A stretch of DNA of 64,000 nt, taken from the NCBI GenBank assembly GCA_006503475.1, contig RSEH01000129.1, positions 62,001 through 126,000 of the forward strand. Direction: 5' to 3'. The translations under genes and the position numbers were made by a program. The notes beneath the pieces were generated by a model, which searched no databases, was not told the DNA's origin, and saw only the letters and a list, made by a program, of their open reading frames with translations. Below, piece by piece: positions 1 to 64,000 of this stretch. This DNA comes from Stentor roeselii. Taxonomy: Eukaryota > Ciliophora > Heterotrichea > Heterotrichida > Stentoridae. Position 1 is the stretch's first letter, and each line of letters begins with the position of its first letter.

Positions 1-1550
1 AAAGCTTTAGGAAACTCAACATAATCTTCAGTAAGAATCGGTAGTGCTTTATTCTGAAACCTGAAAACAAGAGCACTCATGGCATTTTCATCAACAATCG
101 GTTTCAGCGCTTCCATCAACTCATTCATATTTTTCCTCGCAATAACAGCTAAAAGTTCAGTAGTCACATACCTAATCTTAGTCTTCTGGTCATCCAAGAG
201 CTTAGCAAGTGCAGGAACTATTTCCAAGAATTCAAATTCAACAGAATCAAGCAAAAAGGCAATCAAAACAATGACAACCTCTTCTCGAATATGCCAATTT
301 TCACTACCCAGTCCATCACAAAGCACAGGAATCACCACATTATTAACAGTCTTCCCTTTACAATGCTTTGCCAAAGCCAGAAAGACCTTAAACGTCGACT
401 GCCTCACAGCGATTTTATTATCTCCAAGTTTCTTCAAACAAACAGGCAAGATCTGGCTGATGTTCGACTGTTGCGCTAGTCCAGGTTGACTAAGAACTTC
501 TTTCACAATGTTCAAAGCGCAAATCGACACTTTAAAGTTATTATCCTCCAGAAGTTTCGTTAAAAAACGAAGTAAAACCGCAAGATAAGGCATGATTTCT
601 TGAAAAGTTTCAAGAGTCATCACGATATTTTCTAGCTCTTGAACAGCACTCACCCGCATTCGCCAGTTTTCACTGTCTTCCAGTTGCTGCATTAGAGAAA
701 CAGGGATGAAACCGAAGACTAAGTTGTTTTTGTTGCTTTCTAAATGACTTAGAAGAAGACTTGAAGACACTGCTGCAAGACTTGAGGATTGAAATGAATG
801 AGGCTTTTGTTCGAGTCCTTCGAGAATTGACTTGCCTTCTGTTATTTTTTGGAAAGAACCTCTGAGAATGTTGGAGCCTCTTATTTGTTCGCAGTGTTCG
901 GAGAATAGTTGTTGGTACATAAAAGTTAGCTTTGAGTAGACTGAGGGGAAGTCTGGGCAGAGGTCTTTTAAGGATAGAGCTACTTCTTTTGCTGTTTCTG
1001 AAACTTGTACTGAGGTGTCTTTTAATAAACCGATTACTCTTTCGAGAACTCGTTTCATCTCGGAAGTACTTAGGGTGTAGGATAGGTCTAGTCGGATGAA
1101 TGGGATTATTGAAGATAGAGATTTGTGACGCACTTTCCAATCCTCGTGAGCCAGTCCATGTCTAAGAAGGGATGAAATGACTGACTCCACATTTCGCGTG
1201 GTGGTAATAAAGCTAGAAACCACCGAGCAAGACAACTTGCCAACTCCTGGACGTAAGTCACTGATCAGCAGGACTAACGTTTGCAAAAGCCGAGAAAATT
1301 GACTTTCCAGGTCAGGCCCGAAGGACTACGTAAAGGGTACTGGTATAATTTCTTGAAGCACCTGAAGCGCATTAGAAGTGATTTCTGATTCACTATCGCT
1401 CAACGATTCATGAATCGCTATGAAAAACCTAGGAATATTCGATATCACGATGCGACCTCGATTACGTCTTGTCTCCTGCAAGAGACCCTCAAGTCCTCTG
1501 CGCTTTTTATTCTTATCAGGACTCAAAACATCATCAACAAGCAGTTCCAT
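1..1550 (-). CDS. TOG/HEAT-repeat protein, crescerin/TOGARAM-like, 3' end cut by window
   Basis: The start codon is at 1550 and the gene runs off the left edge, so the C-terminus is missing. The first exon (74 codons) meets an in-frame TAG, which lies at the end of a 15-nt intron at 1326-1340. Removing the intron keeps the frame, which then stays open to the window edge, giving about 510 residues here. The protein is all helical repeats. Segments such as ENWRMRVSAVQELENIV and SENWHIREEVV have the W-x2-R-x2-A/V-x2-L pattern of TOG and HEAT repeats, which bind tubulin in CLASP, XMAP215 and crescerin/TOGARAM proteins. In crescerins the TOG arrays act in ciliary microtubules, which suits this organism, but that assignment is inference. 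Its ATG is only 15 nt from the divergent ATG at 1566. HEAT/TOG fold: fairly sure. TOGARAM subfamily: moderate. Confidence 0.7.
1326..1340 (-). other. 15-nt intron
   Basis: Reads GTACCCTTTACGTAG on the minus strand. It has GT-AG ends and A at position 10, and carries an in-frame TAG that would otherwise end the TOG protein after 74 codons. Confidence 0.85.
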
Positions 1551-1565
1551 TAATAATAACGTTGA

Positions 1566-2141
1566 ATGGAAAACTTAGGCTCTCTGCAGTCTTTCGTTTC
1601 CGATTTTCCCGATCGCAAAAAATACTCAGACTTGCTTCAAAAGCTTAAAAAATCGCCAGAAACTCCTAAAAATTCCTCAAAATCTCCAAATTCAAGACTA
1701 TCAGAACTAAATTCTCGATGTTTTTCCAGAAAAAGACAAAATCTCAGATCTTCACAACTTCGAACTAAAAGTCGCCTGATTCAATCAAGAGTTAAAAGTC
1801 GTGAGTCAAGTATTGGAAAAGTCAGTCCTGGAGACAAGTTGCGAGGTGAGTTGATGTAATTAAAATAAAGGCTGGGCAGCAGACATGAACTTCTTAGAAG
1901 CATGAGGTTTAACTTCAGGAAAGACGAAAGGAAAACCATTGAAGCGACAATAGAAACTCGTGGACTTGAAAAGATTTTAAATACTCTTCGAAAGCCGACG
2001 AATGCGGAGGACTTGAAATGTATTCAACCTTATCGGCCTGTTTATTTTTCTCCGAAGCAGGCTGTTGATAGGACCTTGCTTGAAGATAGACTTTTTTGGA
2101 TGAACAAGCGAGGGTTAATTAAAAGTTTGATGAATTTGTAG
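1566..2141 (+). CDS. Small basic protein of unknown function (186 aa, two exons)
   Basis: I do not recognise this protein. The first ORF (from ATG 1566) ends at a TAA inside a perfect 15-nt intron at 1856-1870. Splicing joins it in frame to a second ORF ending in TAG at 2139-2141, for 186 residues. The product is rich in Ser, Lys and Arg. The N-terminal half looks disordered (many S/R/K, LKKSPETPKNSSKS); the C-terminal half is more ordered and ends with a basic, aromatic stretch (RLFWMNKRGLIKSLMNL). There is no signal peptide or membrane segment. The start lies 15 nt from the divergent TOG gene and the stop 26 nt before the next gene. Exon structure: good. Function: none assignable. Confidence 0.7.
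1856..1870 (+). other. 15-nt intron
   Basis: GTAATTAAAATAAAG, with A at position 10 and an in-frame TAA. It joins the two ORFs of the 1566-2141 gene. Confidence 0.85.
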
Positions 2142-2167
2142 CTTGTGTTAGAGACAGTTAAATATAA

Positions 2168-2560
2168 ATGATTGAATATCAGTTTTCAGATAATGAAGAA
2201 AACTTCAGTGAATCGAGGAAATCATCTGGATCTAGAAGGCCCAGGACTCGGACTTCGATGAGAGGAGAGAGTGAGTCGAGTGTTAAAGGAATTCAAACTC
2301 CGAAACAAAGCAGGTTTAAGTTTCACACTTTATTAAATGAACTTTCGAATCTTAAAAGTGAAAATTTGATATTGAAACAATGTCTTGCTGTTAAAGTTCC
2401 TAAAGGGTTCAGGGATTACTCGAAAATTGCGAGAAGGGTTAGGATGCAGACTCCTAATAGACAGAAACCTTGTAGTGTTTGTTCTAAGCTCCTTAGCAAA
2501 GGATTCACGACTCGTTTTTGCCCTACTCATGGATTTCAATTTAAAACTAATTTTAATTAA
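2168..2560 (+). CDS. Short protein with leucine-rich coil and C-terminal CCCH motif (130 aa)
   Basis: I do not recognise the family. The N-terminal 50 residues are polar and basic with S-R-R-P-R-T-R-T stretches. Residues about 55-80 form a short leucine-rich coil (LLNELSNLKSENLILKQ). The last 30 residues hold KPCSVCSKLLSKGFTTRFC followed by PTH, a C-x2-C-x12-C-x2-H arrangement that could bind zinc. The same tail, with KPC, LL, KGF, T, C and H in register, ends the otherwise different coiled-coil protein at 30073-30900. The two share an architecture (coil, basic linker, CCCH tail), so they probably belong to one lineage-specific family. The gene starts 26 nt after the previous stop. Confidence is high that it is coding, nil on function. 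Confidence 0.7.
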   Translation: MIEYQFSDNEENFSESRKSSGSRRPRTRTSMRGESESSVKGIQTPKQSRFKFHTLLNELSNLKSENLILKQCLAVKVPKGFRDYSKIARRVRMQTPNRQKPCSVCSKLLSKGFTTRFCPTHGFQFKTNFN

Positions 2561-2784
2561 CGATTTTTGCAGAGTGAGTTTAATGATTGCGGATTTTGGT
2601 AAATTTTGATAGAAAAAAATCGCTAATAAGAAAAACTTCTTCAAGGTTATTGAAATTAACACCTTTATAAAATTTACTAAAATATTTTAATAATTTTCTT
2701 TTCAAGGTACTTGAAATAACATTTCCTTAAACATTTTAATAAATCTCTAAATCCTTCACAACACTTCCCAATAAATCATTCAAA
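2561..2784. other. AT-rich intergenic spacer
   Basis: About 220 nt with no ORF or RNA gene that I can see. The last 40 nt before the next ATG are C-rich and poor in G on the plus strand, a pattern seen before other starts here (for example 32760-32835). Confidence 0.4.
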
Positions 2785-4352
2785 ATGGAAACCCTCGAAA
2801 CAATGCTAGAAAAAAAAGAATTCCAAATCTACGCCCTATCCGAATTCGGTAACATTCTCTTCGCCTACTCTCCAAAGTTAACTTTATTATCAGACCAATG
2901 CCTCCGTGTGCTTCCTTTTTCAATCCAATTCACATCTCTTCCAGCCTACACTTTCCAACGTTTAGTTCTCGGAGACTTAACCGTAATTCTTACTCAGGGC
3001 TGTTTAGTTCACAACGATTCAGTGATTTGGGGTTTTTTTTACGAGTCATTAAAAACCTTGATCCCGGGAGACTATTCCTTGTTTTTCTTGTCACTTTTTC
3101 TGAAGTTTTTAAGTTCGAAGCCAAACACGCTTCAAGGCATCCTGAACACAGAAAAAGACAAAACTGACCGACAAGGGTCTGAGTTCGGTTTGAGGGACTT
3201 GACAGCAGAAACCCTTAACACCTACAACGATTGTTTCCAAAACTACAAAGAGTTCATTGAAACTGAACTTTCTGACTTTTTTCGAAATTTCCAGTCGGCA
3301 CTTTCAGGCTTTTCTGGATTTGTCATGACTCTTGATGGAGACCTTGTCCAAGGAAATTTAGGAAAATTGGAAAAGTTTAAAGAAATGATAGCAAAACGAG
3401 GAAAAATCATGAGAGACTCCTACAAACATGACTTTTCAGTAAGTCTTATAAAGAGACAATGAAAGTTGAACTGAATCTCATCAGTAAAAAAATCGTCATG
3501 ATTGCTGGATTGTGCCCAGTTCTCGATGGGCTCATTGTAGGACTGGCTGAAGAAAGTCATGAAGAGCTAGAGGGTTGTTTTAAACTTGTTCATAATGCAG
3601 CTATTTTTTGGGGTATCTTTTAAATAGACTCTGACCATGGCCCACTTGCGCAGAGACCTGAGAGACTTTACAATATCATTGAAAAAACTGCTGATGTACT
3701 TAAAGAATATCTTCAAGTTTTAGTTCCCAGGTCAATTCAAGGGCCAAAGTTTTGTGCTCAGGTCTCTCCAGGCCAGTCCAGGATCCACTTGTCCCAAGAG
3801 CTGAACTTGGAAAGACTTCCGATTTCAGAAGTAAGTTTTAATGTCTCTACTATTCTACATGTTGATAACTTCGAAAATGACTTGGTAAACCCCATTTCAA
3901 ATATCAGCATCATTGAAAAAAACTTGGAAGAAGATATTGAAGATTATTTTGGAATCAGTCAAGATCGGATCACTCCTGGTCTTGTTAATTTAGATGAAAT
4001 TGTTGAAGAGGTTCAGGGAAGGAGGAGCAGGACTCCTAGTCAAATTGATGAAAGAAGTCAAAGTCCGAATTTGATGAGGGGGACTAAAAATGGAAGATGG
4101 TTCAGGAAGTCTACTGATATGTTGAAAAAAAAACCTGAAGTGCCAAGACTTGGACTACTACCTCCGATTAAGTCTGAGAAAATTCTTGTCAGGGTTAAAA
4201 GAAGCAATAGTTCTAAGGATCTTAGGGATTTTCAATTGTTGGAATTTGAAGATCAGAAAAAATTAGGGATTAAAGATATTCAGCAGTGTATTGAAAAATA
4301 TGCTGTTCGCAATCATCGGCCGCCTAGAGATGATTGGATTGATTTTGATTAA
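2785..4352 (+). CDS. Protein of unknown function, about 511 aa, three exons with one uncertain junction
   Basis: Three ORFs read as one gene. Exon 1 starts at ATG 2785. Exon 2 and exon 3 are joined by a clean 15-nt intron at 3613-3627. The first junction is ambiguous. GTAAGTCTTATAAAG at 3439-3453 fits the intron consensus, but removing it leaves a TGA. A 17-nt intron to 3455 restores the frame, as would one missing base. The N-terminal 110 residues alternate beta-like and hydrophobic segments (FQIYALSEFGNILFAYS), faintly like a longin or roadblock-type fold, but this is not firm. The C-terminal third is acidic then basic and looks disordered (GRRSRTPSQIDERSQSP). There is no signal peptide. 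Function unknown. Confidence 0.6.
3439..3455 (+). other. Intron of 15 or 17 nt, 3' border uncertain
   Basis: GTAAGTCTTATAAAG (15 nt) has the GTA start and A at position 10 seen in the other introns, but leads straight into AGA CAA TGA. Ending two bases later (17 nt, ...AAAGAG) opens the downstream frame. Confidence 0.45.
3613..3627 (+). other. 15-nt intron
   Basis: GTATCTTTTAAATAG, with A at position 10. It removes an in-frame TAA and connects to the frame of the final exon, which has no ATG of its own near its start. Confidence 0.8.
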
Positions 4353-4822
4353 GTAGATAATTTTTGTGGGGTTAATTATTGGAAAGACACATATTAGTAA
4401 AGATTGAAGTAAATTAGATAGTTACCTTAAATGATTTTGATTATAATATATCATCTAATTAAGAGTAATAAAAGTATTTTAATACTTTCCAGGCTCCTAA
4501 ATATTTCTATAAATTCAATCGTCTAAGATCCCATTATCATTAATAACCATCTCTGAATATTTAATTCAGCATAGTCTTTCAATATTCAAATAATATCTTA
4601 AATCCTTATATATATTACTTATAAGAACATATTAAGAAAAAGGCTAAAAATATTTTATTAGCATATCTTTATGATAAATATTTGAACTTCAGCTTGTTCA
4701 TAATTATAAGCTTGACTAGTCTTTAATCTCAAAAAATCCATTATCTCAAGTTTTTCATGATATTCTTATCTCAACATGAGAGTTTCCTCTAAATAACCCA
4801 GTCTATTCAAATCTTATTCTAC
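4353..4822. other. Convergent AT-rich spacer
   Basis: About 470 nt between two convergent genes. It is rich in A/T runs and I see no ORF, tRNA or clear repeat in it. Confidence 0.4.
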
Positions 4823-7387
4823 TTAAAAACCTTCATGCCAATCAGGTAAAAAATCTGCATCTTTCAAAGGAAATAATTCTACCTCCTCACTAGAAATAGC
4901 ATTTTGTACTAAAATTGAAGGACTTACTGGAGGTTTAACCTTCTTGAGTCTGAACAGATTCCAGTCAATACAAGAGAAGTAACTTTGCAGCTTAAACTTC
5001 TGAGGTCCTCCAATCATCCTTGAATCTGGGTTTTTACATAAAAGCTGCTCAATAATTCTCTTACTTTCAAAGAATTCATCTGCGAAATCGTTGTAAATAA
5101 GACGTTTTCTTAGAATTTTTTCATAGATTGAATAAGGATCGTCGTCTTTATCTCCAAAAGGAACTACTCGGCAGATCATTTCATATAAAATCACTCCGAT
5201 GATCCAAAACATTGAGCTTGAATTGATGCCTTTTTCTGTTATAGCTTCGGGTGGGAGGTAATAAGGATTTCCGAGTATTGTATGAGTTCGATCATGCACG
5301 ATTTTCGAAAGTGCTAAATCATTCAACACAGCATATCCATCACTATCTATAATAAAAGACTCAGAAGTCATATTCCTCAGAACAACATGATTTTCTGATA
5401 AATAGGCAACAATGTCTACTAAACAAGCAAAATAAAACTTATACAAATACTCAAAGTTATGCCCTTGTGATTGAAGATGCTTAAGCAGCAGATTCCCTGA
5501 GGTATACTCTGAAAAGATTAAAATTCCCAGGTCATTTTTTTCATATGACAGGTACTGAGGAATTAAAAAGTGGTCAACTATCTGCAAGACCTGCAATTCT
5601 TCAACTAAGTACTTTTTATAAGGATGAATTACAAGATTTCTAGAGATAGAAGTTACTTTAACCAGTTTTTTTTCAGAATTTTCAGCCAAAAATTCAATTT
5701 TTTCTCCAGTCTGAGAAAGTTTTTTGATGATTTTCAAGCTTTTGCTGTTAATTTCACAGCATTTGAATTCCAACCGACTTTTAATAATTTCCAGAAGATC
5801 TGGTTGAATAAGACTTAAAATGACAACTTTTTCAAAAATCCAAAATTCACTAGTTTCTAAACATTCAACATTCTCTTTAAACTTTTTATCAATAATAATT
5901 TCAACTTCTCCAAAAACAATTCCAGGACATTCAAGAACTTTTTTTCCATCAACTCTAATTTTTCCCCTTTTAAGAATAAAAAATTTCTGAGCTTCTTCAT
6001 CTTTTTTCATTACAAGCTCTCCAATTGTAAAGACTTTGACAATATTTTTCTTAGAAAGAGAATGAATAACCTCTAACCCACATTCAACAAGAAAAGGAAT
6101 TTTCTTTAAATATTCAGAAATTTCAACAAGTTCTTCAACAGACTGATTTTCAGTATCAAGAATCTTTTTGATGCTTTCAGAATCAATGACTCCCAAGTCG
6201 CATTCTCCATCAGCGACGATGTGATCGTCGAGTTCAGGATGATTTCCTCGCCAATTTTCCTCAACTCCTAAAAAAGTCAGCTTTTCAACTAAATTTCCTC
6301 CTTTTCTGAAGTCTCCTCTAAGGAAAATCCATAGATTTGAGGAAAGGTCGGATCCTTTTTCTATCGCGACTTCGTCTCGAAGTTGGATTATTTTGAATTC
6401 ACTTGCTAAGGTTTTTAGTTGATTTTCGCTTAGAAGGCAGAAGTATTTTTCTTTGTTGAGACATTCTAGGATTAGATTGTTGTATAAGACTTTTTGGAAA
6501 TTTCCTTCGAAGACGGTGTTTAATACTGTTCGGCTTATCATTAGACAAGTAACTTCATTCAAAGCAATAACAGTGGCATTTCGAGGAGCACTATTCAAAA
6601 TCGAAATTTCTCCAAAATAATCTCCTTTATGAATCCTCCTTTTTTCAGTGCCTCTAATAACACAAGAAGCAGTTCCTTCCTTAACAATAAACATAGACTC
6701 TCCCTTCTGATTAATTCCAACAATTTTCGAATTCTGAGGAAACTTCATCTGAACAATAGACTTAACAAGGCTATCAATTTGTTTTTCCTCCATATCAGCA
6801 AAAACAGGTATTTTCTTAATAAATTCCTTATTTTCCGCATAATTCGAGATAGTGATCTGAGTTAAAAGACTGTTAAAGTTGCTTCTAGTGATAGTCCAAA
6901 GAAGAGCATCACTAATAGCAATGATCGACGATGTTCTCAAAGAGTTCTGAATCAAGGCCAACTCGCCGAAACAGTCTCCAGTCTTCAAAAAGTTGATTCT
7001 TTTGCCGTCAATAATCACTTCGACTGTCCCTTGACTGATGATGAAGAACATGTGGCCTGGTTTGTTTTGTTCTATTATCAAATCTCCTTGTTTCACTTGA
7101 AGCAGTATCATTGACTCTGATATTTTAGAGATCTTTGCTGGACTCAAAGAGTTGAACAGTGTCGAACTTTTCAGACTTGAGTTTATCAGGCTTAGGTCTG
7201 ATGAGGTTTTCGATTTTTCTACTCGTTTCGCTGTTTTCGCATCGGATGAAGTGTGTTTTGATAGAATGTCTTCTAGATGGCTTCCTAGATTACTTGCGGA
7301 TTGATTTACAGAGTTTTGCTGTTTTGAGAGACTTAGCATTTCCACGAATTTTCCTGAATGGTTTGATTTTCTTTGAGCACAGCCCAT
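4823..7387 (-). CDS. PKG-like protein with tandem cyclic-nucleotide-binding domains and a degenerate kinase domain
   Basis: The 854-residue protein begins MGCAQRK, a classic N-myristoylation site with an adjacent Cys for palmitoylation, so membrane attachment is likely. Cyclic-nucleotide-binding domains lie at about 81-180 (cassette FGELALIQNSLRTSS), 195-300 (FGEISILNSAPRNAT), a poor one at 310-420, and a divergent one at 427-540. A kinase-like domain fills about 555-815, the layout of cGMP-dependent protein kinases. Its catalytic motifs are broken. No glycine-rich loop is visible. HRD is LRN (670-672), the Asn of HRDxKxxxN is Ser, and DFG is DLA (690-692). The later PPE and W-G-x-I-x-Y-E regions are kept. 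By family knowledge it should lack phosphotransfer and act as a cyclic-nucleotide-controlled scaffold or regulator. It is a single exon. Confidence 0.85.
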   Translation of the reverse strand: MGCAQRKSNHSGKFVEMLSLSKQQNSVNQSASNLGSHLEDILSKHTSSDAKTAKRVEKSKTSSDLSLINSSLKSSTLFNSLSPAKISKISESMILLQVKQGDLIIEQNKPGHMFFIISQGTVEVIIDGKRINFLKTGDCFGELALIQNSLRTSSIIAISDALLWTITRSNFNSLLTQITISNYAENKEFIKKIPVFADMEEKQIDSLVKSIVQMKFPQNSKIVGINQKGESMFIVKEGTASCVIRGTEKRRIHKGDYFGEISILNSAPRNATVIALNEVTCLMISRTVLNTVFEGNFQKVLYNNLILECLNKEKYFCLLSENQLKTLASEFKIIQLRDEVAIEKGSDLSSNLWIFLRGDFRKGGNLVEKLTFLGVEENWRGNHPELDDHIVADGECDLGVIDSESIKKILDTENQSVEELVEISEYLKKIPFLVECGLEVIHSLSKKNIVKVFTIGELVMKKDEEAQKFFILKRGKIRVDGKKVLECPGIVFGEVEIIIDKKFKENVECLETSEFWIFEKVVILSLIQPDLLEIIKSRLEFKCCEINSKSLKIIKKLSQTGEKIEFLAENSEKKLVKVTSISRNLVIHPYKKYLVEELQVLQIVDHFLIPQYLSYEKNDLGILIFSEYTSGNLLLKHLQSQGHNFEYLYKFYFACLVDIVAYLSENHVVLRNMTSESFIIDSDGYAVLNDLALSKIVHDRTHTILGNPYYLPPEAITEKGINSSSMFWIIGVILYEMICRVVPFGDKDDDPYSIYEKILRKRLIYNDFADEFFESKRIIEQLLCKNPDSRMIGGPQKFKLQSYFSCIDWNLFRLKKVKPPVSPSILVQNAISSEEVELFPLKDADFLPDWHEGF

Positions 7388-8024
7388 TTTTTAATGTTTT
7401 ATTAGTGGAGTGGTTTTTGGTGAGGAAGGGTTAAGAGGGTTCGGGATATTTTAGGTTTTTAGAGTTTTTTTTGGTTAGGTTGTATTTGAGATTTGTTTTA
7501 TCAACAATCCTTAATAAAACTAGTCATTTTTTTAATATAGTTCTTCCCTTTAAAATTTTAAATATTATTGCCGTTAAAGATACATTTGAAACAACTCAAC
7601 TCAAAAACACTTTTTAGTTCAGATGTATTTACGAATTGTCTAACTGACTTGAAACATAAATGAAGCATGCTTTAACTATTTTGGAGATTTAAATCACGCT
7701 GAAGCTTTCTTTAGATAAATTACTTGATTCAAGTTTCATGCAACTTCCTCGTCACTCGATTTTTTCCAAAAAGATTGATCCGGTTCTGAAAGAATATAAA
7801 CATTTATATGTAAGAAATCAAAAGATTAAGCAAATTTGATGATTTTTTAAATAAATTGAAAGTAAAAAAAATACAAAATTTCTGTATCAAATAGCATGCT
7901 TATTTAAAATTTGATATTCGTTCATGATATGTAAAGTATTGAAAATATATTTTTCATTATTAAACTAATTGACTATGAGGTGATTATGAAATATCAACAG
8001 CAATTTATTGAAATTAATCGTTTA

Positions 8025-8097
8025 ATCATCATATGTAATAATTAATATCTTAATCTTTTTATCATCATATTGTAGTAATTCATATCTTAAATGCATG
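8025..8097. repeat. Diverged 36-bp tandem duplication
   Basis: ATCATCATAT begins both copies, at 8025 and 8061. The following 25 nt align with a few mismatches (GTAATAATTAATATCTTAA against TGTAGTAATTCATATCTTAA). Confidence 0.5.
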
Positions 8098-8198
8098 ATT
8101 GTTTAGCATTTCTATCAATTAAGTTTTTAAGTAGATAAAATTGAAAAGGTTATCCTTGATAAGATTTATATTAATAACTTAGATCATTAAAACTTTAT

Positions 8199-8385
8199 GT
8201 AAATATAGCTCTCTTGGAGAATTCTGAATGTTTTACAGATGAGAAGTAATTAAGCAGATCATTTCAGAGCTATTGATTATTTTATTCATCTTTGGGTAAA
8301 TATAGCTGTTTTGTAGAATCCTGCCAATTTTAAGATGAAAAGTAAAGTAAGCAGATCATTTGAGTTATCAATTAAAGCTATATCA
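8199..8385. repeat. Diverged 97-bp tandem duplication
   Basis: GTAAATATAGCT occurs at 8199 and 8296. In both copies it is followed at the same distance by TAAGCAGATCATTT and a TATTGATT/TATCAATT end. Spacers between the matches have diverged, so the duplication is old. Confidence 0.55.
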
Positions 8386-8584
8386 TTCAGTAAATAGGCT
8401 ACAAATCTCAACTCAATCAATTCACTGAGTAAATCAAGACAAAAATGATTAGATATATTCACAAAAATACTATATTTGTGCTTTAATCAAAGAATCAGCG
8501 AATTAGATTTTCAATGAATAATTATGAATCCTATAAAGTTTAAATAAATATATCTAAAGAACTTCAAACTATAAATACTTAAAA

Positions 8585-9394
8585 CTATGTTAGAAGTAAC
8601 TTAACCGAGTCTGAAAAAACTTCTGCCATGAAACTTTTCAGGACATTGTACGCAGTTTGCTTCAAATTAAGAGTTTTGCAAGCTTCCGTGATCATCCAAA
8701 CACTTCTTCCAAGTTTTTTCTTTATAATATTCAAAAATTTCGACAATTCTTTGTAGTTCTTTACATAAGGTACGAAACTTGAGAAATAACTCCAAGAATA
8801 TTTATCTGTTTTGAAACTAAGTTTTAAAACTACTAAAAATTCATCCCAATATTGTAACTGTTGATAGATGCTTCCAATTTCATTGTAGACAAGTAACAGA
8901 TTGATTAAAATTAATGACATTTCCGCATGATTCTGAACTGAATTGAGCTTATGAATTTCAAGGCTTCTTAAGAGATATTTTTCTGATTGGTCAAAATCTG
9001 AGAGATCATAGTACATAAATCCTAAATATTTTGAAGTTTCTGCTAAACTTGGATGATTTAGGTTGAAGTTAAGTTCTTCAAGTTCAAGGCACCATAATAA
9101 ATATTTTTCGGCTTGATGATATTGTGATAGGCTATAGTAATTCAATCCTTTATCTTTCAAATTTTTTGCAAGGTTTATGTACATTTTACCAAAGTTGCTC
9201 TCTCTCATTTCAAGAAATCCTCGATAATAAGATTTGACCATATACAAGGTTTTTTCCTCGATATTATCGTTAGTAAAATCATGAAGCTTATCTGAATTTG
9301 TTAATTCTTGCACTGTTTTACTTTTTTGCATCCATCCAAACAAAAATCCTGAAGATATTGCCTGAAGATTCAGGAAAAAAAGTATGCCAGCCAT
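8585..9394 (-). CDS. TPR protein with kinesin-light-chain-like repeats (269 aa)
   Basis: Two to four tetratricopeptide repeats cover roughly residues 70-170. LNYYSLSQYHQAEKYLLWCL and the following YLGFMYYDLSDFDQSEKYLL each show the G/Y-x3-Y-x2-A-x2-Y/L spacing of the 42-residue TPR class found in kinesin light chains and NB-ARC partners. The C-terminal 90 residues are helical without a recognised motif. The N-terminus is hydrophobic (MAGILFFLNLQAISSGFLFG) and could be a signal anchor, though it lacks a clear basic region before it. TPRs mediate protein binding; no partner can be named from the sequence. It is a single exon, with flanks of 1.2 kb and 0.2 kb without genes. Confidence 0.65.
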   Translation of the reverse strand: MAGILFFLNLQAISSGFLFGWMQKSKTVQELTNSDKLHDFTNDNIEEKTLYMVKSYYRGFLEMRESNFGKMYINLAKNLKDKGLNYYSLSQYHQAEKYLLWCLELEELNFNLNHPSLAETSKYLGFMYYDLSDFDQSEKYLLRSLEIHKLNSVQNHAEMSLILINLLLVYNEIGSIYQQLQYWDEFLVVLKLSFKTDKYSWSYFSSFVPYVKNYKELSKFLNIIKKKLGRSVWMITEACKTLNLKQTAYNVLKSFMAEVFSDSVKLLLT

Positions 9395-9616
9395 GATTAA
9401 TATAATCTATGATGTATCATCATAATATAGACGTTAATAATAATATCTTCAATTTTTTATATACATTTAAATACCCAGGGGATGATATCTGAAGTAGGTT
9501 TACCAGCATAATACTCAAAGAAGAATCACCAAATTCTATCAAACTAAAAAAATAAGCAATCACATTCCAAAAAAATTTAAAAATTACTTATAATGCCTAA
9601 AATTTGATCATATTTT

Positions 9617-12244
9617 ATGCTTAAAGATCAGTATTACATAGACCAAACTCTTCTGCACTGCATACCCAACGATTTCTTCGATCCAAAATTCCAAGAAACT
9701 CTAGAACTCGGTAAAAAGTGGTATATCCTCAGTACAACCTGGCTTCAAAAACTCGAAAACTACCTAAAATTTCCTGAAAACAATGAAAACTTCTCATCAG
9801 TCGGTAAAATCGACAATTCCGACATAATCGACTCAAAAGAATCCAACATCTTCCCCAAAAACTTTCCACTTAAAGAATCCTGCTCATTCATCAAAGACTA
9901 CAAAATAATCCCAGCAAGTCTCTGGAAATTTCTCAAGAAAAAATTTGGCTACCTTTCCAAAATTTCAAGAAAAGTCATAAAAAAACCTGACTCAAAAAAA
10001 GAACTCGAAATAAATCCTCTAAAACTGAAAATTTTAATCTTAAAAAACTCAAAAATAATCAACACCGAACCTTTATTCTTCTTTTTCTCTAAAACTGTGA
10101 AAATTCCTGAAATTCTTACCAATCTAAAAAATTTTACTTCTAAAGACTTTAGAAATATCTCTTCAGCACGATTATGGAAGGCAGGAAGTCAGGTTTCTTT
10201 AGATTTGATTTTGAAATTATTGGAAAAAAATGAAGTTTTTATCGATTTTCCTGGAGTTAGGATCGAGTCGTTTTCAGGGACTTTAAACGACCTTGGTGTT
10301 AAAATTGATGACTTTTTTATCTACGAGTACAAAGAAGGCTATTCAAGCAAATTCATCCTAAGAGAGAAAAAACCTGAAATCTGCACAATTTGTTCATCTT
10401 CCACAAACGACGGGCATCTTTGTACATGTCACCAATTTTACTTCTGCAGTGAGACCTGCAGTAAGACCCACAAACCTTCAGTTCCTTCAAAATCAATTCC
10501 ATCTCAACTCACATCAAATTTTTTTTTTCTCTCAAAAGGTTTAAAAAACCTTGGAAACACCTGCTATTTGAATGCAGGTCTTCAATGTTTATTCCACACA
10601 AGTCCTTTAATAGAATACATCCTTCACGACAGTTACTTGGAAGACTTGAATCTCGTGAACCCTCTCTCAACAAAAGGACGACTCATCTGCGAGTTCGCTG
10701 ACCTTGTCCATCAATTATCTCGAAAAACTTCCAACATATCCCCAGGTCCTTTAAAAGAAGCCTTGTCCGAGTTTTCTTCTCAATTTTCTTCAAACATGCA
10801 GCAAGACTGCCAAGAAATGCTTAGCTACTTACTTGATGGACTTCATGAAGATGTCAATAAAGTCATTGACAAGCCAATCACTGAAACTCCTGACGATCAA
10901 GGAAAAAATGATGAAGAATTAAAAGAAATTAACTGGAAAAATCACTTGTTAAGAAATGATAGCTTTTTAGTCAAGATCATGCATGGACAGCTCAAGTCAG
11001 CACTTAGATGTCCTGATTGTTCTCAATTTTCACGACTTTTTGACCCTTTTTTAATGATTTCTCTCCCAGTTCCTGATAATTCACTTAAAATTGTCTACTT
11101 TGTCCTGGTCACTCATCAGTCTTCACTCATGGGAAAAGTCCAAATCGGGAAAAAAGCTCTCGTTTGTGACCTGCGAGCTGAAATCAGCAAAACTTTAAAA
11201 ATTCCTGAAAATTCCTTTGAAATCGTCGAGTTTTTCAACAACTTTTTTGTGAAATTTCTCCAAAATGATAAAAAAGTGAAAAAAAGGTCAACAGTTTTGA
11301 TTTTTTTTCGAGATTCTCAGAAAAGTGAGTTTTTCGACGAAGATTTCAAGTACATTGTTTTGACCTTTAAGAAGAAAACAGCTGATGGAGGACTAGTGAA
11401 ACTAGGGAAGCCTCATTTGATCCTGACAGACTTCTGCTCGTCATTGAGAGAGCTTTACAGCCAGGTCTTGGAGTACACTTTAAAGATGAGAAACATTCAT
11501 TTTTCAAATCTTTCTTCAGAGTTCAGTAAAAGACTTCCAAGTCATTCAAAAAAAAGCTATCTTGACATTGACGAGTTTAAATTGATTTTTGATGAACATT
11601 TAAACAAACCTTGTCCTCAGTGCTTTCAAGTGACTTGTACTGGATGCTTGATTCGATGTTCAAATGACTTGGTTGCAGGACTCTTCTTGTCAACAACTGA
11701 AGAATTTTTAAGGGTTTCAGTTGTTTTATCATCGAAACTTCAGGATTTCTCCCCTTTTGAAAACTTGTCTTTTCACCCTTCCTGCGACGAAAAAGTAGAA
11801 AACTCTGAAAACTTTACTTTAAATGAATGTTTCCGTCTTTTTTCAAGCGTTGAGCAACTAGACGATTCAAACTCTTTATTTTGCAAGACCTGCAAAAAAC
11901 ATTCGAACTTTTTAAAGACCCTTGAAATTGTTCGTCTTCCTGAAATTTTAATCATTCACTTGAAAAGATTCAAAAGAAAAGGAAATAAATCAGTAAAAAA
12001 TCAGGCAATGGTTGACTTTCCAGTGAATTCTTTAGACTTGGGGCAGATCTGTGAGGTTTCCGGGGTTTATTCTTTATACGCCGTGGTTCAGCACATGGGA
12101 AGTCTCGAAGGCGGTCATTACAACGCAGTCTGCAAAGGACTTGATGAAAAGTGGCGACTTTTCGATGATGATATCGTCCGCCCCATTACTTTCAAAGTGA
12201 CTCCAGCGGCTTACATCCTTTTTTATAGAAAAATCAATTCTTAA
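9617..12244 (+). CDS. Ubiquitin-specific protease (DUSP-MYND-USP type)
   Basis: This 875-residue deubiquitinase is a single exon. Residues about 25-100 resemble a DUSP domain (GKKWYILSTTWLQKLENYLK, then GKIDNSDI). A MYND-like Cys/His cluster starts at C256 (ICTICSSS...CSETCSKTH). The catalytic domain opens with GLKNLGNTCYLNAGLQC, nucleophile C316, and closes with GSLEGGHYNAVC, catalytic H834, followed by WRLFDDDIVRP. A zinc-ribbon pair CPDC and a second CPQC/CKTC pair lie in the fingers region. The layout is close to the USP4/USP11/USP15 and yeast Ubp12 group with an added MYND finger. It should remove ubiquitin from substrates; the specific substrate is not visible. It is the first of five same-strand genes packed with 3-19 nt gaps, the next starting 9 nt after its stop. 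Confidence 0.92.
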   Translation: MLKDQYYIDQTLLHCIPNDFFDPKFQETLELGKKWYILSTTWLQKLENYLKFPENNENFSSVGKIDNSDIIDSKESNIFPKNFPLKESCSFIKDYKIIPASLWKFLKKKFGYLSKISRKVIKKPDSKKELEINPLKLKILILKNSKIINTEPLFFFFSKTVKIPEILTNLKNFTSKDFRNISSARLWKAGSQVSLDLILKLLEKNEVFIDFPGVRIESFSGTLNDLGVKIDDFFIYEYKEGYSSKFILREKKPEICTICSSSTNDGHLCTCHQFYFCSETCSKTHKPSVPSKSIPSQLTSNFFFLSKGLKNLGNTCYLNAGLQCLFHTSPLIEYILHDSYLEDLNLVNPLSTKGRLICEFADLVHQLSRKTSNISPGPLKEALSEFSSQFSSNMQQDCQEMLSYLLDGLHEDVNKVIDKPITETPDDQGKNDEELKEINWKNHLLRNDSFLVKIMHGQLKSALRCPDCSQFSRLFDPFLMISLPVPDNSLKIVYFVLVTHQSSLMGKVQIGKKALVCDLRAEISKTLKIPENSFEIVEFFNNFFVKFLQNDKKVKKRSTVLIFFRDSQKSEFFDEDFKYIVLTFKKKTADGGLVKLGKPHLILTDFCSSLRELYSQVLEYTLKMRNIHFSNLSSEFSKRLPSHSKKSYLDIDEFKLIFDEHLNKPCPQCFQVTCTGCLIRCSNDLVAGLFLSTTEEFLRVSVVLSSKLQDFSPFENLSFHPSCDEKVENSENFTLNECFRLFSSVEQLDDSNSLFCKTCKKHSNFLKTLEIVRLPEILIIHLKRFKRKGNKSVKNQAMVDFPVNSLDLGQICEVSGVYSLYAVVQHMGSLEGGHYNAVCKGLDEKWRLFDDDIVRPITFKVTPAAYILFYRKINS

Positions 12245-12253
12245 CTAGTAATA

Positions 12254-12880
12254 ATGAAAAATTTGAACCCTTTGATTACAGTTGTCAAAGACCTTGAGAC
12301 TTCATTTAAAGTCTACCAACGAGCTTTAAAACATGAAAGTCCTGAAGATATCCTTGAAAAACAACTGAATTTCTTGAAAATCATGAAAGTTGTCGTAAAT
12401 CTCTTCAAAAAAAATTCTGATGAACCTTCATTCAAAACTCTTAAAAAACAAGCAGCGGATATCATTCAAAGATATGAAAAAATAAAGGAAAACTTTAAGG
12501 AAATTGGAAATACTGAAATTTTATGCTCGAGCTTTGATGAAGATCAAGATGTTTATCAAAATCCTCAACAGATCTTGGATAAGGTTAATGAGGAGAGACG
12601 CAGGGAAGTTGAGAATATTCATAGGGAAATGATTCAACTTAATCAGATTTTTAATGATTTTAATGATCTTGCTAATGGACAGGGAGAGATGCTGGATAAA
12701 GTGATTTATGACGTTGAATGTGCTGAAAGAACTACTGATAGGGTCAATGCTGAACTTCAAAAAGCGAAATTTTGGCAGAGTCAGGCTAGGAGAAAGTGCT
12801 GCTGGATTGCAGGTATTATCATTGTTATCTTTTTGATTATTGCGGGAGTTGTCGCCGGTATCCTGCTATCAAAATCCTAA
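12254..12880 (+). CDS. Syntaxin-like Qa-SNARE
   Basis: The 208-residue protein has an N-terminal helical region, a SNARE motif at about 112-172 (LNQIFNDFNDLANGQGEMLD, with Gln at the ionic zero layer), and a C-terminal membrane anchor (CCWIAGIIIVIFLIIAGVVAG) ending with only a few residues on the far side. This is the tail-anchored layout of syntaxins. The QGEMLD sequence matches the Qa class that forms the core of fusion complexes on the plasma membrane or endomembranes. The KCC just before the anchor could be palmitoylated. It starts 9 nt after the USP stop and ends 8 nt before the CK1 ATG. The organelle it serves cannot be told from sequence alone. Confidence 0.88.
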   Translation: MKNLNPLITVVKDLETSFKVYQRALKHESPEDILEKQLNFLKIMKVVVNLFKKNSDEPSFKTLKKQAADIIQRYEKIKENFKEIGNTEILCSSFDEDQDVYQNPQQILDKVNEERRREVENIHREMIQLNQIFNDFNDLANGQGEMLDKVIYDVECAERTTDRVNAELQKAKFWQSQARRKCCWIAGIIIVIFLIIAGVVAGILLSKS

Positions 12881-12888
12881 CCCTAATA

Positions 12889-13899
12889 ATGTTAAATTCT
12901 AAAATCTGCGGAAAATACTCAATACGTAAAAAGCTCGCGACAGGTGATTCCAGTGAAGTATTCCTAATAAAATCCCCAACAGGTGAAGACCTAGCATTAA
13001 AATGCGAGTACCATCCCTGCCGAAACCCTCAGCTCTATTACGAAGGCCGAATCCTTTCAATTTTACAAGGTGGTTTAGGAATGCCGTCATTAATTTGGTC
13101 AGGTGAAGAGAACAACAAATTTCTATTAATTCTAGAGTTACTAGGTTCAAGCCTATCAGACCTCTTCCTTCTGCTAAACAACAAGTTTTGCCTGAAGACA
13201 GTTCTGATGCTAGCTGACCAGATCCTTTCCCGAGTTGAATTCCTTCATCAAAAGTCCTACGTTCACCGAGACCTGAACCCATCCAACCTTCTCATCGGTC
13301 TAAACAAGCGAAGTTCTCTTCTTTACCTCATCGACTTCGGCCTTGCGAAGCGTTTTCGACACCCGAAGACCCACGAGCACATTCAAATGACTCAAGGAAA
13401 AAAAGTAAATGGCAACTTGGGCTTCGCTTCAATAAACGTGCATAACGGCATCGAGTACTCCAGAAGAGATGATATTATCAGTGTCGCTTTTATTCTCGCT
13501 TTTTTCATCAAGGGCGACTTGCCCTGGCTTAATTTGGCTGACCCACGACAGGGCAAAAGAAGTAGAAAAGAGCGGATTGCTGGTGTTAAAGAAAAAAAAA
13601 TTTCAGTTTCTGTTGATGAGCTCTTGAATCATCATCCAGCTGAATTTAAACATTTCTTGAATTACGCTGTTAGTTTGAAATTTGATGAAGAACCGGATTA
13701 TTCTTATCTTCGACGAATGTTTAAAGGTCTTTATGTAGGAAGCGGCTTTGAAGAGGACTTTTTGTATGACTGGAGCTTGCTTAATGGCCAGGAGCTGAAA
13801 AAAGCGAAGAGAATTGAAGAAGAAGCCAAGGCTCGTAAATTGAGACAAGAAGAAAAAGTAAGAGAAAAGAAGAAAAAGAAAACTTGTGTCATGTTTTAA
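12889..13899 (+). CDS. Casein kinase 1-family kinase with C-terminal CaaX box
   Basis: I use ATG 12889 (8 nt after the syntaxin stop), not the upstream in-frame ATG inside the syntaxin gene; this gives 336 residues. The kinase domain has the CK1 signature: ALKCE (K38), HRDLNPSN (D128), IDFGLAKRF (D149), FASINVHNGIEYSRRDD and LPWLNL. The usual catalytic-loop Lys after HRDL/I (K in HRDIKP) is Asn here (N130), which is unusual and may affect activity. The tail is a charged Glu/Lys/Arg helix ending in CVMF, a CaaX prenylation signal whose final Phe is compatible with farnesyl or geranylgeranyl transfer. A polybasic run (KKKKK) just before it strengthens the membrane-targeting call. It lies fourth-codon close to neighbours on both sides, with 19 nt to the next ATG. 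Confidence 0.88.
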   Translation: MLNSKICGKYSIRKKLATGDSSEVFLIKSPTGEDLALKCEYHPCRNPQLYYEGRILSILQGGLGMPSLIWSGEENNKFLLILELLGSSLSDLFLLLNNKFCLKTVLMLADQILSRVEFLHQKSYVHRDLNPSNLLIGLNKRSSLLYLIDFGLAKRFRHPKTHEHIQMTQGKKVNGNLGFASINVHNGIEYSRRDDIISVAFILAFFIKGDLPWLNLADPRQGKRSRKERIAGVKEKKISVSVDELLNHHPAEFKHFLNYAVSLKFDEEPDYSYLRRMFKGLYVGSGFEEDFLYDWSLLNGQELKKAKRIEEEAKARKLRQEEKVREKKKKKTCVMF

Positions 13900-13918
13900 T
13901 GATAATTTTCAATTTATA

Positions 13919-16369
13919 ATGGAAAAAGTGCTGGAAGTCCCTGAGAGTCCTTCTTTTGCGAGTAACTTGTCAGCTCGTAGTGAAAATAAACTTTTGGATA
14001 GAGTTGTAAAGTTAGGAATCGGCTTTTTACTTCCTCCAGTGATTATCACAGTGTCCAGTCTTTACGCTTACAGCGAGATGAAGAACCGGATCCTTTTAGT
14101 TTGTCCTGTGATCAGCTTCGTCTCGTTTTTCGCGACGTTGATGATGGTCCAATCAGCGAAAGAAGCAAGAAACCTTCGCGTTCAGGCTTCAAAACAAATG
14201 TTTTACGCTTTATACCTGATGCATCTTTGTGCAGCTTGTTACTTCTTTGTAGGCTTTTGTATCATGTTTCTATTTCAAGGTGAAGAATTACTTTCTAAAG
14301 TGAACTTTGCATTACTCGCAATAGAAGGAGGAGGAATAAAATATATCCTTGGGTACTTTTTTCTCTTCATCACTGCAAAAAAACTCACAGTCGAGTACCA
14401 GACGATCAGTTCCTATCTTCAAGTCATTCAACTTACTCTTGCCATCTGTGGAGTCAGTATTTTTTTCACTAGTCTCTGTTACCAGTCCCGCTGGGAGCAT
14501 CTTGACATCGCTTATCACGTCCCTTCTGTTATTTTAAACCTTGGAGTCGTTGCAGGTCTTTTTCTTACCTTTTTGACGATTCTTACTTTTTATGCATCGA
14601 TTTCTGAAAAGTTTTCAGTCCTACTGATGACCCAAGTCGTTACTTTGATTTGTGCAGTGTTTTTTTTTATGTTGACTGGAATGTTGTATAAAAGTAACAA
14701 CTTGTTTATTCAGGTTATTGAGGAAAACTGTGATTATTTGTTGAAAATCATTCATAAAAAGTTACTTACTTGTGAAAAGTACTCAAAAAGTAACTGTGGG
14801 GAAAATCTTGTTGCTTTTGCTTGGGATGCTGATGGAGGTGAAAAGTGCATTAATACCAGTTGTTGCTTTGAAATTACCCAAGAAGTTGTTTTAAGTTTAC
14901 AGATTTTAATGGCTTGGACTCTTTTATCTGCTGTTCTTCTTTTGTTCTCGTGGATCGCTGGGCAGGGACTTATCAGGAAAATTGAACGATTTGGAAGAAG
15001 TAGTGAAAAAAGGTTTGATTTGAAAGCTGTCGCTTGTCTGGTGCTTATTTATTTAATCGTCGGTACATCGTGGGTTGCTTTTCTTGACACTGATGTGAAA
15101 CTCACTCAGAACTCTCCAAGGGTCAAGGTTTTAGGAGCTGAAAAACTTGATAAAGCACTTTTACCTGGAGATTTGTGTAGATTTTTGCAAATTGAACAGG
15201 AAATCCCAGAAAATTATTCAAAAATCCGTGTTTTTTCGAAAAATGGGCAAGTTTTTCCAAGTGAAATCTCAGGAAACAAGAAAAAAATCCAAAAAGAACT
15301 GAAAAAATTGAAGTATTGTCCTGAGTACATCAGCAGCGTTTATGAAATAAACATAGAATTCCATGAAAACTCCTTGTAAGACAAATTCAGGTCAAAGTAA
15401 CTAAAAAGTAGTTCAACAGTTCACATCATTCAAGAAACGATAACCCAGTTCACAAAAATCATTCAAAGAGCTGAAGGTGTTGATTCGGTTTTGCCAGGGT
15501 TTCAAATGGACCCATCAACCTTGATATCCCAAAACGAGAGTCTTATTCATTTTGAAATACCTGAAATCGACCATGCTTATAAATCAACTGCTTCGTTTCA
15601 AGGTCACCAGGTCAGTTATGTTGTTGGAGGACTTTTTCCTACAATGTCTCCTTTCGTTCTTTCCGAGACTTCAGAGAACTTTACCCTTACTCTAACTCTG
15701 CTCCACCCCGCCTTGATTGAACTTTATCAAGGTTTCAACACTTTCAATGAAATTTTCATTAAAACTCAAGCACAAGAAGGACAAATCGAATTTTTCCTTC
15801 CAGCTGGATTGTATACTTTGATCAGCTACTCAGCGAAAAGGGTCTCTTTTAAGAAAAATATCAGTCTTTTTGCACCAGTCACTGTGGAGATACTCTCGTT
15901 TCCTTCGTCCATCAATGAGGCTTTCACTGTGCAGCTCTTGTCGAATAGTTCTCATTTATCAGCAGGGTTTCAAGAAAGCCCCTATCGTGATTGCGACATC
16001 AGTCTCAAGTACCCCAGATGTGGAGGGTCTCGGGTCTTCAGGTATAAAGATTCGGAAATTTTTGCTGTCAAAGAAGTCAGCGCTAGTCATTATTTACTCT
16101 ATGTTACTGGGAAGGACTTTGAAAAAGACTCTGTTAAGTTTTACTCTAAAGGATTCACTCATGAACATTTTGAAATTTTTGGAAGAAAAAAAGAAAATTT
16201 TAAGTTTTGGATGATTTTTTGTGTTGATGGGAAAAAAGGTGTTAGTAGTTTGAAGGTTATTGATGATTACTCGGAAAGCTTGGATTTGAATTTTTGCTCG
16301 CAGGTTTATGGAAACCTAACTTGGAGTCCTGAAAGTCTAAAGAGAGGTTTTGTTAGAGTTGAAAAGTAA
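13919..16369 (+). CDS. Large multipass membrane protein with extracellular C-terminal domain (about 806 aa)
   Basis: I do not recognise a family. ATG 13919 is preferred because the earlier in-frame ATG overlaps the CK1 gene. Two 15-nt introns at 15376-15390 and 15397-15411 join the first ORF to the ORF that ends at 16369; the latter has no ATG at its start. The first 390 residues hold about nine hydrophobic segments, in clusters at about 28-255 and 325-390, with a Cys-rich loop between them (CDYLL...CEKYSKSNCGEN...CINTSCC). The loop plus the next helix faintly recall tetraspanins, but the topology does not fit. The last 400 residues are beta-rich with N-x-S/T sites (SENFTLTL, NLTW) and look extracytoplasmic. 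It ends 3 nt before the next ATG. Confidence 0.65.
15376..15390 (+). other. 15-nt intron
   Basis: GTAAGACAAATTCAG, with A at position 10. It removes an in-frame TAA. Confidence 0.75.
15391..15396 (+). other. Possible 6-nt exon between two introns
   Basis: GTCAAA separates two consensus 15-nt introns. Both flanking introns remove in-frame TAA stops. The alternative is a single 36-nt intron (15376-15411), which would also keep the frame. Confidence 0.5.
15397..15411 (+). other. 15-nt intron
   Basis: GTAACTAAAAAGTAG, with A at position 10. It removes the second in-frame TAA in this gene. Confidence 0.7.
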
Positions 16370-16372
16370 TAA

Positions 16373-16945
16373 ATGGATAAAGCTGGGTTTAAGGCTATCA
16401 AGCAACTCCTGGCTTTAACTATAAAAAAAGAAATCGAATATGAACGGTATAGATCTAAAATATTTGAGAAAACCATCGATGAACTTAAAAAATTGAATTT
16501 GAAAATAGAGATTAAATCCCAGAATAACAAGGTTCATCTTCAGGAAAAAAACTTTAACATTGACTTTAGAGCAAAGTGTCCTTTTAAAATTACTAATAGG
16601 GAGGTTTTTGATGACGAAAGCCCTGAAAATCAGTTTGTTAATGACGAATTGGAATTTCAGATCTCAGTTCTAAAAAAATCGGAAAAAATAGTTTTTGATA
16701 TTTTTTCTGACTACAAAGAACTTTATATTAGGTCAATCGCTGTTTCGAACGGTAAGGACTTGCTGGCGGTTCGACATTTTTCAGCTCTGGACCAAAGCAC
16801 GCAAGAAGAGTTCACAAAGTACTTACAGACTAGAGTATCAACTTCAAGTATATCGAACATAATAGACAGTTATTCTCTTGAGCGTTATGATGAGCTATAT
16901 TTAGAATGGTTAGAAAATATTGAAAAAATGTTAAATTCAGAATAA
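16373..16945 (+). CDS. MAM33/p32-family protein (mitochondrial glycoprotein-like)
   Basis: The 190-residue protein has the layout of the MAM33/C1QBP (p32) family: an N-terminal helix, a beta-rich middle with alternating charged strands, and a C-terminal helical pair. The C-terminus matches best: FSALDQSTQEEFTKYLQTR followed by ...YDELYLEWLENIEKML resembles the family pattern LDE-x-LQ-x-F-x-x-YLE-x-RGI ... EY-x-x-WL-x-x-L. In other eukaryotes these acidic trimers sit in the mitochondrial matrix and support ribosome assembly and respiration. No strong presequence is visible at the chosen start, although residues 1-20 (DKAGFKAIKQLLALTIKK) are basic and could form an amphipathic helix. Its ATG is 3 nt after the previous stop, the tightest gap in the window. 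Confidence 0.65.
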   Translation: MDKAGFKAIKQLLALTIKKEIEYERYRSKIFEKTIDELKKLNLKIEIKSQNNKVHLQEKNFNIDFRAKCPFKITNREVFDDESPENQFVNDELEFQISVLKKSEKIVFDIFSDYKELYIRSIAVSNGKDLLAVRHFSALDQSTQEEFTKYLQTRVSTSSISNIIDSYSLERYDELYLEWLENIEKMLNSE

Positions 16946-17568
16946 ACCATGGCTATATACAAATCAAATGAATAGTTAATACAATATTTAAAACAATAAA
17001 TTATATAATCATAACTTTTCATACTGCGAGTACTCAATCTAGGGTTATGAAAGTTAAAATTAACACCCTAACCATATACATACCGAATCTCTGGTTTATC
17101 GTTAACTAACATCATTGATTTAACCAGAATTCAATATGACTTATATTCATTCTAAGAATTATACAGTTGGTGATACTTACACCCTGACACCCTGGAGATA
17201 TTCATGCCAAATCATGATTTTCTTACTAAAATTATATGAAAAATTTCACACAATTTTTCATATAGCAAGTAAATATCCTAGATGTTTTTCCTTAACACCC
17301 TGGCATATCCAATAGAAATTCCTTGATTTTCTTACTAAAATTATCAATTTCACACAATTTTTCATATAGCAAGTACATATCCTAGATAATATCTTTAACA
17401 CCCTGGCCTCATCCAATTGAAATTACTTGATTTTTCTTACTAAAATCATCAATTTCACCACAATTTTTCATCTAGCAAGTACATATCTTAGATATCATCC
17501 TTAACACCCTGGCCATATTCAATTCAATTTACTATTAGATCCACAATCCTAAACTACAACCATCAATC
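16946..17568. other. Intergenic region largely made of tandem repeats
   Basis: No gene. From about 17190 it consists of the degenerate ~105-bp tandem repeat described separately. The first 240 nt are AT-rich and contain TTAACACCCTAAC at about 17060, resembling the heterotrich telomere repeat CCCTAACA as I recall it, but it is a single short match. Confidence 0.5.
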
Positions 17569-17620
17569 TCACCACAACTTTTCATAAGGCAAGTACTTAT
17601 ACTTGGGATCATAGAGCTGA
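17190..17620. repeat. Degenerate ~105-bp tandem repeat whose last copy is the 3' end of the TIM50-like gene
   Basis: Four copies are marked by GCAAGTA at 17265, 17369, 17475 and 17589, so the spacings are 104, 106 and 114 bp. The fourth copy lies inside the coding end of the 17569-18357 gene. Between copies 3 and 4 the match covers CATCAATTTCACCACAA, the TTTTCAT element and GCAAGTAC. Read on the minus strand, copy 3 still encodes EKLW followed by TGA, as in the real gene. Copies 1-3 also share an AACACCCTGG block that is absent from the gene. Confidence 0.8.
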
Positions 17621-18357
17621 TCATACTTCAACTTCAAGCTTTCATAATCCTCAATTCCATTTTTCGCAATAAACTCCGCCATCTTCGTATCCTTATCACT
17701 CAACTCAAAGAATCTTCCTTGATTTGCCCAAGAGTACTTAAACATAAACTTAGCCCTTAAAAAAGGTCTAACATCTTTCAACTCTTTAATTTCATTTAAA
17801 ATCTTAGGAATATCTTTCTCAAGCATATCATCCTGGTACCAAGCTTCAAACTTATCAAGATGTAAAAAATTATCAGGATTTTTAAACATTCCATGCCAGT
17901 CATCTTCCACAACAACAACTCTCGAAACATCATTCCTGAGTTTTCTAATATCTTTAACAAACTCATACTGCGGGAAGCCGAAAGGTCTTTCATAGTCGCA
18001 GTGCTCCTGGTAAAGACGATGACGGAAAATTCCTTTCGGGTCGATGACATCAGCGACTTTATCAACATATTCTTTTACTCCTGAACTCCATAAAATAGGT
18101 TCGAAGTGAGTGTCGAGGTAGTCTAGAAACTTGTCGAGATTTGGACGTTTGTATATGAAAAGAAGAGTTTTTTCTGATTTGAAGTCGATTATTGCGTCTT
18201 CTTTTATGTCTGGCTGGTATTGAAAACCTGAAGCGTCTTCTGGGTGGAATACGTGGCAGAGGGTCTCGTCGAGGTCAAGAACTACTGTCATTCGGCCTTG
18301 GTCTTTTGAGGACTGAGGACCGAGAAGGGAGAAGCTTCTTAGAAGTCTTCTAAGCAT
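17569..18357 (-). CDS. TIM50-like HAD/FCP1-type phosphatase, probably mitochondrial
   Basis: The 262-residue protein carries the FCP1/NIF domain. The HAD motif DLDETL (D28, D30) is intact, followed by YKRPNLDKFLDYL, ILWSSGVKEYVD, the PKGIFRHRLY strand and VVVVEDD with the second acidic pair. The N-terminus MLRRLLRSFSLLGPQSS is basic and amphipathic, as in a mitochondrial presequence. The tail (DDMLEKDIPKILNEIKELKD-V) resembles the end of the TIM50 domain, the intermembrane-space receptor of the TIM23 translocase. A clear membrane anchor between presequence and domain is missing, so a soluble mitochondrial or other SCP-like phosphatase remains possible. Unlike human TIM50, it keeps the catalytic aspartates. 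It starts 12 nt from the stop of the SHIPPO gene, and the stop is TGA. Confidence 0.7.
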   Translation of the reverse strand: MLRRLLRSFSLLGPQSSKDQGRMTVVLDLDETLCHVFHPEDASGFQYQPDIKEDAIIDFKSEKTLLFIYKRPNLDKFLDYLDTHFEPILWSSGVKEYVDKVADVIDPKGIFRHRLYQEHCDYERPFGFPQYEFVKDIRKLRNDVSRVVVVEDDWHGMFKNPDNFLHLDKFEAWYQDDMLEKDIPKILNEIKELKDVRPFLRAKFMFKYSWANQGRFFELSDKDTKMAEFIAKNGIEDYESLKLKYDQLYDPKYKYLPYEKLW

Positions 18358-18369
18358 AGATTATTATTG

Positions 18370-18804
18370 TTAGAGTTTTTGAGATGATGGACTTTTGGGA
18401 GAACGGAATCTCTCGAGTGATGGAGAGAGTTTTTCTAAGGTGCTGGACTTTTTGTATTGAGATTTTGATCTTTGGAATTCGATATCATTAAAATCATTCT
18501 TAGTAACCATCAAGCTATCCCCAACCATAATCAATTTTTTCGGATCCCGATTGAAATGCAGAGGCCTATACAAAAAAGGTCCCTTAATCTTAACCATCTT
18601 ATTCTGCGAATACGATCCAGGTCCAACAAAGTACCCAGTTTTCCTAGCAATATCATGATACTGTTCAAATCTCTTACTTTTCGCAAAAGTCGGTGACTTA
18701 TTCCTTCCAAGTCCCAATTTACTTCCATCACAAGTCAAGCATATATCATAAGGATCAGGAGTTTTTTCCTTCGGACTTCTAAACTGCAAAAAAGTAGGTC
18801 TCAT
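18370..18804 (-). CDS. Small SHIPPO (PG-rich) repeat protein, 144 aa
   Basis: I choose the ATG at 18804 (MRPTFLQF) because the upstream in-frame ATG at 18834 overlaps the divergent SEC11 start and adds only a hydrophobic, non-conserved leader. Residues 57-66 read GYFVGPGSYS, the sperm-tail PG-rich (SHIPPO/STPGR) core. A related FRSPKEKTPDPYD segment lies near the N-terminus. A basic Ser-rich tail follows (FRSPKSPSSQK). In other ciliates and animals such proteins line the inside of axonemal doublets or bind cortical microtubules, so a ciliary structural role is likely by family knowledge. The start codons of this gene and SEC11 are only 22 nt apart. Confidence 0.65.
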   Translation of the reverse strand: MRPTFLQFRSPKEKTPDPYDICLTCDGSKLGLGRNKSPTFAKSKRFEQYHDIARKTGYFVGPGSYSQNKMVKIKGPFLYRPLHFNRDPKKLIMVGDSLMVTKNDFNDIEFQRSKSQYKKSSTLEKLSPSLERFRSPKSPSSQKL

Positions 18805-18826
18805 TCTAAAATAATAACAAAAAATA

Positions 18827-19375
18827 ATGCACACCGTCTACGACACCTGGAACGAGTTCACTTCAATGAACTTGCGTAGAAGAGCTCATCAAACAGTTAA
18901 CTTGTTTCTGGTAATAGCGACAGCTTTGATGACTTGGAAGTTTTTCATGGTTGCCTCTTGGAGCGAAAGTCCGATAGTGGTTGTTCTGAGTGGGTCTATG
19001 GAGCCTGCTTATTACAGAGGCGATATTTTGTTCTTGGAACTGACGAATAATCCGCTTATCACGGTTGGAGATGTGGTCGTTTATAAGCTTGATGAAAGGA
19101 ATATCCCGATTGTCCATCGCATCATCAGTGTTCATCAAGAAGGTGATGAGTACTTCATGCTCACTAAAGGAGATAATAACAGAGTCAATGATCGAGGGCT
19201 TTACTCGCCTGGACAACTCTGGATTCAAAGAAAGGACTTGATGGGAAGGGTTTATTTTTACATTCCTTATGTTGGAATCATCACCATTTGGCTTAATGAC
19301 TACCCGCCTTTGAAGTACGCACTTATTGGATTCATGGTCATTGTTGGACTTACTACTAGGGAACCTCAGGGATAG
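18827..19375 (+). CDS. SEC11: Signal peptidase complex catalytic subunit SEC11
   Basis: The 182-residue protein is full length for the family. It has a cytosolic N-terminus, one membrane anchor at about 25-45, the catalytic Ser in SGSMEP (S57), the His in IPIVHR (H97) and the Asp in GDNNRVNDRGLY (D122), matching the eukaryotic Ser-His-Asp triad. The first Asp of the usual VDDRGLY is Asn here (N121), but the residue aligned with human SEC11A D122 is kept. The C-terminal GRVYFYIPYVGIITIWLNDYP with a final hydrophobic stretch is typical. It cuts signal peptides in the ER membrane. Its start is 22 nt from the divergent SHIPPO gene, and its TAG stop is 6 nt from the convergent neighbour. Confidence 0.96.
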   Translation: MHTVYDTWNEFTSMNLRRRAHQTVNLFLVIATALMTWKFFMVASWSESPIVVVLSGSMEPAYYRGDILFLELTNNPLITVGDVVVYKLDERNIPIVHRIISVHQEGDEYFMLTKGDNNRVNDRGLYSPGQLWIQRKDLMGRVYFYIPYVGIITIWLNDYPPLKYALIGFMVIVGLTTREPQG

Positions 19376-19381
19376 ATTAAG

Positions 19382-20065
19382 TTATATAAATTTAGGACTG
19401 GAACTGATTGATGTTAACATCTTTGAACTATCCCCTGATGACTTACACAGCTTTTTCATCTGCAAAAGAAATAAGGTTCTCACTTTTCTGATATGGGTTT
19501 GATTACTACGGATCAACATATAAGTAGGAATCGACAAAAGAAACAAATTAATCACCGAGCTCGCCGAAATTTCAATAAAAATAAAGTAAGACAACGAGTA
19601 CTTCAAATAAAAACTCACTCCATACAAGAAACTCAAATGAACCCAATCCTTCCAATCATTTTTACACCCAAGTAAAAAGTGCTGAAATATTTCAAAATAG
19701 CTTAAAAAGTAACAAAACAACAACACCTTCGATAAAATCAAATTCCTTTTATACACAAATTCAGTAAGCGAGGTGAAAATCATCCAGATCCTAACTATTC
19801 CTTACAAGCAAAACTCACATTCAGCCACTCTCCAAAACACCATCCCAGCCAAAAGAACTTCCTGAAAATGCATAACCGAGAACAAACAGCTAAAAGGATT
19901 CGATCTCAAACATTCTCCATACATTTCCACAACCTTCATCATCTGCTCAAAAGCGAAAACCCAAAAAGCAGTTTTTTCGACAGTCCTTTCTCCATCGACT
20001 AGAACGTGCTTAAAAAGCACCCTTTTCCAAAGTGCACTAAATGCAAAGAGCACACTTAAAACCAT
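19382..20065 (-). CDS. Multipass membrane protein of unknown family (222 aa, two exons)
   Basis: Two ORFs are joined in frame by a 15-nt intron at 19791-19805. The product is very hydrophobic with about five or six predicted membrane segments (for example VLLFCYFLSYFEIFQHFLL and YSLSYFIFIEISASSVI) and short charged loops (NDWKDW). The C-terminus is basic and Ser-rich. I cannot place it in a family. The start lies 11 nt after the stop of the kelch receptor-like gene on the same strand, and the stop faces SEC11 with a 6-nt gap. Confidence 0.65.
19791..19805 (-). other. 15-nt intron
   Basis: GTAAGGAATAGTTAG on the minus strand, with A at position 10. It contains the in-frame TAA that ends the first ORF. 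Confidence 0.8.
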
Positions 20066-20076
20066 TATATGCTTAT

Positions 20077-23000
20077 CTAGTAGTCCTCAACGGTGACTTC
20101 ATTATTAACAGTGAGTGAAGCTGAATCCGTAAGCCAAAGGGTGTGCTTAGTGGCTAAAACACTTTTCCAATCAAAGTTATTCCTGATCAAGTCAGTTTTT
20201 TCTGACACATGGATAACTTTTTCCCTACTTTTCATCTTGTGACTCACTTTATTATACACTGACTCAGTAGAGTCCATCAAATACGAAAATATCTGCAGAA
20301 TTCCTGTGATTCCTCCTAAAAGTCCTGTGAAAATCAACTCAGTGGCTTGTTTCAAAGTGACTAAAGTTAATAAAGCTGAAGTTTGCTTGTTAAGCACCAC
20401 GTCTACCAAGAGTTGATTGTAAAAAGGGACTTCAGAAGGGAGAAAAGTCGATCCTACCTCAGGCTCTGTGCTGCTTAGGACGTAATACCCTGTTGTCAAG
20501 CTGTGGGTATCTTCATAAACCGAGTAAATCACGTCGATATTCACTAAACTCGTCTTTGGACCTATTAAAACCTGCTGCTCACTTGGTTTGACTTTCACAA
20601 GAACTGAACTTTTCTGATTGTCAATCCCAGAGTCACTCGTGATGTTCAAGTCAATACTAGAAGCGAAACATCGCGTCTGTCGAAGATTCATTTTTAAATG
20701 AGGAAAAGCACCCAGTCGGCATTTTGAACATTTGAAGGTCAAGCTACAAACGTCTTTCGCCTCTTCACAGATCACGGACTTGCTGGAATAAAAAATGTCT
20801 GTTGTCGTTAAGGCCTCGCTGCATGAATCTGGTTTCGGACAAATCCCTCCGAAGTTTTTCAAGAAAATTTTAAAAGACATGTCACCTTCTATATCTGGAT
20901 ACTCGTTTAAAATAGATGCAAGAGGCACCAGCGCTTGAGAAATTGACTTGTTATCTAAAAAGAAGTAAATAAGAGTGATGATCGAGAGACATATCGCGGC
21001 AACTACGAATAAAATTGTGTAACACCCACCGATTTCAGTCTTTCTTAAAATCATTGGCGAGTCAATAGTTTCGTTATGGTTTTGTTTGAAAATATCAGTT
21101 TTTTTCACAAGTCTTCTCAAGGTCCTGCTACTAAGAAAGGCTAAAATAATTGCGATGCCAACTGCAAGAAAAATCATCTCAATGTTAAAAGAAAGACTGT
21201 CAACTGCACTTGAAGATGTAGAAAGTTCTGGGTTTATGCTTGTGACTGAAGACTCTGTGTAAAGAATCTGAGGCTCCGAAGCTCCCACTGGACAATAAGA
21301 AAACGACGGGCAGGAGTAACAACTTGAAAGACCTTCTTCTGAGCCGAAGGTGTTATAGGGACATGGCATGCAGAATAAGTAAGAGTGGCTTAAAGGGTTA
21401 CTGTTGTAGGTGCCTTTTGGACATTTGGTACATGATGAGGAATCGACCTTGTCTGAATATGTACCTGATGGGCACTCTTTGCATGAATTTCCTACTTTTT
21501 GCATTCCTCGGTTGCAGAATAGCTCGTCGATTCCTATTAAGTAACTTAGGCAACTTGATGAGGAACTCTCGAAACCCAGGGTCGAGGTTTTACCACCGAA
21601 GGTCAGGATTGATTTGTTGAATACTGTGTAGGCGGAACCGATTAGACCGATTGATGATAGGATACGAGTTTTTAGCTCGAATGTTGATAAATCTAGAACT
21701 TCTCCGGATTTTAAACCTGAACCGTAAAACTCTCCACCGTATTTTATTACGTTTTGATGGAATAGTGCTGTTATAGCTGAACTTGCAGGGTTTGTCAAAG
21801 GTCCTACAGCCTTCCAAATCACCAATGACGAGTAAAGGTCAACACTAATAATAAAATCATTATACTCTCCAGTACTAGTCCTCCCATAAATAGCCTGCAA
21901 AAAGTTATCTTTCAAGTCACAAGTATGAAAAGCGATTCCAACCTCATAAGTACTAATCAACGAAAACATCAAAGCCCCGATATCAAACTTCCAAAGTTCC
22001 CCCGAAAGTCCAGTCCTAGTCTCTCCACCAAATATAAAAACAAGCGAGTCATTTGAAACCATGCAAGCCCCTTGCCTTGCAGTAGGTCGATCGCCATCCA
22101 CATTGATTTCAGAAAACTTTCCATCAAAAGTAAGCTGAAAAAGTGACTTACTAAGTCCCTCAACACCCTTTCCACCAAAGATCAAAACAGTATTCGCATA
22201 AATACTAGTCGCATGATGAGTCAACTTGATGAAATCGCCTGAATAGTCAATTTGTTCCCATTGTAAAGACTGAACTTTCGTCCTCCAAACATCATTGAAA
22301 AGTTCTCCGTTGTTTTCACCACCGATTAAATAATGATACCCAAGGAATGATGTTAAAGTTCCAAATGAACGTCGAGGAGGGTAGGTCAAGTTCGAGCTTA
22401 ATGTTGTAAATGATGAGTTTTTTTCATAGTACTCGATTAATTCGTTTGAAAGACCTGACTTTTGGTATCCTCCGAAGAGATATAATGAATTTTTTGAAGA
22501 GGTGCAGGAGAATGAATGAATTTTTAGAGAAATATTGTGAGATGACCAGGCTTTTGAGGAAGGGTCGAATTTTAAGTAATTGATTTCTTTTATTTCGGAG
22601 GATTCATTCAATAGCCATAGGTTTTGGCTTATTCTTATCATGCATGATGAGTTGAATTTTGGACCTGAATCGAGAAGTTCGAAGGAGTTGGAGGAGAGGT
22701 TGAAGTAACGAAGGTTGCCTCCGGAGTGGTGGTAAAAACCTGAGGAATCGCATGAAATTATTGATTTTTTGGGGTCCAGTTCTCCGATTTTTCTCCAAGT
22801 TGTTGTATTCACATAAAACCTTCTTATCCTTTACAAAAAAACTTCCCCGCTGTATCCAAAATCAGTAACTCCTCCAGAAATCACTAAAATTTCTTCATCT
22901 TCTGAAACCAAAGAGCAAAATCCAAAAAAATACCTGGCTGATGGAACTTCTCCAAATTGTTGAACAATAATTGTCTACATTTTACTTACTTCTTCAGTCT

Positions 23001-23387
23001 TTGGGTTAATTCGGATCATATCATTTTTCAATCCAGTCTTTGAATAACCAGCGAAGATGAACAGATGTTGAGTGAGAGGACAATGAAACAATCCGTGTCC
23101 GACCCTTCCACCTACTTAAAATTACTGAAAAAGCTGGAGTCAAATGAAGTCCAATGCCGAGTAGTCACGTTGTAACTCCATAATTCTTGATGATCTAAAG
23201 GATATCCTCCATGCAAATACAACATCGAGTCAGTAGAAACAAAAGCAGAGTGACTCCTTCTCTCAGGGGGGTACCCCTTACTAAGATATCCTTCAGGATA
23301 CCCCATTCTCGGAACTTGTTTAATAGAAACTTCAACACCTTGTAATCCCCAAAGAAAAAAAGCGAAAAAGCAAAACTTTACATTCAT
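20077..23387 (-). CDS. Kelch-repeat, Cys-rich receptor-like membrane protein (about 1,088 aa, four exons)
   Basis: The gene starts at ATG 23387 with a signal peptide (MNVKFCFFAFFLWGLQGVE) and is assembled across introns at 23112-23125 (14 nt), 22975-22989 and 22820-22834. All junctions keep the frame, so the long ORF's apparent ATG at 22812 is internal. Kelch repeats fill about the first 570 residues (LYLHGGY, FIFAGYSK, VISGGV, YLFGGYQK, YLIGGE, LIFGGKG, FIFGGE). A Cys-rich block follows (CKECPSGTYSDK, CTKCPKGTY, CMPCPYNTF, CYSCPSF), like the ephrin-receptor/TNFR-type GTY modules of ciliate surface proteins. Two membrane segments (IEMIFLAVGIAIILAF; LFVVAAICLSIITLIYFF) flank a basic loop. A further Cys-containing domain and a probable third hydrophobic stretch (LIFTGLLGGITGILQIFSYL) lie near the tail. 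Adhesion or surface sensing is plausible but unproven. Confidence 0.8.
22820..22834 (-). other. 15-nt intron
   Basis: GTAAAGGATAAGAAG on the minus strand, with A at position 10. It removes an in-frame TAA and links two kelch segments. Confidence 0.8.
22975..22989 (-). other. 15-nt intron
   Basis: GTAAGTAAAATGTAG on the minus strand, with A at position 10 and an in-frame TAG. Confidence 0.8.
23112..23125 (-). other. 14-nt intron
   Basis: GTAATTTTAAGTAG on the minus strand. Removing exactly 14 nt restores the kelch frame (FFS|GRVGHGLF). One extra T in the T4 run would make it a standard 15-nt intron with A at position 10. Confidence 0.65.
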
Positions 23388-23494
23388 TCAAATAATATAA
23401 AATCCAAAACAATCCATCATAATCACATGTAAAAAATAACACAAATCTTATAATTCCTTAAAAACTCTAAAATCTTCCCTTCCAAACAAAATCA

Positions 23495-23840
23495 TCATAT
23501 AAAATCATCATTCTCATATAAAATCATCACTCTCATATAAAATCATCACTCTCATATAAAATCATCATTCTCATATAAAATCATCACTCTAATATAAAAT
23601 CATCACTCTCATATAAAATCATCACTCTCATATAAAATCATCACTCTCATATAAAATCATCACTCTCATATAAAATCATCACTCTCATATAAAATCATCA
23701 CTCTCATATAAAATCATCATTCTCATATAAAATCATCACTCTCATATAAAATCATCATTCTCATATAAAATCATCACTCTCATATAAAATCATCATTCTC
23801 ATATAAAATCATCACTCTAAAAATCATCACTCTCATATAA
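23495..23840. repeat. 19-bp tandem array, about 18 copies, ending at the CC2D2A start codon
   Basis: The unit is ATATAAAATCATCACTCTC with a common CACT/CATT variant. The copies are nearly perfect. A shortened copy lies near 23815, and the last copy runs straight into the ATG at 23841 (CATATAAATG). The array fills most of the 453-nt gap between the divergent kelch and CC2D2A genes. Confidence 0.92.
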
Positions 23841-26800
23841 ATGCAAAACGAAAATCCAATAGAAAACCCTCCAATAGAAAACCCCGCAATCGAAGAAAAT
23901 AAACCAGAAGCAAGATTTCCTCTACTCGTGGACCTTCCGATCCCCCTCCTCTGCTACCCATCAGACCTGTTCATATTTGAATTAAAAGCTCTGAAGCCTC
24001 TATCAGTATCAGGAGGTCTAGGAAGAAGTCTTCAAAGTCTTCTAAAGCCCGCAATAGTGAGAGAAGAGCAGCCAATAATCGGAGAAACCGCCAAATTTTT
24101 CACAAAAGACATGAAAATAGACGGTATCTACACGAAAGGCGCGCAAGAAATCACTTACAACTTACAAAAGCTAGAACAACGACTTCTACGTGAAAAAGAA
24201 CTCGGGTACTTCAATCGTAGCAACTGGGAACTGAGACTAGACTCAGACCTGACAACTCATTTTCTCAGTCGGCCTGTTGACATTTCTCTAGAATCCAACC
24301 CGAACACCTACTTGAAGCACATGTCAGCGATGTACTCTCACCGGAACAACGCAACTAAAACAAAATACTACAGACTTGACTTGTTCCTCGGGCAGATAAA
24401 CTTCAAGGACCACCCGATGTTCTGTGAAGAGGACTACATGGCACAACAGGTCGTTTATCTTTTTCATCTCTATGAAAAACGTGTCAGTCTCTGCCTAGTC
24501 GACCATCTGGACAACCGCAAGCGAGTCTTAGAAGACGAGTTAGAAGAAAAGTCTTCCATGTTCCGAAAAGGTGCTTTCGCTGCGTCTTCCTTGGAACAGA
24601 AGCAAAACCAGGAGCTTCAAGAAGAACTGGAAGTGATTCAAGACAATTTAAACTCAGTGATTCAAAAAGTCAATGAAGAAAAAAAGTACCTTCAAGAAAT
24701 GGCGGATAATCTTTATACCAAGTGGCAGGATTTAAAAGCTCTTAGAGCGAAACAAGGAGTTTCTCATACAACTGTCCGACTTGCAGTGAAGACAGTGATT
24801 GAAAGTGGCCGTGCCCCTGAGTATGATTTTTACCTTCAGTCTGAAAATCCTAGTGATCTGGTTTCGAACAATGAAAAAAGTCGTCGAACTCTCATTGGAG
24901 CGACGAGAGTCTTTGTAAGAATTCTAGTCAATGGGGTTTACGTCACTCGTTCCACGAAGCAGTTCATTAAATGGCCGAGTTTTGAAGTTTTCTTCGGGGA
25001 ACGCTTCGAACTTCATCTTTTCACTCGGCCTGTCAAGGTCCGTTTGGAGATCTGCACCGGGTTGAGGTGGACGAGGACTTTAGCAGTAGTCGAGTTCACA
25101 CCTCCAGGACTTAACTCTCGCGCAATGACCTCCACTGGAAGGGTTTATAAAGACTTGGAGTTCATCGGGGCTGAAGTCATCAAAAACGTCTTTTCAGATA
25201 CTTTGCCAAGAAAAGTCACAGGAAGGGTCACGTTGAAGTCCTCTTGGGTCGGTCATAGTGAAAGACTTCCACCTATTCGATTTGATGACCTTTCACTTAT
25301 TCCTAGAAATTTTTATGTCGCTCCTGAGGATTTAGCTAGTTTTATTGATATCAACGACCCACGCAATAAGGACTTGCTGTATTTTTTGATAAGGAAAAGA
25401 GAAGAACAGATACAAAATTTACTTCGAGAAGATGCTTTGTTTCCACATCAGAGGTTTGATGCTTATCGATATATGATATATAGAGAACGGTATAATTTTA
25501 ATGACTTAGCAGAAATTCCTATTCCTTTACTTGAACGAGATATTATCAGCAACCCAAGAATGAGGACTATTGTTGATATCATCAAATCGCGAAAGGCACC
25601 CGAGCAGCGAATTAATTATTTTTACGTGCAAAGACTTAAACTTGAGTCTTTAAAAGACACGCCAGGAGTAATCCGCATGAAATCTCTGATGGACCACTTC
25701 CGAATCAAGCAAAACCGGATAAAACTAGGCTTCGAGAAAGACAAAGCCTCTTTAGAAAACGTGGTAAGAGAATTTATCATGATTGACAGCAAATACCTTC
25801 TACAATGCTGGAAGTTTCTTTTCACTCCAAGACGAAAACTATTACCTCGTAAGAAAAAAGCGCCAATAGTAGCAGTTTCAAGTCAAAGTTCTTGTAAAAT
25901 CTCAATAATCGTTTACAAAGCTGTCAACGTTCCAATCCGAGCAGGTGGAAAAGAAAGTGAAAAAAAATACATCCAGACTGAAATGATTAATTCAGTAAAG
26001 ACGAAATATGGAGTAAGTGCTTTTATGCTTTCATCTCAAGCCAACTACAACTCTCAACCAGTTGGCCTGAACCCGTTCTCCAGTCAATTCGGCCAGTCAG
26101 GTCCAGCGAGCATCCCGATGATCGAAGAGAACCGCATCGAAATCGACCACGACAAGATCATCAAATACGGACTCATCGAACGAGTTCAAGGCTTCGTTGA
26201 AATCGTTTTAGTCCATCACGAGAAGACTTCGATGGTAAGGACTATTCCATTCGAAGGCGCTTTTCCTGAATGGAACGAATTGTTAGAACTGACCTTCACT
26301 TGTCTTAACGGTTCAGAGTTCACTATTAACGAGTTACTTGACTGTGATAGTACTCTTTACTTCAACCTTTACGATCAGCTAGTGTCTAAATCTGACACGA
26401 TTCATAGAAATGAGTTTAACGTTAAATTGGAAAGAAGGTTCTTAGCAGGATTCGAACTTCCACTGCTGACACTCCTTCAGAACCCGCAAGGAATCGAAGC
26501 TTCGTTCAGATTAAACAGACCACTTTGCCTGCAGGGATACCGCATTGAAAAGACTGACCCGTTCAGAGCTGCTGACAACAACGACGTGTTTATAGACCCT
26601 GAGAAGCCGACTTACTTAAGTGTGAAGTTAAGCCTTGACCCTGCTTTAGAACTTCCTGTTGACAATGAGGCTGAGTACTACCCTGGCTTCGAGCCTCCTA
26701 CTTTTCTCTTCTCTGGGTCTAACTGGTTGAGTAGTATGAAAAATAAAGTTTCTATTCTTAAAGACCGAAAAATTCAACTCTGGGCTGAAAACTCTGATGG

Positions 26801-27956
26801 ACAAAGCGTGTTTCTTCCGAGGTACATCCACCCTCTGCAACCACCTGAAGGACTTATTGCAAATGACGATATGGACCCCATTGCTAAGGTCGCTAGGTTT
26901 GTATCACTCATTCCACATATTGAAGACTCTCAAGGATTCAAAGACTTGCCAGATATCTGGAGTACTAGTCAGGAGTTCTTTGATCTCAGCTTTGGAGATT
27001 ATGAAGAACATGCGGTTCTTTTATGTAATTACTTTAAGTGGATCGATAGGGAAAAACCACAGCTGAAAAGTTATGTTGTTATTGGAACTGGAGTACCTGA
27101 AGGTAAGTCTATTTATGTACTGAGGAGAGATACTGTTAAAGGTGACTTGGAACTGTGGAATGCTTCCACTGGCGTCGGGTATTCAATCATCCAGGAGCCT
27201 TACAGTGCAAGTTTTTTGTGCTTTAGTATCTCAAGAGGTACGAAAAATCGCATTACGGACAAGGAATACACAATTGGACTTAAAAGTGTCGGATGTGTCT
27301 TTGATGAAAATGATATTTTTTTCAATATACAGAAATACAGTGATCCCTACGTCATCGACTTCAACATCGACAATCCGAAGGCTTGGCTTCCGTTTTTAGG
27401 ACCTAATCGAAAACCGATTTTTTTCCCTAATAACGTCATTAACACTGTTCAAACACCTCTTGAATATGAAATCACTCCTGAAAGGTTTATTTATGAAAAA
27501 CAAATTGAACTGGAAAAGTTTCTACAGAAAAGATTCCAAGATGCGAAAATTTCGAGTGATAATCGAGGGTTTCGATGGGCTTCAAATGAGATTAATAGAA
27601 GGATTTATGAAGTTTTTCCTGATTTGGAAACTTTTCACTCGTCTTTTAGAGCTGGAGCTAGTGAGTCTTCGCTTTATTTGTATCAGAGGGAGAGGGCCAA
27701 CCAGATGTTGAGTGACATTGAAAAAAGGTTCTTAGAAATCATGACTGAAAGGAGCTTTGGAATCACTGTCAATTGCCCTTTGGAAAGTCCTGAGAAGGTC
27801 TGGGAAAAGGTGAAAAATACTGATGTGCATAATATCGGATATGATAATTGCCAGTTTGTGTTAGTTGCCAGGATGTTCCCTTATCCTGGATTTATCTGCT
27901 CAGTCTGGGTTTACCTAGGAGTAATTTTTGGGGATCATGGGTATCGAACTTATTAA
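23841..27956 (+). CDS. CC2D2A: CC2D2A homologue, ciliary transition-zone protein
   Basis: The 1,371-residue protein is a single exon. It has an N-terminal coiled region (about 225-290), a C2-like region with RTLIGATRVFVRILVNGVYV, the central part rich in RFDAYRY and RINYFYVQRL motifs, a second C2 domain near 680-900 (YIQTEMIN, FPEWNELLELTF), and the long conserved C-terminus. Several C-terminal blocks match human CC2D2A as I recall it: VIGTGVPEG followed by YVLRRD, VGCVFDENDIFFNIQKY, RGFRWASNEINRRI, and VHNIGYDN...MFPYPGF...SVWVY. In animals and Tetrahymena this protein belongs to the MKS module that gates the cilium base. Human mutations cause Joubert and Meckel syndromes. The start is taken as the ATG right after the 19-bp array; no shorter alternative is needed. 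Confidence 0.93.
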   Translation: MQNENPIENPPIENPAIEENKPEARFPLLVDLPIPLLCYPSDLFIFELKALKPLSVSGGLGRSLQSLLKPAIVREEQPIIGETAKFFTKDMKIDGIYTKGAQEITYNLQKLEQRLLREKELGYFNRSNWELRLDSDLTTHFLSRPVDISLESNPNTYLKHMSAMYSHRNNATKTKYYRLDLFLGQINFKDHPMFCEEDYMAQQVVYLFHLYEKRVSLCLVDHLDNRKRVLEDELEEKSSMFRKGAFAASSLEQKQNQELQEELEVIQDNLNSVIQKVNEEKKYLQEMADNLYTKWQDLKALRAKQGVSHTTVRLAVKTVIESGRAPEYDFYLQSENPSDLVSNNEKSRRTLIGATRVFVRILVNGVYVTRSTKQFIKWPSFEVFFGERFELHLFTRPVKVRLEICTGLRWTRTLAVVEFTPPGLNSRAMTSTGRVYKDLEFIGAEVIKNVFSDTLPRKVTGRVTLKSSWVGHSERLPPIRFDDLSLIPRNFYVAPEDLASFIDINDPRNKDLLYFLIRKREEQIQNLLREDALFPHQRFDAYRYMIYRERYNFNDLAEIPIPLLERDIISNPRMRTIVDIIKSRKAPEQRINYFYVQRLKLESLKDTPGVIRMKSLMDHFRIKQNRIKLGFEKDKASLENVVREFIMIDSKYLLQCWKFLFTPRRKLLPRKKKAPIVAVSSQSSCKISIIVYKAVNVPIRAGGKESEKKYIQTEMINSVKTKYGVSAFMLSSQANYNSQPVGLNPFSSQFGQSGPASIPMIEENRIEIDHDKIIKYGLIERVQGFVEIVLVHHEKTSMVRTIPFEGAFPEWNELLELTFTCLNGSEFTINELLDCDSTLYFNLYDQLVSKSDTIHRNEFNVKLERRFLAGFELPLLTLLQNPQGIEASFRLNRPLCLQGYRIEKTDPFRAADNNDVFIDPEKPTYLSVKLSLDPALELPVDNEAEYYPGFEPPTFLFSGSNWLSSMKNKVSILKDRKIQLWAENSDGQSVFLPRYIHPLQPPEGLIANDDMDPIAKVARFVSLIPHIEDSQGFKDLPDIWSTSQEFFDLSFGDYEEHAVLLCNYFKWIDREKPQLKSYVVIGTGVPEGKSIYVLRRDTVKGDLELWNASTGVGYSIIQEPYSASFLCFSISRGTKNRITDKEYTIGLKSVGCVFDENDIFFNIQKYSDPYVIDFNIDNPKAWLPFLGPNRKPIFFPNNVINTVQTPLEYEITPERFIYEKQIELEKFLQKRFQDAKISSDNRGFRWASNEINRRIYEVFPDLETFHSSFRAGASESSLYLYQRERANQMLSDIEKRFLEIMTERSFGITVNCPLESPEKVWEKVKNTDVHNIGYDNCQFVLVARMFPYPGFICSVWVYLGVIFGDHGYRTY

Positions 27957-28438
27957 TCAATTAATTTTTCTTAAAGTGGTTTCGAAACTAGTTTAAGGAA
28001 ATTTTAGTTAAGCGAATTTTTAGCTAAAATCATTTTTTTACTAAATCTAGAAATTTCAATTGAAAGGTTTTTTATATTTTTTACGATTTTTAGAAGATTA
28101 GGCAAAAAATACTTCGGACCTGAATCAATTCTTCAAATTTTTGAATCCTTATTTAAAGCTCTTATTATAGAATCTAATTAAAATCCAGGTTTTCGCTGCA
28201 AAAAAAAATTCATTAAAGTTTCAATCAAAAGTAATTGAATAGTTTTCATTTAGCTACAAACATCTGTTTTCCTCTTTTCAGTTGAAATTTCCAATTCCGA
28301 CTTTTTAAATGAATAGTAAAAATAACTCAAATCCTAAAAAAACTTTGAGAAAAGCACTAAAGGCGCTCACTTTCCTTACAAATATAAAGAAAAGGACATT
28401 ATTTAAAGTAATTTGAAACGAATGATAATAATTTAGAA
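27957..28438. other. AT-rich spacer
   Basis: About 480 nt with no ORF or RNA gene that I can support. Confidence 0.4.
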
Positions 28439-29089
28439 ATGGCTGACAGGAAGAAGAATATAAAACTATGGCTCGCTGAAGTACTTTACATTTAGGAAGA
28501 CTCTGCTCTGATTACTCTTATCGAGAAGCACGGCTTCAAAAACTGGAAAAGTGTGTCAGTCGAGCTAAAAAAGAAACATAAAATCAATCGAACCCCGAAA
28601 CAATGCCGAGACAGGTGGTTCAACAACTTAAAAAACGAGAAAAACTCTCAACCCTTCTCAGAAGATGAAATTGACAAGCTTATTGAGCTCTACACGGAAT
28701 TTGGAGCACAGTGGTCTAAAATTTCTCAGATGATGGATAATCGTACGGAAAACCAGCTTAAAAACTTCATGAATGCAACTGTGAGAAGAAACATCAGAAA
28801 GTATAATAAAGGGAAACTTGAAATCGAGAAAATAAAAGTAAGTTCTTTAGAAATCCTGCAGATTCAAGAAGTGAGAGAACTTCTCCTACTCAAAAAAGAC
28901 GTGGATAGGAAATGGTTCGCTGATAAGTTCTTGTCTGACCAGGCCATGATGCAAATAGAAATGATAAATCTGTATAGGAATATAAACAACTTTCCACAAG
29001 CACAAAACTTTTCAGTATTTCCTGTTGTGAACCCGTTTTATCCAATGACTTACTTCGATTATTTTGATCAAATAGTTACTCCAGACTAA
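28439..29089 (+). CDS. Two-repeat Myb/SANT DNA-binding protein (211 aa, two exons)
   Basis: ATG 28439 opens a 14-codon first exon. A 15-nt intron (28481-28495) then removes an in-frame TAG and joins it to the main ORF. The product has two Myb repeats. The first is about residues 10-55 (WLAEEDSALITLIEKHGF-KNWKSVSVEL ... QCRDRWFNNL) and the second about 62-110 (FSEDEIDKLIELYTEFGAQW ... NRTENQLKNFMNATVRR). The Trp ladder is partly replaced (first Trp of repeat 2 is Phe), as is common. The layout is that of R2R3-type c-Myb relatives, which bind DNA as transcription factors. The C-terminus is hydrophobic and aromatic (VNPFYPMTYFDYFDQIV), a possible activation or partner segment. Targets are unknown. 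Confidence 0.85.
28481..28495 (+). other. 15-nt intron
   Basis: GTACTTTACATTTAG, with A at position 10 and an in-frame TAG. Without splicing the Myb protein would stop after 18 codons. Confidence 0.85.
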
Positions 29090-29400
29090 AAATAGTTTTA
29101 ATAATAAAATATTTAGAAAGGGTTTTTTCAGGAAATGTTGGATTTTTGGTGTTTTGGGGTGGTTTTAAGTGTTTTTTACTTCGAAAAACGGTTTTGGAAA
29201 TGTATTAAACTAATGTCGCTTATTTTTTATTTAAGATCCGCTTTAAAGTTCCAAGGTTGAAAGTATTGCCCGAAAGATTTTGAATGATGAAAGAAGTCAC
29301 TTGTTACTTATCAATCAAGCTTGGAAAAAGATGAGGCTAGGATCAGGGCGTCAGAGGCTTAATTTAATCATTTTTTAATAAAGGTAGTGAAGGTTTATAA
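29090..29400. other. Spacer, G-rich after the Myb stop
   Basis: About 310 nt with no supported gene. The segment 29110-29200 is rich in GGTTTT and GGGGT on the coding strand, unlike the C-rich 5' flanks. Confidence 0.4.
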
Positions 29401-30021
29401 ATGTCTTGGAAGTCTGAAATCTCGAGTTGGATAAGTACTTTACGTGAAGAGCTAAATGAAATTCCTTACACCCTTGATCAACTCGATCAAAAGATCGAAA
29501 TCGACCCAAAAATCAAGCAAAAGCTTAAAAAAGTCTCAGAATTACTCAGTAAAAGCATCCAAAACTTCATTAAAAAGTCATTAAAGTTACGATCTCAATC
29601 AATTCTCACAGACCAAACACTAAAAACAACCCGAGACGATTACCTTCGTCTCATGAACAGCGCCGAGAGTTTTTTCACAGCTCTTCATCAATCAAACCTG
29701 AAGCCAAAATACACGAAATCAACTTTCACCTCAAGAATAAAAACAAAGCAAATTCCACAAAAGTCAATTTCAAGGTCAAGGTCAGTGAAAAATTCTTCGA
29801 ATTTTTCATCGTTAGACTTGGAAACATGTGGAAAAATCAACAAAATAGTAAAAAAAGTCGATTCCCACAAACATAAAATATTAGAAGACAAGCTTCAGCG
29901 ACTTGAAACAGAAATCTCGAAAAATCAAGGAAAAGTTGATTTTATGAGAGAAGAAGTGCAGGAAAGTCTTGATTTTGCGAGATCTTTAATGAAAAGACTC
30001 AACGTCTTGGACCCTGAATAG
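29401..30021 (+). CDS. Coiled-coil protein of unknown function (206 aa)
   Basis: I do not recognise it. Residues 1-75 are helical and charged (SWISTLREELNEIPYTLDQL), the middle 100-135 is basic and Ser/Thr-rich (KSISRSRSVKNSSNFSS), and 145-205 is a strong heptad coil (ILEDKLQRLETEISKNQGKV). There is no membrane segment or signal peptide. It precedes another coiled-coil gene on the same strand by 51 nt, and both have basic Ser-rich linkers, so they may be cytoskeletal or basal-body proteins. That is only an inference from composition. Confidence 0.65.
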   Translation: MSWKSEISSWISTLREELNEIPYTLDQLDQKIEIDPKIKQKLKKVSELLSKSIQNFIKKSLKLRSQSILTDQTLKTTRDDYLRLMNSAESFFTALHQSNLKPKYTKSTFTSRIKTKQIPQKSISRSRSVKNSSNFSSLDLETCGKINKIVKKVDSHKHKILEDKLQRLETEISKNQGKVDFMREEVQESLDFARSLMKRLNVLDPE

Positions 30022-30072
30022 ACTGGATCCTTGACTTAATAATCGCTTCTTGAACTTGTTCATAATTTAAAT

Positions 30073-30900
30073 ATGAATAACTCTGTCAAAACTTTACATG
30101 ATCAGAACCTTCGTCTTCGGAATGAAATTCAAAAACTCAAAAGTTCGATAAGGGAACTCAGCGGGTCTACCTGTAGAAGTTTGAATAATGAGAGTAAAGA
30201 ACTACCTCCTCAAAAGTTGTCAGCTTTACAGAAAGAGAACCTGATAGAGAACCTTAAAAAACAAATCGAAAATGTGAAAAAACCGAGTAATCCGTCTCCA
30301 AAGCAAGCTCTCCAAGAAATAAAAGAAGTAAAATGGAAAAACCTTCCCCCAAGCGGTAAAGTCTACACAAGTTCCAACTGTTCAGAGCGGGTTTCAATGC
30401 GAGCAAGTAAGGCGGTTCAAGAAAACCTTTCAAAAATTTCCAAATTAAGCGAAAGCCATTCAAGCAAAGGACAAGCTCCAAGTCTCTCCCATTCAAGACA
30501 CGCAAGACTATTAGATTCATTCCAATCTTACTACGAGTCAGAAGAAGAAAACCTTTCAAAATTCGGAAAATGCGAACTTTCCTACATCGAGTACAAAAAA
30601 GACCATGAAAAAGGCGCAAGAAGAAAAGAAAGGAAAATGCAAGAAGAAATCGAAGAGCTTCGCAAGGAAAACAGCGAACTTAAACTAAGACTTCAAAAAT
30701 TTGGCTTAAAAACAAAAGAAAAATCAGGCCCTGCGCTGTCAGTGACTCCTAGAAAAAGGTCATCATCGCGAATTTCTCAGAAATCTTTCAGAACCTGCAG
30801 AAGTTCGAATTCTTTTCGAAGAAAACCTTGTCTTAAATGTGTTTCTTTGCTTGCCAAAGGGTTTTCCACGGCACATTGCAATAAACACAGGTTTAAATAA
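30073..30900 (+). CDS. Coiled-coil protein with C-terminal CCCH motif (275 aa)
   Basis: An N-terminal coil (LHDQNLRLRNEIQKLKSSIR) is followed by a long basic, polar region and a second coil at about 190-215 (EIEELRKENSELKLRLQKFG). A Ser/Arg linker (RKRSSSRISQKSFRTCRSS) leads to the C-terminus KPCLKCVSLLAKGFSTAHC then NKH. This C-x2-C-x12-C-x2-H tail lines up with the one ending the protein at 2168-2560, including KPC, LL, KGF, T and the final aromatic. The two are otherwise different in length and sequence. I know no named domain with this signature; a small zinc-binding or protein-binding tail is plausible. The stop codon overlaps the end of the convergent gene by 8 nt. Confidence 0.7.
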   Translation: MNNSVKTLHDQNLRLRNEIQKLKSSIRELSGSTCRSLNNESKELPPQKLSALQKENLIENLKKQIENVKKPSNPSPKQALQEIKEVKWKNLPPSGKVYTSSNCSERVSMRASKAVQENLSKISKLSESHSSKGQAPSLSHSRHARLLDSFQSYYESEEENLSKFGKCELSYIEYKKDHEKGARRKERKMQEEIEELRKENSELKLRLQKFGLKTKEKSGPALSVTPRKRSSSRISQKSFRTCRSSNSFRRKPCLKCVSLLAKGFSTAHCNKHRFK

Positions 30901-31597
30901 TTGATGTAAGTAAAGTTACTGATAAGAACATTGAAAAAGTGTCTATTATTCGGTCAAGGTTAGGAATTGACACGTTTAGGAAAAGGTCTTCGGCACAATA
31001 AGGAGCAGTTGAGATTGAAACGAACCTTTCTTGATAATAATTCCAAAGTTCTAAAGTTTTATTGTCGATAGTATCGTCGTCTTCACAGATCTTCCAGTAT
31101 TTATCAAAAATCGCTGAAGATTTCGAAGGTGTGCAATAAGTGACCCCATCGAATCCACAGTAAGAGTCATTAATCAAAACATTCATATCTTCATAATCTG
31201 ACCATTTTTCATTCTCACCGATCCACTCGTTATTATAGTTATAAGTGCAGTTGTCAATTACGGAGTTGTGGAAGTGGTCGATGAATTCGCTTAGGGAAAA
31301 TAAATAGTCTATAGTCAAGTTGCTTCGTGTTGGACATTCAGTCTTCTCATTCTTTATTACGTTGTATAAAGAAGCTTCATCTTCGAGTGTGCAATCAAAG
31401 GTAGTTATAGATGAATCTTCTCTGAATTTGCTTTCTGCCTCGGTTCGATCGCAGAGACCTGCACATCGCACGTTTAGAACTAGTTTTGTTTCTAGTGTTT
31501 CGTCTCGCTCGATGCATGGAGTGCTTCCTTCTAATGTATCACACTCGTAGGTAAAGCACTGCAAAGCTGAGGATTGGTAAAAAAGAAGGAAAAACAT
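30893..31597 (-). CDS. Secreted or GPI-anchored Cys-rich protein (234 aa)
   Basis: The protein starts with a signal peptide (MFFLLFYQSSALQ). The mature part has about 14 Cys and several N-x-S/T sites (SNLTID, DNCTYN, INDSYC, DNKTLE, LNVSIP), so it is extracellular and probably glycosylated. The last 17 residues are hydrophobic with no charged tail (TFSMFLSVTLLTSII), as in a GPI-attachment signal. I do not recognise a family; ciliate surface proteins often look like this. Its stop codon overlaps the stop of the convergent coiled-coil gene (CDS overlap 30893-30900). Confidence 0.65.
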   Translation of the reverse strand: MFFLLFYQSSALQCFTYECDTLEGSTPCIERDETLETKLVLNVRCAGLCDRTEAESKFREDSSITTFDCTLEDEASLYNVIKNEKTECPTRSNLTIDYLFSLSEFIDHFHNSVIDNCTYNYNNEWIGENEKWSDYEDMNVLINDSYCGFDGVTYCTPSKSSAIFDKYWKICEDDDTIDNKTLELWNYYQERFVSISTAPYCAEDLFLNVSIPNLDRIIDTFSMFLSVTLLTSII

Positions 31598-32835
31598 TTG
31601 ATTTATTGAAAATTGAATACTTTATCGGTGATTATGGTTTGATTAGGAAATTGATGAGAGAAATTAGGAGATGTTAGTGAAGTGATTGAATATAAAATAT
31701 GCTTTGGATTATTAGATTTGAAGAATTATTCTTAGTGATTTAGTGAATTAAATTTAGTGTATATGAAATATTTAATAATCAAAAATTGGAGGATAAAAGG
31801 TTCAGTAAGTAATCATTTTATATTTCGCCAAAATTTCATCAATCTCTAATAAAGGCTTGATTAAAGAATTTCATAATAATTATTTCTTGGTTAAATCTTA
31901 TAAATTTTAAGTGATATATATTCTTAATATTCATATGTTTGATATTTAGTTACCCTGAGTAAGTTTTTATTTTTGAATCATTGTTACATGGCTTAATAAC
32001 AATTATAAGCTATTCTATAAAATTAGATGGTTTGATTTTAAAAAATTTTATCTACTTTAATTCAAGGAAAAAAATTTATATTTATATCTAATATCTATGT
32101 GGGTTATAAATTGAATGTGTTTTGTAAGTTGAAAATAGAAAGGAATTTTTAACCCTAAATTAGAGGATGATTTCATATGTTTAAAATGCTGCGATTATAT
32201 TGAATGAAAACGATATTACTTAAATTAAATAAGATATTATTGATAAATCTTTTTATGTCAATTCAACTATAGTAAAATATAAAAATAAGTGAAATTATCA
32301 AACAAAAATTATTGTTTTAGATATATTTTCATTGGAAATTAACTTCATATATGTGATTGAAATTATAATAATTTAATCCATAACGGTAAAAATAGGAATA
32401 GACGAAGATATATATGTAAAAACGATAATATCTACATTAAGAAACCCTTGCTGAGGAAATTTACTTCAAGAAATTTCAAATTAAATAAAAGAGAATCTTA
32501 ACGAATTCAGCCCTTGAATAGAATATAAATATTTTTCTTGTATATCATTAGACAATCTAATTTAACGCTTTCTCAAGACTTAAACGCAAAATAATTTAGT
32601 GAATCTAAAACTATAGTTTTAAACCGATTTCATTCTCTATTTTTATATCCAAAGTAAAATCAGACCTAACAAATTTCATAGATTAATTCCCATAAACTAA
32701 AAATTCTTCTTTCCATCAATATCTATTCAAGATACTAATAACTTGAATTCCTAAAACTCACATCAACCAAAAAAATTTACCCAAATCGTTCTACCACCTT
32801 CTCAACAATCTAAATAAAAAGTTAAATCCCAAATA
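31598..32835. other. 1.2-kb AT-rich divergent spacer
   Basis: No gene seen on either strand. The last 80 nt before 32836 are C-rich on the plus strand. It probably holds the promoters of the two divergent genes, but no element can be named. Confidence 0.4.
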
Positions 32836-34320
32836 ATGGATAAGAAATTATCTATCGAGCATTTCCCCTTATTTGAAAGACAGCGTACAGTCAACACTCC
32901 TTTATCTCTAGAAGCTTGTCACCGAGAAGGAATCGATCCATCAGAGCTTCTTCACAAGCCATTTGAATATTTCTCAAAAATTGACCGATCTCCAGAGATT
33001 CAGCAGATTTACTTCAACTATTTTGAAAAAAAGCGAAAACTTTTAATAGAAGCTGTGAAAAAAACACGAAAATTCCTCGTCCGAGATCAAAAATCACAAC
33101 TTTCATCAACAGCAAGGCTTTCGAATAGAGATCATTCGCATTCAGCTGAAAAGAAAAAAAGCTTCGATAAGACTACTAAGTCAGTTTCAAGGTTTCTTTC
33201 TTCTGAAGCGCTTTGTAATCTTGATTTAATTGCAAGGAGAAAAGAACAACAAGAGTTGGCTGCTTATCATTCGTATAAAGTGCAGGAAAGAGCGAAAATT
33301 GATAAAAGAAATTTTGACTTGAAATCGAAAAGACTTGAAGAAAAGGAAAAAAACTCTGCTGCCAGGCTGAAAAAAGAAAAAGAATTCTTCTTAAAAAGGT
33401 TCAAAGATGCTGACTACGACCAAGAAGTCGACAAATACATCCAAAGGCAGTCATTGAAAGAAAGAGAGTCCAAAAAACAAGAAAAAAACCGCATCATTGA
33501 AGAACACTTGAAAAGAAAAGAAGAAAACATGAAAAAGCTCAGAGAAGACCGAGAAGAAGTCTTAAAAATCAAAGACTCCCGTGAAAAGGAAAGACAAGAA
33601 TCACTCAAACTTCAATTAGCCACAACTCGTGAATTTTTCAGTGAAAGAAGCAAGAAAAAAGCTGAACAAAAAGCGGAATTCGAGAGAAAGTCCCAAGAAA
33701 ACCTCAACAAAAAGAAAAAAATCCTTCAAGTAAAACTTTTAGAAGAAAGCAAAAAAACCTCGAATTGGTTTCTAACAGCTCAAAAAAACCTCACAGAAAG
33801 AAGCCGATCTCAAAGTCAAGAAAGAATGAAAAAAGGTTTAAAAGCGAAAAAGTTAAACGAGCGTAGTTCAAATTCAAAACTAGAGAAATACCAAAAAAAA
33901 TACGAAGACATGCAGAGCCGCTTATCACTTCATGAAGAACTATCAAAGAAAGCAGAAGAAATTCGAAGACATAAAGAATTCCTAAAGCAGTTCAATAAGG
34001 AATACAACAGCATCAGACAACAGAAGATTCAGGACTATCAAAAACATTTAATTCAAGAAAGACTTAACCATGACCAGAGGAGACTTGAGGATATTAACAA
34101 GTTTAAAGAAAATTCTGAAAAAATTCGAATTGAACAGACTCAGAAAGAAATCGAGGACAAAGAGAAGTTAAGTGAAATCGTTTATAACTTGAAAGTTACT
34201 AAAAATTGGAAAAGAAAACCGGTTAAAAGACTTTTGGAACTGGACTCGGAACCTCAGTCAGTTCAAAGTGTGATTGATATGCTTTCAGTTCAAGATGCTC
34301 CTTTTCCGAAATCAAGATAA
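32836..34320 (+). CDS. Long charged coiled-coil protein (494 aa)
   Basis: A non-coil N-terminus of about 70 residues (LSLEACHREGIDPSELLHKP, then FEYFSKIDRSPEIQQIYFNY) is followed by a Ser-rich linker and some 300 residues of almost unbroken Lys/Glu/Arg-rich helix (ERESKKQEKNRIIEEHLKRK). The family is not one I can name. The N-terminal segment looks like a short conserved module of ciliate axonemal or basal-body proteins, but this is an impression. There are no membrane segments. It is a single exon, followed after 148 nt by the Shulin-like gene on the same strand. Confidence 0.65.
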   Translation: MDKKLSIEHFPLFERQRTVNTPLSLEACHREGIDPSELLHKPFEYFSKIDRSPEIQQIYFNYFEKKRKLLIEAVKKTRKFLVRDQKSQLSSTARLSNRDHSHSAEKKKSFDKTTKSVSRFLSSEALCNLDLIARRKEQQELAAYHSYKVQERAKIDKRNFDLKSKRLEEKEKNSAARLKKEKEFFLKRFKDADYDQEVDKYIQRQSLKERESKKQEKNRIIEEHLKRKEENMKKLREDREEVLKIKDSREKERQESLKLQLATTREFFSERSKKKAEQKAEFERKSQENLNKKKKILQVKLLEESKKTSNWFLTAQKNLTERSRSQSQERMKKGLKAKKLNERSSNSKLEKYQKKYEDMQSRLSLHEELSKKAEEIRRHKEFLKQFNKEYNSIRQQKIQDYQKHLIQERLNHDQRRLEDINKFKENSEKIRIEQTQKEIEDKEKLSEIVYNLKVTKNWKRKPVKRLLELDSEPQSVQSVIDMLSVQDAPFPKSR

Positions 34321-34468
34321 ATTATCTAGTTTGGTTAAAATGCATACATCTGGATATTTATTCATCTTTTTAAATGTCTAGGAAATGATTGTCCTAGATT
34401 AAATCTTTAAATTCAAAGATCCCTTGAAACCAATTCAAAAGCCTTCATCACCCAAAAAAAATACAAAA

Positions 34469-37285
34469 ATGGCCTACACCTCTAAAAACAGCATCCTACG
34501 CGCCAAACGTCTTCAATCCTTCTGCGAAAGTGAAAACCTAAGCGCCCTGATTTTCATTCTAGGAATAGACAGCCGTCGAAACCGTCTAACCGAGCAGCTT
34601 TACTTCTGGTTATTCCACGGAATCTCAGGTAACGAGACCTTATCCTCAGTATCCCTTCCCTTAACCGAAGAAGAAGTTTCATGGATAGTGACTCCAAGTT
34701 CATTTTCCATTTTCATCGGAAGTGCCTGCAACGACATCTCAGAGACTTCATCTCTTTTCAGCCGAATTCACCAAATTTCATTATCTTGGCCAGGTGTGCA
34801 TCTGACGACTTTGACCAAAGACGAGGTGCAAGACTCAGAACTTGCTGAAAACACGAAATTGCTTTGGTTCAATCGAACCATGAGTCAAGTCCTCGGACCT
34901 GTCGGGGTCTGTTCCTCTGAAATCGAAACTTGGCCTCTTATCCAAGGCTACGCAATTGACTTGTTCGGCTTAGGCTTCTTTTCAATGAGTCATCCTCCAA
35001 AGGACATTTCTTTTCCAATTTCTCAAATTTTTTTAGAATTTGACGATGCTGGAATTTTAGCTGTTTTGAATGAACACCTTCCAAGACTTTTCAATGTTTT
35101 TCAACAGACTATTGACTTTGTGAATAAAAGGAATTATTCTGCTGGAAGAGGGGAATTAAGGGAAAAGGGGATTGGTGAATGTGTGACTTTGCCTTTTGAA
35201 TACGCCACTTTGCAGAGTTTGAAGGAGAGAATGGTGAAGCCTGAATTTCGCTTGTTTGGTTTTGAAAATACTGATAAATTGCACTCGGCACATCATATGA
35301 CTGTTCAAAGTGTTTGTGGAGTTTCAGGTATTTTCGCTGCGAGGACTTGGTTTTTAATTCCTTCAGGCGGGATCAAGGAATTCATTTCTCAGTATCAAGA
35401 AGAAGATGACGTCAGAGGCTTGATGCAGATTTACAAGATTGTCTCAGATGCAGTTCAAAAAGCTTTAAAGGTAATAGCACCTGTTGAAGATATAAAAGAA
35501 AAAATTTTACTAGAAATATTCAAATCAAAGACTTTATTTAAATACCATCATATGCTTGAACCTATTCGAAAGGCAAAAATCGATTTTTTCAGTCATGATG
35601 CTGATGGCATCACTTCAAGTTACAATGAAAACCTGCCGATTCACACTGTTTTATTTAAAGCTACCGCTTTACAGTCAAAAGACTTCGGAAACTTCGGAGA
35701 CCTGGTCTTTGCCGAAACTTTTATAAGCCGAGGAGGGTATTTAACGAATGTGACTGAAAACATTCCCACCCTTGTCCTTTGGGAAAATCAAACAAAACGG
35801 CCGTGGGTCAGTGCTTATGGAGAAAAACTAAGTCAGGTAGATAACACTTTGCTTTACATTGAAGAATTCGGCAGTTTTATAGGAACTTTACTCATTTTTG
35901 AACTTGGGTGGGCTTTTCGGTCGATTCACTTGGGACAACTCGAGTATTCCATTGATGAGTTCTGTAGAGTCGAGCAACATACAGCGGAAATTTTAAGTTT
36001 TTTCACTGAAACTGTTAGAATTATTGTTAAACTGCCTCGAAGTACCTCTTTTGTTTTAGTTTCGATTTGGAAGATTAAAGATATTGATACTGAACCACCT
36101 GAACTGCCTGTTGTTAAACAAGTCATTGTTCCACATTTGGACTATGCTCTTGATGCTGAGGTCTTTGAGGATTTGATTCCTTTGTACTTTGTTACTGGAG
36201 TTGCTGGCTCTGGGAAGACTAAAGCGGCGAAGGATCTTGCGAGAGGACTTAAGGCTAATCTGTTGGCTCCTCCTTTGGAAATTGCTGCATGTTTTGATTT
36301 GGAGTTCTGGAAACAGGCTTTGGCAGGGGTTAATAAGTCTACTGTTGTATTACTTCCGAGCTTTTTGTCGGTTCTTGAATTCAAACACCTTATTCCTTCT
36401 AATTGTTATGTCAGGTCTGTTATTTGTAGGGTTAGCAGCAAGAATATTTATTTGAATTATAAGAGGAAAATAAAAATTCCGGCTTTGATTCATTTGATAC
36501 AGTCTTGTAACTCTTTGATTTATGAGGAAGGTGCTGGAAATGATGAGTTTGGGAAGATTCTTTTAGACATTAACCCATACATGGAGATCTTTAAAATTTC
36601 AGGAACCATCGGCCCAGCCCAAGCCCGTAACATCGGAAACGTTCCTAAAAGAGTTCCAATTCAGCTTCCTTACCACCCCGAATTTAAACTCCAAAGCGTA
36701 TTCATGCACATTCCTCTACCACTCGTCGAAAGTAAAATAAAAGCTCGTTTAGCAAACTCGGAGATATCAGACGACGGAGCGATAGCTAAAAGAATATCAT
36801 GGCAAAACGACTTAGAAATTCTAAGAATAAAGGGTTGCGTCGAGTTCTACATCAAGGAAAATGAATTTTTTGAGATATCAGGGACTTCGAAGTACCTTGT
36901 TTCATCTCCTTGCGAAGCTTCAACTCCTGGGATTCTTTTCATTGGAAGAAACTTGGACCTGGTGAAACTTTACGAATTTGTACTTGACTGCAGGTCTCAT
37001 ACTAATAAAATCGCTTTGAAGACTAGGAAAGGACTGAGTTCTAGTGAAGTCGCTAACATTGAAAATAATCTGCCTGATAATTCGGAGTACAGATTTGATG
37101 GGGTTTGCTATGTTGATAGTGAAGGGAAAAGGTTTAAAGTACACCCGGACTTGGAGCAGGCACTTCAGGATTATGTGGACCAGGAAAATGACCGCATTGG
37201 GAATATTAACCGCGCTGTTGAGAAAGAAGCTTCTATTTTGAAAAAGGCGAATAGTAAGACGGTGATTAATCAGGTATTTCTTTAA
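34469..37285 (+). CDS. DNAAF9: Shulin/DNAAF9-like dynein assembly factor (938 aa)
   Basis: I take the first ATG, 34469. The N-terminus RAKRLQSFCESENLSALIF then ILGIDSRRN (residues 30-38) resembles the start of human C20orf194/DNAAF9 (FLGIDSRYN as I recall it), whose Tetrahymena homologue Shulin packages outer-arm dynein for delivery into cilia. Mid-protein strands (FGDLVFAETFISRGGYLTN, ELGWAFRSIHLGQLEYSI) also fit. A P-loop GVAGSGKT sits at 577-584, followed by a Walker-type fold, so nucleotide binding is likely. The length is somewhat short of the 1,100-1,200 residues of other members. The last codons form the first unit of a tandem repeat that continues downstream. It faces the HECT gene. 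Family call is good but not certain without alignment. Confidence 0.72.
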   Translation: MAYTSKNSILRAKRLQSFCESENLSALIFILGIDSRRNRLTEQLYFWLFHGISGNETLSSVSLPLTEEEVSWIVTPSSFSIFIGSACNDISETSSLFSRIHQISLSWPGVHLTTLTKDEVQDSELAENTKLLWFNRTMSQVLGPVGVCSSEIETWPLIQGYAIDLFGLGFFSMSHPPKDISFPISQIFLEFDDAGILAVLNEHLPRLFNVFQQTIDFVNKRNYSAGRGELREKGIGECVTLPFEYATLQSLKERMVKPEFRLFGFENTDKLHSAHHMTVQSVCGVSGIFAARTWFLIPSGGIKEFISQYQEEDDVRGLMQIYKIVSDAVQKALKVIAPVEDIKEKILLEIFKSKTLFKYHHMLEPIRKAKIDFFSHDADGITSSYNENLPIHTVLFKATALQSKDFGNFGDLVFAETFISRGGYLTNVTENIPTLVLWENQTKRPWVSAYGEKLSQVDNTLLYIEEFGSFIGTLLIFELGWAFRSIHLGQLEYSIDEFCRVEQHTAEILSFFTETVRIIVKLPRSTSFVLVSIWKIKDIDTEPPELPVVKQVIVPHLDYALDAEVFEDLIPLYFVTGVAGSGKTKAAKDLARGLKANLLAPPLEIAACFDLEFWKQALAGVNKSTVVLLPSFLSVLEFKHLIPSNCYVRSVICRVSSKNIYLNYKRKIKIPALIHLIQSCNSLIYEEGAGNDEFGKILLDINPYMEIFKISGTIGPAQARNIGNVPKRVPIQLPYHPEFKLQSVFMHIPLPLVESKIKARLANSEISDDGAIAKRISWQNDLEILRIKGCVEFYIKENEFFEISGTSKYLVSSPCEASTPGILFIGRNLDLVKLYEFVLDCRSHTNKIALKTRKGLSSSEVANIENNLPDNSEYRFDGVCYVDSEGKRFKVHPDLEQALQDYVDQENDRIGNINRAVEKEASILKKANSKTVINQVFL

Positions 37286-37425
37286 TAGTGTGATGGTAAT
37301 TAACTAGGAATTTCTTTAATAGTTAGAAGATAACCAGGTATTCCTTTAAATTGACTACAAAAACCACATATTTCATTAATAATAAAAAAATAGCCAATTA
37401 TTCCTTAAGAGTTATAAGATTAACT
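37262..37425. repeat. Degenerate ~30-bp tandem repeat starting inside the Shulin-like stop region
   Basis: CAGGTATTTCTTTAA, the last coding bases and stop of the upstream gene (37271-37285), is repeated downstream with changes at about 37305, 37335, 37365 and 37395 (for example AGGAATTTCTTTAAT, CAGGTATTCCTTTAA, CAATTATTCCTTAA). Spacings are 34, 30, 30 and 30 bp. Most copies keep the TTAA of the stop. Confidence 0.65.
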
Positions 37426-37430
37426 AAATA

Positions 37431-40400
37431 CTAAGACAGATAAAACGACTCATGGCCTTCTTGCACTGCATATTTTAAGTTCCTCTGAAGGATCTCAAAA
37501 CTAGAGTACTCCGGTATTTTTAAGTAGTTTTGACATGTCATAACACTAGGAAGGTATTCATCCGGATGCATTCCTTGAATACTCGGGTCTTTTCTCACAA
37601 CAGTCAACTTCGGATTCAAAGCGGCGAATCCTCCAAAAGGCAATCTAGGAGACCCAGTAAGAAACTGTAAGAACTTTCTTTGTTCATTCAATGAAAACTC
37701 GCTCATAATGATGAGCAAATTATTAAAAACCGGAGAATTTGCAGTAAAACCATGAGCCGGATGAATATTTTGCTGAAGTTCTTCCATTTTCCAAGGACTT
37801 CCAGTTTGTCCACAGAGCAAGTCCTCCATTTCTTCGCCGGTAAAAAGTTCTAAAGTAGAAACAGGCATTAAGACCTCAAGTCCTTGTCTAAAAGCCTCGG
37901 CTTGCGCAGTTTGAAGAAGGGTGGCGGCAGTGACTAGCTTGAGGTACTCTTCTAAGTTTTCACTGGTGACGAGACAGTTTTTTCCTCCACTTTTCAGCTC
38001 GATTTTTTCGTAACCGGGAAGAATGAAGCTTAGGTTTAAGGACTCGATTGAAGAGTCTTTGTATAAAAGTTTTGTTCGTTTTGGTCGCTGGGATAAGAGA
38101 TTGTTGAAGTCTACTAGAATTTGTCCTAAGGACTTGTCGACTTTGGACATGTCGAAGAGAGTCACGGGATGGCCTAGGACTAGCTTCCAGAAGACTGGAC
38201 TGAAGTTTAAGTCGATTTGACGCTTGTCGGCTAGAGCTTTTCCCACAAACCTTCCAATAAAATTGAAATTTTCTTTCCAACCTCCAGAGCAAGCTTTAAC
38301 AGGCATAGGAAACAATCCAGTTTCATCAGAACTTCTCCAAAGTCTCAATTTCCTAATCTCAACCGACACAAGACTAAAAAATTCAAGACTGGGTCCAATT
38401 CCAGTTCCAACTTCATTTTCATAATCAATTTCAAGTTGCCCTTGTTTCAAAAGTCTCGAATCAGACATGATAGAAACAGCCTTTTCAAGTAAACTTGACC
38501 GATTAGCCCGAGCTTTCGTCTTGCACTGAGGCACTTTGATGCAGAAAGAGTGAAGATACTGTTCACGAATCGAATAAGGAAATAAAAATCTGCAAGCTTT
38601 CGGCAGAGACAACACCCAAGACGGCAAAGACGGAATCGTTGGTATCGACTCTTGAAGCATTTTCGGGTTGATATTATGAAGAAACATGTTCTGCTCCTGT
38701 ACTTGACGTGAAAGTAAAGAACCTAGTTTAGCACTTTTAAAAACTGGTAAAAGCAGCTTTGAAAGACAAGCTGACTGAAGTCCTGATGAGAAATTTTGCA
38801 GAAAATCATTTGTAAGGAACAAAAGCTTTAAAAGACTGAGATAAGGAAGGACTTTATACTTCGAGTCAAGTGAAAGTTTCGTTGACTCCGCGATGATATA
38901 AGAGTAAATCGACTGGGTGTTAGTCAAAACCTCACTTGTCACATGCGAACCTATTTTCATCACCAATGCGAATTTGATTTGAGGAGAGTCTAAAAGTTTC
39001 AAAGACGCGAAAACATCAGCAATCGTCGAAGAAAGTTCAATTTTCTGACTGTTAATACTAAAAACCAGTGAAAATCGCGAGTCTTCCACAGGTTTCAAGT
39101 GCAGATCTTCCAGGTAGTCGTCATAATCATCGTCTGAGTACTCTCCAAGTAGTTCCATGCGATGGTCTCTAGGAAAGCTGAGCAAGTCTCTCATGTTGCT
39201 GAGGTCTCTCGAGCTTTTCGCTGATAAGATCGCGTTTTTCAGTACTTCGAAAGTAGTGAACTGGCCGACAGTCATGTTAAACTGAGCACATGCTGAGAAA
39301 AGTTCATGTTTTTCAATCATTTCGTGACCTGGGTCACCTTCTGGACTGTATAAAAAGTGCAGGCGGACCCGTTGATTCATTCGCCGATATGAAAATGCAG
39401 GAAGTGAAGTAACAGAAACTGTAAAGTTCTGAGTGTACTGCAAAGCACCAATAATCACATTAATCAAAATCTCTAAAAATGTCTCACCTGTCGGACTAGG
39501 CTTCGAAAAAATCGCTAAAAAATCGTAAAGTCTCTTTAAAAGCACCTCAGAAGTCACTTTCGAGTCAGTCATCCAATTAAAAAGCACTTCAGGTAACTTA
39601 CTGCTACAGACTTCAAAACTACTGTATCGCTGACCAGTCGCTAGTCTTTTCGTGATTTTAATAAAAGCTTGCACAGCTGAATCACTCCCTTCAATCAACT
39701 TCACAAATTTTCCTAATTCTTTACTAAAGGCAGATTTGCCTTCAGTGCCTTTTTGCTTGTCTAAAAAAGTTTTGCTTAAATTTATCAAATTTTGCTGATA
39801 TTCCAGTTTTGAATCGTGACTTGACTGGAAAAATAAACTAGGAGGCGGTTCGTTCAAGTCCAATGCACGACTGCGTATTTTTGAAAGGATTTCTTCGAAA
39901 ATAAGTCTGCCGCTCGGTTCACTTTCATTTGAAAGACATCTGCGGAAGACAGGGTCGAAGTCCAGAAGCGGGTCTTTCAGAGGTTTGAAGTTTTTGAAGC
40001 CTTTCAAGTCTTTTAAAGCATTGACTCGATGAACGACGCCTTCTCGAATGAAGTTGGTGTTGACTGAGTCGAACATTCGGTCACTCAGGGTGTTAACGAT
40101 TTTAAGAGCGTGTTCGACCATTCGGAAGTCTTTACTTGCCAGGACTTCTGAGAGGAAAGAGGAGAATGAAGGACTAGAAACGAAGGGTTTTATATCGTTT
40201 TCCTCGGAAAGTTGAATTGTTTTGTCAAGGATCTCGATTACAGCGGTTTTACTTTCAGGATTCAGGAGTTCTTCGTACATTCCTATCGCTCGAGGAAAGA
40301 TCATCTCTGTGATTGAACGTAAGAACTGAGGACGGTCTGAATAAATTTTTAGTTTCTTTGATTCTTCTAGATTTGATGAAGTTTTACTTGGAAGGACTGA

Positions 40401-41306
40401 AGATACCAGTCGTAAAGTCTCGTTTGCTAAAGAAGGGTTCTCGAAAGGCCTGCTTAGTACTTCTTTTATCACGTCTGATCCACCCATTGATAAGAATTCA
40501 TTGCAAAGGTCAGAAGAACTACGGGTTAAAGTTCTGAGAAGTTTCAAACTTTTTAAGATTAACTGAGAACTTTGAGACATCAGGCCTAAAAGATTACGAA
40601 CTAGTTGAAGTTCTTTTAAATGGTTAAAAAACGCTTTGCTTTCTTCTCCAGGACCTACAAGTCTCATTAGGTTTTCAGCAGTGACAATAAAAAAATCAAT
40701 ACACTTCTCATTCTGATTCACATTTTCAATTCCTTGAAATTCAGAAAGTCTTACAAAATTCGGCAAAAGGACTAAAATTTTATCAAGAGTTTCTCGAGTA
40801 GTGAAAGTTTTTCCAACATTAATCGCAATATTAAGAATCCTTTTCTGCACATTACTTTCAAAAAAGTCCATAGTTTGAATCATTGCCTCGAAAGCGCCTT
40901 CAGCAACGATGCTTGGAGCATGTTCAAGAGAGATCTTTTCAAAGACCTTTATCGAATTTTCAGCCTGGTCAATAAACTCGAAGTTGAGAAGCTTCGCTGA
41001 CAAGGCTTGAATGCCTCCTGAAGAAACAATGATCCCCGAGGCATGAGGCAGGGAGTCGACGAGACTGGCAAGGCAAGACATGCTGTAAAAGGGGATGTCG
41101 GGAAGTTCGCTCTTGTGAAGACATTGAATCAGAACACTTATCACGTGGGGCAAGTGAATGGTTGCCAGAAAGTCCTCTTGCGCTATTGCAAGCTCAGTGG
41201 AAAGTTGACTTATGTATTGAAGCAGGTCAAAATTGTCACCTGAAGACAAAGCGTCTGATACTCCTTGAAGGGTTTGCATCAAGCTGTTGAAACCTGGAAA
41301 ATCCAT
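37431..41306 (-). CDS. HECT E3 ubiquitin ligase of the TRIP12/UPL3/Ufd4 type
   Basis: The 1,291-residue protein is a single exon. The first 350 residues are armadillo-like repeats (SMSCLASLVDSLPHASGIIV, AENSIKVFEKISLEHAPSIV, FEAMIQTMDFFESNVQKRIL), which match the ARM array of TRIP12 and plant UPL3. The HECT domain fills about 900-1291, with YENEVGTGIGPSLEFFSLVS near its start, GRFVGKALADKRQIDL, and the catalytic Cys in LPSVMTCQNYLKIPEYSS (C1258). The end ...GHESFYLS is the usual HECT C-terminus. Such enzymes act in the ubiquitin-fusion-degradation pathway and on nuclear substrates. No WWE domain is visible. The gene shows a sharp switch from G-rich to C-rich plus-strand composition near 38230 with no change of reading frame. 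Confidence 0.93.
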   Translation of the reverse strand: MDFPGFNSLMQTLQGVSDALSSGDNFDLLQYISQLSTELAIAQEDFLATIHLPHVISVLIQCLHKSELPDIPFYSMSCLASLVDSLPHASGIIVSSGGIQALSAKLLNFEFIDQAENSIKVFEKISLEHAPSIVAEGAFEAMIQTMDFFESNVQKRILNIAINVGKTFTTRETLDKILVLLPNFVRLSEFQGIENVNQNEKCIDFFIVTAENLMRLVGPGEESKAFFNHLKELQLVRNLLGLMSQSSQLILKSLKLLRTLTRSSSDLCNEFLSMGGSDVIKEVLSRPFENPSLANETLRLVSSVLPSKTSSNLEESKKLKIYSDRPQFLRSITEMIFPRAIGMYEELLNPESKTAVIEILDKTIQLSEENDIKPFVSSPSFSSFLSEVLASKDFRMVEHALKIVNTLSDRMFDSVNTNFIREGVVHRVNALKDLKGFKNFKPLKDPLLDFDPVFRRCLSNESEPSGRLIFEEILSKIRSRALDLNEPPPSLFFQSSHDSKLEYQQNLINLSKTFLDKQKGTEGKSAFSKELGKFVKLIEGSDSAVQAFIKITKRLATGQRYSSFEVCSSKLPEVLFNWMTDSKVTSEVLLKRLYDFLAIFSKPSPTGETFLEILINVIIGALQYTQNFTVSVTSLPAFSYRRMNQRVRLHFLYSPEGDPGHEMIEKHELFSACAQFNMTVGQFTTFEVLKNAILSAKSSRDLSNMRDLLSFPRDHRMELLGEYSDDDYDDYLEDLHLKPVEDSRFSLVFSINSQKIELSSTIADVFASLKLLDSPQIKFALVMKIGSHVTSEVLTNTQSIYSYIIAESTKLSLDSKYKVLPYLSLLKLLFLTNDFLQNFSSGLQSACLSKLLLPVFKSAKLGSLLSRQVQEQNMFLHNINPKMLQESIPTIPSLPSWVLSLPKACRFLFPYSIREQYLHSFCIKVPQCKTKARANRSSLLEKAVSIMSDSRLLKQGQLEIDYENEVGTGIGPSLEFFSLVSVEIRKLRLWRSSDETGLFPMPVKACSGGWKENFNFIGRFVGKALADKRQIDLNFSPVFWKLVLGHPVTLFDMSKVDKSLGQILVDFNNLLSQRPKRTKLLYKDSSIESLNLSFILPGYEKIELKSGGKNCLVTSENLEEYLKLVTAATLLQTAQAEAFRQGLEVLMPVSTLELFTGEEMEDLLCGQTGSPWKMEELQQNIHPAHGFTANSPVFNNLLIIMSEFSLNEQRKFLQFLTGSPRLPFGGFAALNPKLTVVRKDPSIQGMHPDEYLPSVMTCQNYLKIPEYSSFEILQRNLKYAVQEGHESFYLS

Positions 41307-41850
41307 TTGAGGTTTATATAGACTATTGGATTCAACGAGGATTAATGGATTTTTTATTTGGAGTGGACTTTGGGGAAGGGTTAAAGGATTGGGATTGGAG
41401 GTGGATTAAATTTTGAGTTTTTGGATGTGAATGGTTTTAGAGAGGTTTGGGGAGAATTTGGATTTTTTTTAGGAAGTTGTGAGATTTTCAGAGAAATTAT
41501 TGAGAGATGTTTTAGATTTTTTTTTTATGATTTGGGTTGATATTTCACTACTGGAAGATTATATTCAGTAGATAAGATGAAGTTTAGATTTTAACTTAAT
41601 TTGAATAATTTTTCACAACACCCTAAAATTTTAACACCTAGTTCAATAAAACTTAAGATTTGAATAAACCTTCAAATCAGTAAACTTATAAGGTTTCACA
41701 TCTCTTCCATTTCGATTAAATCTCTAGAAACCTTATCAACTTCACCTTTTAACTTTTATTAAAAGTTATTTTTAAAATATCTCCTGCATTTCGAATTAAA
41801 ATTTATCAAATTTTCTTCATCCATTAAGAGCCGATCAAATCATATAAAAA
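41307..41850. other. Divergent spacer with opposite skews
   Basis: No gene. The HECT-side half (41310-41470) is G-rich on the plus strand (GGAGTGGACTTTGGGGAAGGG), so C-rich in the sense of the HECT gene. The kinase-side half is AT-rich with more C. Confidence 0.4.
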
Positions 41851-43214
41851 ATGAGTTGCTGCAAATCGAAAAATGATATTTCACTAGATGCTCATACTAA
41901 AAATAAATCTTCTGAAGTAAAACCAGAAAACGAGTCGTATCTTGCAAGCTCTCCTAATCGACACCTTTCAAAACCCCCCAAAGACTCAAATCAACCAAAA
42001 AAGACTGATGCGAAGCCAACTGAGCATCATCCTGAAAAACCCAAAGAAGAAACTAAGAGTCCCAATGAACATCCCGAAAAACCCAAAGAAGTTCATGAAA
42101 AAGTCAAAGAAACTCATGAAAAGCCTCAGGAAGTCCATGAAAAACCTCAGGAAGTCCATGAAAAACCTCAAGAAATCCATGAAAAACTTCAAGAAATCCA
42201 TGAAAAACCTCAAGAAATCCATGAAAAACCTCAAGAAATCCATGAAAAACCTCAAGAAATCCATGAAAAACCTAAAGAAACTCATGAAAAACCTCAAGAA
42301 ATCCATGAAAAACCTCAAGAAATCCATGAAAAACCTAAAGAAACTCATGAAAAACCTCAAGAAATCCATGAAAAACCTCAAGAAATCCATGAAAAACCTC
42401 AAAAAATGCATGAAAAACCCCATGTTCATGAGAAGTCTCATGATCTTCATGAAAATGCAAAAGAAGACCATCCTAAAGCAGATTCAAAGAAACCTGACCA
42501 AGCTGGAGGTCATGCAGGGAGTCTCATTGCTAGAGGTGACAAGTTGTTAAAAAAAGCAGGTGTTAAAGAAAGAGAATTTTATCGTTATTTATTCAGTGAT
42601 GAATGTGTTGATCCTGCTTTGGTACAATTACGAGAAATCGTTCCTCATTATTACGGAACTGAAGAAATTGATGGAAAAACTTTTATAGTTCTTGAAAATT
42701 TGTTAACTGGTTATGAACATCCTAATCTTCTTGACTGTAAAATAGGAAAAGTGACTTGGACAAGAGACCACAACGAAGCAAAACTAGCAGATCAACAACG
42801 AAAAGCCCAGTTAACAACAACAGGTTCTCTAGGTTTCAGAATCACTGGCCTTGTAGCAAAGACTCAAATGGTTCTACACTAGAATCAATAATGAAAGACG
42901 AGGGTTTCTACTCAATAAATCCCAACAACATTCACGAGTACTTCAAAAAAATCGTAGGAGACGATAAAGCACAAGTGGAAACTTTCATATCTCAAACAGA
43001 TAAAATAATTGCCTGGTTCAAAAACCAGACTTCAAAACTATTTTTTACAGCAAGTCTCTTCTACATAAACGGTAAAAACGGAAAATCTCAAACAAGGTTC
43101 ATCGACTTTGCATACGTTTACGACGCAGAAGGTAGGCACGACGACAGTAATTAATATTCAGATGTGATTCAAGGACTTGAAAGCGTTGTTGAAATTTGGA
43201 AGCGTCTTCTTTAA
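41851..43214 (+). CDS. Inositol polyphosphate kinase (IPMK/IP6K family) with heptapeptide array and a frame break
   Basis: The N-terminus MSCCKSK has clustered Cys that could be acylated. About residues 85-190 are a heptapeptide array (HEKPQEI with K/T/V variants). The kinase core then shows PNLLDCKIGK (PxxxDxKxG, D295/K297) and TGSLGFRITG. After GFRITGL the frame breaks near 42850: the next conserved part (SNGSTLESIMKDEGFYSI, TASLFYINGK, TRFIDFAYV) is in another frame, as if one base were missing in GCAAAG. No GT-AG intron there gives the right shift. A 15-nt intron (43147-43161) then leads to DDNVIQGLESVVEIWKRLL and TAA at 43212-43214. All catalytic blocks exist, so this is either a sequence error, a real lesion or frameshifting. 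The enzyme would phosphorylate inositol phosphates. Confidence 0.75.
42106..42417 (+). repeat. 21-bp coding tandem repeat (heptapeptide HEKPQEI)
   Basis: About 15 copies of CATGAAAAACCTCAAGAAATC with point changes. It encodes HEKP(Q/K)E(I/V/T) heptads in the kinase N-terminus. The 21-nt period keeps other frames open too, which creates long shadow ORFs on both strands. Confidence 0.95.
43147..43161 (+). other. 15-nt intron
   Basis: GTAATTAATATTCAG, with A at position 10. It removes an in-frame TAA and adds the conserved C-terminal block of the inositol kinase. Confidence 0.8.
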
Positions 43215-44318
43215 TTAATTAGTATTCTGGTTAATGACTGATTTTTCAATCTTTGAGATGGGCTCAGTCTTGGAGTTGTTCATAGTTGAATCATAAAAGT
43301 ACCCGTCAAACATCTTTTGAACCATCTGGTCATTCAAGTTCACACTTTCGACCTCGTCTCTCCAGTCATTGTTCACCTGGGCAGAGTCGAAGTTGTCCAT
43401 CGGCTTCGGCAAGAAGGGTGGGTTGATGGTCTTCTGCAGTATCCCCACCCAATCCACATCCCTCAGCCAGGCGTGGCTTTTGACTTCTGCAGGTCCTCCA
43501 AAGCCCAGTCGATTTTGAGGCTTTCTTTGAAGAAGCTTATTGGTAAAGTCAAGAGCCTCCAGGCTCCAACCTTCAGGCATGTCAGTCTTTTTCAGCTGGA
43601 CTTGCTTGGCCAGAATCGCGTCGCGAATGTCTTTTCGAGTCTTTCCGTTGTAAGGGCGCCGGCCGAGCATGAACTCGAAGACTATCACTCCCAAGGCGAA
43701 GTAGTCAGCTGCTATTGTGTGGTTTTGACGGCATATCACCTCCGGAGACATGTAACCTGGAGTACCTGAAGTCTCGCTGTTGTTGTCTTCTTGCCAGAAA
43801 CGTGCTATGCCGAAATCTGTTAGTCTTACGTAACCACGCTTGTCGAGGACTAGGTTTTCGGGCTTTATGTCACGGTGAATTATTTTGTGAAGGTGGATGT
43901 ATTCTAAGGCACAAAACATGCAGGCAACAAAGAACTTTGTCTGAACCTCGGTAAACTTGCGTTGTCGTCCGAGGTGATACCTCAAATCTCCTCCAGGCAT
44001 CAAGTCCATGACAAGATACAAGTTTTCTCGAGACTGGAATGCAAATTCCATGTTAACGATAAAAGGATGTTTGATGATAGAAAGCAAGTATCTTTCATTC
44101 ATTACAGAATTCACACTTCTTTTACTGATAATCCTCGCTTTCAACATTTCTTTCATTGCGTAATCTTGTTTGGACTTCTTTTGTTGAACCTTCCAAACCT
44201 TACCAAACCCACCTTTTCCAATCGGATAAAGAAAAGAAAACATCTGTCGATTCAAAACTATTTAAAACATACCAAAACTTGTATCATTACTTTCTTGTGT
44301 AACTGCGCAATTTCCCAT
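43215..44318 (-). CDS. AGC-like protein kinase with acylated N-terminus (362 aa, two exons)
   Basis: The main ORF has no ATG at its natural start. A 15-nt intron at 44258-44272 joins it to a 15-codon exon beginning MGNCAVTQ at 44318. This exon is an N-myristoylation signal (G2) with a Cys next to it, so the kinase is probably attached to membranes. Catalytic motifs are complete: GKGGFG (from about residue 29), YAMKE (K51), HRDIKPEN (D145), TDFG (D163), GTPGYMSPEV and the AGC-type RLGFGGPAEVKSHAWLRDVDW. The overall look is close to the AGC/YANK (STK32) and PKA-PKG-like group of ciliates. A hydrophobic motif is not obvious in the tail. Its stop codon directly abuts the stop of the inositol kinase on the other strand, with no spacer. 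Confidence 0.9.
44258..44272 (-). other. 15-nt intron
   Basis: GTATGTTTTAAATAG on the minus strand, with A at position 10 and an in-frame TAA. It links the MGNC exon to the kinase domain. Confidence 0.85.
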
Positions 44319-44490
44319 TATTTATAAGTTCCTTAAAGTAACAGTAATTCTTTCAGCATTAATGAGCATGATGAAGTAAAACTCTGTGAATAATAAAAGA
44401 AAAAGTAAAAAAAATCTAACTCTTATAAAAAAGATTATCTAAACATCGATTATAAAAACAATGAAAAGTTAAAGATAATCTTTAAGTTAT

Positions 44491-45549
44491 TTACAAAACT
44501 ATTCTTCTTGGTCTCTTCATTTTTATTTCAGTCGTTGAAGGCTTGATCATCCTCGTGTTTTCCTTTGTAAAAAAAATAAAACGATGAGAAGACATTAAAA
44601 TCTTTGTATTGTCAGAATCCGTCTCGAACTGCGTTTTCAGTTTGATATATCCTGCCAATTTCTCAAACCCTCTGAAAAAGTTCAAATCAACCCCTTTGAC
44701 CCTGATCAAAAACTCTGCAAGATCCAGAAAAGTTTGATACTTATTCAAAAACGAAAAATGAGAAATTAAAATGGTCAAAGGCGACTCTTTATCACAAATA
44801 GGTGCAAAGTAAGTCAAGTACTTTTTCTGTGCAGAAGTCGCTTTTTCGAAAATCATTTCCTGTCCTTTCCTGTCAAGAATTTCATTCCTTTCAATTCCAA
44901 TTGCAGAAACCGCCATGACAGAAGAGTTTTCAACAACGCCGAATTCTTTTAAAATCGATGAAATATCATGAACGTGTCTTGGACGTGAAACTCGATTTCT
45001 CAGCATGTAAATCGCATCAAAGTGATTCGTCCTGCTTTCCATGAAGTTGACCAGGTCCCTTGAAGTGCTTCTTGAGTAGGTGCTGATCAAAACACAGTAA
45101 AAGTGGCTTCTCAGTTTTTCCAGTCCTTGAGACATGTGGTCTCTGATGTTAAAACTTGGCCTTTCTTCGCTCCATAAGCAAGACTTTGAATAGTTTCCCA
45201 TCACTCCTTCGAAAATAATCACCAATAGAGGAAGGCTTCCTAGTTTTCTTTTTTTCCAGAAAATTCTTTCGTTGTTCGCACTTTTTGATGGGGTTGATGG
45301 AGGGTCTTCGTATTCGTAAAGGACTGGATTTTTTTTTATTGATGAGGAAAAAGGCTTTGATTGGTGCATTGAATTGTTTCTTGATAACTTTCGCTTTGAT
45401 ATTGGAAAAACTAGGTTTGCGGACTTTAAGCATTTTGTTGTTTCTTGAAGGGTCCAAGTTTGGGAGATTGAAGATGGTCTTCGTGGAATTATTGGAGGTG
45501 TTCTTAGGTTTCTTCCTTGGATTGAGATGAATTCTGCTGTTTTTTTCAT
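44491..45549 (-). CDS. Protein with a degenerate HAD/NIF-like region (352 aa)
   Basis: The N-terminal 110 residues are basic and Ser/Pro-rich and look disordered. From about 110 a fold with LPLLVIIFEGVMG, then GLEKLRSHFYCVLISTYSRS and FDAIYMLRNRVSRPRHVHDI, resembles the order of strands in FCP1/NIF-type HAD phosphatases (DLDETL, L-x-x-L-x-x-x-F, FD-x-x-Y). If so, the catalytic DxDxT is replaced by IFEGV and the protein is inactive. The second half is helical with no motif I know. There are no membrane segments. The HAD relation is a weak visual match; that it is coding is clear from length and codon pattern. Confidence 0.5.
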   Translation of the reverse strand: MKKTAEFISIQGRNLRTPPIIPRRPSSISQTWTLQETTKCLKSANLVFPISKRKLSRNNSMHQSKPFSSSIKKNPVLYEYEDPPSTPSKSANNERIFWKKRKLGSLPLLVIIFEGVMGNYSKSCLWSEERPSFNIRDHMSQGLEKLRSHFYCVLISTYSRSTSRDLVNFMESRTNHFDAIYMLRNRVSRPRHVHDISSILKEFGVVENSSVMAVSAIGIERNEILDRKGQEMIFEKATSAQKKYLTYFAPICDKESPLTILISHFSFLNKYQTFLDLAEFLIRVKGVDLNFFRGFEKLAGYIKLKTQFETDSDNTKILMSSHRFIFFTKENTRMIKPSTTEIKMKRPRRIVL

Positions 45550-46048
45550 TGTTAATTATTGAGTTGTTACTCAAGTTGATTCATGAGATGGGATTTTAAT
45601 GAAGTGGAGATAAGGCTTGGAATTTGATGTTTTTATATAAAATATAGATTTATCTTTGATTATTTCTAGTAAATCATCTTCTTTCATATATTAGTAATTA
45701 AGTTTAAGGGTTATCTATATAGAAGGATTAGACTATATGTCTTTGAAGATATTTGAAATTTATTAAAATTAAAATATTTTGGTATAGTTATCTATGTTCT
45801 TGTTTATTTATTCATTGTTTCAACAAAATCAGATATTTTTTGCCTTTTTAATTATTACTATGTTCTTGTTTATTTATTCATTGTTTCAACAAAATCAGAT
45901 ATTTTTTGCCTTTTTAATTATTACTTCTATATTTAGATAATAATTTAAATAAACCCAAGTTGCATATGACCTATTTTTCCTTAAACCTCGGATTATTCAT
46001 TTATTAGTGGTAGTTCTAATTCATATTCATTGTTTTAAACTGGTTAGA
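45550..46048. other. AT-rich spacer holding a perfect 66-bp duplication
   Basis: About 500 nt between the start of one minus-strand gene and the stop of the next. Apart from the duplication listed separately, I see no gene or RNA in it. Confidence 0.4.
45792..45925. repeat. Perfect 66-bp tandem duplication
   Basis: CTATGTTCTTGTTTATTTAT starts at 45792 and again at 45858. I see no mismatch through the full unit, so the duplication is recent. It lies about 120 nt beyond the stop of the 46049-46735 gene. Confidence 0.95.
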
Positions 46049-46735
46049 CTAATTACTCATAACACTTAATATTAGACCTTTTTGGTTTTCAATATTTTGA
46101 CTCTTGAAGCACTTGAATTTATCTTTTATTCTTTTACCAGCCTCTAAAGTAAGTAGTCCGAATAAAAGCAATACAAATATAAAGACATAAGTGAACCAAT
46201 TTTTAAAAGTAATCCCATGATAAACAATTCCTAGAGTTAAAGTGCAAGGCAATAACACACAAAATGTATAAAAAATCAAATAAACAATTGCTATCAAATT
46301 ATGAATCCTATAAAAAGTAACTTCATTCAATACAAAGTCAACCATTGTCATCAAAAAAGGAGTGGAATGAGGAATTATATCTCCCATTACTTCGGAAACT
46401 GAATAAGTAAAGTCGGATAAATATCCCCAGTAGGCTACAGTAACAATCCAGTTTAAACACCAAACTATTTCAAATAGGATCGAGCAAATTTCTTTCAGTT
46501 TAGAGACAAAATAGCAAATAAAAGCTAGAGTGAAATAAACTGTGTTTAGAATTAATGTCTGAATAGTCAAGTACTGAAGTATAATGGGACCTCTCAAGAT
46601 TAAATAAAGCAGAGTGCATCCTATAAAGAATAAACTTGATAAGAGGCGATTGCACTTGAGGATCTTTGGATACTTTGAGGATAAAAAAGAATCAGCAAAT
46701 CCTACAGGGAACATTTTTTCACGAATTTTTTCCAT
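46049..46735 (-). CDS. Six-TM membrane protein, possibly FAR-17a/AIG1-like (228 aa)
   Basis: Six hydrophobic segments are visible, at about 31-47, 54-76, 85-106, 120-138, 145-175 and 185-203. The His-containing IIPHSTPFLMTMVDFVLN in the fourth segment resembles the conserved His region of the FAR-17a/AIG1 family, which hydrolyses fatty-acid esters of hydroxy fatty acids through a Thr/His pair. I cannot identify the Thr with confidence, so a different six-TM family (for example rolling-stone-like) is possible. The C-terminus is basic and cytosolic. It is a single exon. Confidence 0.5.
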   Translation of the reverse strand: MEKIREKMFPVGFADSFLSSKYPKILKCNRLLSSLFFIGCTLLYLILRGPIILQYLTIQTLILNTVYFTLAFICYFVSKLKEICSILFEIVWCLNWIVTVAYWGYLSDFTYSVSEVMGDIIPHSTPFLMTMVDFVLNEVTFYRIHNLIAIVYLIFYTFCVLLPCTLTLGIVYHGITFKNWFTYVFIFVLLLFGLLTLEAGKRIKDKFKCFKSQNIENQKGLILSVMSN

Positions 46736-47332
46736 TATAACTATCTTAATCTCTCAATCTGTAAAGTGTACAATAATTAGCAAATTATACAAACTTAAAT
46801 CTCAGTTTCTGGATTTATAATCAATTACTTTTGAGAAAAACATAATTTAGTCTTTATAAATGTAATCATTTTTCTGGGCTTGTAGAATATATTTAAATTT
46901 TATCTGGGAAAGCATATAAAAAGTAAAATAAAGAAAACACTTAGAATATAGTTAATATCTAAACTTGGTTATTAAAAGCAGCAATCAAATCAAATCTAAA
47001 ATATAAAAATAATCAAAGCTATAATCTTCACATCTGCTATTCAATAAAAACAAAACTCTAGATGATCTTCAGGCTACACTGTCAAGTAAAGGCCTTTTAA
47101 AGTCAAACACTACTTGTAAGCATCAACTATAATAAATAACCCAATAATACTCTGCCTATTCTTTCAAGTTTATACTCCATATTCCAAAATCCTAATCCTT
47201 TCTTTTCGTTCTAATAATCCCAAACCCTCTAAATCTAAAATGTCTATATTTAAAGCTCAAGGCATATCAAAAATAAAACAGGTCTATATTCCTGATTATC
47301 TATAAAATCTTTCTAATCCTAGCCTAATAAAT
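46736..47332. other. AT-rich divergent spacer
   Basis: About 600 nt with no ORF, tRNA or repeat seen. It presumably contains the promoter of the giant gene. Confidence 0.4.
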
Positions 47333-50300
47333 ATGAGTGGTGTGCCCCTTTCAAGTAATCAAGCTTCCCATCTGCATCAAACCCGAGTCTCCGAGTTAAA
47401 ATTGATAAAGTCTTCCGCCTATTCAGTAAAATCTCAATACTCAGCTTCATTTAACTCAGAGTTCGACATCAGAATGGTGCCAATAATGAAGCTTTACTAC
47501 GACAAGTCAAGCCTCAACGAGCCTTTCAAGTCCTTTTGGGCGAATTCAAGAGTCTTCGATTCAATAAGCCCAGTATGGGACACTTACATAATGAAATCAG
47601 GTTTTCATAGAATCTCCTCAATGCAGTTCTCAGAAGACATAATCTTTGCAATTCAAGACTTCTTAAAAGGCCGCTTTATAATAATGAGCACAACAAGCAG
47701 GTACATCGAAGTCAAGCCAAAACTGGAAAAAAACTTGCAGCTCTTCGGGTTGTTGATAGTCGAGTCCTACCCTGAAGTCGGTGCCAAGGTGTTGGTCTGT
47801 GGATATGACGAGTCCAACAAAAGTGCGAATATTTCCAGCGCCTTTAAAGAAGTTGAGATGTCCGGGTCTCTTCTTTGTGGATTGGACGATTTGGGTGAAA
47901 ATCCAATAAGAAGTGTTGTTTCTGTTGTTAATGATGGATACGCTCCAAGTCCCACCTTGTTTGAAACTATAGAAAGAATGCAGCAGCGAGGTGTTAGACC
48001 TCTTTCTTTTCTTTCCAAGCCAAAAACTACCACAAGTATTGAAAATCCGGCAGTGAATGAAAGTGTGAAGAGTTTATTGAAATTCAGTAAAAACAACTTG
48101 CCGCCTGAACTTGTGACACTTTCTCAAAATGTTGAAAGGCTTAGGACAACTTTTTTGAAGAAAACGAAACAAGACTTAAGAGCTTTTCCTGATTGGATTG
48201 ATTTGCTGGTTAACTTTCATTGTCATGATCCCCTCGCTGTCGATGATATCGACTTTTACCAAGGACTCGGTGTTGAATGGTCGATTGTGTCGTTTAATCA
48301 GTTCTGCAGTACTTTAAGGGTCTTAGGAGATCAGCAGTTTTTACATTATTTTCATAAAATCATCAGATTTTCTCAGGGGTTTTTAATAGAAAATCTTGAA
48401 TATTTCTCTAGTGTTAACAATGAAAAGAGAAAACCTTATTTGATCGCTCCTTTGATGATGGAAGAGTTTCAGTTGAGACCTATTCTGACAATTATTTACT
48501 TTGATACGAGGTTTGAAGAAATTCGAAAAATGCCAAAATTGGGAATTATTGGATGGTGGGACTTTTCGACTATGAAAGCATGTCTTGAAGAAGTTGAGAG
48601 GAACTTTTTTTATATTTTGGATGTCAGGCCTTGCTTTGGAAGAGACAATCTCAAAAGTTTAGTCATTTTTTCAGATAATCTTCGAATTCTTCCTTTGAAA
48701 AACTTGAAAAAAGAAAATAAAAATGACTTGGTTAATGTGTTCTTTTGTGCTAATCCTCCTGGAGTGAGTAAAGATACGAAATTTCAAATAATAGAAACTG
48801 GAACTTCGAAAGAAATCATGTTCGCTGAATCTAAAAAAATTAAAACAGACCAGATCTTGAAGATGATCCATTTGGTGAGTTTTAATGTGAGTAAAAATTA
48901 TGGATATAGATTAAAATTCGGAAATCATTCGTTGTTTGGATCTTTCAATGCATATTTCGAAAAAGTTTATAGAAACTCAGGGTCATCGTCAGTACTTTTT
49001 TTGTTTGATGTTGATTTTCAACAAAGTAATGCAAGTTCATCGCAAGTTTCCATTCCAGTCTTCAGACAACTTGCTGAATATAGTGAGTTCATCTTAGAAA
49101 GTTATAAAAACGAGCTGATTTACTACCTCTGTCTCAGTTTTTCCGCTGTTAAAACTGAAAATATACAAGAAAATGATGAATGTTACTTGACATTCCTTGA
49201 AAATCATATAAATACAAATCAAGATATGAATCTAGAAAGCTTTATCCAGATAACGTGCTTTATTTCTCTAACCAAGTCCTTTCCTTTTTATTTTTTCTTA
49301 CCTAAAATACAAGAATTGATGGGATTTTTTATCAACTACCCTGGAAACATATTAGATGAACTAAAAAGCAGACCTGCCTATAAATTCATTTTCAAAGGCA
49401 TTTCCAAAGTCATTATTTCAGCCACTTTGCACCAACAAGGGGGATTAGAAGTCTTTGAAAAAATTTCAGATTACATTATTTTAAAACTCCTGCTTCAAGA
49501 CTTTATCAAAGAATACAAAAAAGCTAAAAAGTTTATAGAAACTGGACTAATTCAGTCGTTTTTAAGCATTTTTGAGCGAGTACCGAAAAAAGACAAAGAA
49601 ATTTTAACTTTCAACTTTATTCATATTATTTCTGACCTGGCATATATAACCTATATAATGATTCAACCATCTTTCGCAGAATTGCCAGTTCAAACAAAGC
49701 GTGAATTTCTTTCAAACCTCTTCATCACTCACTCCTTCGATAACAACCAAATTCTGAATTTCTTGTCATACTTCAACGAAAACTTCACTCACTGCCAAGA
49801 AATGTTCGATAAAAGCAGACTTGTCACTTTTCTTCAATCTCATCTCGAAAAAATCAGCAACTGCCAGTCAGGCGAGATTTTTACAGTCCGAAAGATAGTC
49901 CTTCTGATAAAAGGCAATCAATTCTTCAAGGACTTCAAACATGACCCAGTGATTCAAACTGTCATTCAAACCTCTTCATTCGCTGCAGCGATGGACATAA
50001 TTGAAGGACTTGGACTAAACCCCACTGACTACTTTTTGCAATGGATTAACTCAGACTACTCAGAAAGTATCTCGAATCACTACAGAATGTCTCATAGTTT
50101 CTCAAGGATTGTTGCAAAAGTCGACCAGGAACTCATGAAACTTCAAGAAAATCTCCAAATTCAACTAGTACCTTATTTTTTCAGCATCTTTGAAGAAGGG
50201 ACTTACCTGAAATATGCGGAATTTTTCACTCAGGTCAAATGTGTTCATCTTAAAAACAACTATTTGAAGAACTTTAAAGATATCATTTCGAGGACGTCAA

Positions 50301-53300
50301 AAGTGAGAAGTGATTTTATGAGAAGTTACAGCTCTAGACAGATGAAAAATAATGAAATGATGAAGGAAATTTACATCTTTGCTATTTGTGGATGCTCAAC
50401 TTCGGAGGAAGAGCTTTATTTGAAGCTGTTGGTGAATCCTTCGGAAAATGATGGTCTTTATAGTTTTTTTGCAGATTTTAGCAATAACAGTCAAAGCGAG
50501 TCTTATAAAACTATAAAAAGTTACATACTTAAAATCGCCTCACTTATCAAAAATGAAAAAATTACTTATCAAGACTTGAGATTCATCTACAAACAAAACA
50601 CGGAAAAAAGAAAAGCTTTCAAAAGTTTTATTCAAATCGCTTTAAATGACAGTAAAGAAAATGGAATATTTTTGCAGTTGCTTGGGAAATGTTTAGATAA
50701 ATTTAAAAAAATCTTTGAAGAGTTGAAAATTTTGAAGCTTTTCATATTTAAATATACCAAAAATTCTCTAGAATTTCAAGAAATAAAAAATTGTTTCTAT
50801 AATTTTCATAAAAAATTGTGGAAACAGAAAATTTCAGTGATTGACTTTCCAGAACTACTTGAAAATCTAATCAAATTCCTTAAAGCAAATTCGATTCCCT
50901 TAAGTTCTCTGATGTTTCTTTCATTTACTGATCGAATTTCTTCATTTTCCGAATTAGGGAATTTTATTTTCAACTTAAATCGAATGATTGACTATCTTTT
51001 CTTGATACAGTACGACAAGAACAAGACAAACACTAAAGAGCTGTCGAAGTACCTCAAAAATCTCGAAACAGAAAATTTAATCCAAAAAGAAACCTCGATT
51101 CTTTCATCGTTTTTTAAAGACGAGGCCTGGTTTCAAGCATTATTCCCTCAAATCGCTTCCGACCTACGAAAATTCCTAATTTTTCAAGATCTTCTTGAAA
51201 GTCTTGATTCAGCAAGTGAATATCTCAGCCTTTCCAGTCAATTAAAAGAAAAAATTTCATCAATTCCTAATTTTTTAAGTCCAGACTTCCAAGATTTCCT
51301 TATTTTCTTCAACAACAACACCCTATCAGGCCGTTCATTAGAAGAAATCGATTCATTATCCTCATTTTTCAGGTCATTTTCCGAGTTTAAAAGAGCCTTG
51401 ATCCTTGCTGACAGTCTTCAAGAAGACGAAATAAGTTTCTGGCAGGAATGTTTTCAAGAAACCAGCGAAAACAAAAAGTTAACAATAGACCTAATTCAAA
51501 AGTTTTCAAACATCTGGAGTTTTTTACATTTATTAAAAAATTCTAAGTCTGACTTATTTTCATTGTTCCAGCAAGTTCTTGACAGTTTTATTTCTCCAAG
51601 ATACAAAAACTTCATTGAAGACCTAGGGTTCTGTGATGGACTGACTCAGGTGCTGGAGGACTACAACAAGTCTCTGAACAACCAGGAGCAGGTCAAGTTG
51701 ACTAAAATCAAGTCAATAGTCTTCCGGTCGAAATACAGGATTTCCTTTCAAGACAACCTCTATGTCGTCGCTTTGTTCATGTCGAAAGAAAATGACGACT
51801 TTGATTTGAACTTCCTCTCTTTGCACGACTTGCAAGAACTACGAGACAGGGCCTTGCTTAGCAAATATATAATCGACCAGAAGTCAAACAGTCAAGAAAT
51901 GGTCCAGGATATAGAAACATATGAAAAATTCGTGAAATTTGTAGATAAACTCGGGGAATTCATTGAAATTATCAATCGACTTTCACAGTCACTTTATAGA
52001 GATGTGCTTAATGTGCAGGGTGAGTTCTTTTTAAACAAGGGAGACCTTTCAGAACTGATGCAATATTGGGAGTATTACAAGTATTTGCTGGAGGAACAGT
52101 GGAAAGTCGCGTTTAGAGAAATCAGCAAGAAAAACTACTGGATTAACTTTTTGAATGGAGAAAGGATTCTCATGATTGACCGCTTCGTGTTTTCCAAGAC
52201 TGAGCAGAACTTGGCTCGCATTCTTCCAATTTTAAGATATATGCAAAAAAACCATCCTCCTCTTGACCTGACCCCACGAAAGGCTCCTGAAGAAATGACT
52301 GAAAGACTGAAAATCCTTGAAAATGAACTGGCTTCTTATTCAAAACTTGAATTTCAGCTGAAACTTGATATCCCTGGGGTTGAACTCAAGCCGAAGCCAG
52401 AAGGACAGTTGATCCTCATCGAGTCCAAAGAGTATTACAAAGCAATTCTTTCAATTTACGCTATTTACGAAAATTCAGTCCCGACAGTTGACCTGGTTTT
52501 TTTCTGTTACTTGTCAAGCTCCTGGCAAGAACTGAAAATTTTCATAAATCGTTGCTTTTTAAATGAAAGTCTCCAAATCTACACCCTGGTCTTCCCAGAA
52601 AACCTTTCTCTTGAAAACCAAATGAAACTCGAGTCAAAAATCATAAAAAATTTCCAAATCTCTAAAAAACTTTTAGCAATAGTCACAAACAACACAAGAA
52701 GTAAAATAGTAAACAATTTACGTTATCAAAAAGAGATCCAAGTAGAAAAAATCAATTCATATCTGATGCTGAAAGACCAGCAGGTTACTGAAATTCTTCG
52801 AAAACTCGCAGCAGACATCGAAGTGGTCAGTTCAAAGTCCTCAGGTCTGGGGAAGTCAAGCTACATCCAAATGAAAAGTCGCTCTGTTGGCCGTCCTATA
52901 ATCGAAATCGATGTTTCTGGCAGTTCTGAGAGTTCCGAACTTGGTTGCCAGTTAGAATCAGTTTCTTCACCATTCAGTTCCAACTTTCACGTCCAGGTCA
53001 GTTTTTTAGCAGATGCTGAGAGTTTCGAGCACCTGATATTTTCCTTGTCAGTATTTAAACAGCACTACAGCCATAAGTCCCTTTTCGTCCTTCCAGACGA
53101 TTCAGGTTTTTTCATCGAGGTGGCCAACACCTTCAAAAATAGACTTTTTGACTCGTTGCCCTTTCTAAGACTACTGCCGCAACGAAAGTTTTTAAGAAAA
53201 CTCGATCTTAGCAAGTTAGAAATAACGGAAAACTTGGTTTACGTCAGTAATTATCTACAACATTACGATTCTGGAAAAATTGATAAAATCGACTTGAACT

Positions 53301-56300
53301 TTCAAGAAGCTTCTCAAGTCCGCCCTGGCCTAGAAGCCGCTGAAATCGGGGAACTACTGAAAAGACACTTTTTCGAAGGAAGGTTAAACGAGTCCAACTT
53401 TCACCAACTCACTAATTTTATAAAGATTCTAACAACTTTACTGAAAAATTTCGAAAAAAGCATGTTTTGCGCATCTTTGCTTCAGTTTCAAATGCAAGAC
53501 CTGGCGGGTACCCCAGCAGCGAAGATTTTCAGAAACATTCGATCGTCGATGGTCCAGAGCATGATCGAAACGACGAAAGAATTCACGACAAAGTGCACTG
53601 ATAATGTCCTTAGCGGTCAGAATCAAGCATTGAAAAAAGAAGAAGATTCAAAGGAAGAAGTGCAGAATTTAGCTGATTGCAGTATAAAATGGGAGAACTC
53701 AAATCATTTCATTACTCTTTTCTTGAAAGATGGAGATTTTTTGTGTATTTATCGAGAAGCTCAGTTGATTCCTGGAAATATTCGGAAAATGATTTTCGCT
53801 CAGCAGTTCGTTGAAAATTGTATAAATAAAGGCAGAGTTCCGAATATGGAAAGGGTTGTGAAGCAGTACATGGCGGGAACGGGAGAAATTAAAGAGTATT
53901 CAAGTTTTTCTAGTGAACAGCTTATTGATAACTTGGTGACTTTTTACATAAAAAACTCACTTCGCAAGCAACGAGAACAGAGGTACCAGGCAATTATTTG
54001 CACTGGAAAAGAACTCGACTTAGAAACAATGAAAAAGCAAAGAATTCGGCAGTTGGTAAAATCAGGTTACATCCTAACCCCCGACAACTTCTTAAAAATG
54101 AACCTGATTTACCTTCGGTGCATATCAAACCTACCTCTAATCATCATGGGCGAAACAGGCTGCGGTAAGACTTCCCTTCTCCGTTTTTTCATCGAAGAAG
54201 TGCTTCAAGAAAATCTAGAAATAATTTACATCCACTCCGGTATAACGATTGACCACATCAGAAAAAAACTAACAGAAGCTAATATTTTAGCTCAAAAAGC
54301 TTTAGTTGACCGAGTTTGGGTCTTTTTCGACGAGTTCAACACAAGTGACTTGATAGGTGTGATTGTAAATGTTCTATGTGAAAGGAAGTTCGAAAACTTA
54401 AACTTAAGTCCCAAGCTTATCTGTGTCGGGGCCTGCAACCCTTACCGTGTGAAGTCAGTTGTCACGTATCAAGAAAACGTGGGAATCAAGAAGAAAATCG
54501 GCAACAGTCAACTAGTCCACGTTGTAAAGCCTTTACCCGACAAAGCGATTGAGTTCGTTTGGGACTTCGGAGCACTGAAGCATCAGGAGATAAGAGACTA
54601 CGTTCAAAGCATGCTGCGCAGAGTCATCACTGAAGGACTTGAAATGTTTGTAGAGCTTGTTTGCGCTGCTCATGAACACTTCCAGACCAGTGAAGACCTC
54701 AGCAGTGTCAGTTTGAGAGACGTCAACCGATTCATTCGCCTTAATCGTTGGTTCGTCGACTCGATGAAGACTAGAAAGACCTGCAGACTGCAAGTGAATG
54801 ACTTAAAATACAACCTGCTTAAAGAGGAAGTTGCTCAGTTAGATTATCTTAAAGAGTCAAAAGGCACATTTTTAGCTTTTTTTCATTGTTACCTGCTCAG
54901 GATCTCTTCCAGTGAACAACGAGAACTGTTCTTAGACGTGGTAATGACAGTGGTTTCAAAATACTTACCTCTTCTCAAACAACAGCTGAAGACTCTTTTG
55001 CAGTTCGAACAACTCGACTTTATCCTTCGCATGAGTCTTCCAGAAGGAATCGCACTAAACCAGGCCTTAACTGAAAACATTTTCGCGATTCTTCCCTGCC
55101 TGATGAACCAGATCCCAATATTCATCTGTGGAAAGCCAGGGTGCAGTAAATCCTTAGCAATTCAAATAATTTCCTCCAGTGTCCGTGGGGACAAAAGCTT
55201 CGACACTTACTTAAAAACCCTTCCAGAGCTTCAAATAGTTTCCTTCCAAGGCTCTGACTCATGCACATCTGAAGGTGTTGAAGAGGTGTTCAACAAGGCA
55301 GAAAAAATGATGAACTACAGCAAACAAATCCTTCCTGTTGTACTTTTTGATGAAATCGGCCTTGCTGAAGTTTCTCGATACAACCCGCTGAAAGTCCTGC
55401 ATCGACTACTGGAAGCTGAAAATTGTCGAGTCGGTTTTATTGCGATTTCTAATTGGAGACTCGATGCTTCCAAAATGAATCGCGCGCTTTACTTGGCTCG
55501 CCCTGACCCTGCACAGGAAGACTTGGTCAACACGGCGACTACTTTGTTTGAGTCACTCGCTGTCAAGATGGAAGAGACTCGGGTCAAGCGCCTGGCTGAC
55601 GGTTACTTCGAAATCAAACAGCTTTATTCACAGACTCCTCTGCCTGACTTTTACGGATTGAGGGACTTTTACCATATGATTAAATTTGTAGGAAAACAAC
55701 TCAATTTTGGAAGAAGTTTAGATGAAAGTGTGCAGGTTTCATTACAGAGGAATTTTAATGGACTTGAATTTTCATTGCAAGTTGTGAGGCAGGTTTTTGA
55801 TGAGTTTTTTTATGAGGAGAAAATGATTCCTGTTGTTCAGCTTATTCAGGAGAATCTTAGGGATAAGGATGCGAGGTACTTGATGATTATCTGTGCTAGA
55901 GATGTGTCGATTTACTTGCAGTCTACTCTGATTCAGCAACTTTTACCAAACTCGAGACTGATCATTGGAAGCACTTTAGAAAAAGATGTGCTTCAAGAAA
56001 GTACTCGTTTTCGAGTATTGTCTGATATCATCGGGTTCATGGAACAAGGCATTCCGATAGTTCTTCAAGATATGGACATTATTTACAGCTCGCTTTATGA
56101 CCTCTTCAACCAAAACTTCACTAAATTAGGAAATCTTAGAAGGTACTGTCGAATTGCCCTCGGTGCACAGTTCAACCCGAAGTGCTTCGTGAATGACTCG
56201 TTTAAAGCTGTGGTTTTTCTGGATAATGATGAAGAAACTCTAAAGTCAACTGATGCTCCTTTTTTAAATAGATTTGAAAAACATTTTGTGGTACTTTCAG

Positions 56301-59300
56301 AGATTTTATCAGAGGATTGTTTGCAACTTTCGAGAAATGTTAGATTTTGGATACAACAAATAATGAAAATTAATTTTAAAGAAAATCGACTTGACCCTGT
56401 TGCAGTCTTTCCTTGTTATTCAGAGGAAACTGTTAATCTTTTCATTAAGTTGAACGAGGATAAAAGTGACCTGGAGACCCGATGTAAAAAGTTTTGGATT
56501 CAAAATGCGAGCATGGATTTGCTGCTTTTATGTAAAATCAATAATTTAGAGGAAAATGAAAAACAAGAACTGGTGAATCACTGGAAGAACCTGCATAGCT
56601 TGACCTTTACTCAGTATCTGGAAACGCTTTTCGTGAAAAAACAAGTAAAAATGATTTCAGCGACTTATGACCATTCAAGTATCGATTATTTGAAAGGAGA
56701 GAATCAAGGTCTTCAAATAGAAAAATGCAGCAACTTCAAGTCTGAAGAAGACTTGAAGAAAAGTTTCAGTTCTTTCATGAGCGGCTTGAAAAATATTTAC
56801 TTGTTTGAACTGGACTATTCCAAAGAACAGCAACATTTAAGGTTCATCGTCAATCTTTTTGAAAGAGTTTTCAAGGAACTTGAAGGAAAAGTTCCTGAAA
56901 CAAGGAAAAACATCGTGGTTTTAATAAGAATGGGCAGAAATGATGAAAACCGCCTTCCTCTCTGTTTGTTTCAAGGCTGGAAGTATAAAATGTTCGAAGA
57001 TCTTCAAATGGCTCCTGCTGAAGTAGCTGCAGAAATACTTGAACTTGACACTAAAACTATTGTGGCTAATGAAAAACTGTTTAAGTTTGAAGAAAATGTC
57101 GGGGAAATCAGTCAGCAGGCAGTTGAGACTTTAGTTTATACTTCAAACTTTTACTCTTTTGACTACCTTTTAGGATATAAAAACGCTATTCAACAGGGTT
57201 TGACTGAAAACTCTGAATTGGTTCAGGTCTTTAAAAGAAAAATTCTTGTTTCGATTGGAAAGTTTTTAAACAAGTCAAGGGAAAAGTGGGACTTGTCGTT
57301 GTTTACTAGTGAAAAAATTATTCATCAAGCCTTGTCTGTCAAGGATGCTCTTAGGATATATGTTTATGAGAAGTTCTTTGCGGAGTTTACTAAATTGATC
57401 ATTTTGTGTGAAAAAAAATCTGCTTTGTCGCCAGTTATATCTTTGACGAAAGATAATTACTTTTTTAATTATTGGGCTAATTCCTTTGATAAGCTAAATG
57501 CATCAGACCTGCAAGTTCAACTTATACCAGAAAGCAACCAACTCAGATACACAGGGACTTTTATACTTCCATTCTTAGCCGAAGACTTTAAAACACTCCA
57601 AAGAGAGCTAGAAGAACTGAAAGAACAAAATCTATCAGAAAGTGACATTTCAAACCTTTTAAGAAAATTTTACACCGCAAACGGAAACTGGAAATCCGAT
57701 TCAGATTTTTTCTACTCATCTGAAGTTTGGCAGCTGTACTTCATAAGAGACTATCTAGAGTCAGTGCTAATAGAGCAAGATCAAGGAAACCAAAACATAG
57801 AAAGTATTTACAACTTCACCTGCCAGAGCCTTTCTCAATACAACCAACAAGACCGAATTTATAAGTTGTTAGATTCACAAGAAAAAATCTTGAACTTGAA
57901 TAAAATTTTCTTACTTTACTCAGAACTTTCCTACTGCAGCAACCTTTCTTATCATTTGAATTCACATCTGATGGTTGATTTGCCTTTTCCTTTGAAGACT
58001 CGACAGTTCTTTGAAAGTTTGATCAAAGAAACTCCTCCTTTTCATGAAAACTTATCAAAAATGACGTCTTTAAAAGAGTATTCAAGAAAACTTTCAATCT
58101 TTCAGGGAATGATTTTGAATTTCTCAAGTGAAAAACCTGAAAATATTCATATTCTTGACTTCTGGATTCAACTTGCGAGATTAATGGATAAAGAAATGGT
58201 ACTTGGAATTTCTTGGAAGGCTTATAGTGAAGGATTTGAGGCTTTATTTGAATATAATCATGCGAACGACCTTCTGGCATCTCTCAACTCGAATTCAATT
58301 CCAGAGCTGAAGTTTAAAGTGTTTTACTTCGATAATCTCCTGAAAAGGTCCTCTAATTTCACTCGAATAGTTGCAGAACAGATAAATTTTAATGATTTCT
58401 GGAAATACTCCGGCCCTATTCTTGATAGTCTTCTGGTCTTAACTGACCTTGAGTCCTTGATTCTCGCATCAGAAGCTAACCCTTCATCTTTTCTCTTATT
58501 TTTAAATGAGAAAAACGATTTTCTAAACGAACTTTCAGTAACTTTATCACAACTTGACCTGAAAAGTACTTTTTCAGTTTTATTCTCAGATAAAATCAGC
58601 CAAATCCAGCCTTCTGATAATTTTAAAAGTTTCAAAGACTCTCTTCGGTTTTACATGAAAGTTTTAGAAAATGATGCAAGTTCAGAACAAGACAAAAACC
58701 TCAGAATTATCGTCGCGAGTGGTCGAATCCGCTGCATTCTTCGTGTTTTCGTTAATTTCATTAGTGACCCGCAGCAGAAACTGACAGCTGAGCAGGACGA
58801 TATGGTGAAAGCAATGAAAGATCTCCTTGTTGAGAAGAAAATCTTGCAATACGAGCTGTTTTTACTAAAGGAAATGAAAACTCTAGCAGGGGATACCTTG
58901 TTTCGACTGAGTGAAAAGGTAAAACAAGTTAACTATTCCTGGAAACACGACGTGAACGGCATTTCGATTAAGTCTAACCTGCCCATTTTCCCATATCTCG
59001 AAGCCAATGGAGTGCTTTACAAGCAGATAGTTCTAAAACTTGCTCAGATCTCTTCAGACATGGAATCAGTCAACCACGAAATATCAGAATCTCGAACACC
59101 TTCCTCAAAACTAACTTTCGGTTTAGCCTTAATCAACCAGATCTACTTGTCCTACAAACTCGTTAATTTCGACCCGTCTCCTTTCAAATCCTGGTTTCTT
59201 CTAAAGCAAAACTTAATTTTACATTATTATGGTCCTGAATTCTCAATTTTAGTGAATCTCTTGATCAACAACTTCCCAGTCGACTCCCTTCTGCACATTT

Positions 59301-61750
59301 CTCCATCAATGAACGAGTTAAATTTCATTCGAGCTCAAATGATGATAACTTCAATAATGATCGCTTTTGTATATCAAGCAGTTCCAAATCCTTTTTCAAG
59401 TCTTTTCTTTGACAGTTCAGGCCAGGCGGTTCCAGACATTGCAGGAAGACTGAATTCTTTCTTCGCTATCGGCGCGCAGGTGGGTAAGATGCAGGACTAC
59501 ATCAAGTACATGAGAGATAACTATGAAACCCTCAAGAGCACAACTTTTAATACCAGGTATTCGAAGGGAGGGTCTTATGTCTGCTCGAACACCTGCGATT
59601 ATTTGTATATCGTTAACAACTGCGGGGGAACCACTGAAAAAAGACCTTGTCCCTTCTGTGGACTTGAAATTGGAGGAGTCAGTCATCGTCAGGTCGAAAG
59701 AGAAGGACACAGGAACCTTAATGATCAAGAGGCAAGGGCTTATCTCAATGCAAAGTGCGAAGAATACCAGGCTCGTGAAAAGAGAGGTTTGAATATCTCA
59801 GGAAATTCTTTGATTTTAGCTCCACCCAGGCAGATGAGGATGGCAATAAGTTATTATTTTTTGAATTTGGCTGTTAATTCAACTTTGTATTTCTTCGCTG
59901 TTGGACTTGGAAAAGTAGATGAGTTAAGTCAAGTTTATTCAGTGACTTCGAATAGTGTTTTAAAAGTGATTCAAGATGCTATTAAAGATGACTTCAGAGA
60001 AATTTCAAATGTGATGAAAGGAGAAAACCTTCATTACTGGACTTTAAGTTGCATTCTAAAGCTGATCCCAGCAATTGAAAACAACATCTCAGAGCCAAGG
60101 GAAAATTCAACCAGGTTGAAATTCGAGTCTGACTTCGAACAGTACTCAACTTTCCAGGACTCGCAAGCATTGATAACTTCCTACAAAGCAAGTCTTTCAT
60201 CTCAACTCGAAACCTCTCCTTTATCAAAATACTTAGAAGAACTCGAATGCCCTCCTTCCGGAAAATATCCCTACAGTGACTTCTTTCGAGTAACATCAGT
60301 TCAATCATGGGAAAAGCTTGCAAGGTCTTTCAATCAAAGTCCTCGTAAGCAAGAACTAAGAACCCTTCACATGCTTCTGGAAAACTTTGAAGAAACTCTT
60401 AACTTAAGCCACTTTTGGCCGATTTTGAAGTTCACCCAAGACCTGATCTCTGAGTTTTCATTTAAAATCTCAAGAAAAGAAGCCAGCGTTACTCCAATAA
60501 AAGAAGCTTTGAAAAACACTCCAAACCTTCTGCCAGGTCTTCAAAAGTTCCTCACGGCTTGGGACTCGTTGTCGATTTCTCTGAACTTTGACTGCAAAAC
60601 ATTTAACAAGGTGCCTTTAGATGAGTCCTCAAGTATTTCTTACTTTTTAGTTGATAATGACATCAACTCTCAAGGCATCTTCGTCGCTGCGGCACTTAGA
60701 AGTCTCGGCGACCTTCAAAATCGCATTCGCGGGGTGTTGAATGAAGAAGGGACTGGAAGACTTTTCTTGATTTCACATTTGAGCCAAAATGATATTTTTT
60801 CCTTAGACAATGATTTTTTAGAAGGTCTCGCAATTAGTTGCTCGTCTTGTAGAAGTGAGTACGGCAGAGGCAAGGAAGTTTTTTACGACTACGACCGAGT
60901 CCAGCTGAACATCGAGGAAAAGCTGTCAATAGCAAAGCTGGTAGACACTCAAAAGCTTCAAACGATTCAGTATCAATACGAGTTACTAAATGCTAGAAGT
61001 AAATTTTCTGGAATAATTCAACAAATTCGTGAAGCCATTCCTCAAGAGACCATTTCAGAGCAGGACTTTCAGAACATTGAAAGAAACTGTAAAGCTGTCG
61101 CAGGTCAGCATCGAGTTAAGCATTTAGTCGTTTTGAATGAAGTTTACTCTTGGCTTAACAGACTGCTCAGCATCGTCCTTCAGCAGAACTTGGAAGAAGT
61201 CAAGGTTATCAGGAAGATGAACTTTTTTAACTTGAGGTTCAACTCGAAGTTCAAGGCTGATGAACTCGTTTCTGACTTGCCCATCAGCAAAATCACTTCT
61301 TTGTTTGAAATGATTGAAGTCAGCATTTATCCTCATGTTGTCAAGAACATTGGAGAACAGTTCAAGTTTGATGTGGACCAGCAGTTCAATGCCAGGGAAA
61401 TCATTCAAACATTCAAAATTGCTGTCAGTGGTCAGTTCGGGGATAAGGCTTTTCAGGAATCGCATTTCGTGATTAGGAGAATCGCTTGCAGGCTACTCAC
61501 TGCTAACATTGATCAGAACTTTTTGATTAGGGATTATTTTGCTATTGAAAATTATTGGAGCTTGGCTTTTGTTGATAGGTTTGAAAGTATCGCTGAATAC
61601 TTCCCTGCAGAATTTAGGTTTATGCATGCTGTTCAGGTTGAAGCTATTTTTGATGAGATTGGAAGGAACCAGGTTCAAGAGAAGGATGTTTCTATTAGGA
61701 GTAGTTTTTCGAGTAATTCGAGAAGGTTTACGGGAAAGATTAAGTTTTAG
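47333..61750 (+). CDS. RNF213/mysterin-like giant AAA+ ubiquitin ligase (4,805 aa)
   Basis: One uninterrupted ORF of 14.4 kb. Two AAA+ modules are clear: Walker A GETGCGKT (2273-2280) with Walker B FFDEFN (D2333/E2334), and Walker A GKPGCSKS (2600-2607) with Walker B LFDEIG (D2673/E2674). Both, and the HYLK-like spacing between them, match the active AAA pair of RNF213. Further on, at 4084-4118, lies an RZ-type zinc finger: C4084-x3-C4088-x8-C4097-x8-C4106-x2-CGLEIGG ... H4118. In human RNF213 the equivalent finger carries the E3 activity, with His4509 as a key ligand; here that position is Cys. I see no RING finger between the AAA core and the RZ finger. In animals RNF213 ubiquitylates bacterial LPS and senses lipids and pathogens; the role in a ciliate is unknown. 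The stop is TAG. Confidence 0.92.
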   Translation: MSGVPLSSNQASHLHQTRVSELKLIKSSAYSVKSQYSASFNSEFDIRMVPIMKLYYDKSSLNEPFKSFWANSRVFDSISPVWDTYIMKSGFHRISSMQFSEDIIFAIQDFLKGRFIIMSTTSRYIEVKPKLEKNLQLFGLLIVESYPEVGAKVLVCGYDESNKSANISSAFKEVEMSGSLLCGLDDLGENPIRSVVSVVNDGYAPSPTLFETIERMQQRGVRPLSFLSKPKTTTSIENPAVNESVKSLLKFSKNNLPPELVTLSQNVERLRTTFLKKTKQDLRAFPDWIDLLVNFHCHDPLAVDDIDFYQGLGVEWSIVSFNQFCSTLRVLGDQQFLHYFHKIIRFSQGFLIENLEYFSSVNNEKRKPYLIAPLMMEEFQLRPILTIIYFDTRFEEIRKMPKLGIIGWWDFSTMKACLEEVERNFFYILDVRPCFGRDNLKSLVIFSDNLRILPLKNLKKENKNDLVNVFFCANPPGVSKDTKFQIIETGTSKEIMFAESKKIKTDQILKMIHLVSFNVSKNYGYRLKFGNHSLFGSFNAYFEKVYRNSGSSSVLFLFDVDFQQSNASSSQVSIPVFRQLAEYSEFILESYKNELIYYLCLSFSAVKTENIQENDECYLTFLENHINTNQDMNLESFIQITCFISLTKSFPFYFFLPKIQELMGFFINYPGNILDELKSRPAYKFIFKGISKVIISATLHQQGGLEVFEKISDYIILKLLLQDFIKEYKKAKKFIETGLIQSFLSIFERVPKKDKEILTFNFIHIISDLAYITYIMIQPSFAELPVQTKREFLSNLFITHSFDNNQILNFLSYFNENFTHCQEMFDKSRLVTFLQSHLEKISNCQSGEIFTVRKIVLLIKGNQFFKDFKHDPVIQTVIQTSSFAAAMDIIEGLGLNPTDYFLQWINSDYSESISNHYRMSHSFSRIVAKVDQELMKLQENLQIQLVPYFFSIFEEGTYLKYAEFFTQVKCVHLKNNYLKNFKDIISRTSKVRSDFMRSYSSRQMKNNEMMKEIYIFAICGCSTSEEELYLKLLVNPSENDGLYSFFADFSNNSQSESYKTIKSYILKIASLIKNEKITYQDLRFIYKQNTEKRKAFKSFIQIALNDSKENGIFLQLLGKCLDKFKKIFEELKILKLFIFKYTKNSLEFQEIKNCFYNFHKKLWKQKISVIDFPELLENLIKFLKANSIPLSSLMFLSFTDRISSFSELGNFIFNLNRMIDYLFLIQYDKNKTNTKELSKYLKNLETENLIQKETSILSSFFKDEAWFQALFPQIASDLRKFLIFQDLLESLDSASEYLSLSSQLKEKISSIPNFLSPDFQDFLIFFNNNTLSGRSLEEIDSLSSFFRSFSEFKRALILADSLQEDEISFWQECFQETSENKKLTIDLIQKFSNIWSFLHLLKNSKSDLFSLFQQVLDSFISPRYKNFIEDLGFCDGLTQVLEDYNKSLNNQEQVKLTKIKSIVFRSKYRISFQDNLYVVALFMSKENDDFDLNFLSLHDLQELRDRALLSKYIIDQKSNSQEMVQDIETYEKFVKFVDKLGEFIEIINRLSQSLYRDVLNVQGEFFLNKGDLSELMQYWEYYKYLLEEQWKVAFREISKKNYWINFLNGERILMIDRFVFSKTEQNLARILPILRYMQKNHPPLDLTPRKAPEEMTERLKILENELASYSKLEFQLKLDIPGVELKPKPEGQLILIESKEYYKAILSIYAIYENSVPTVDLVFFCYLSSSWQELKIFINRCFLNESLQIYTLVFPENLSLENQMKLESKIIKNFQISKKLLAIVTNNTRSKIVNNLRYQKEIQVEKINSYLMLKDQQVTEILRKLAADIEVVSSKSSGLGKSSYIQMKSRSVGRPIIEIDVSGSSESSELGCQLESVSSPFSSNFHVQVSFLADAESFEHLIFSLSVFKQHYSHKSLFVLPDDSGFFIEVANTFKNRLFDSLPFLRLLPQRKFLRKLDLSKLEITENLVYVSNYLQHYDSGKIDKIDLNFQEASQVRPGLEAAEIGELLKRHFFEGRLNESNFHQLTNFIKILTTLLKNFEKSMFCASLLQFQMQDLAGTPAAKIFRNIRSSMVQSMIETTKEFTTKCTDNVLSGQNQALKKEEDSKEEVQNLADCSIKWENSNHFITLFLKDGDFLCIYREAQLIPGNIRKMIFAQQFVENCINKGRVPNMERVVKQYMAGTGEIKEYSSFSSEQLIDNLVTFYIKNSLRKQREQRYQAIICTGKELDLETMKKQRIRQLVKSGYILTPDNFLKMNLIYLRCISNLPLIIMGETGCGKTSLLRFFIEEVLQENLEIIYIHSGITIDHIRKKLTEANILAQKALVDRVWVFFDEFNTSDLIGVIVNVLCERKFENLNLSPKLICVGACNPYRVKSVVTYQENVGIKKKIGNSQLVHVVKPLPDKAIEFVWDFGALKHQEIRDYVQSMLRRVITEGLEMFVELVCAAHEHFQTSEDLSSVSLRDVNRFIRLNRWFVDSMKTRKTCRLQVNDLKYNLLKEEVAQLDYLKESKGTFLAFFHCYLLRISSSEQRELFLDVVMTVVSKYLPLLKQQLKTLLQFEQLDFILRMSLPEGIALNQALTENIFAILPCLMNQIPIFICGKPGCSKSLAIQIISSSVRGDKSFDTYLKTLPELQIVSFQGSDSCTSEGVEEVFNKAEKMMNYSKQILPVVLFDEIGLAEVSRYNPLKVLHRLLEAENCRVGFIAISNWRLDASKMNRALYLARPDPAQEDLVNTATTLFESLAVKMEETRVKRLADGYFEIKQLYSQTPLPDFYGLRDFYHMIKFVGKQLNFGRSLDESVQVSLQRNFNGLEFSLQVVRQVFDEFFYEEKMIPVVQLIQENLRDKDARYLMIICARDVSIYLQSTLIQQLLPNSRLIIGSTLEKDVLQESTRFRVLSDIIGFMEQGIPIVLQDMDIIYSSLYDLFNQNFTKLGNLRRYCRIALGAQFNPKCFVNDSFKAVVFLDNDEETLKSTDAPFLNRFEKHFVVLSEILSEDCLQLSRNVRFWIQQIMKINFKENRLDPVAVFPCYSEETVNLFIKLNEDKSDLETRCKKFWIQNASMDLLLLCKINNLEENEKQELVNHWKNLHSLTFTQYLETLFVKKQVKMISATYDHSSIDYLKGENQGLQIEKCSNFKSEEDLKKSFSSFMSGLKNIYLFELDYSKEQQHLRFIVNLFERVFKELEGKVPETRKNIVVLIRMGRNDENRLPLCLFQGWKYKMFEDLQMAPAEVAAEILELDTKTIVANEKLFKFEENVGEISQQAVETLVYTSNFYSFDYLLGYKNAIQQGLTENSELVQVFKRKILVSIGKFLNKSREKWDLSLFTSEKIIHQALSVKDALRIYVYEKFFAEFTKLIILCEKKSALSPVISLTKDNYFFNYWANSFDKLNASDLQVQLIPESNQLRYTGTFILPFLAEDFKTLQRELEELKEQNLSESDISNLLRKFYTANGNWKSDSDFFYSSEVWQLYFIRDYLESVLIEQDQGNQNIESIYNFTCQSLSQYNQQDRIYKLLDSQEKILNLNKIFLLYSELSYCSNLSYHLNSHLMVDLPFPLKTRQFFESLIKETPPFHENLSKMTSLKEYSRKLSIFQGMILNFSSEKPENIHILDFWIQLARLMDKEMVLGISWKAYSEGFEALFEYNHANDLLASLNSNSIPELKFKVFYFDNLLKRSSNFTRIVAEQINFNDFWKYSGPILDSLLVLTDLESLILASEANPSSFLLFLNEKNDFLNELSVTLSQLDLKSTFSVLFSDKISQIQPSDNFKSFKDSLRFYMKVLENDASSEQDKNLRIIVASGRIRCILRVFVNFISDPQQKLTAEQDDMVKAMKDLLVEKKILQYELFLLKEMKTLAGDTLFRLSEKVKQVNYSWKHDVNGISIKSNLPIFPYLEANGVLYKQIVLKLAQISSDMESVNHEISESRTPSSKLTFGLALINQIYLSYKLVNFDPSPFKSWFLLKQNLILHYYGPEFSILVNLLINNFPVDSLLHISPSMNELNFIRAQMMITSIMIAFVYQAVPNPFSSLFFDSSGQAVPDIAGRLNSFFAIGAQVGKMQDYIKYMRDNYETLKSTTFNTRYSKGGSYVCSNTCDYLYIVNNCGGTTEKRPCPFCGLEIGGVSHRQVEREGHRNLNDQEARAYLNAKCEEYQAREKRGLNISGNSLILAPPRQMRMAISYYFLNLAVNSTLYFFAVGLGKVDELSQVYSVTSNSVLKVIQDAIKDDFREISNVMKGENLHYWTLSCILKLIPAIENNISEPRENSTRLKFESDFEQYSTFQDSQALITSYKASLSSQLETSPLSKYLEELECPPSGKYPYSDFFRVTSVQSWEKLARSFNQSPRKQELRTLHMLLENFEETLNLSHFWPILKFTQDLISEFSFKISRKEASVTPIKEALKNTPNLLPGLQKFLTAWDSLSISLNFDCKTFNKVPLDESSSISYFLVDNDINSQGIFVAAALRSLGDLQNRIRGVLNEEGTGRLFLISHLSQNDIFSLDNDFLEGLAISCSSCRSEYGRGKEVFYDYDRVQLNIEEKLSIAKLVDTQKLQTIQYQYELLNARSKFSGIIQQIREAIPQETISEQDFQNIERNCKAVAGQHRVKHLVVLNEVYSWLNRLLSIVLQQNLEEVKVIRKMNFFNLRFNSKFKADELVSDLPISKITSLFEMIEVSIYPHVVKNIGEQFKFDVDQQFNAREIIQTFKIAVSGQFGDKAFQESHFVIRRIACRLLTANIDQNFLIRDYFAIENYWSLAFVDRFESIAEYFPAEFRFMHAVQVEAIFDEIGRNQVQEKDVSIRSSFSSNSRRFTGKIKF
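54149..54172 (+). other. Walker A of first active AAA+ module in the RNF213-like protein
   Basis: Encodes GETGCGKT, residues 2273-2280, in the nucleotide-binding core of the RNF213-like protein. Confidence 0.93.
55130..55153 (+). other. Walker A of second active AAA+ module in the RNF213-like protein
   Basis: Encodes GKPGCSKS, residues 2600-2607. The Walker B of this module is at 55349. Confidence 0.93.
59582..59686 (+). other. RZ-type zinc finger of the RNF213-like protein
   Basis: Encodes residues 4084-4118 with Cys at 4084, 4088, 4097, 4106 and 4109, then IGG and His4118. The His found at the second ligand position in human RNF213 is replaced by Cys4088. Confidence 0.8.
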
Positions 61751-62324
61751 GTAGTAATGAAATTTATTAGAATTCGGGATTTTAGGTTTTGGATTGGGAA
61801 GTTTTAAATATAGAAATCATTTAAGCTACTCGATTTTTCAGGATTTGTATATATTGATTGTAATTTAGAATTGATTTTTTTTATTAGAATGTATTTTGTT
61901 TATATTTTAGACTTGATGTTTCCTAGACATATATACACAAGATTTGGGGTTTAGAAAGTCAAGCAGTATCCGCAATTAATACTAGTATAAGGATTAATAA
62001 TAACGCTCTTATCATTTTAAGTTCATCTCACTAATCACTGGTAATTTGAATAACATAATCGATATTTTATACAGTTTTCCAATAATCCTTAAAGTAATCC
62101 AATTTATTTATTCTATATTTATTTGTGCTTCAAATTCGATGATTATTGAAATCCTGAAATTAGATCAAAAAATTGATATAAGATATTTTAAATACAATTA
62201 AATGTTAATTAGGCAAAAAAATTTAGATAATTTTATCAAATTACGTTCAAACTTAATGTTTAGGTGATAATATCTAATAGAAGAACTATATAGTTGACTT
62301 GCAAGATTTTTATAGAGATTTACC
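61751..62324. other. Convergent spacer
   Basis: About 570 nt with no gene seen. The first 60 nt after the giant gene are G-rich (GGGATTTTAGG), like other 3' flanks here. Confidence 0.4.
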
Positions 62325-62864
62325 TTAATTAATTCTTATACTAGTTTTAGAATCGCTTGTTAATAATTCTTTTGAAATTTTTGAAGCATGATAAGCTATC
62401 ATTATCGTTAAAGCTAATAAAATGCAATTGAAGACAAAAAGTTCTAATGTAAAGATTGTTATCCTATAGCATCTACATTCAGAATATGATGGATCCTCAC
62501 AAGAGCAATTAACTGATGAAACAATAAACAAGAAAATGAGAAAGGCTTTCCCTACTAAGGATAAACTAACTAGTAAAATATTGCAAATGAAGTAGTAATT
62601 AAATTAGGATGAACTTTTACTATATAAAGTACAGAAACCAAGAATTGAAGTTAATAAAAAGAGACAAAAGAATATCAGGCAAAAGTAAATTGACAAATAA
62701 TGCCCTGATAATGCTATAGCAAATATTGAACATAAGAAATGCAGGACTAATAAGCTTTTCAACATTTGCGTGTGAAAGTCGATCTTTGAAATCATTTTTT
62801 TAGGAGTAGTATCTAGTTTGGGTTGCTCTGATTTAATATCAGTATCATTGTTTTCTCCTTCCAT
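62325..62864 (-). CDS. Four-TM membrane protein interrupted by an in-frame TAA
   Basis: The start is ATG 62864 (MEGENND...). The frame meets TAA at 62604-62606 after 86 codons and then continues open in the same frame to a stop at 62325. Read through, it has four hydrophobic segments of regular size and a Cys-rich loop between TM3 and TM4 (VNCSCEDPSYSECRCY), a coherent tetraspan layout split between TM2 and TM3. No 14-17-nt GT-AG intron covers the TAA; only unusual 45-nt or 51-nt GT...AG segments would. It could be stop readthrough, a recent pseudogene, a longer intron, or an error. If the TAA is obeyed, only a 86-residue two-TM protein is made. I do not recognise the family. Confidence 0.55.
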
Positions 62865-63615
62865 ATTTACTTACATAATTTGATAAAATGTTAAATTTGT
62901 AGGAAAAAGTATTATATTTAGATGGAATCTGAATATAAGTTTATAAGGACTAGAATTGATTGTCTAAATATTCATGAAACATTAAATAAATTTGAATAAT
63001 CAGTCTTCATCTAACTCAGAAGAATTTACGAAAATTATGAATCGACAATAAATTTGAATATGTAATTATAGACAATCAACTGTTCTTGACAATCAGTTAA
63101 AGTCTTTGTACCCAAGAAGTCTTGATTATTTTCATTAGTCCTACAGTATCTTTGTAAACTTGGTAATCAGGATATATCATTTAAGAATTTAATCAAAATA
63201 GTTTTTTGAGAATATAGTTTTATCGTTAGTAAGTAGTTTAAAATAATTTATGTCTTTGTCTGTCTCTAGAAATGAGATCATTTAATCAAATCCAAGTCCC
63301 AAACTCAATTAAATTTTAATCAGCTTCCTTCCTAGAAATTTAATCGATAAGTTTTTATTAATCATTATTCAATTGATTAAGTATTTTCTTTATTGACTTC
63401 TATTTGGCCAAATACTTAAGAGTACTATTATCCTAGAAAATCTAGCCTCAAATATTATTATTAGTTCAATCTATTCAATTTCGTTTTTCAGTTCATAAAC
63501 TAAAATAACCTTAATATCACTCAATAAGCTCAATTCTTCTATTAAATTCATTCAATAACAAATTTATCTTTTATATCCTTCCCTAATATTTTATTCTATA
63601 AAACATTTATAAAAA
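62865..63615. other. AT-rich divergent spacer
   Basis: About 750 nt with no supported gene, RNA or repeat. Confidence 0.4.
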
Positions 63616-64000
63616 ATGGGAAATCAAATAAGTATTCATCCTTGTTTCTACTTCGATCGGAAGAAACAAGAACTCCTCCGTATTTCGAAAGAAGTGGTAA
63701 AACGCCAGAAAATTGAAAGAAAATTAAAAATTTATGCTGATTCTGCCATCGGCTTGACCTTGGATGGAAAAATCATAATTGCTGGTGGGACCAATTCCAG
63801 AGGTTCAATATCAAATAGGGTATATCTAATCAACCCTCAAGATTCAATAATAACCGAAATTGACGAAACTCCTTTAAGGATAAGAGAAGGTTATATCTTC
63901 GAGTATGAAGATTATTATTACTGTTTCGGAGCTACTTGCCAAATAAATTATGATGATAAAGAATCAAACATAGAGGGTTCTGAAGTTTTAAGATATAATA
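63616..64000 (+). CDS. Kelch-like protein, N-terminal part only (window edge)
   Basis: An ORF starts at ATG 63616 and is still open at the window end, giving 128 codons. It begins MGNQISIHPC, a possible myristoylation signal. After a basic helix (KKQELLRISKEVVKRQKIER) it shows a beta-propeller-like pattern: GLTLDGKIIIAGGTNSRG, then RVYLINPQDS and YYYCFGAT. The IAGG followed by R-V-Y-x-x-N-P is typical of a kelch blade. The rest of the propeller and any other domain lie outside the window. Confidence 0.65.
   Translation, partial: MGNQISIHPCFYFDRKKQELLRISKEVVKRQKIERKLKIYADSAIGLTLDGKIIIAGGTNSRGSISNRVYLINPQDSIITEIDETPLRIREGYIFEYEDYYYCFGATCQINYDDKESNIEGSEVLRYN

Follow-up and report, generated by a model that had tools for sequence, protein, structure and literature searches.

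Nine or more coiled-coil proteins share a constrained C-terminal Cys3His tail in the genome of Stentor roeselii

Results

The window analyzed here is a stretch of 64,000 nucleotides from Stentor roeselii (contig C36, positions 62001-126000), and it encodes two proteins that end in the same short arrangement of cysteine and histidine residues. Member 1 (P0001) is an uninterrupted ORF of 130 aa at 2168-2560 (+), and member 2 (P0002) is an uninterrupted ORF of 275 aa at 30073-30900 (+), both in the standard code. When these ORFs are translated, the C-terminus reads KPCSVCSKLLSKGFTTRFCPTHGFQFKTNFN in member 1 and KPCLKCVSLLAKGFSTAHCNKHRFK in member 2, and the pattern KPC-x2-C-x2-LL-x-KGF-x-T-x2-C-x2-H-x-F, which an earlier note on this DNA had read in both proteins, is indeed present in each. 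Its core, C-x2-C-x12-C-x2-H, occupies 2471-2530 (+) in member 1 (Cys102, Cys105, Cys118, and His121) and 30829-30888 (+) in member 2 (Cys253, Cys256, Cys269, and His272). The similarity of the two proteins, which had been attributed to a coil, a basic linker, and the tail, covers these three parts in a BLASTP alignment (E = 2e-07). Across the six frames of the window the core spacing occurs exactly twice, in these two tails, against a mean of 0.06 occurrences per window in 200 mononucleotide shuffles, a simple null in which codon structure is lost. None of the 200 mononucleotide-shuffled windows had the spacing together with the Leu, Gly, and Thr.

Read in the standard code, long ORFs of the window stay open, such as one of 4805 aa at 47333-61750, and two introns of 15 nt (1856-1870 and 28481-28495) carry an A at position 10 and each leave one open frame when removed. 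In code, intron length, and the A at position 10 the window resembles Stentor as described in the excerpted parts of PMC9505925, which give the standard code, a length of 15 nt for 8173 of 8806 annotated introns, and a branch-point A that is the tenth nucleotide in about 91 % of introns overall; excerpts on Blepharisma (PMC9942806) describe mainly 15 and 16 bp introns and UGA read as tryptophan. The evidence for introns in the window consists of the two read examples. Intron-like words of 15 nt on its + strand show no excess (7 versus 8.15 in shuffles), and a weak frame-bridging test on 20 cases gave 3 at 15 nt, 3 at 12 nt, and 0 at other lengths; with longer flanks, none of the three 15-nt cases and one of the three 12-nt cases held.

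The intron at 1856-1870 belongs to the gene just upstream of member 1 (1566-2141, +), whose product is basic and Ser-rich by eye, and the one at 28481-28495 to a Myb gene (28439-29089, +) two ORFs upstream of member 2. Immediately upstream of member 2, an ORF of 206 aa (29401-30021, +) has only weak FlaC_arch and CHASE3 matches, both below cut-off. Elsewhere in the window, the 4805-aa ORF on the + strand, which we take to be RNF213-like, combines an RZ-type zinc finger with AAA domains and has no interrupting stop. A CC2D2A-like ORF (23841-27956, +) contains CC2D2AN-C2 and CEP76 peptidase-like domains, CC2D2A having a role in the ciliary transition zone, and the ORF at 34424-37285 (+) has the N-terminal domain of DAAF9, a dynein assembly factor. 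Further genes encode a protein kinase with three cyclic-nucleotide-binding stretches (4823-7387, -), a DUSP-UCH deubiquitinase (9617-12244, +), and a HECT ubiquitin ligase with TRIP12-like N-terminal repeats (37431-41306, -).

We searched the window's own genome (44,391,514 bases in 522 contigs) for further copies in which the Cys and His residues are kept. The larger family that the earlier note had suggested from two copies was borne out: seven more loci were found, giving nine with Cys/His retained. C36 carries two of these loci, and C154, C119, C505, C410, C349, C14, and C453 carry one each (these seven are named here by their contigs). With each of the nine tails as query, every listed match fell within these same nine loci on eight contigs. 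Counting self-matches, the query from C410 returned 9 matches, C505 7, member 1 6, member 2, C119, C154, and C349 5 each, C14 4, and C453 3; these counts are lower bounds, and the family has at least nine members. Because the search reads exon by exon, members whose tail is split by an intron may have been missed, and more divergent members may also escape tail queries. A control tail, with Cys and His fixed and the rest shuffled, gave 0 matches in the genome (one control). The best match of each member to another ranged from E = 7e-14 (C505/C410) to 0.026 (C453/C14). The weakest member is C453, which is linked to the others at E = 0.026-0.075; its coil and the C-terminal position of its tail make it likely that it is a genuine member. 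An N-terminal coil used as query, at E up to 1, retrieved only C410 itself, C505, and C349, all within the nine, and scans of viral contigs produced no confirmed relative.

Comparison of the nine tails shows that Cys1, Cys2, Leu+6, Gly+10, Thr+13, and Cys3 are invariant, and that Lys+9 is present in all members except C453, which has His instead (8 out of 9). The four candidate ligands are three cysteines found in every tail and a histidine that stands at C+3 (His+19) in eight tails and at C+4 in the ninth, C349. The fixed Cys/His spacing claimed earlier thus holds for eight of the nine tails, and its last interval is not absolutely fixed because C349 has C-x3-H. At the codon level, silent differences were found in 235 of the 388 codon pairs that encode identical residues (720 pairs compared), and the mean codon difference was 0.36 at positions 1+2 versus 0.66 at position 3, in a comparison that was not a formal dN/dS test. 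Given the silent differences and the lower change at positions 1+2, the codon pattern fits old paralogy under protein-level selection and not recent copying.

The tail is C-terminal and preceded by a coil in all nine proteins, which range from 90 to 368 aa, with only 2 to 13 residues after the His. Using a simple, self-devised heptad score compared with shuffles of each protein, we found that, across the nine members, between 0 and 7 of the 200 shuffles scored as high as the protein's best segment; in C349 the best segment is the N-terminal one, and its second coil rests on alignment. An extra N-terminal coil can be aligned in C410, C505, member 2, C349, and C14, and the short members are member 1, C154, C119, and C453 (90 to 151 aa), C453 being the shortest. 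Three coil positions, L62, E65, and L69 of member 1, are invariant in the full-length alignment of all nine. The 40-residue stretch that leads into the tail has a net charge of +6 to +12 in eight members and of 0 in C453. In only 5 of the 9 does a TP motif (TPNR, TPK, or TPR) precede the first Cys by six or seven residues, and SP/TP sites of the basic pattern counted are absent from two members (C154 and C453).

In member 1 the coiled-coil helix comprises residues 48-73 (2309-2386, +), as predicted by AlphaFold2, and only 2 of 200 shuffles equal its heptad score. It is followed by a basic linker of residues 74-101 (2387-2470, +), with a net charge of +9 across the 40 residues that lead into the tail and TPNR at residue 95, seven residues ahead of the first Cys. 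Member 2 has an N-terminal coil at residues 3-36 (30079-30180, +), identified by alignment and as an AlphaFold2 helix, a second helix or coil at residues 140-209 (30490-30699, +), identified by heptad score and AlphaFold2, and a basic linker at residues 210-252 (30700-30828, +), with a net charge of +12 across the 40 residues ahead of its tail.

The AlphaFold2 models of the two proteins were built on a two-sequence alignment without zinc, and they are not independent of each other because the same two sequences were used. For member 1 (mean pLDDT 56.2, pTM 0.21), helices were predicted at 48-73 and 103-110; block pLDDT is 68 and 66 for residues 51-70 of the coil and lower at either end, pLDDT falls below 50 at 85-97 in the linker, and the tail blocks reach 76 (101-110, the best block), 67 (111-120), and 43 (121-130, with the His). 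For member 2 (mean pLDDT 64.5, pTM 0.25), the helices at 3-36 and 140-209 are of high confidence in their cores, the second having a block pLDDT of 91-97 for 181-210 and 50-59 at its start. Its linker is mostly predicted to be disordered (pLDDT below 50 at 217-248), and its tail, with a helix at 254-261, has block values of 78 (251-260), 69 (261-270), and 59 (271-275, with the His). Both models thus run from a helix or coil through a poorly predicted linker to a better-predicted start of the tail, where a short helix lies over C-x2-C with moderate confidence and Cys3 and His are in the stretch that follows. A Foldseek search of the PDB with the model of member 1 gave no match.

The view that no named domain covers the tail withstood a check against known Pfam domains that had been set beforehand as a possible refutation: neither Pfam-A nor NCBIfam gave a convincing match. 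All Pfam-A matches with a stated cut-off lie below it, cut-offs being given for some members only. DUF6076, a family of unknown function, matched two of six tails (best E = 0.013) and two of nine (best 0.025), with a single stated score of 13.2 below the cut-off of 23.5. Many of the weak Pfam and NCBIfam matches are to coil-type families. With full-length proteins the best Pfam-A matches, among the best 25 of 36 families, were those of HALZ (0.00064) and Mito_fiss_reg (0.002), each to a single member, and NCBIfam gave nothing better than 0.0021 (YabA). In PHROGs, the unnamed phrog_3671 matched three of the nine full-length proteins (best E = 3.7e-05) and phrog_37588 one (0.0025), matches that we suspect may be due to the coils. 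Sequence searches of the PDB with a profile of six tails returned two chance-level chains (E = 0.38 and 3.6), and across the PDB profile searches no solved structure matched the tail better than E = 0.38. Open-access text searches, mostly requiring all terms jointly, found no paper on the tail. We conclude that the family is real and is named by no library searched, and it may have an uncharacterized entry elsewhere.

The full-length profile matched 33 PDB chains, led by USF2 (1.6e-4, over the coil), then mL100 (0.0013) and others. This result, the linker charge of +6 to +12 in eight of nine members, and weak bZIP_1 matches in three of nine (best E = 0.38 among the best 25 of 36 families) would suit nuclear nucleic-acid-binding factors in which the coil dimerizes, the basic linker contacts DNA or RNA, and the Cys3His finger adds specificity. 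We consider this improbable, since the USF2 match stops at the second coil without linker or tail, and since bZIP_1 and bZIP_2 reach no better than 0.38 and 0.29 among the best 25 of 36 families. Moreover, in bZIP proteins the basic region directly precedes the leucine zipper, whereas here the basic stretch comes after the coil. With bZIP_2 found in only two of nine members and bZIP_1 in three (best 25 of 36 families), and with the basic part following the coil, we did not assign the family to the bZIP transcription factors.

The tail could also be what is left of a known zinc domain after degeneration, for instance half of an NSMCE1-type RING or a zinc ribbon, either single or double. Weak matches point this way: DZR_2 (E = 0.0041, the best value for the nine tails, cut-off not given), Zn_ribbon_HMPTM (0.051), and UPF0547 (0.12) each matched one of the nine tails in Pfam-A, zf-Vps39_C one of six tails (0.052), zf-RING-like one of nine full-length proteins (0.047; best 25 of 36 families), and the nine-tail profile found a single PDB chain, the NSMCE1 RING 2ct0, at E = 2.1. 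However, each Pfam zinc family that matched did so in a single member, whether among the nine tails or among the best 25 of 36 families for the full-length proteins. The NSMCE1 RING-like sequence (2ct0; zf-RING-like), K-x-C-x2-C-x2-LL-x2-G-x-S-x2-C, does resemble the tail up to the third Cys, but RING fingers have eight Cys/His ligands in cross-brace order, whereas the family tail has only four and all nine proteins end 2-13 residues past the would-be fourth ligand, His. The tail thus does not have the ligand set of a RING finger. Zinc ribbons consist of two zinc knuckles joined by a β-hairpin. In DZR_2, Zn_ribbon_HMPTM, and UPF0547, as in the tail, a short stretch separates two pairs of ligands that are each spaced by two; the spacing of the tail is compatible with a ribbon. 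The tail differs from them in having His as the last ligand, a 12-residue spacing, invariant L/G/T in between, and, in both models (two-sequence alignment, moderate confidence), a helix and no strands at the first pair, unlike a ribbon knuckle. On balance, descent from one of these domains seems to us quite unlikely.

With equally little probability, the tail may be a short linear targeting or degradation signal, with Cys and His serving a disulfide, lipid modification, or a binding groove instead of zinc. Its length of about 20 residues, its C-terminal position in all nine proteins, the poor prediction of its His-bearing end, and the lack of a convincing match to known zinc domains would agree with such a signal. 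Cys/His pairs spaced by two, with Gly between them and jointly conserved, are nevertheless typical of metal sites, and it is such pairs and the Gly that are kept in nine divergent copies; in addition, prediction is better over the first 20 residues of the tail than over the linker.

Discussion

Our analysis establishes that this genome holds a family of proteins with heptad-rich, helix-forming segments and a constrained tail at the C-terminus. Judging from the conserved residues, the tail likely binds zinc, and what we say of oligomeric state, docking, partner, and regulation is inferred only. We propose, with a probability of about 0.5, that the proteins are coiled-coil scaffolds whose small Cys3His zinc module at the C-terminus serves for docking. 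The coil would form a dimer or higher oligomer, from which the disordered, mostly basic linker would extend, carrying proline-directed Ser/Thr sites in most members. The tail of roughly 20 residues would fold round one zinc ion and act as a compact module that docks to a partner, so that a dimer would present two copies, and the linker may bind the acidic surface of microtubules or of nucleic acid, with phosphorylation controlling the contact. In outline, this arrangement resembles that of NEMO, in which a coil and a linker lead to a single small C-terminal zinc finger used for docking. The finger of NEMO is a classical one with Cys-Cys-His-Cys ligands, versus Cys3His in the family tail, and no NEMO match was present among the Pfam and PDB matches listed for the tails and full-length proteins.

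More tentatively, and in our view with the odds against it, the tail could be an undescribed Cys3His zinc microdomain of about 20 residues that defines a heterotrich-specific family of coiled-coil scaffolds, whose paralogues would have diversified in length and coil number for different sites of the giant cell. According to PMC10810533, most lineage-specific ciliate gene families sit at shallow taxonomic scales, with which this family would be compatible. We regard the result as a sound finding on a small family, and not as the discovery of a novel type of system. For protists that are rich in uncharacterized genes it contributes a constrained module absent from the catalogues searched, along with a list of nine genes, and if the tail is truly a zinc-dependent docking module, the family would provide handles on which giant-cell structures these scaffolds build.
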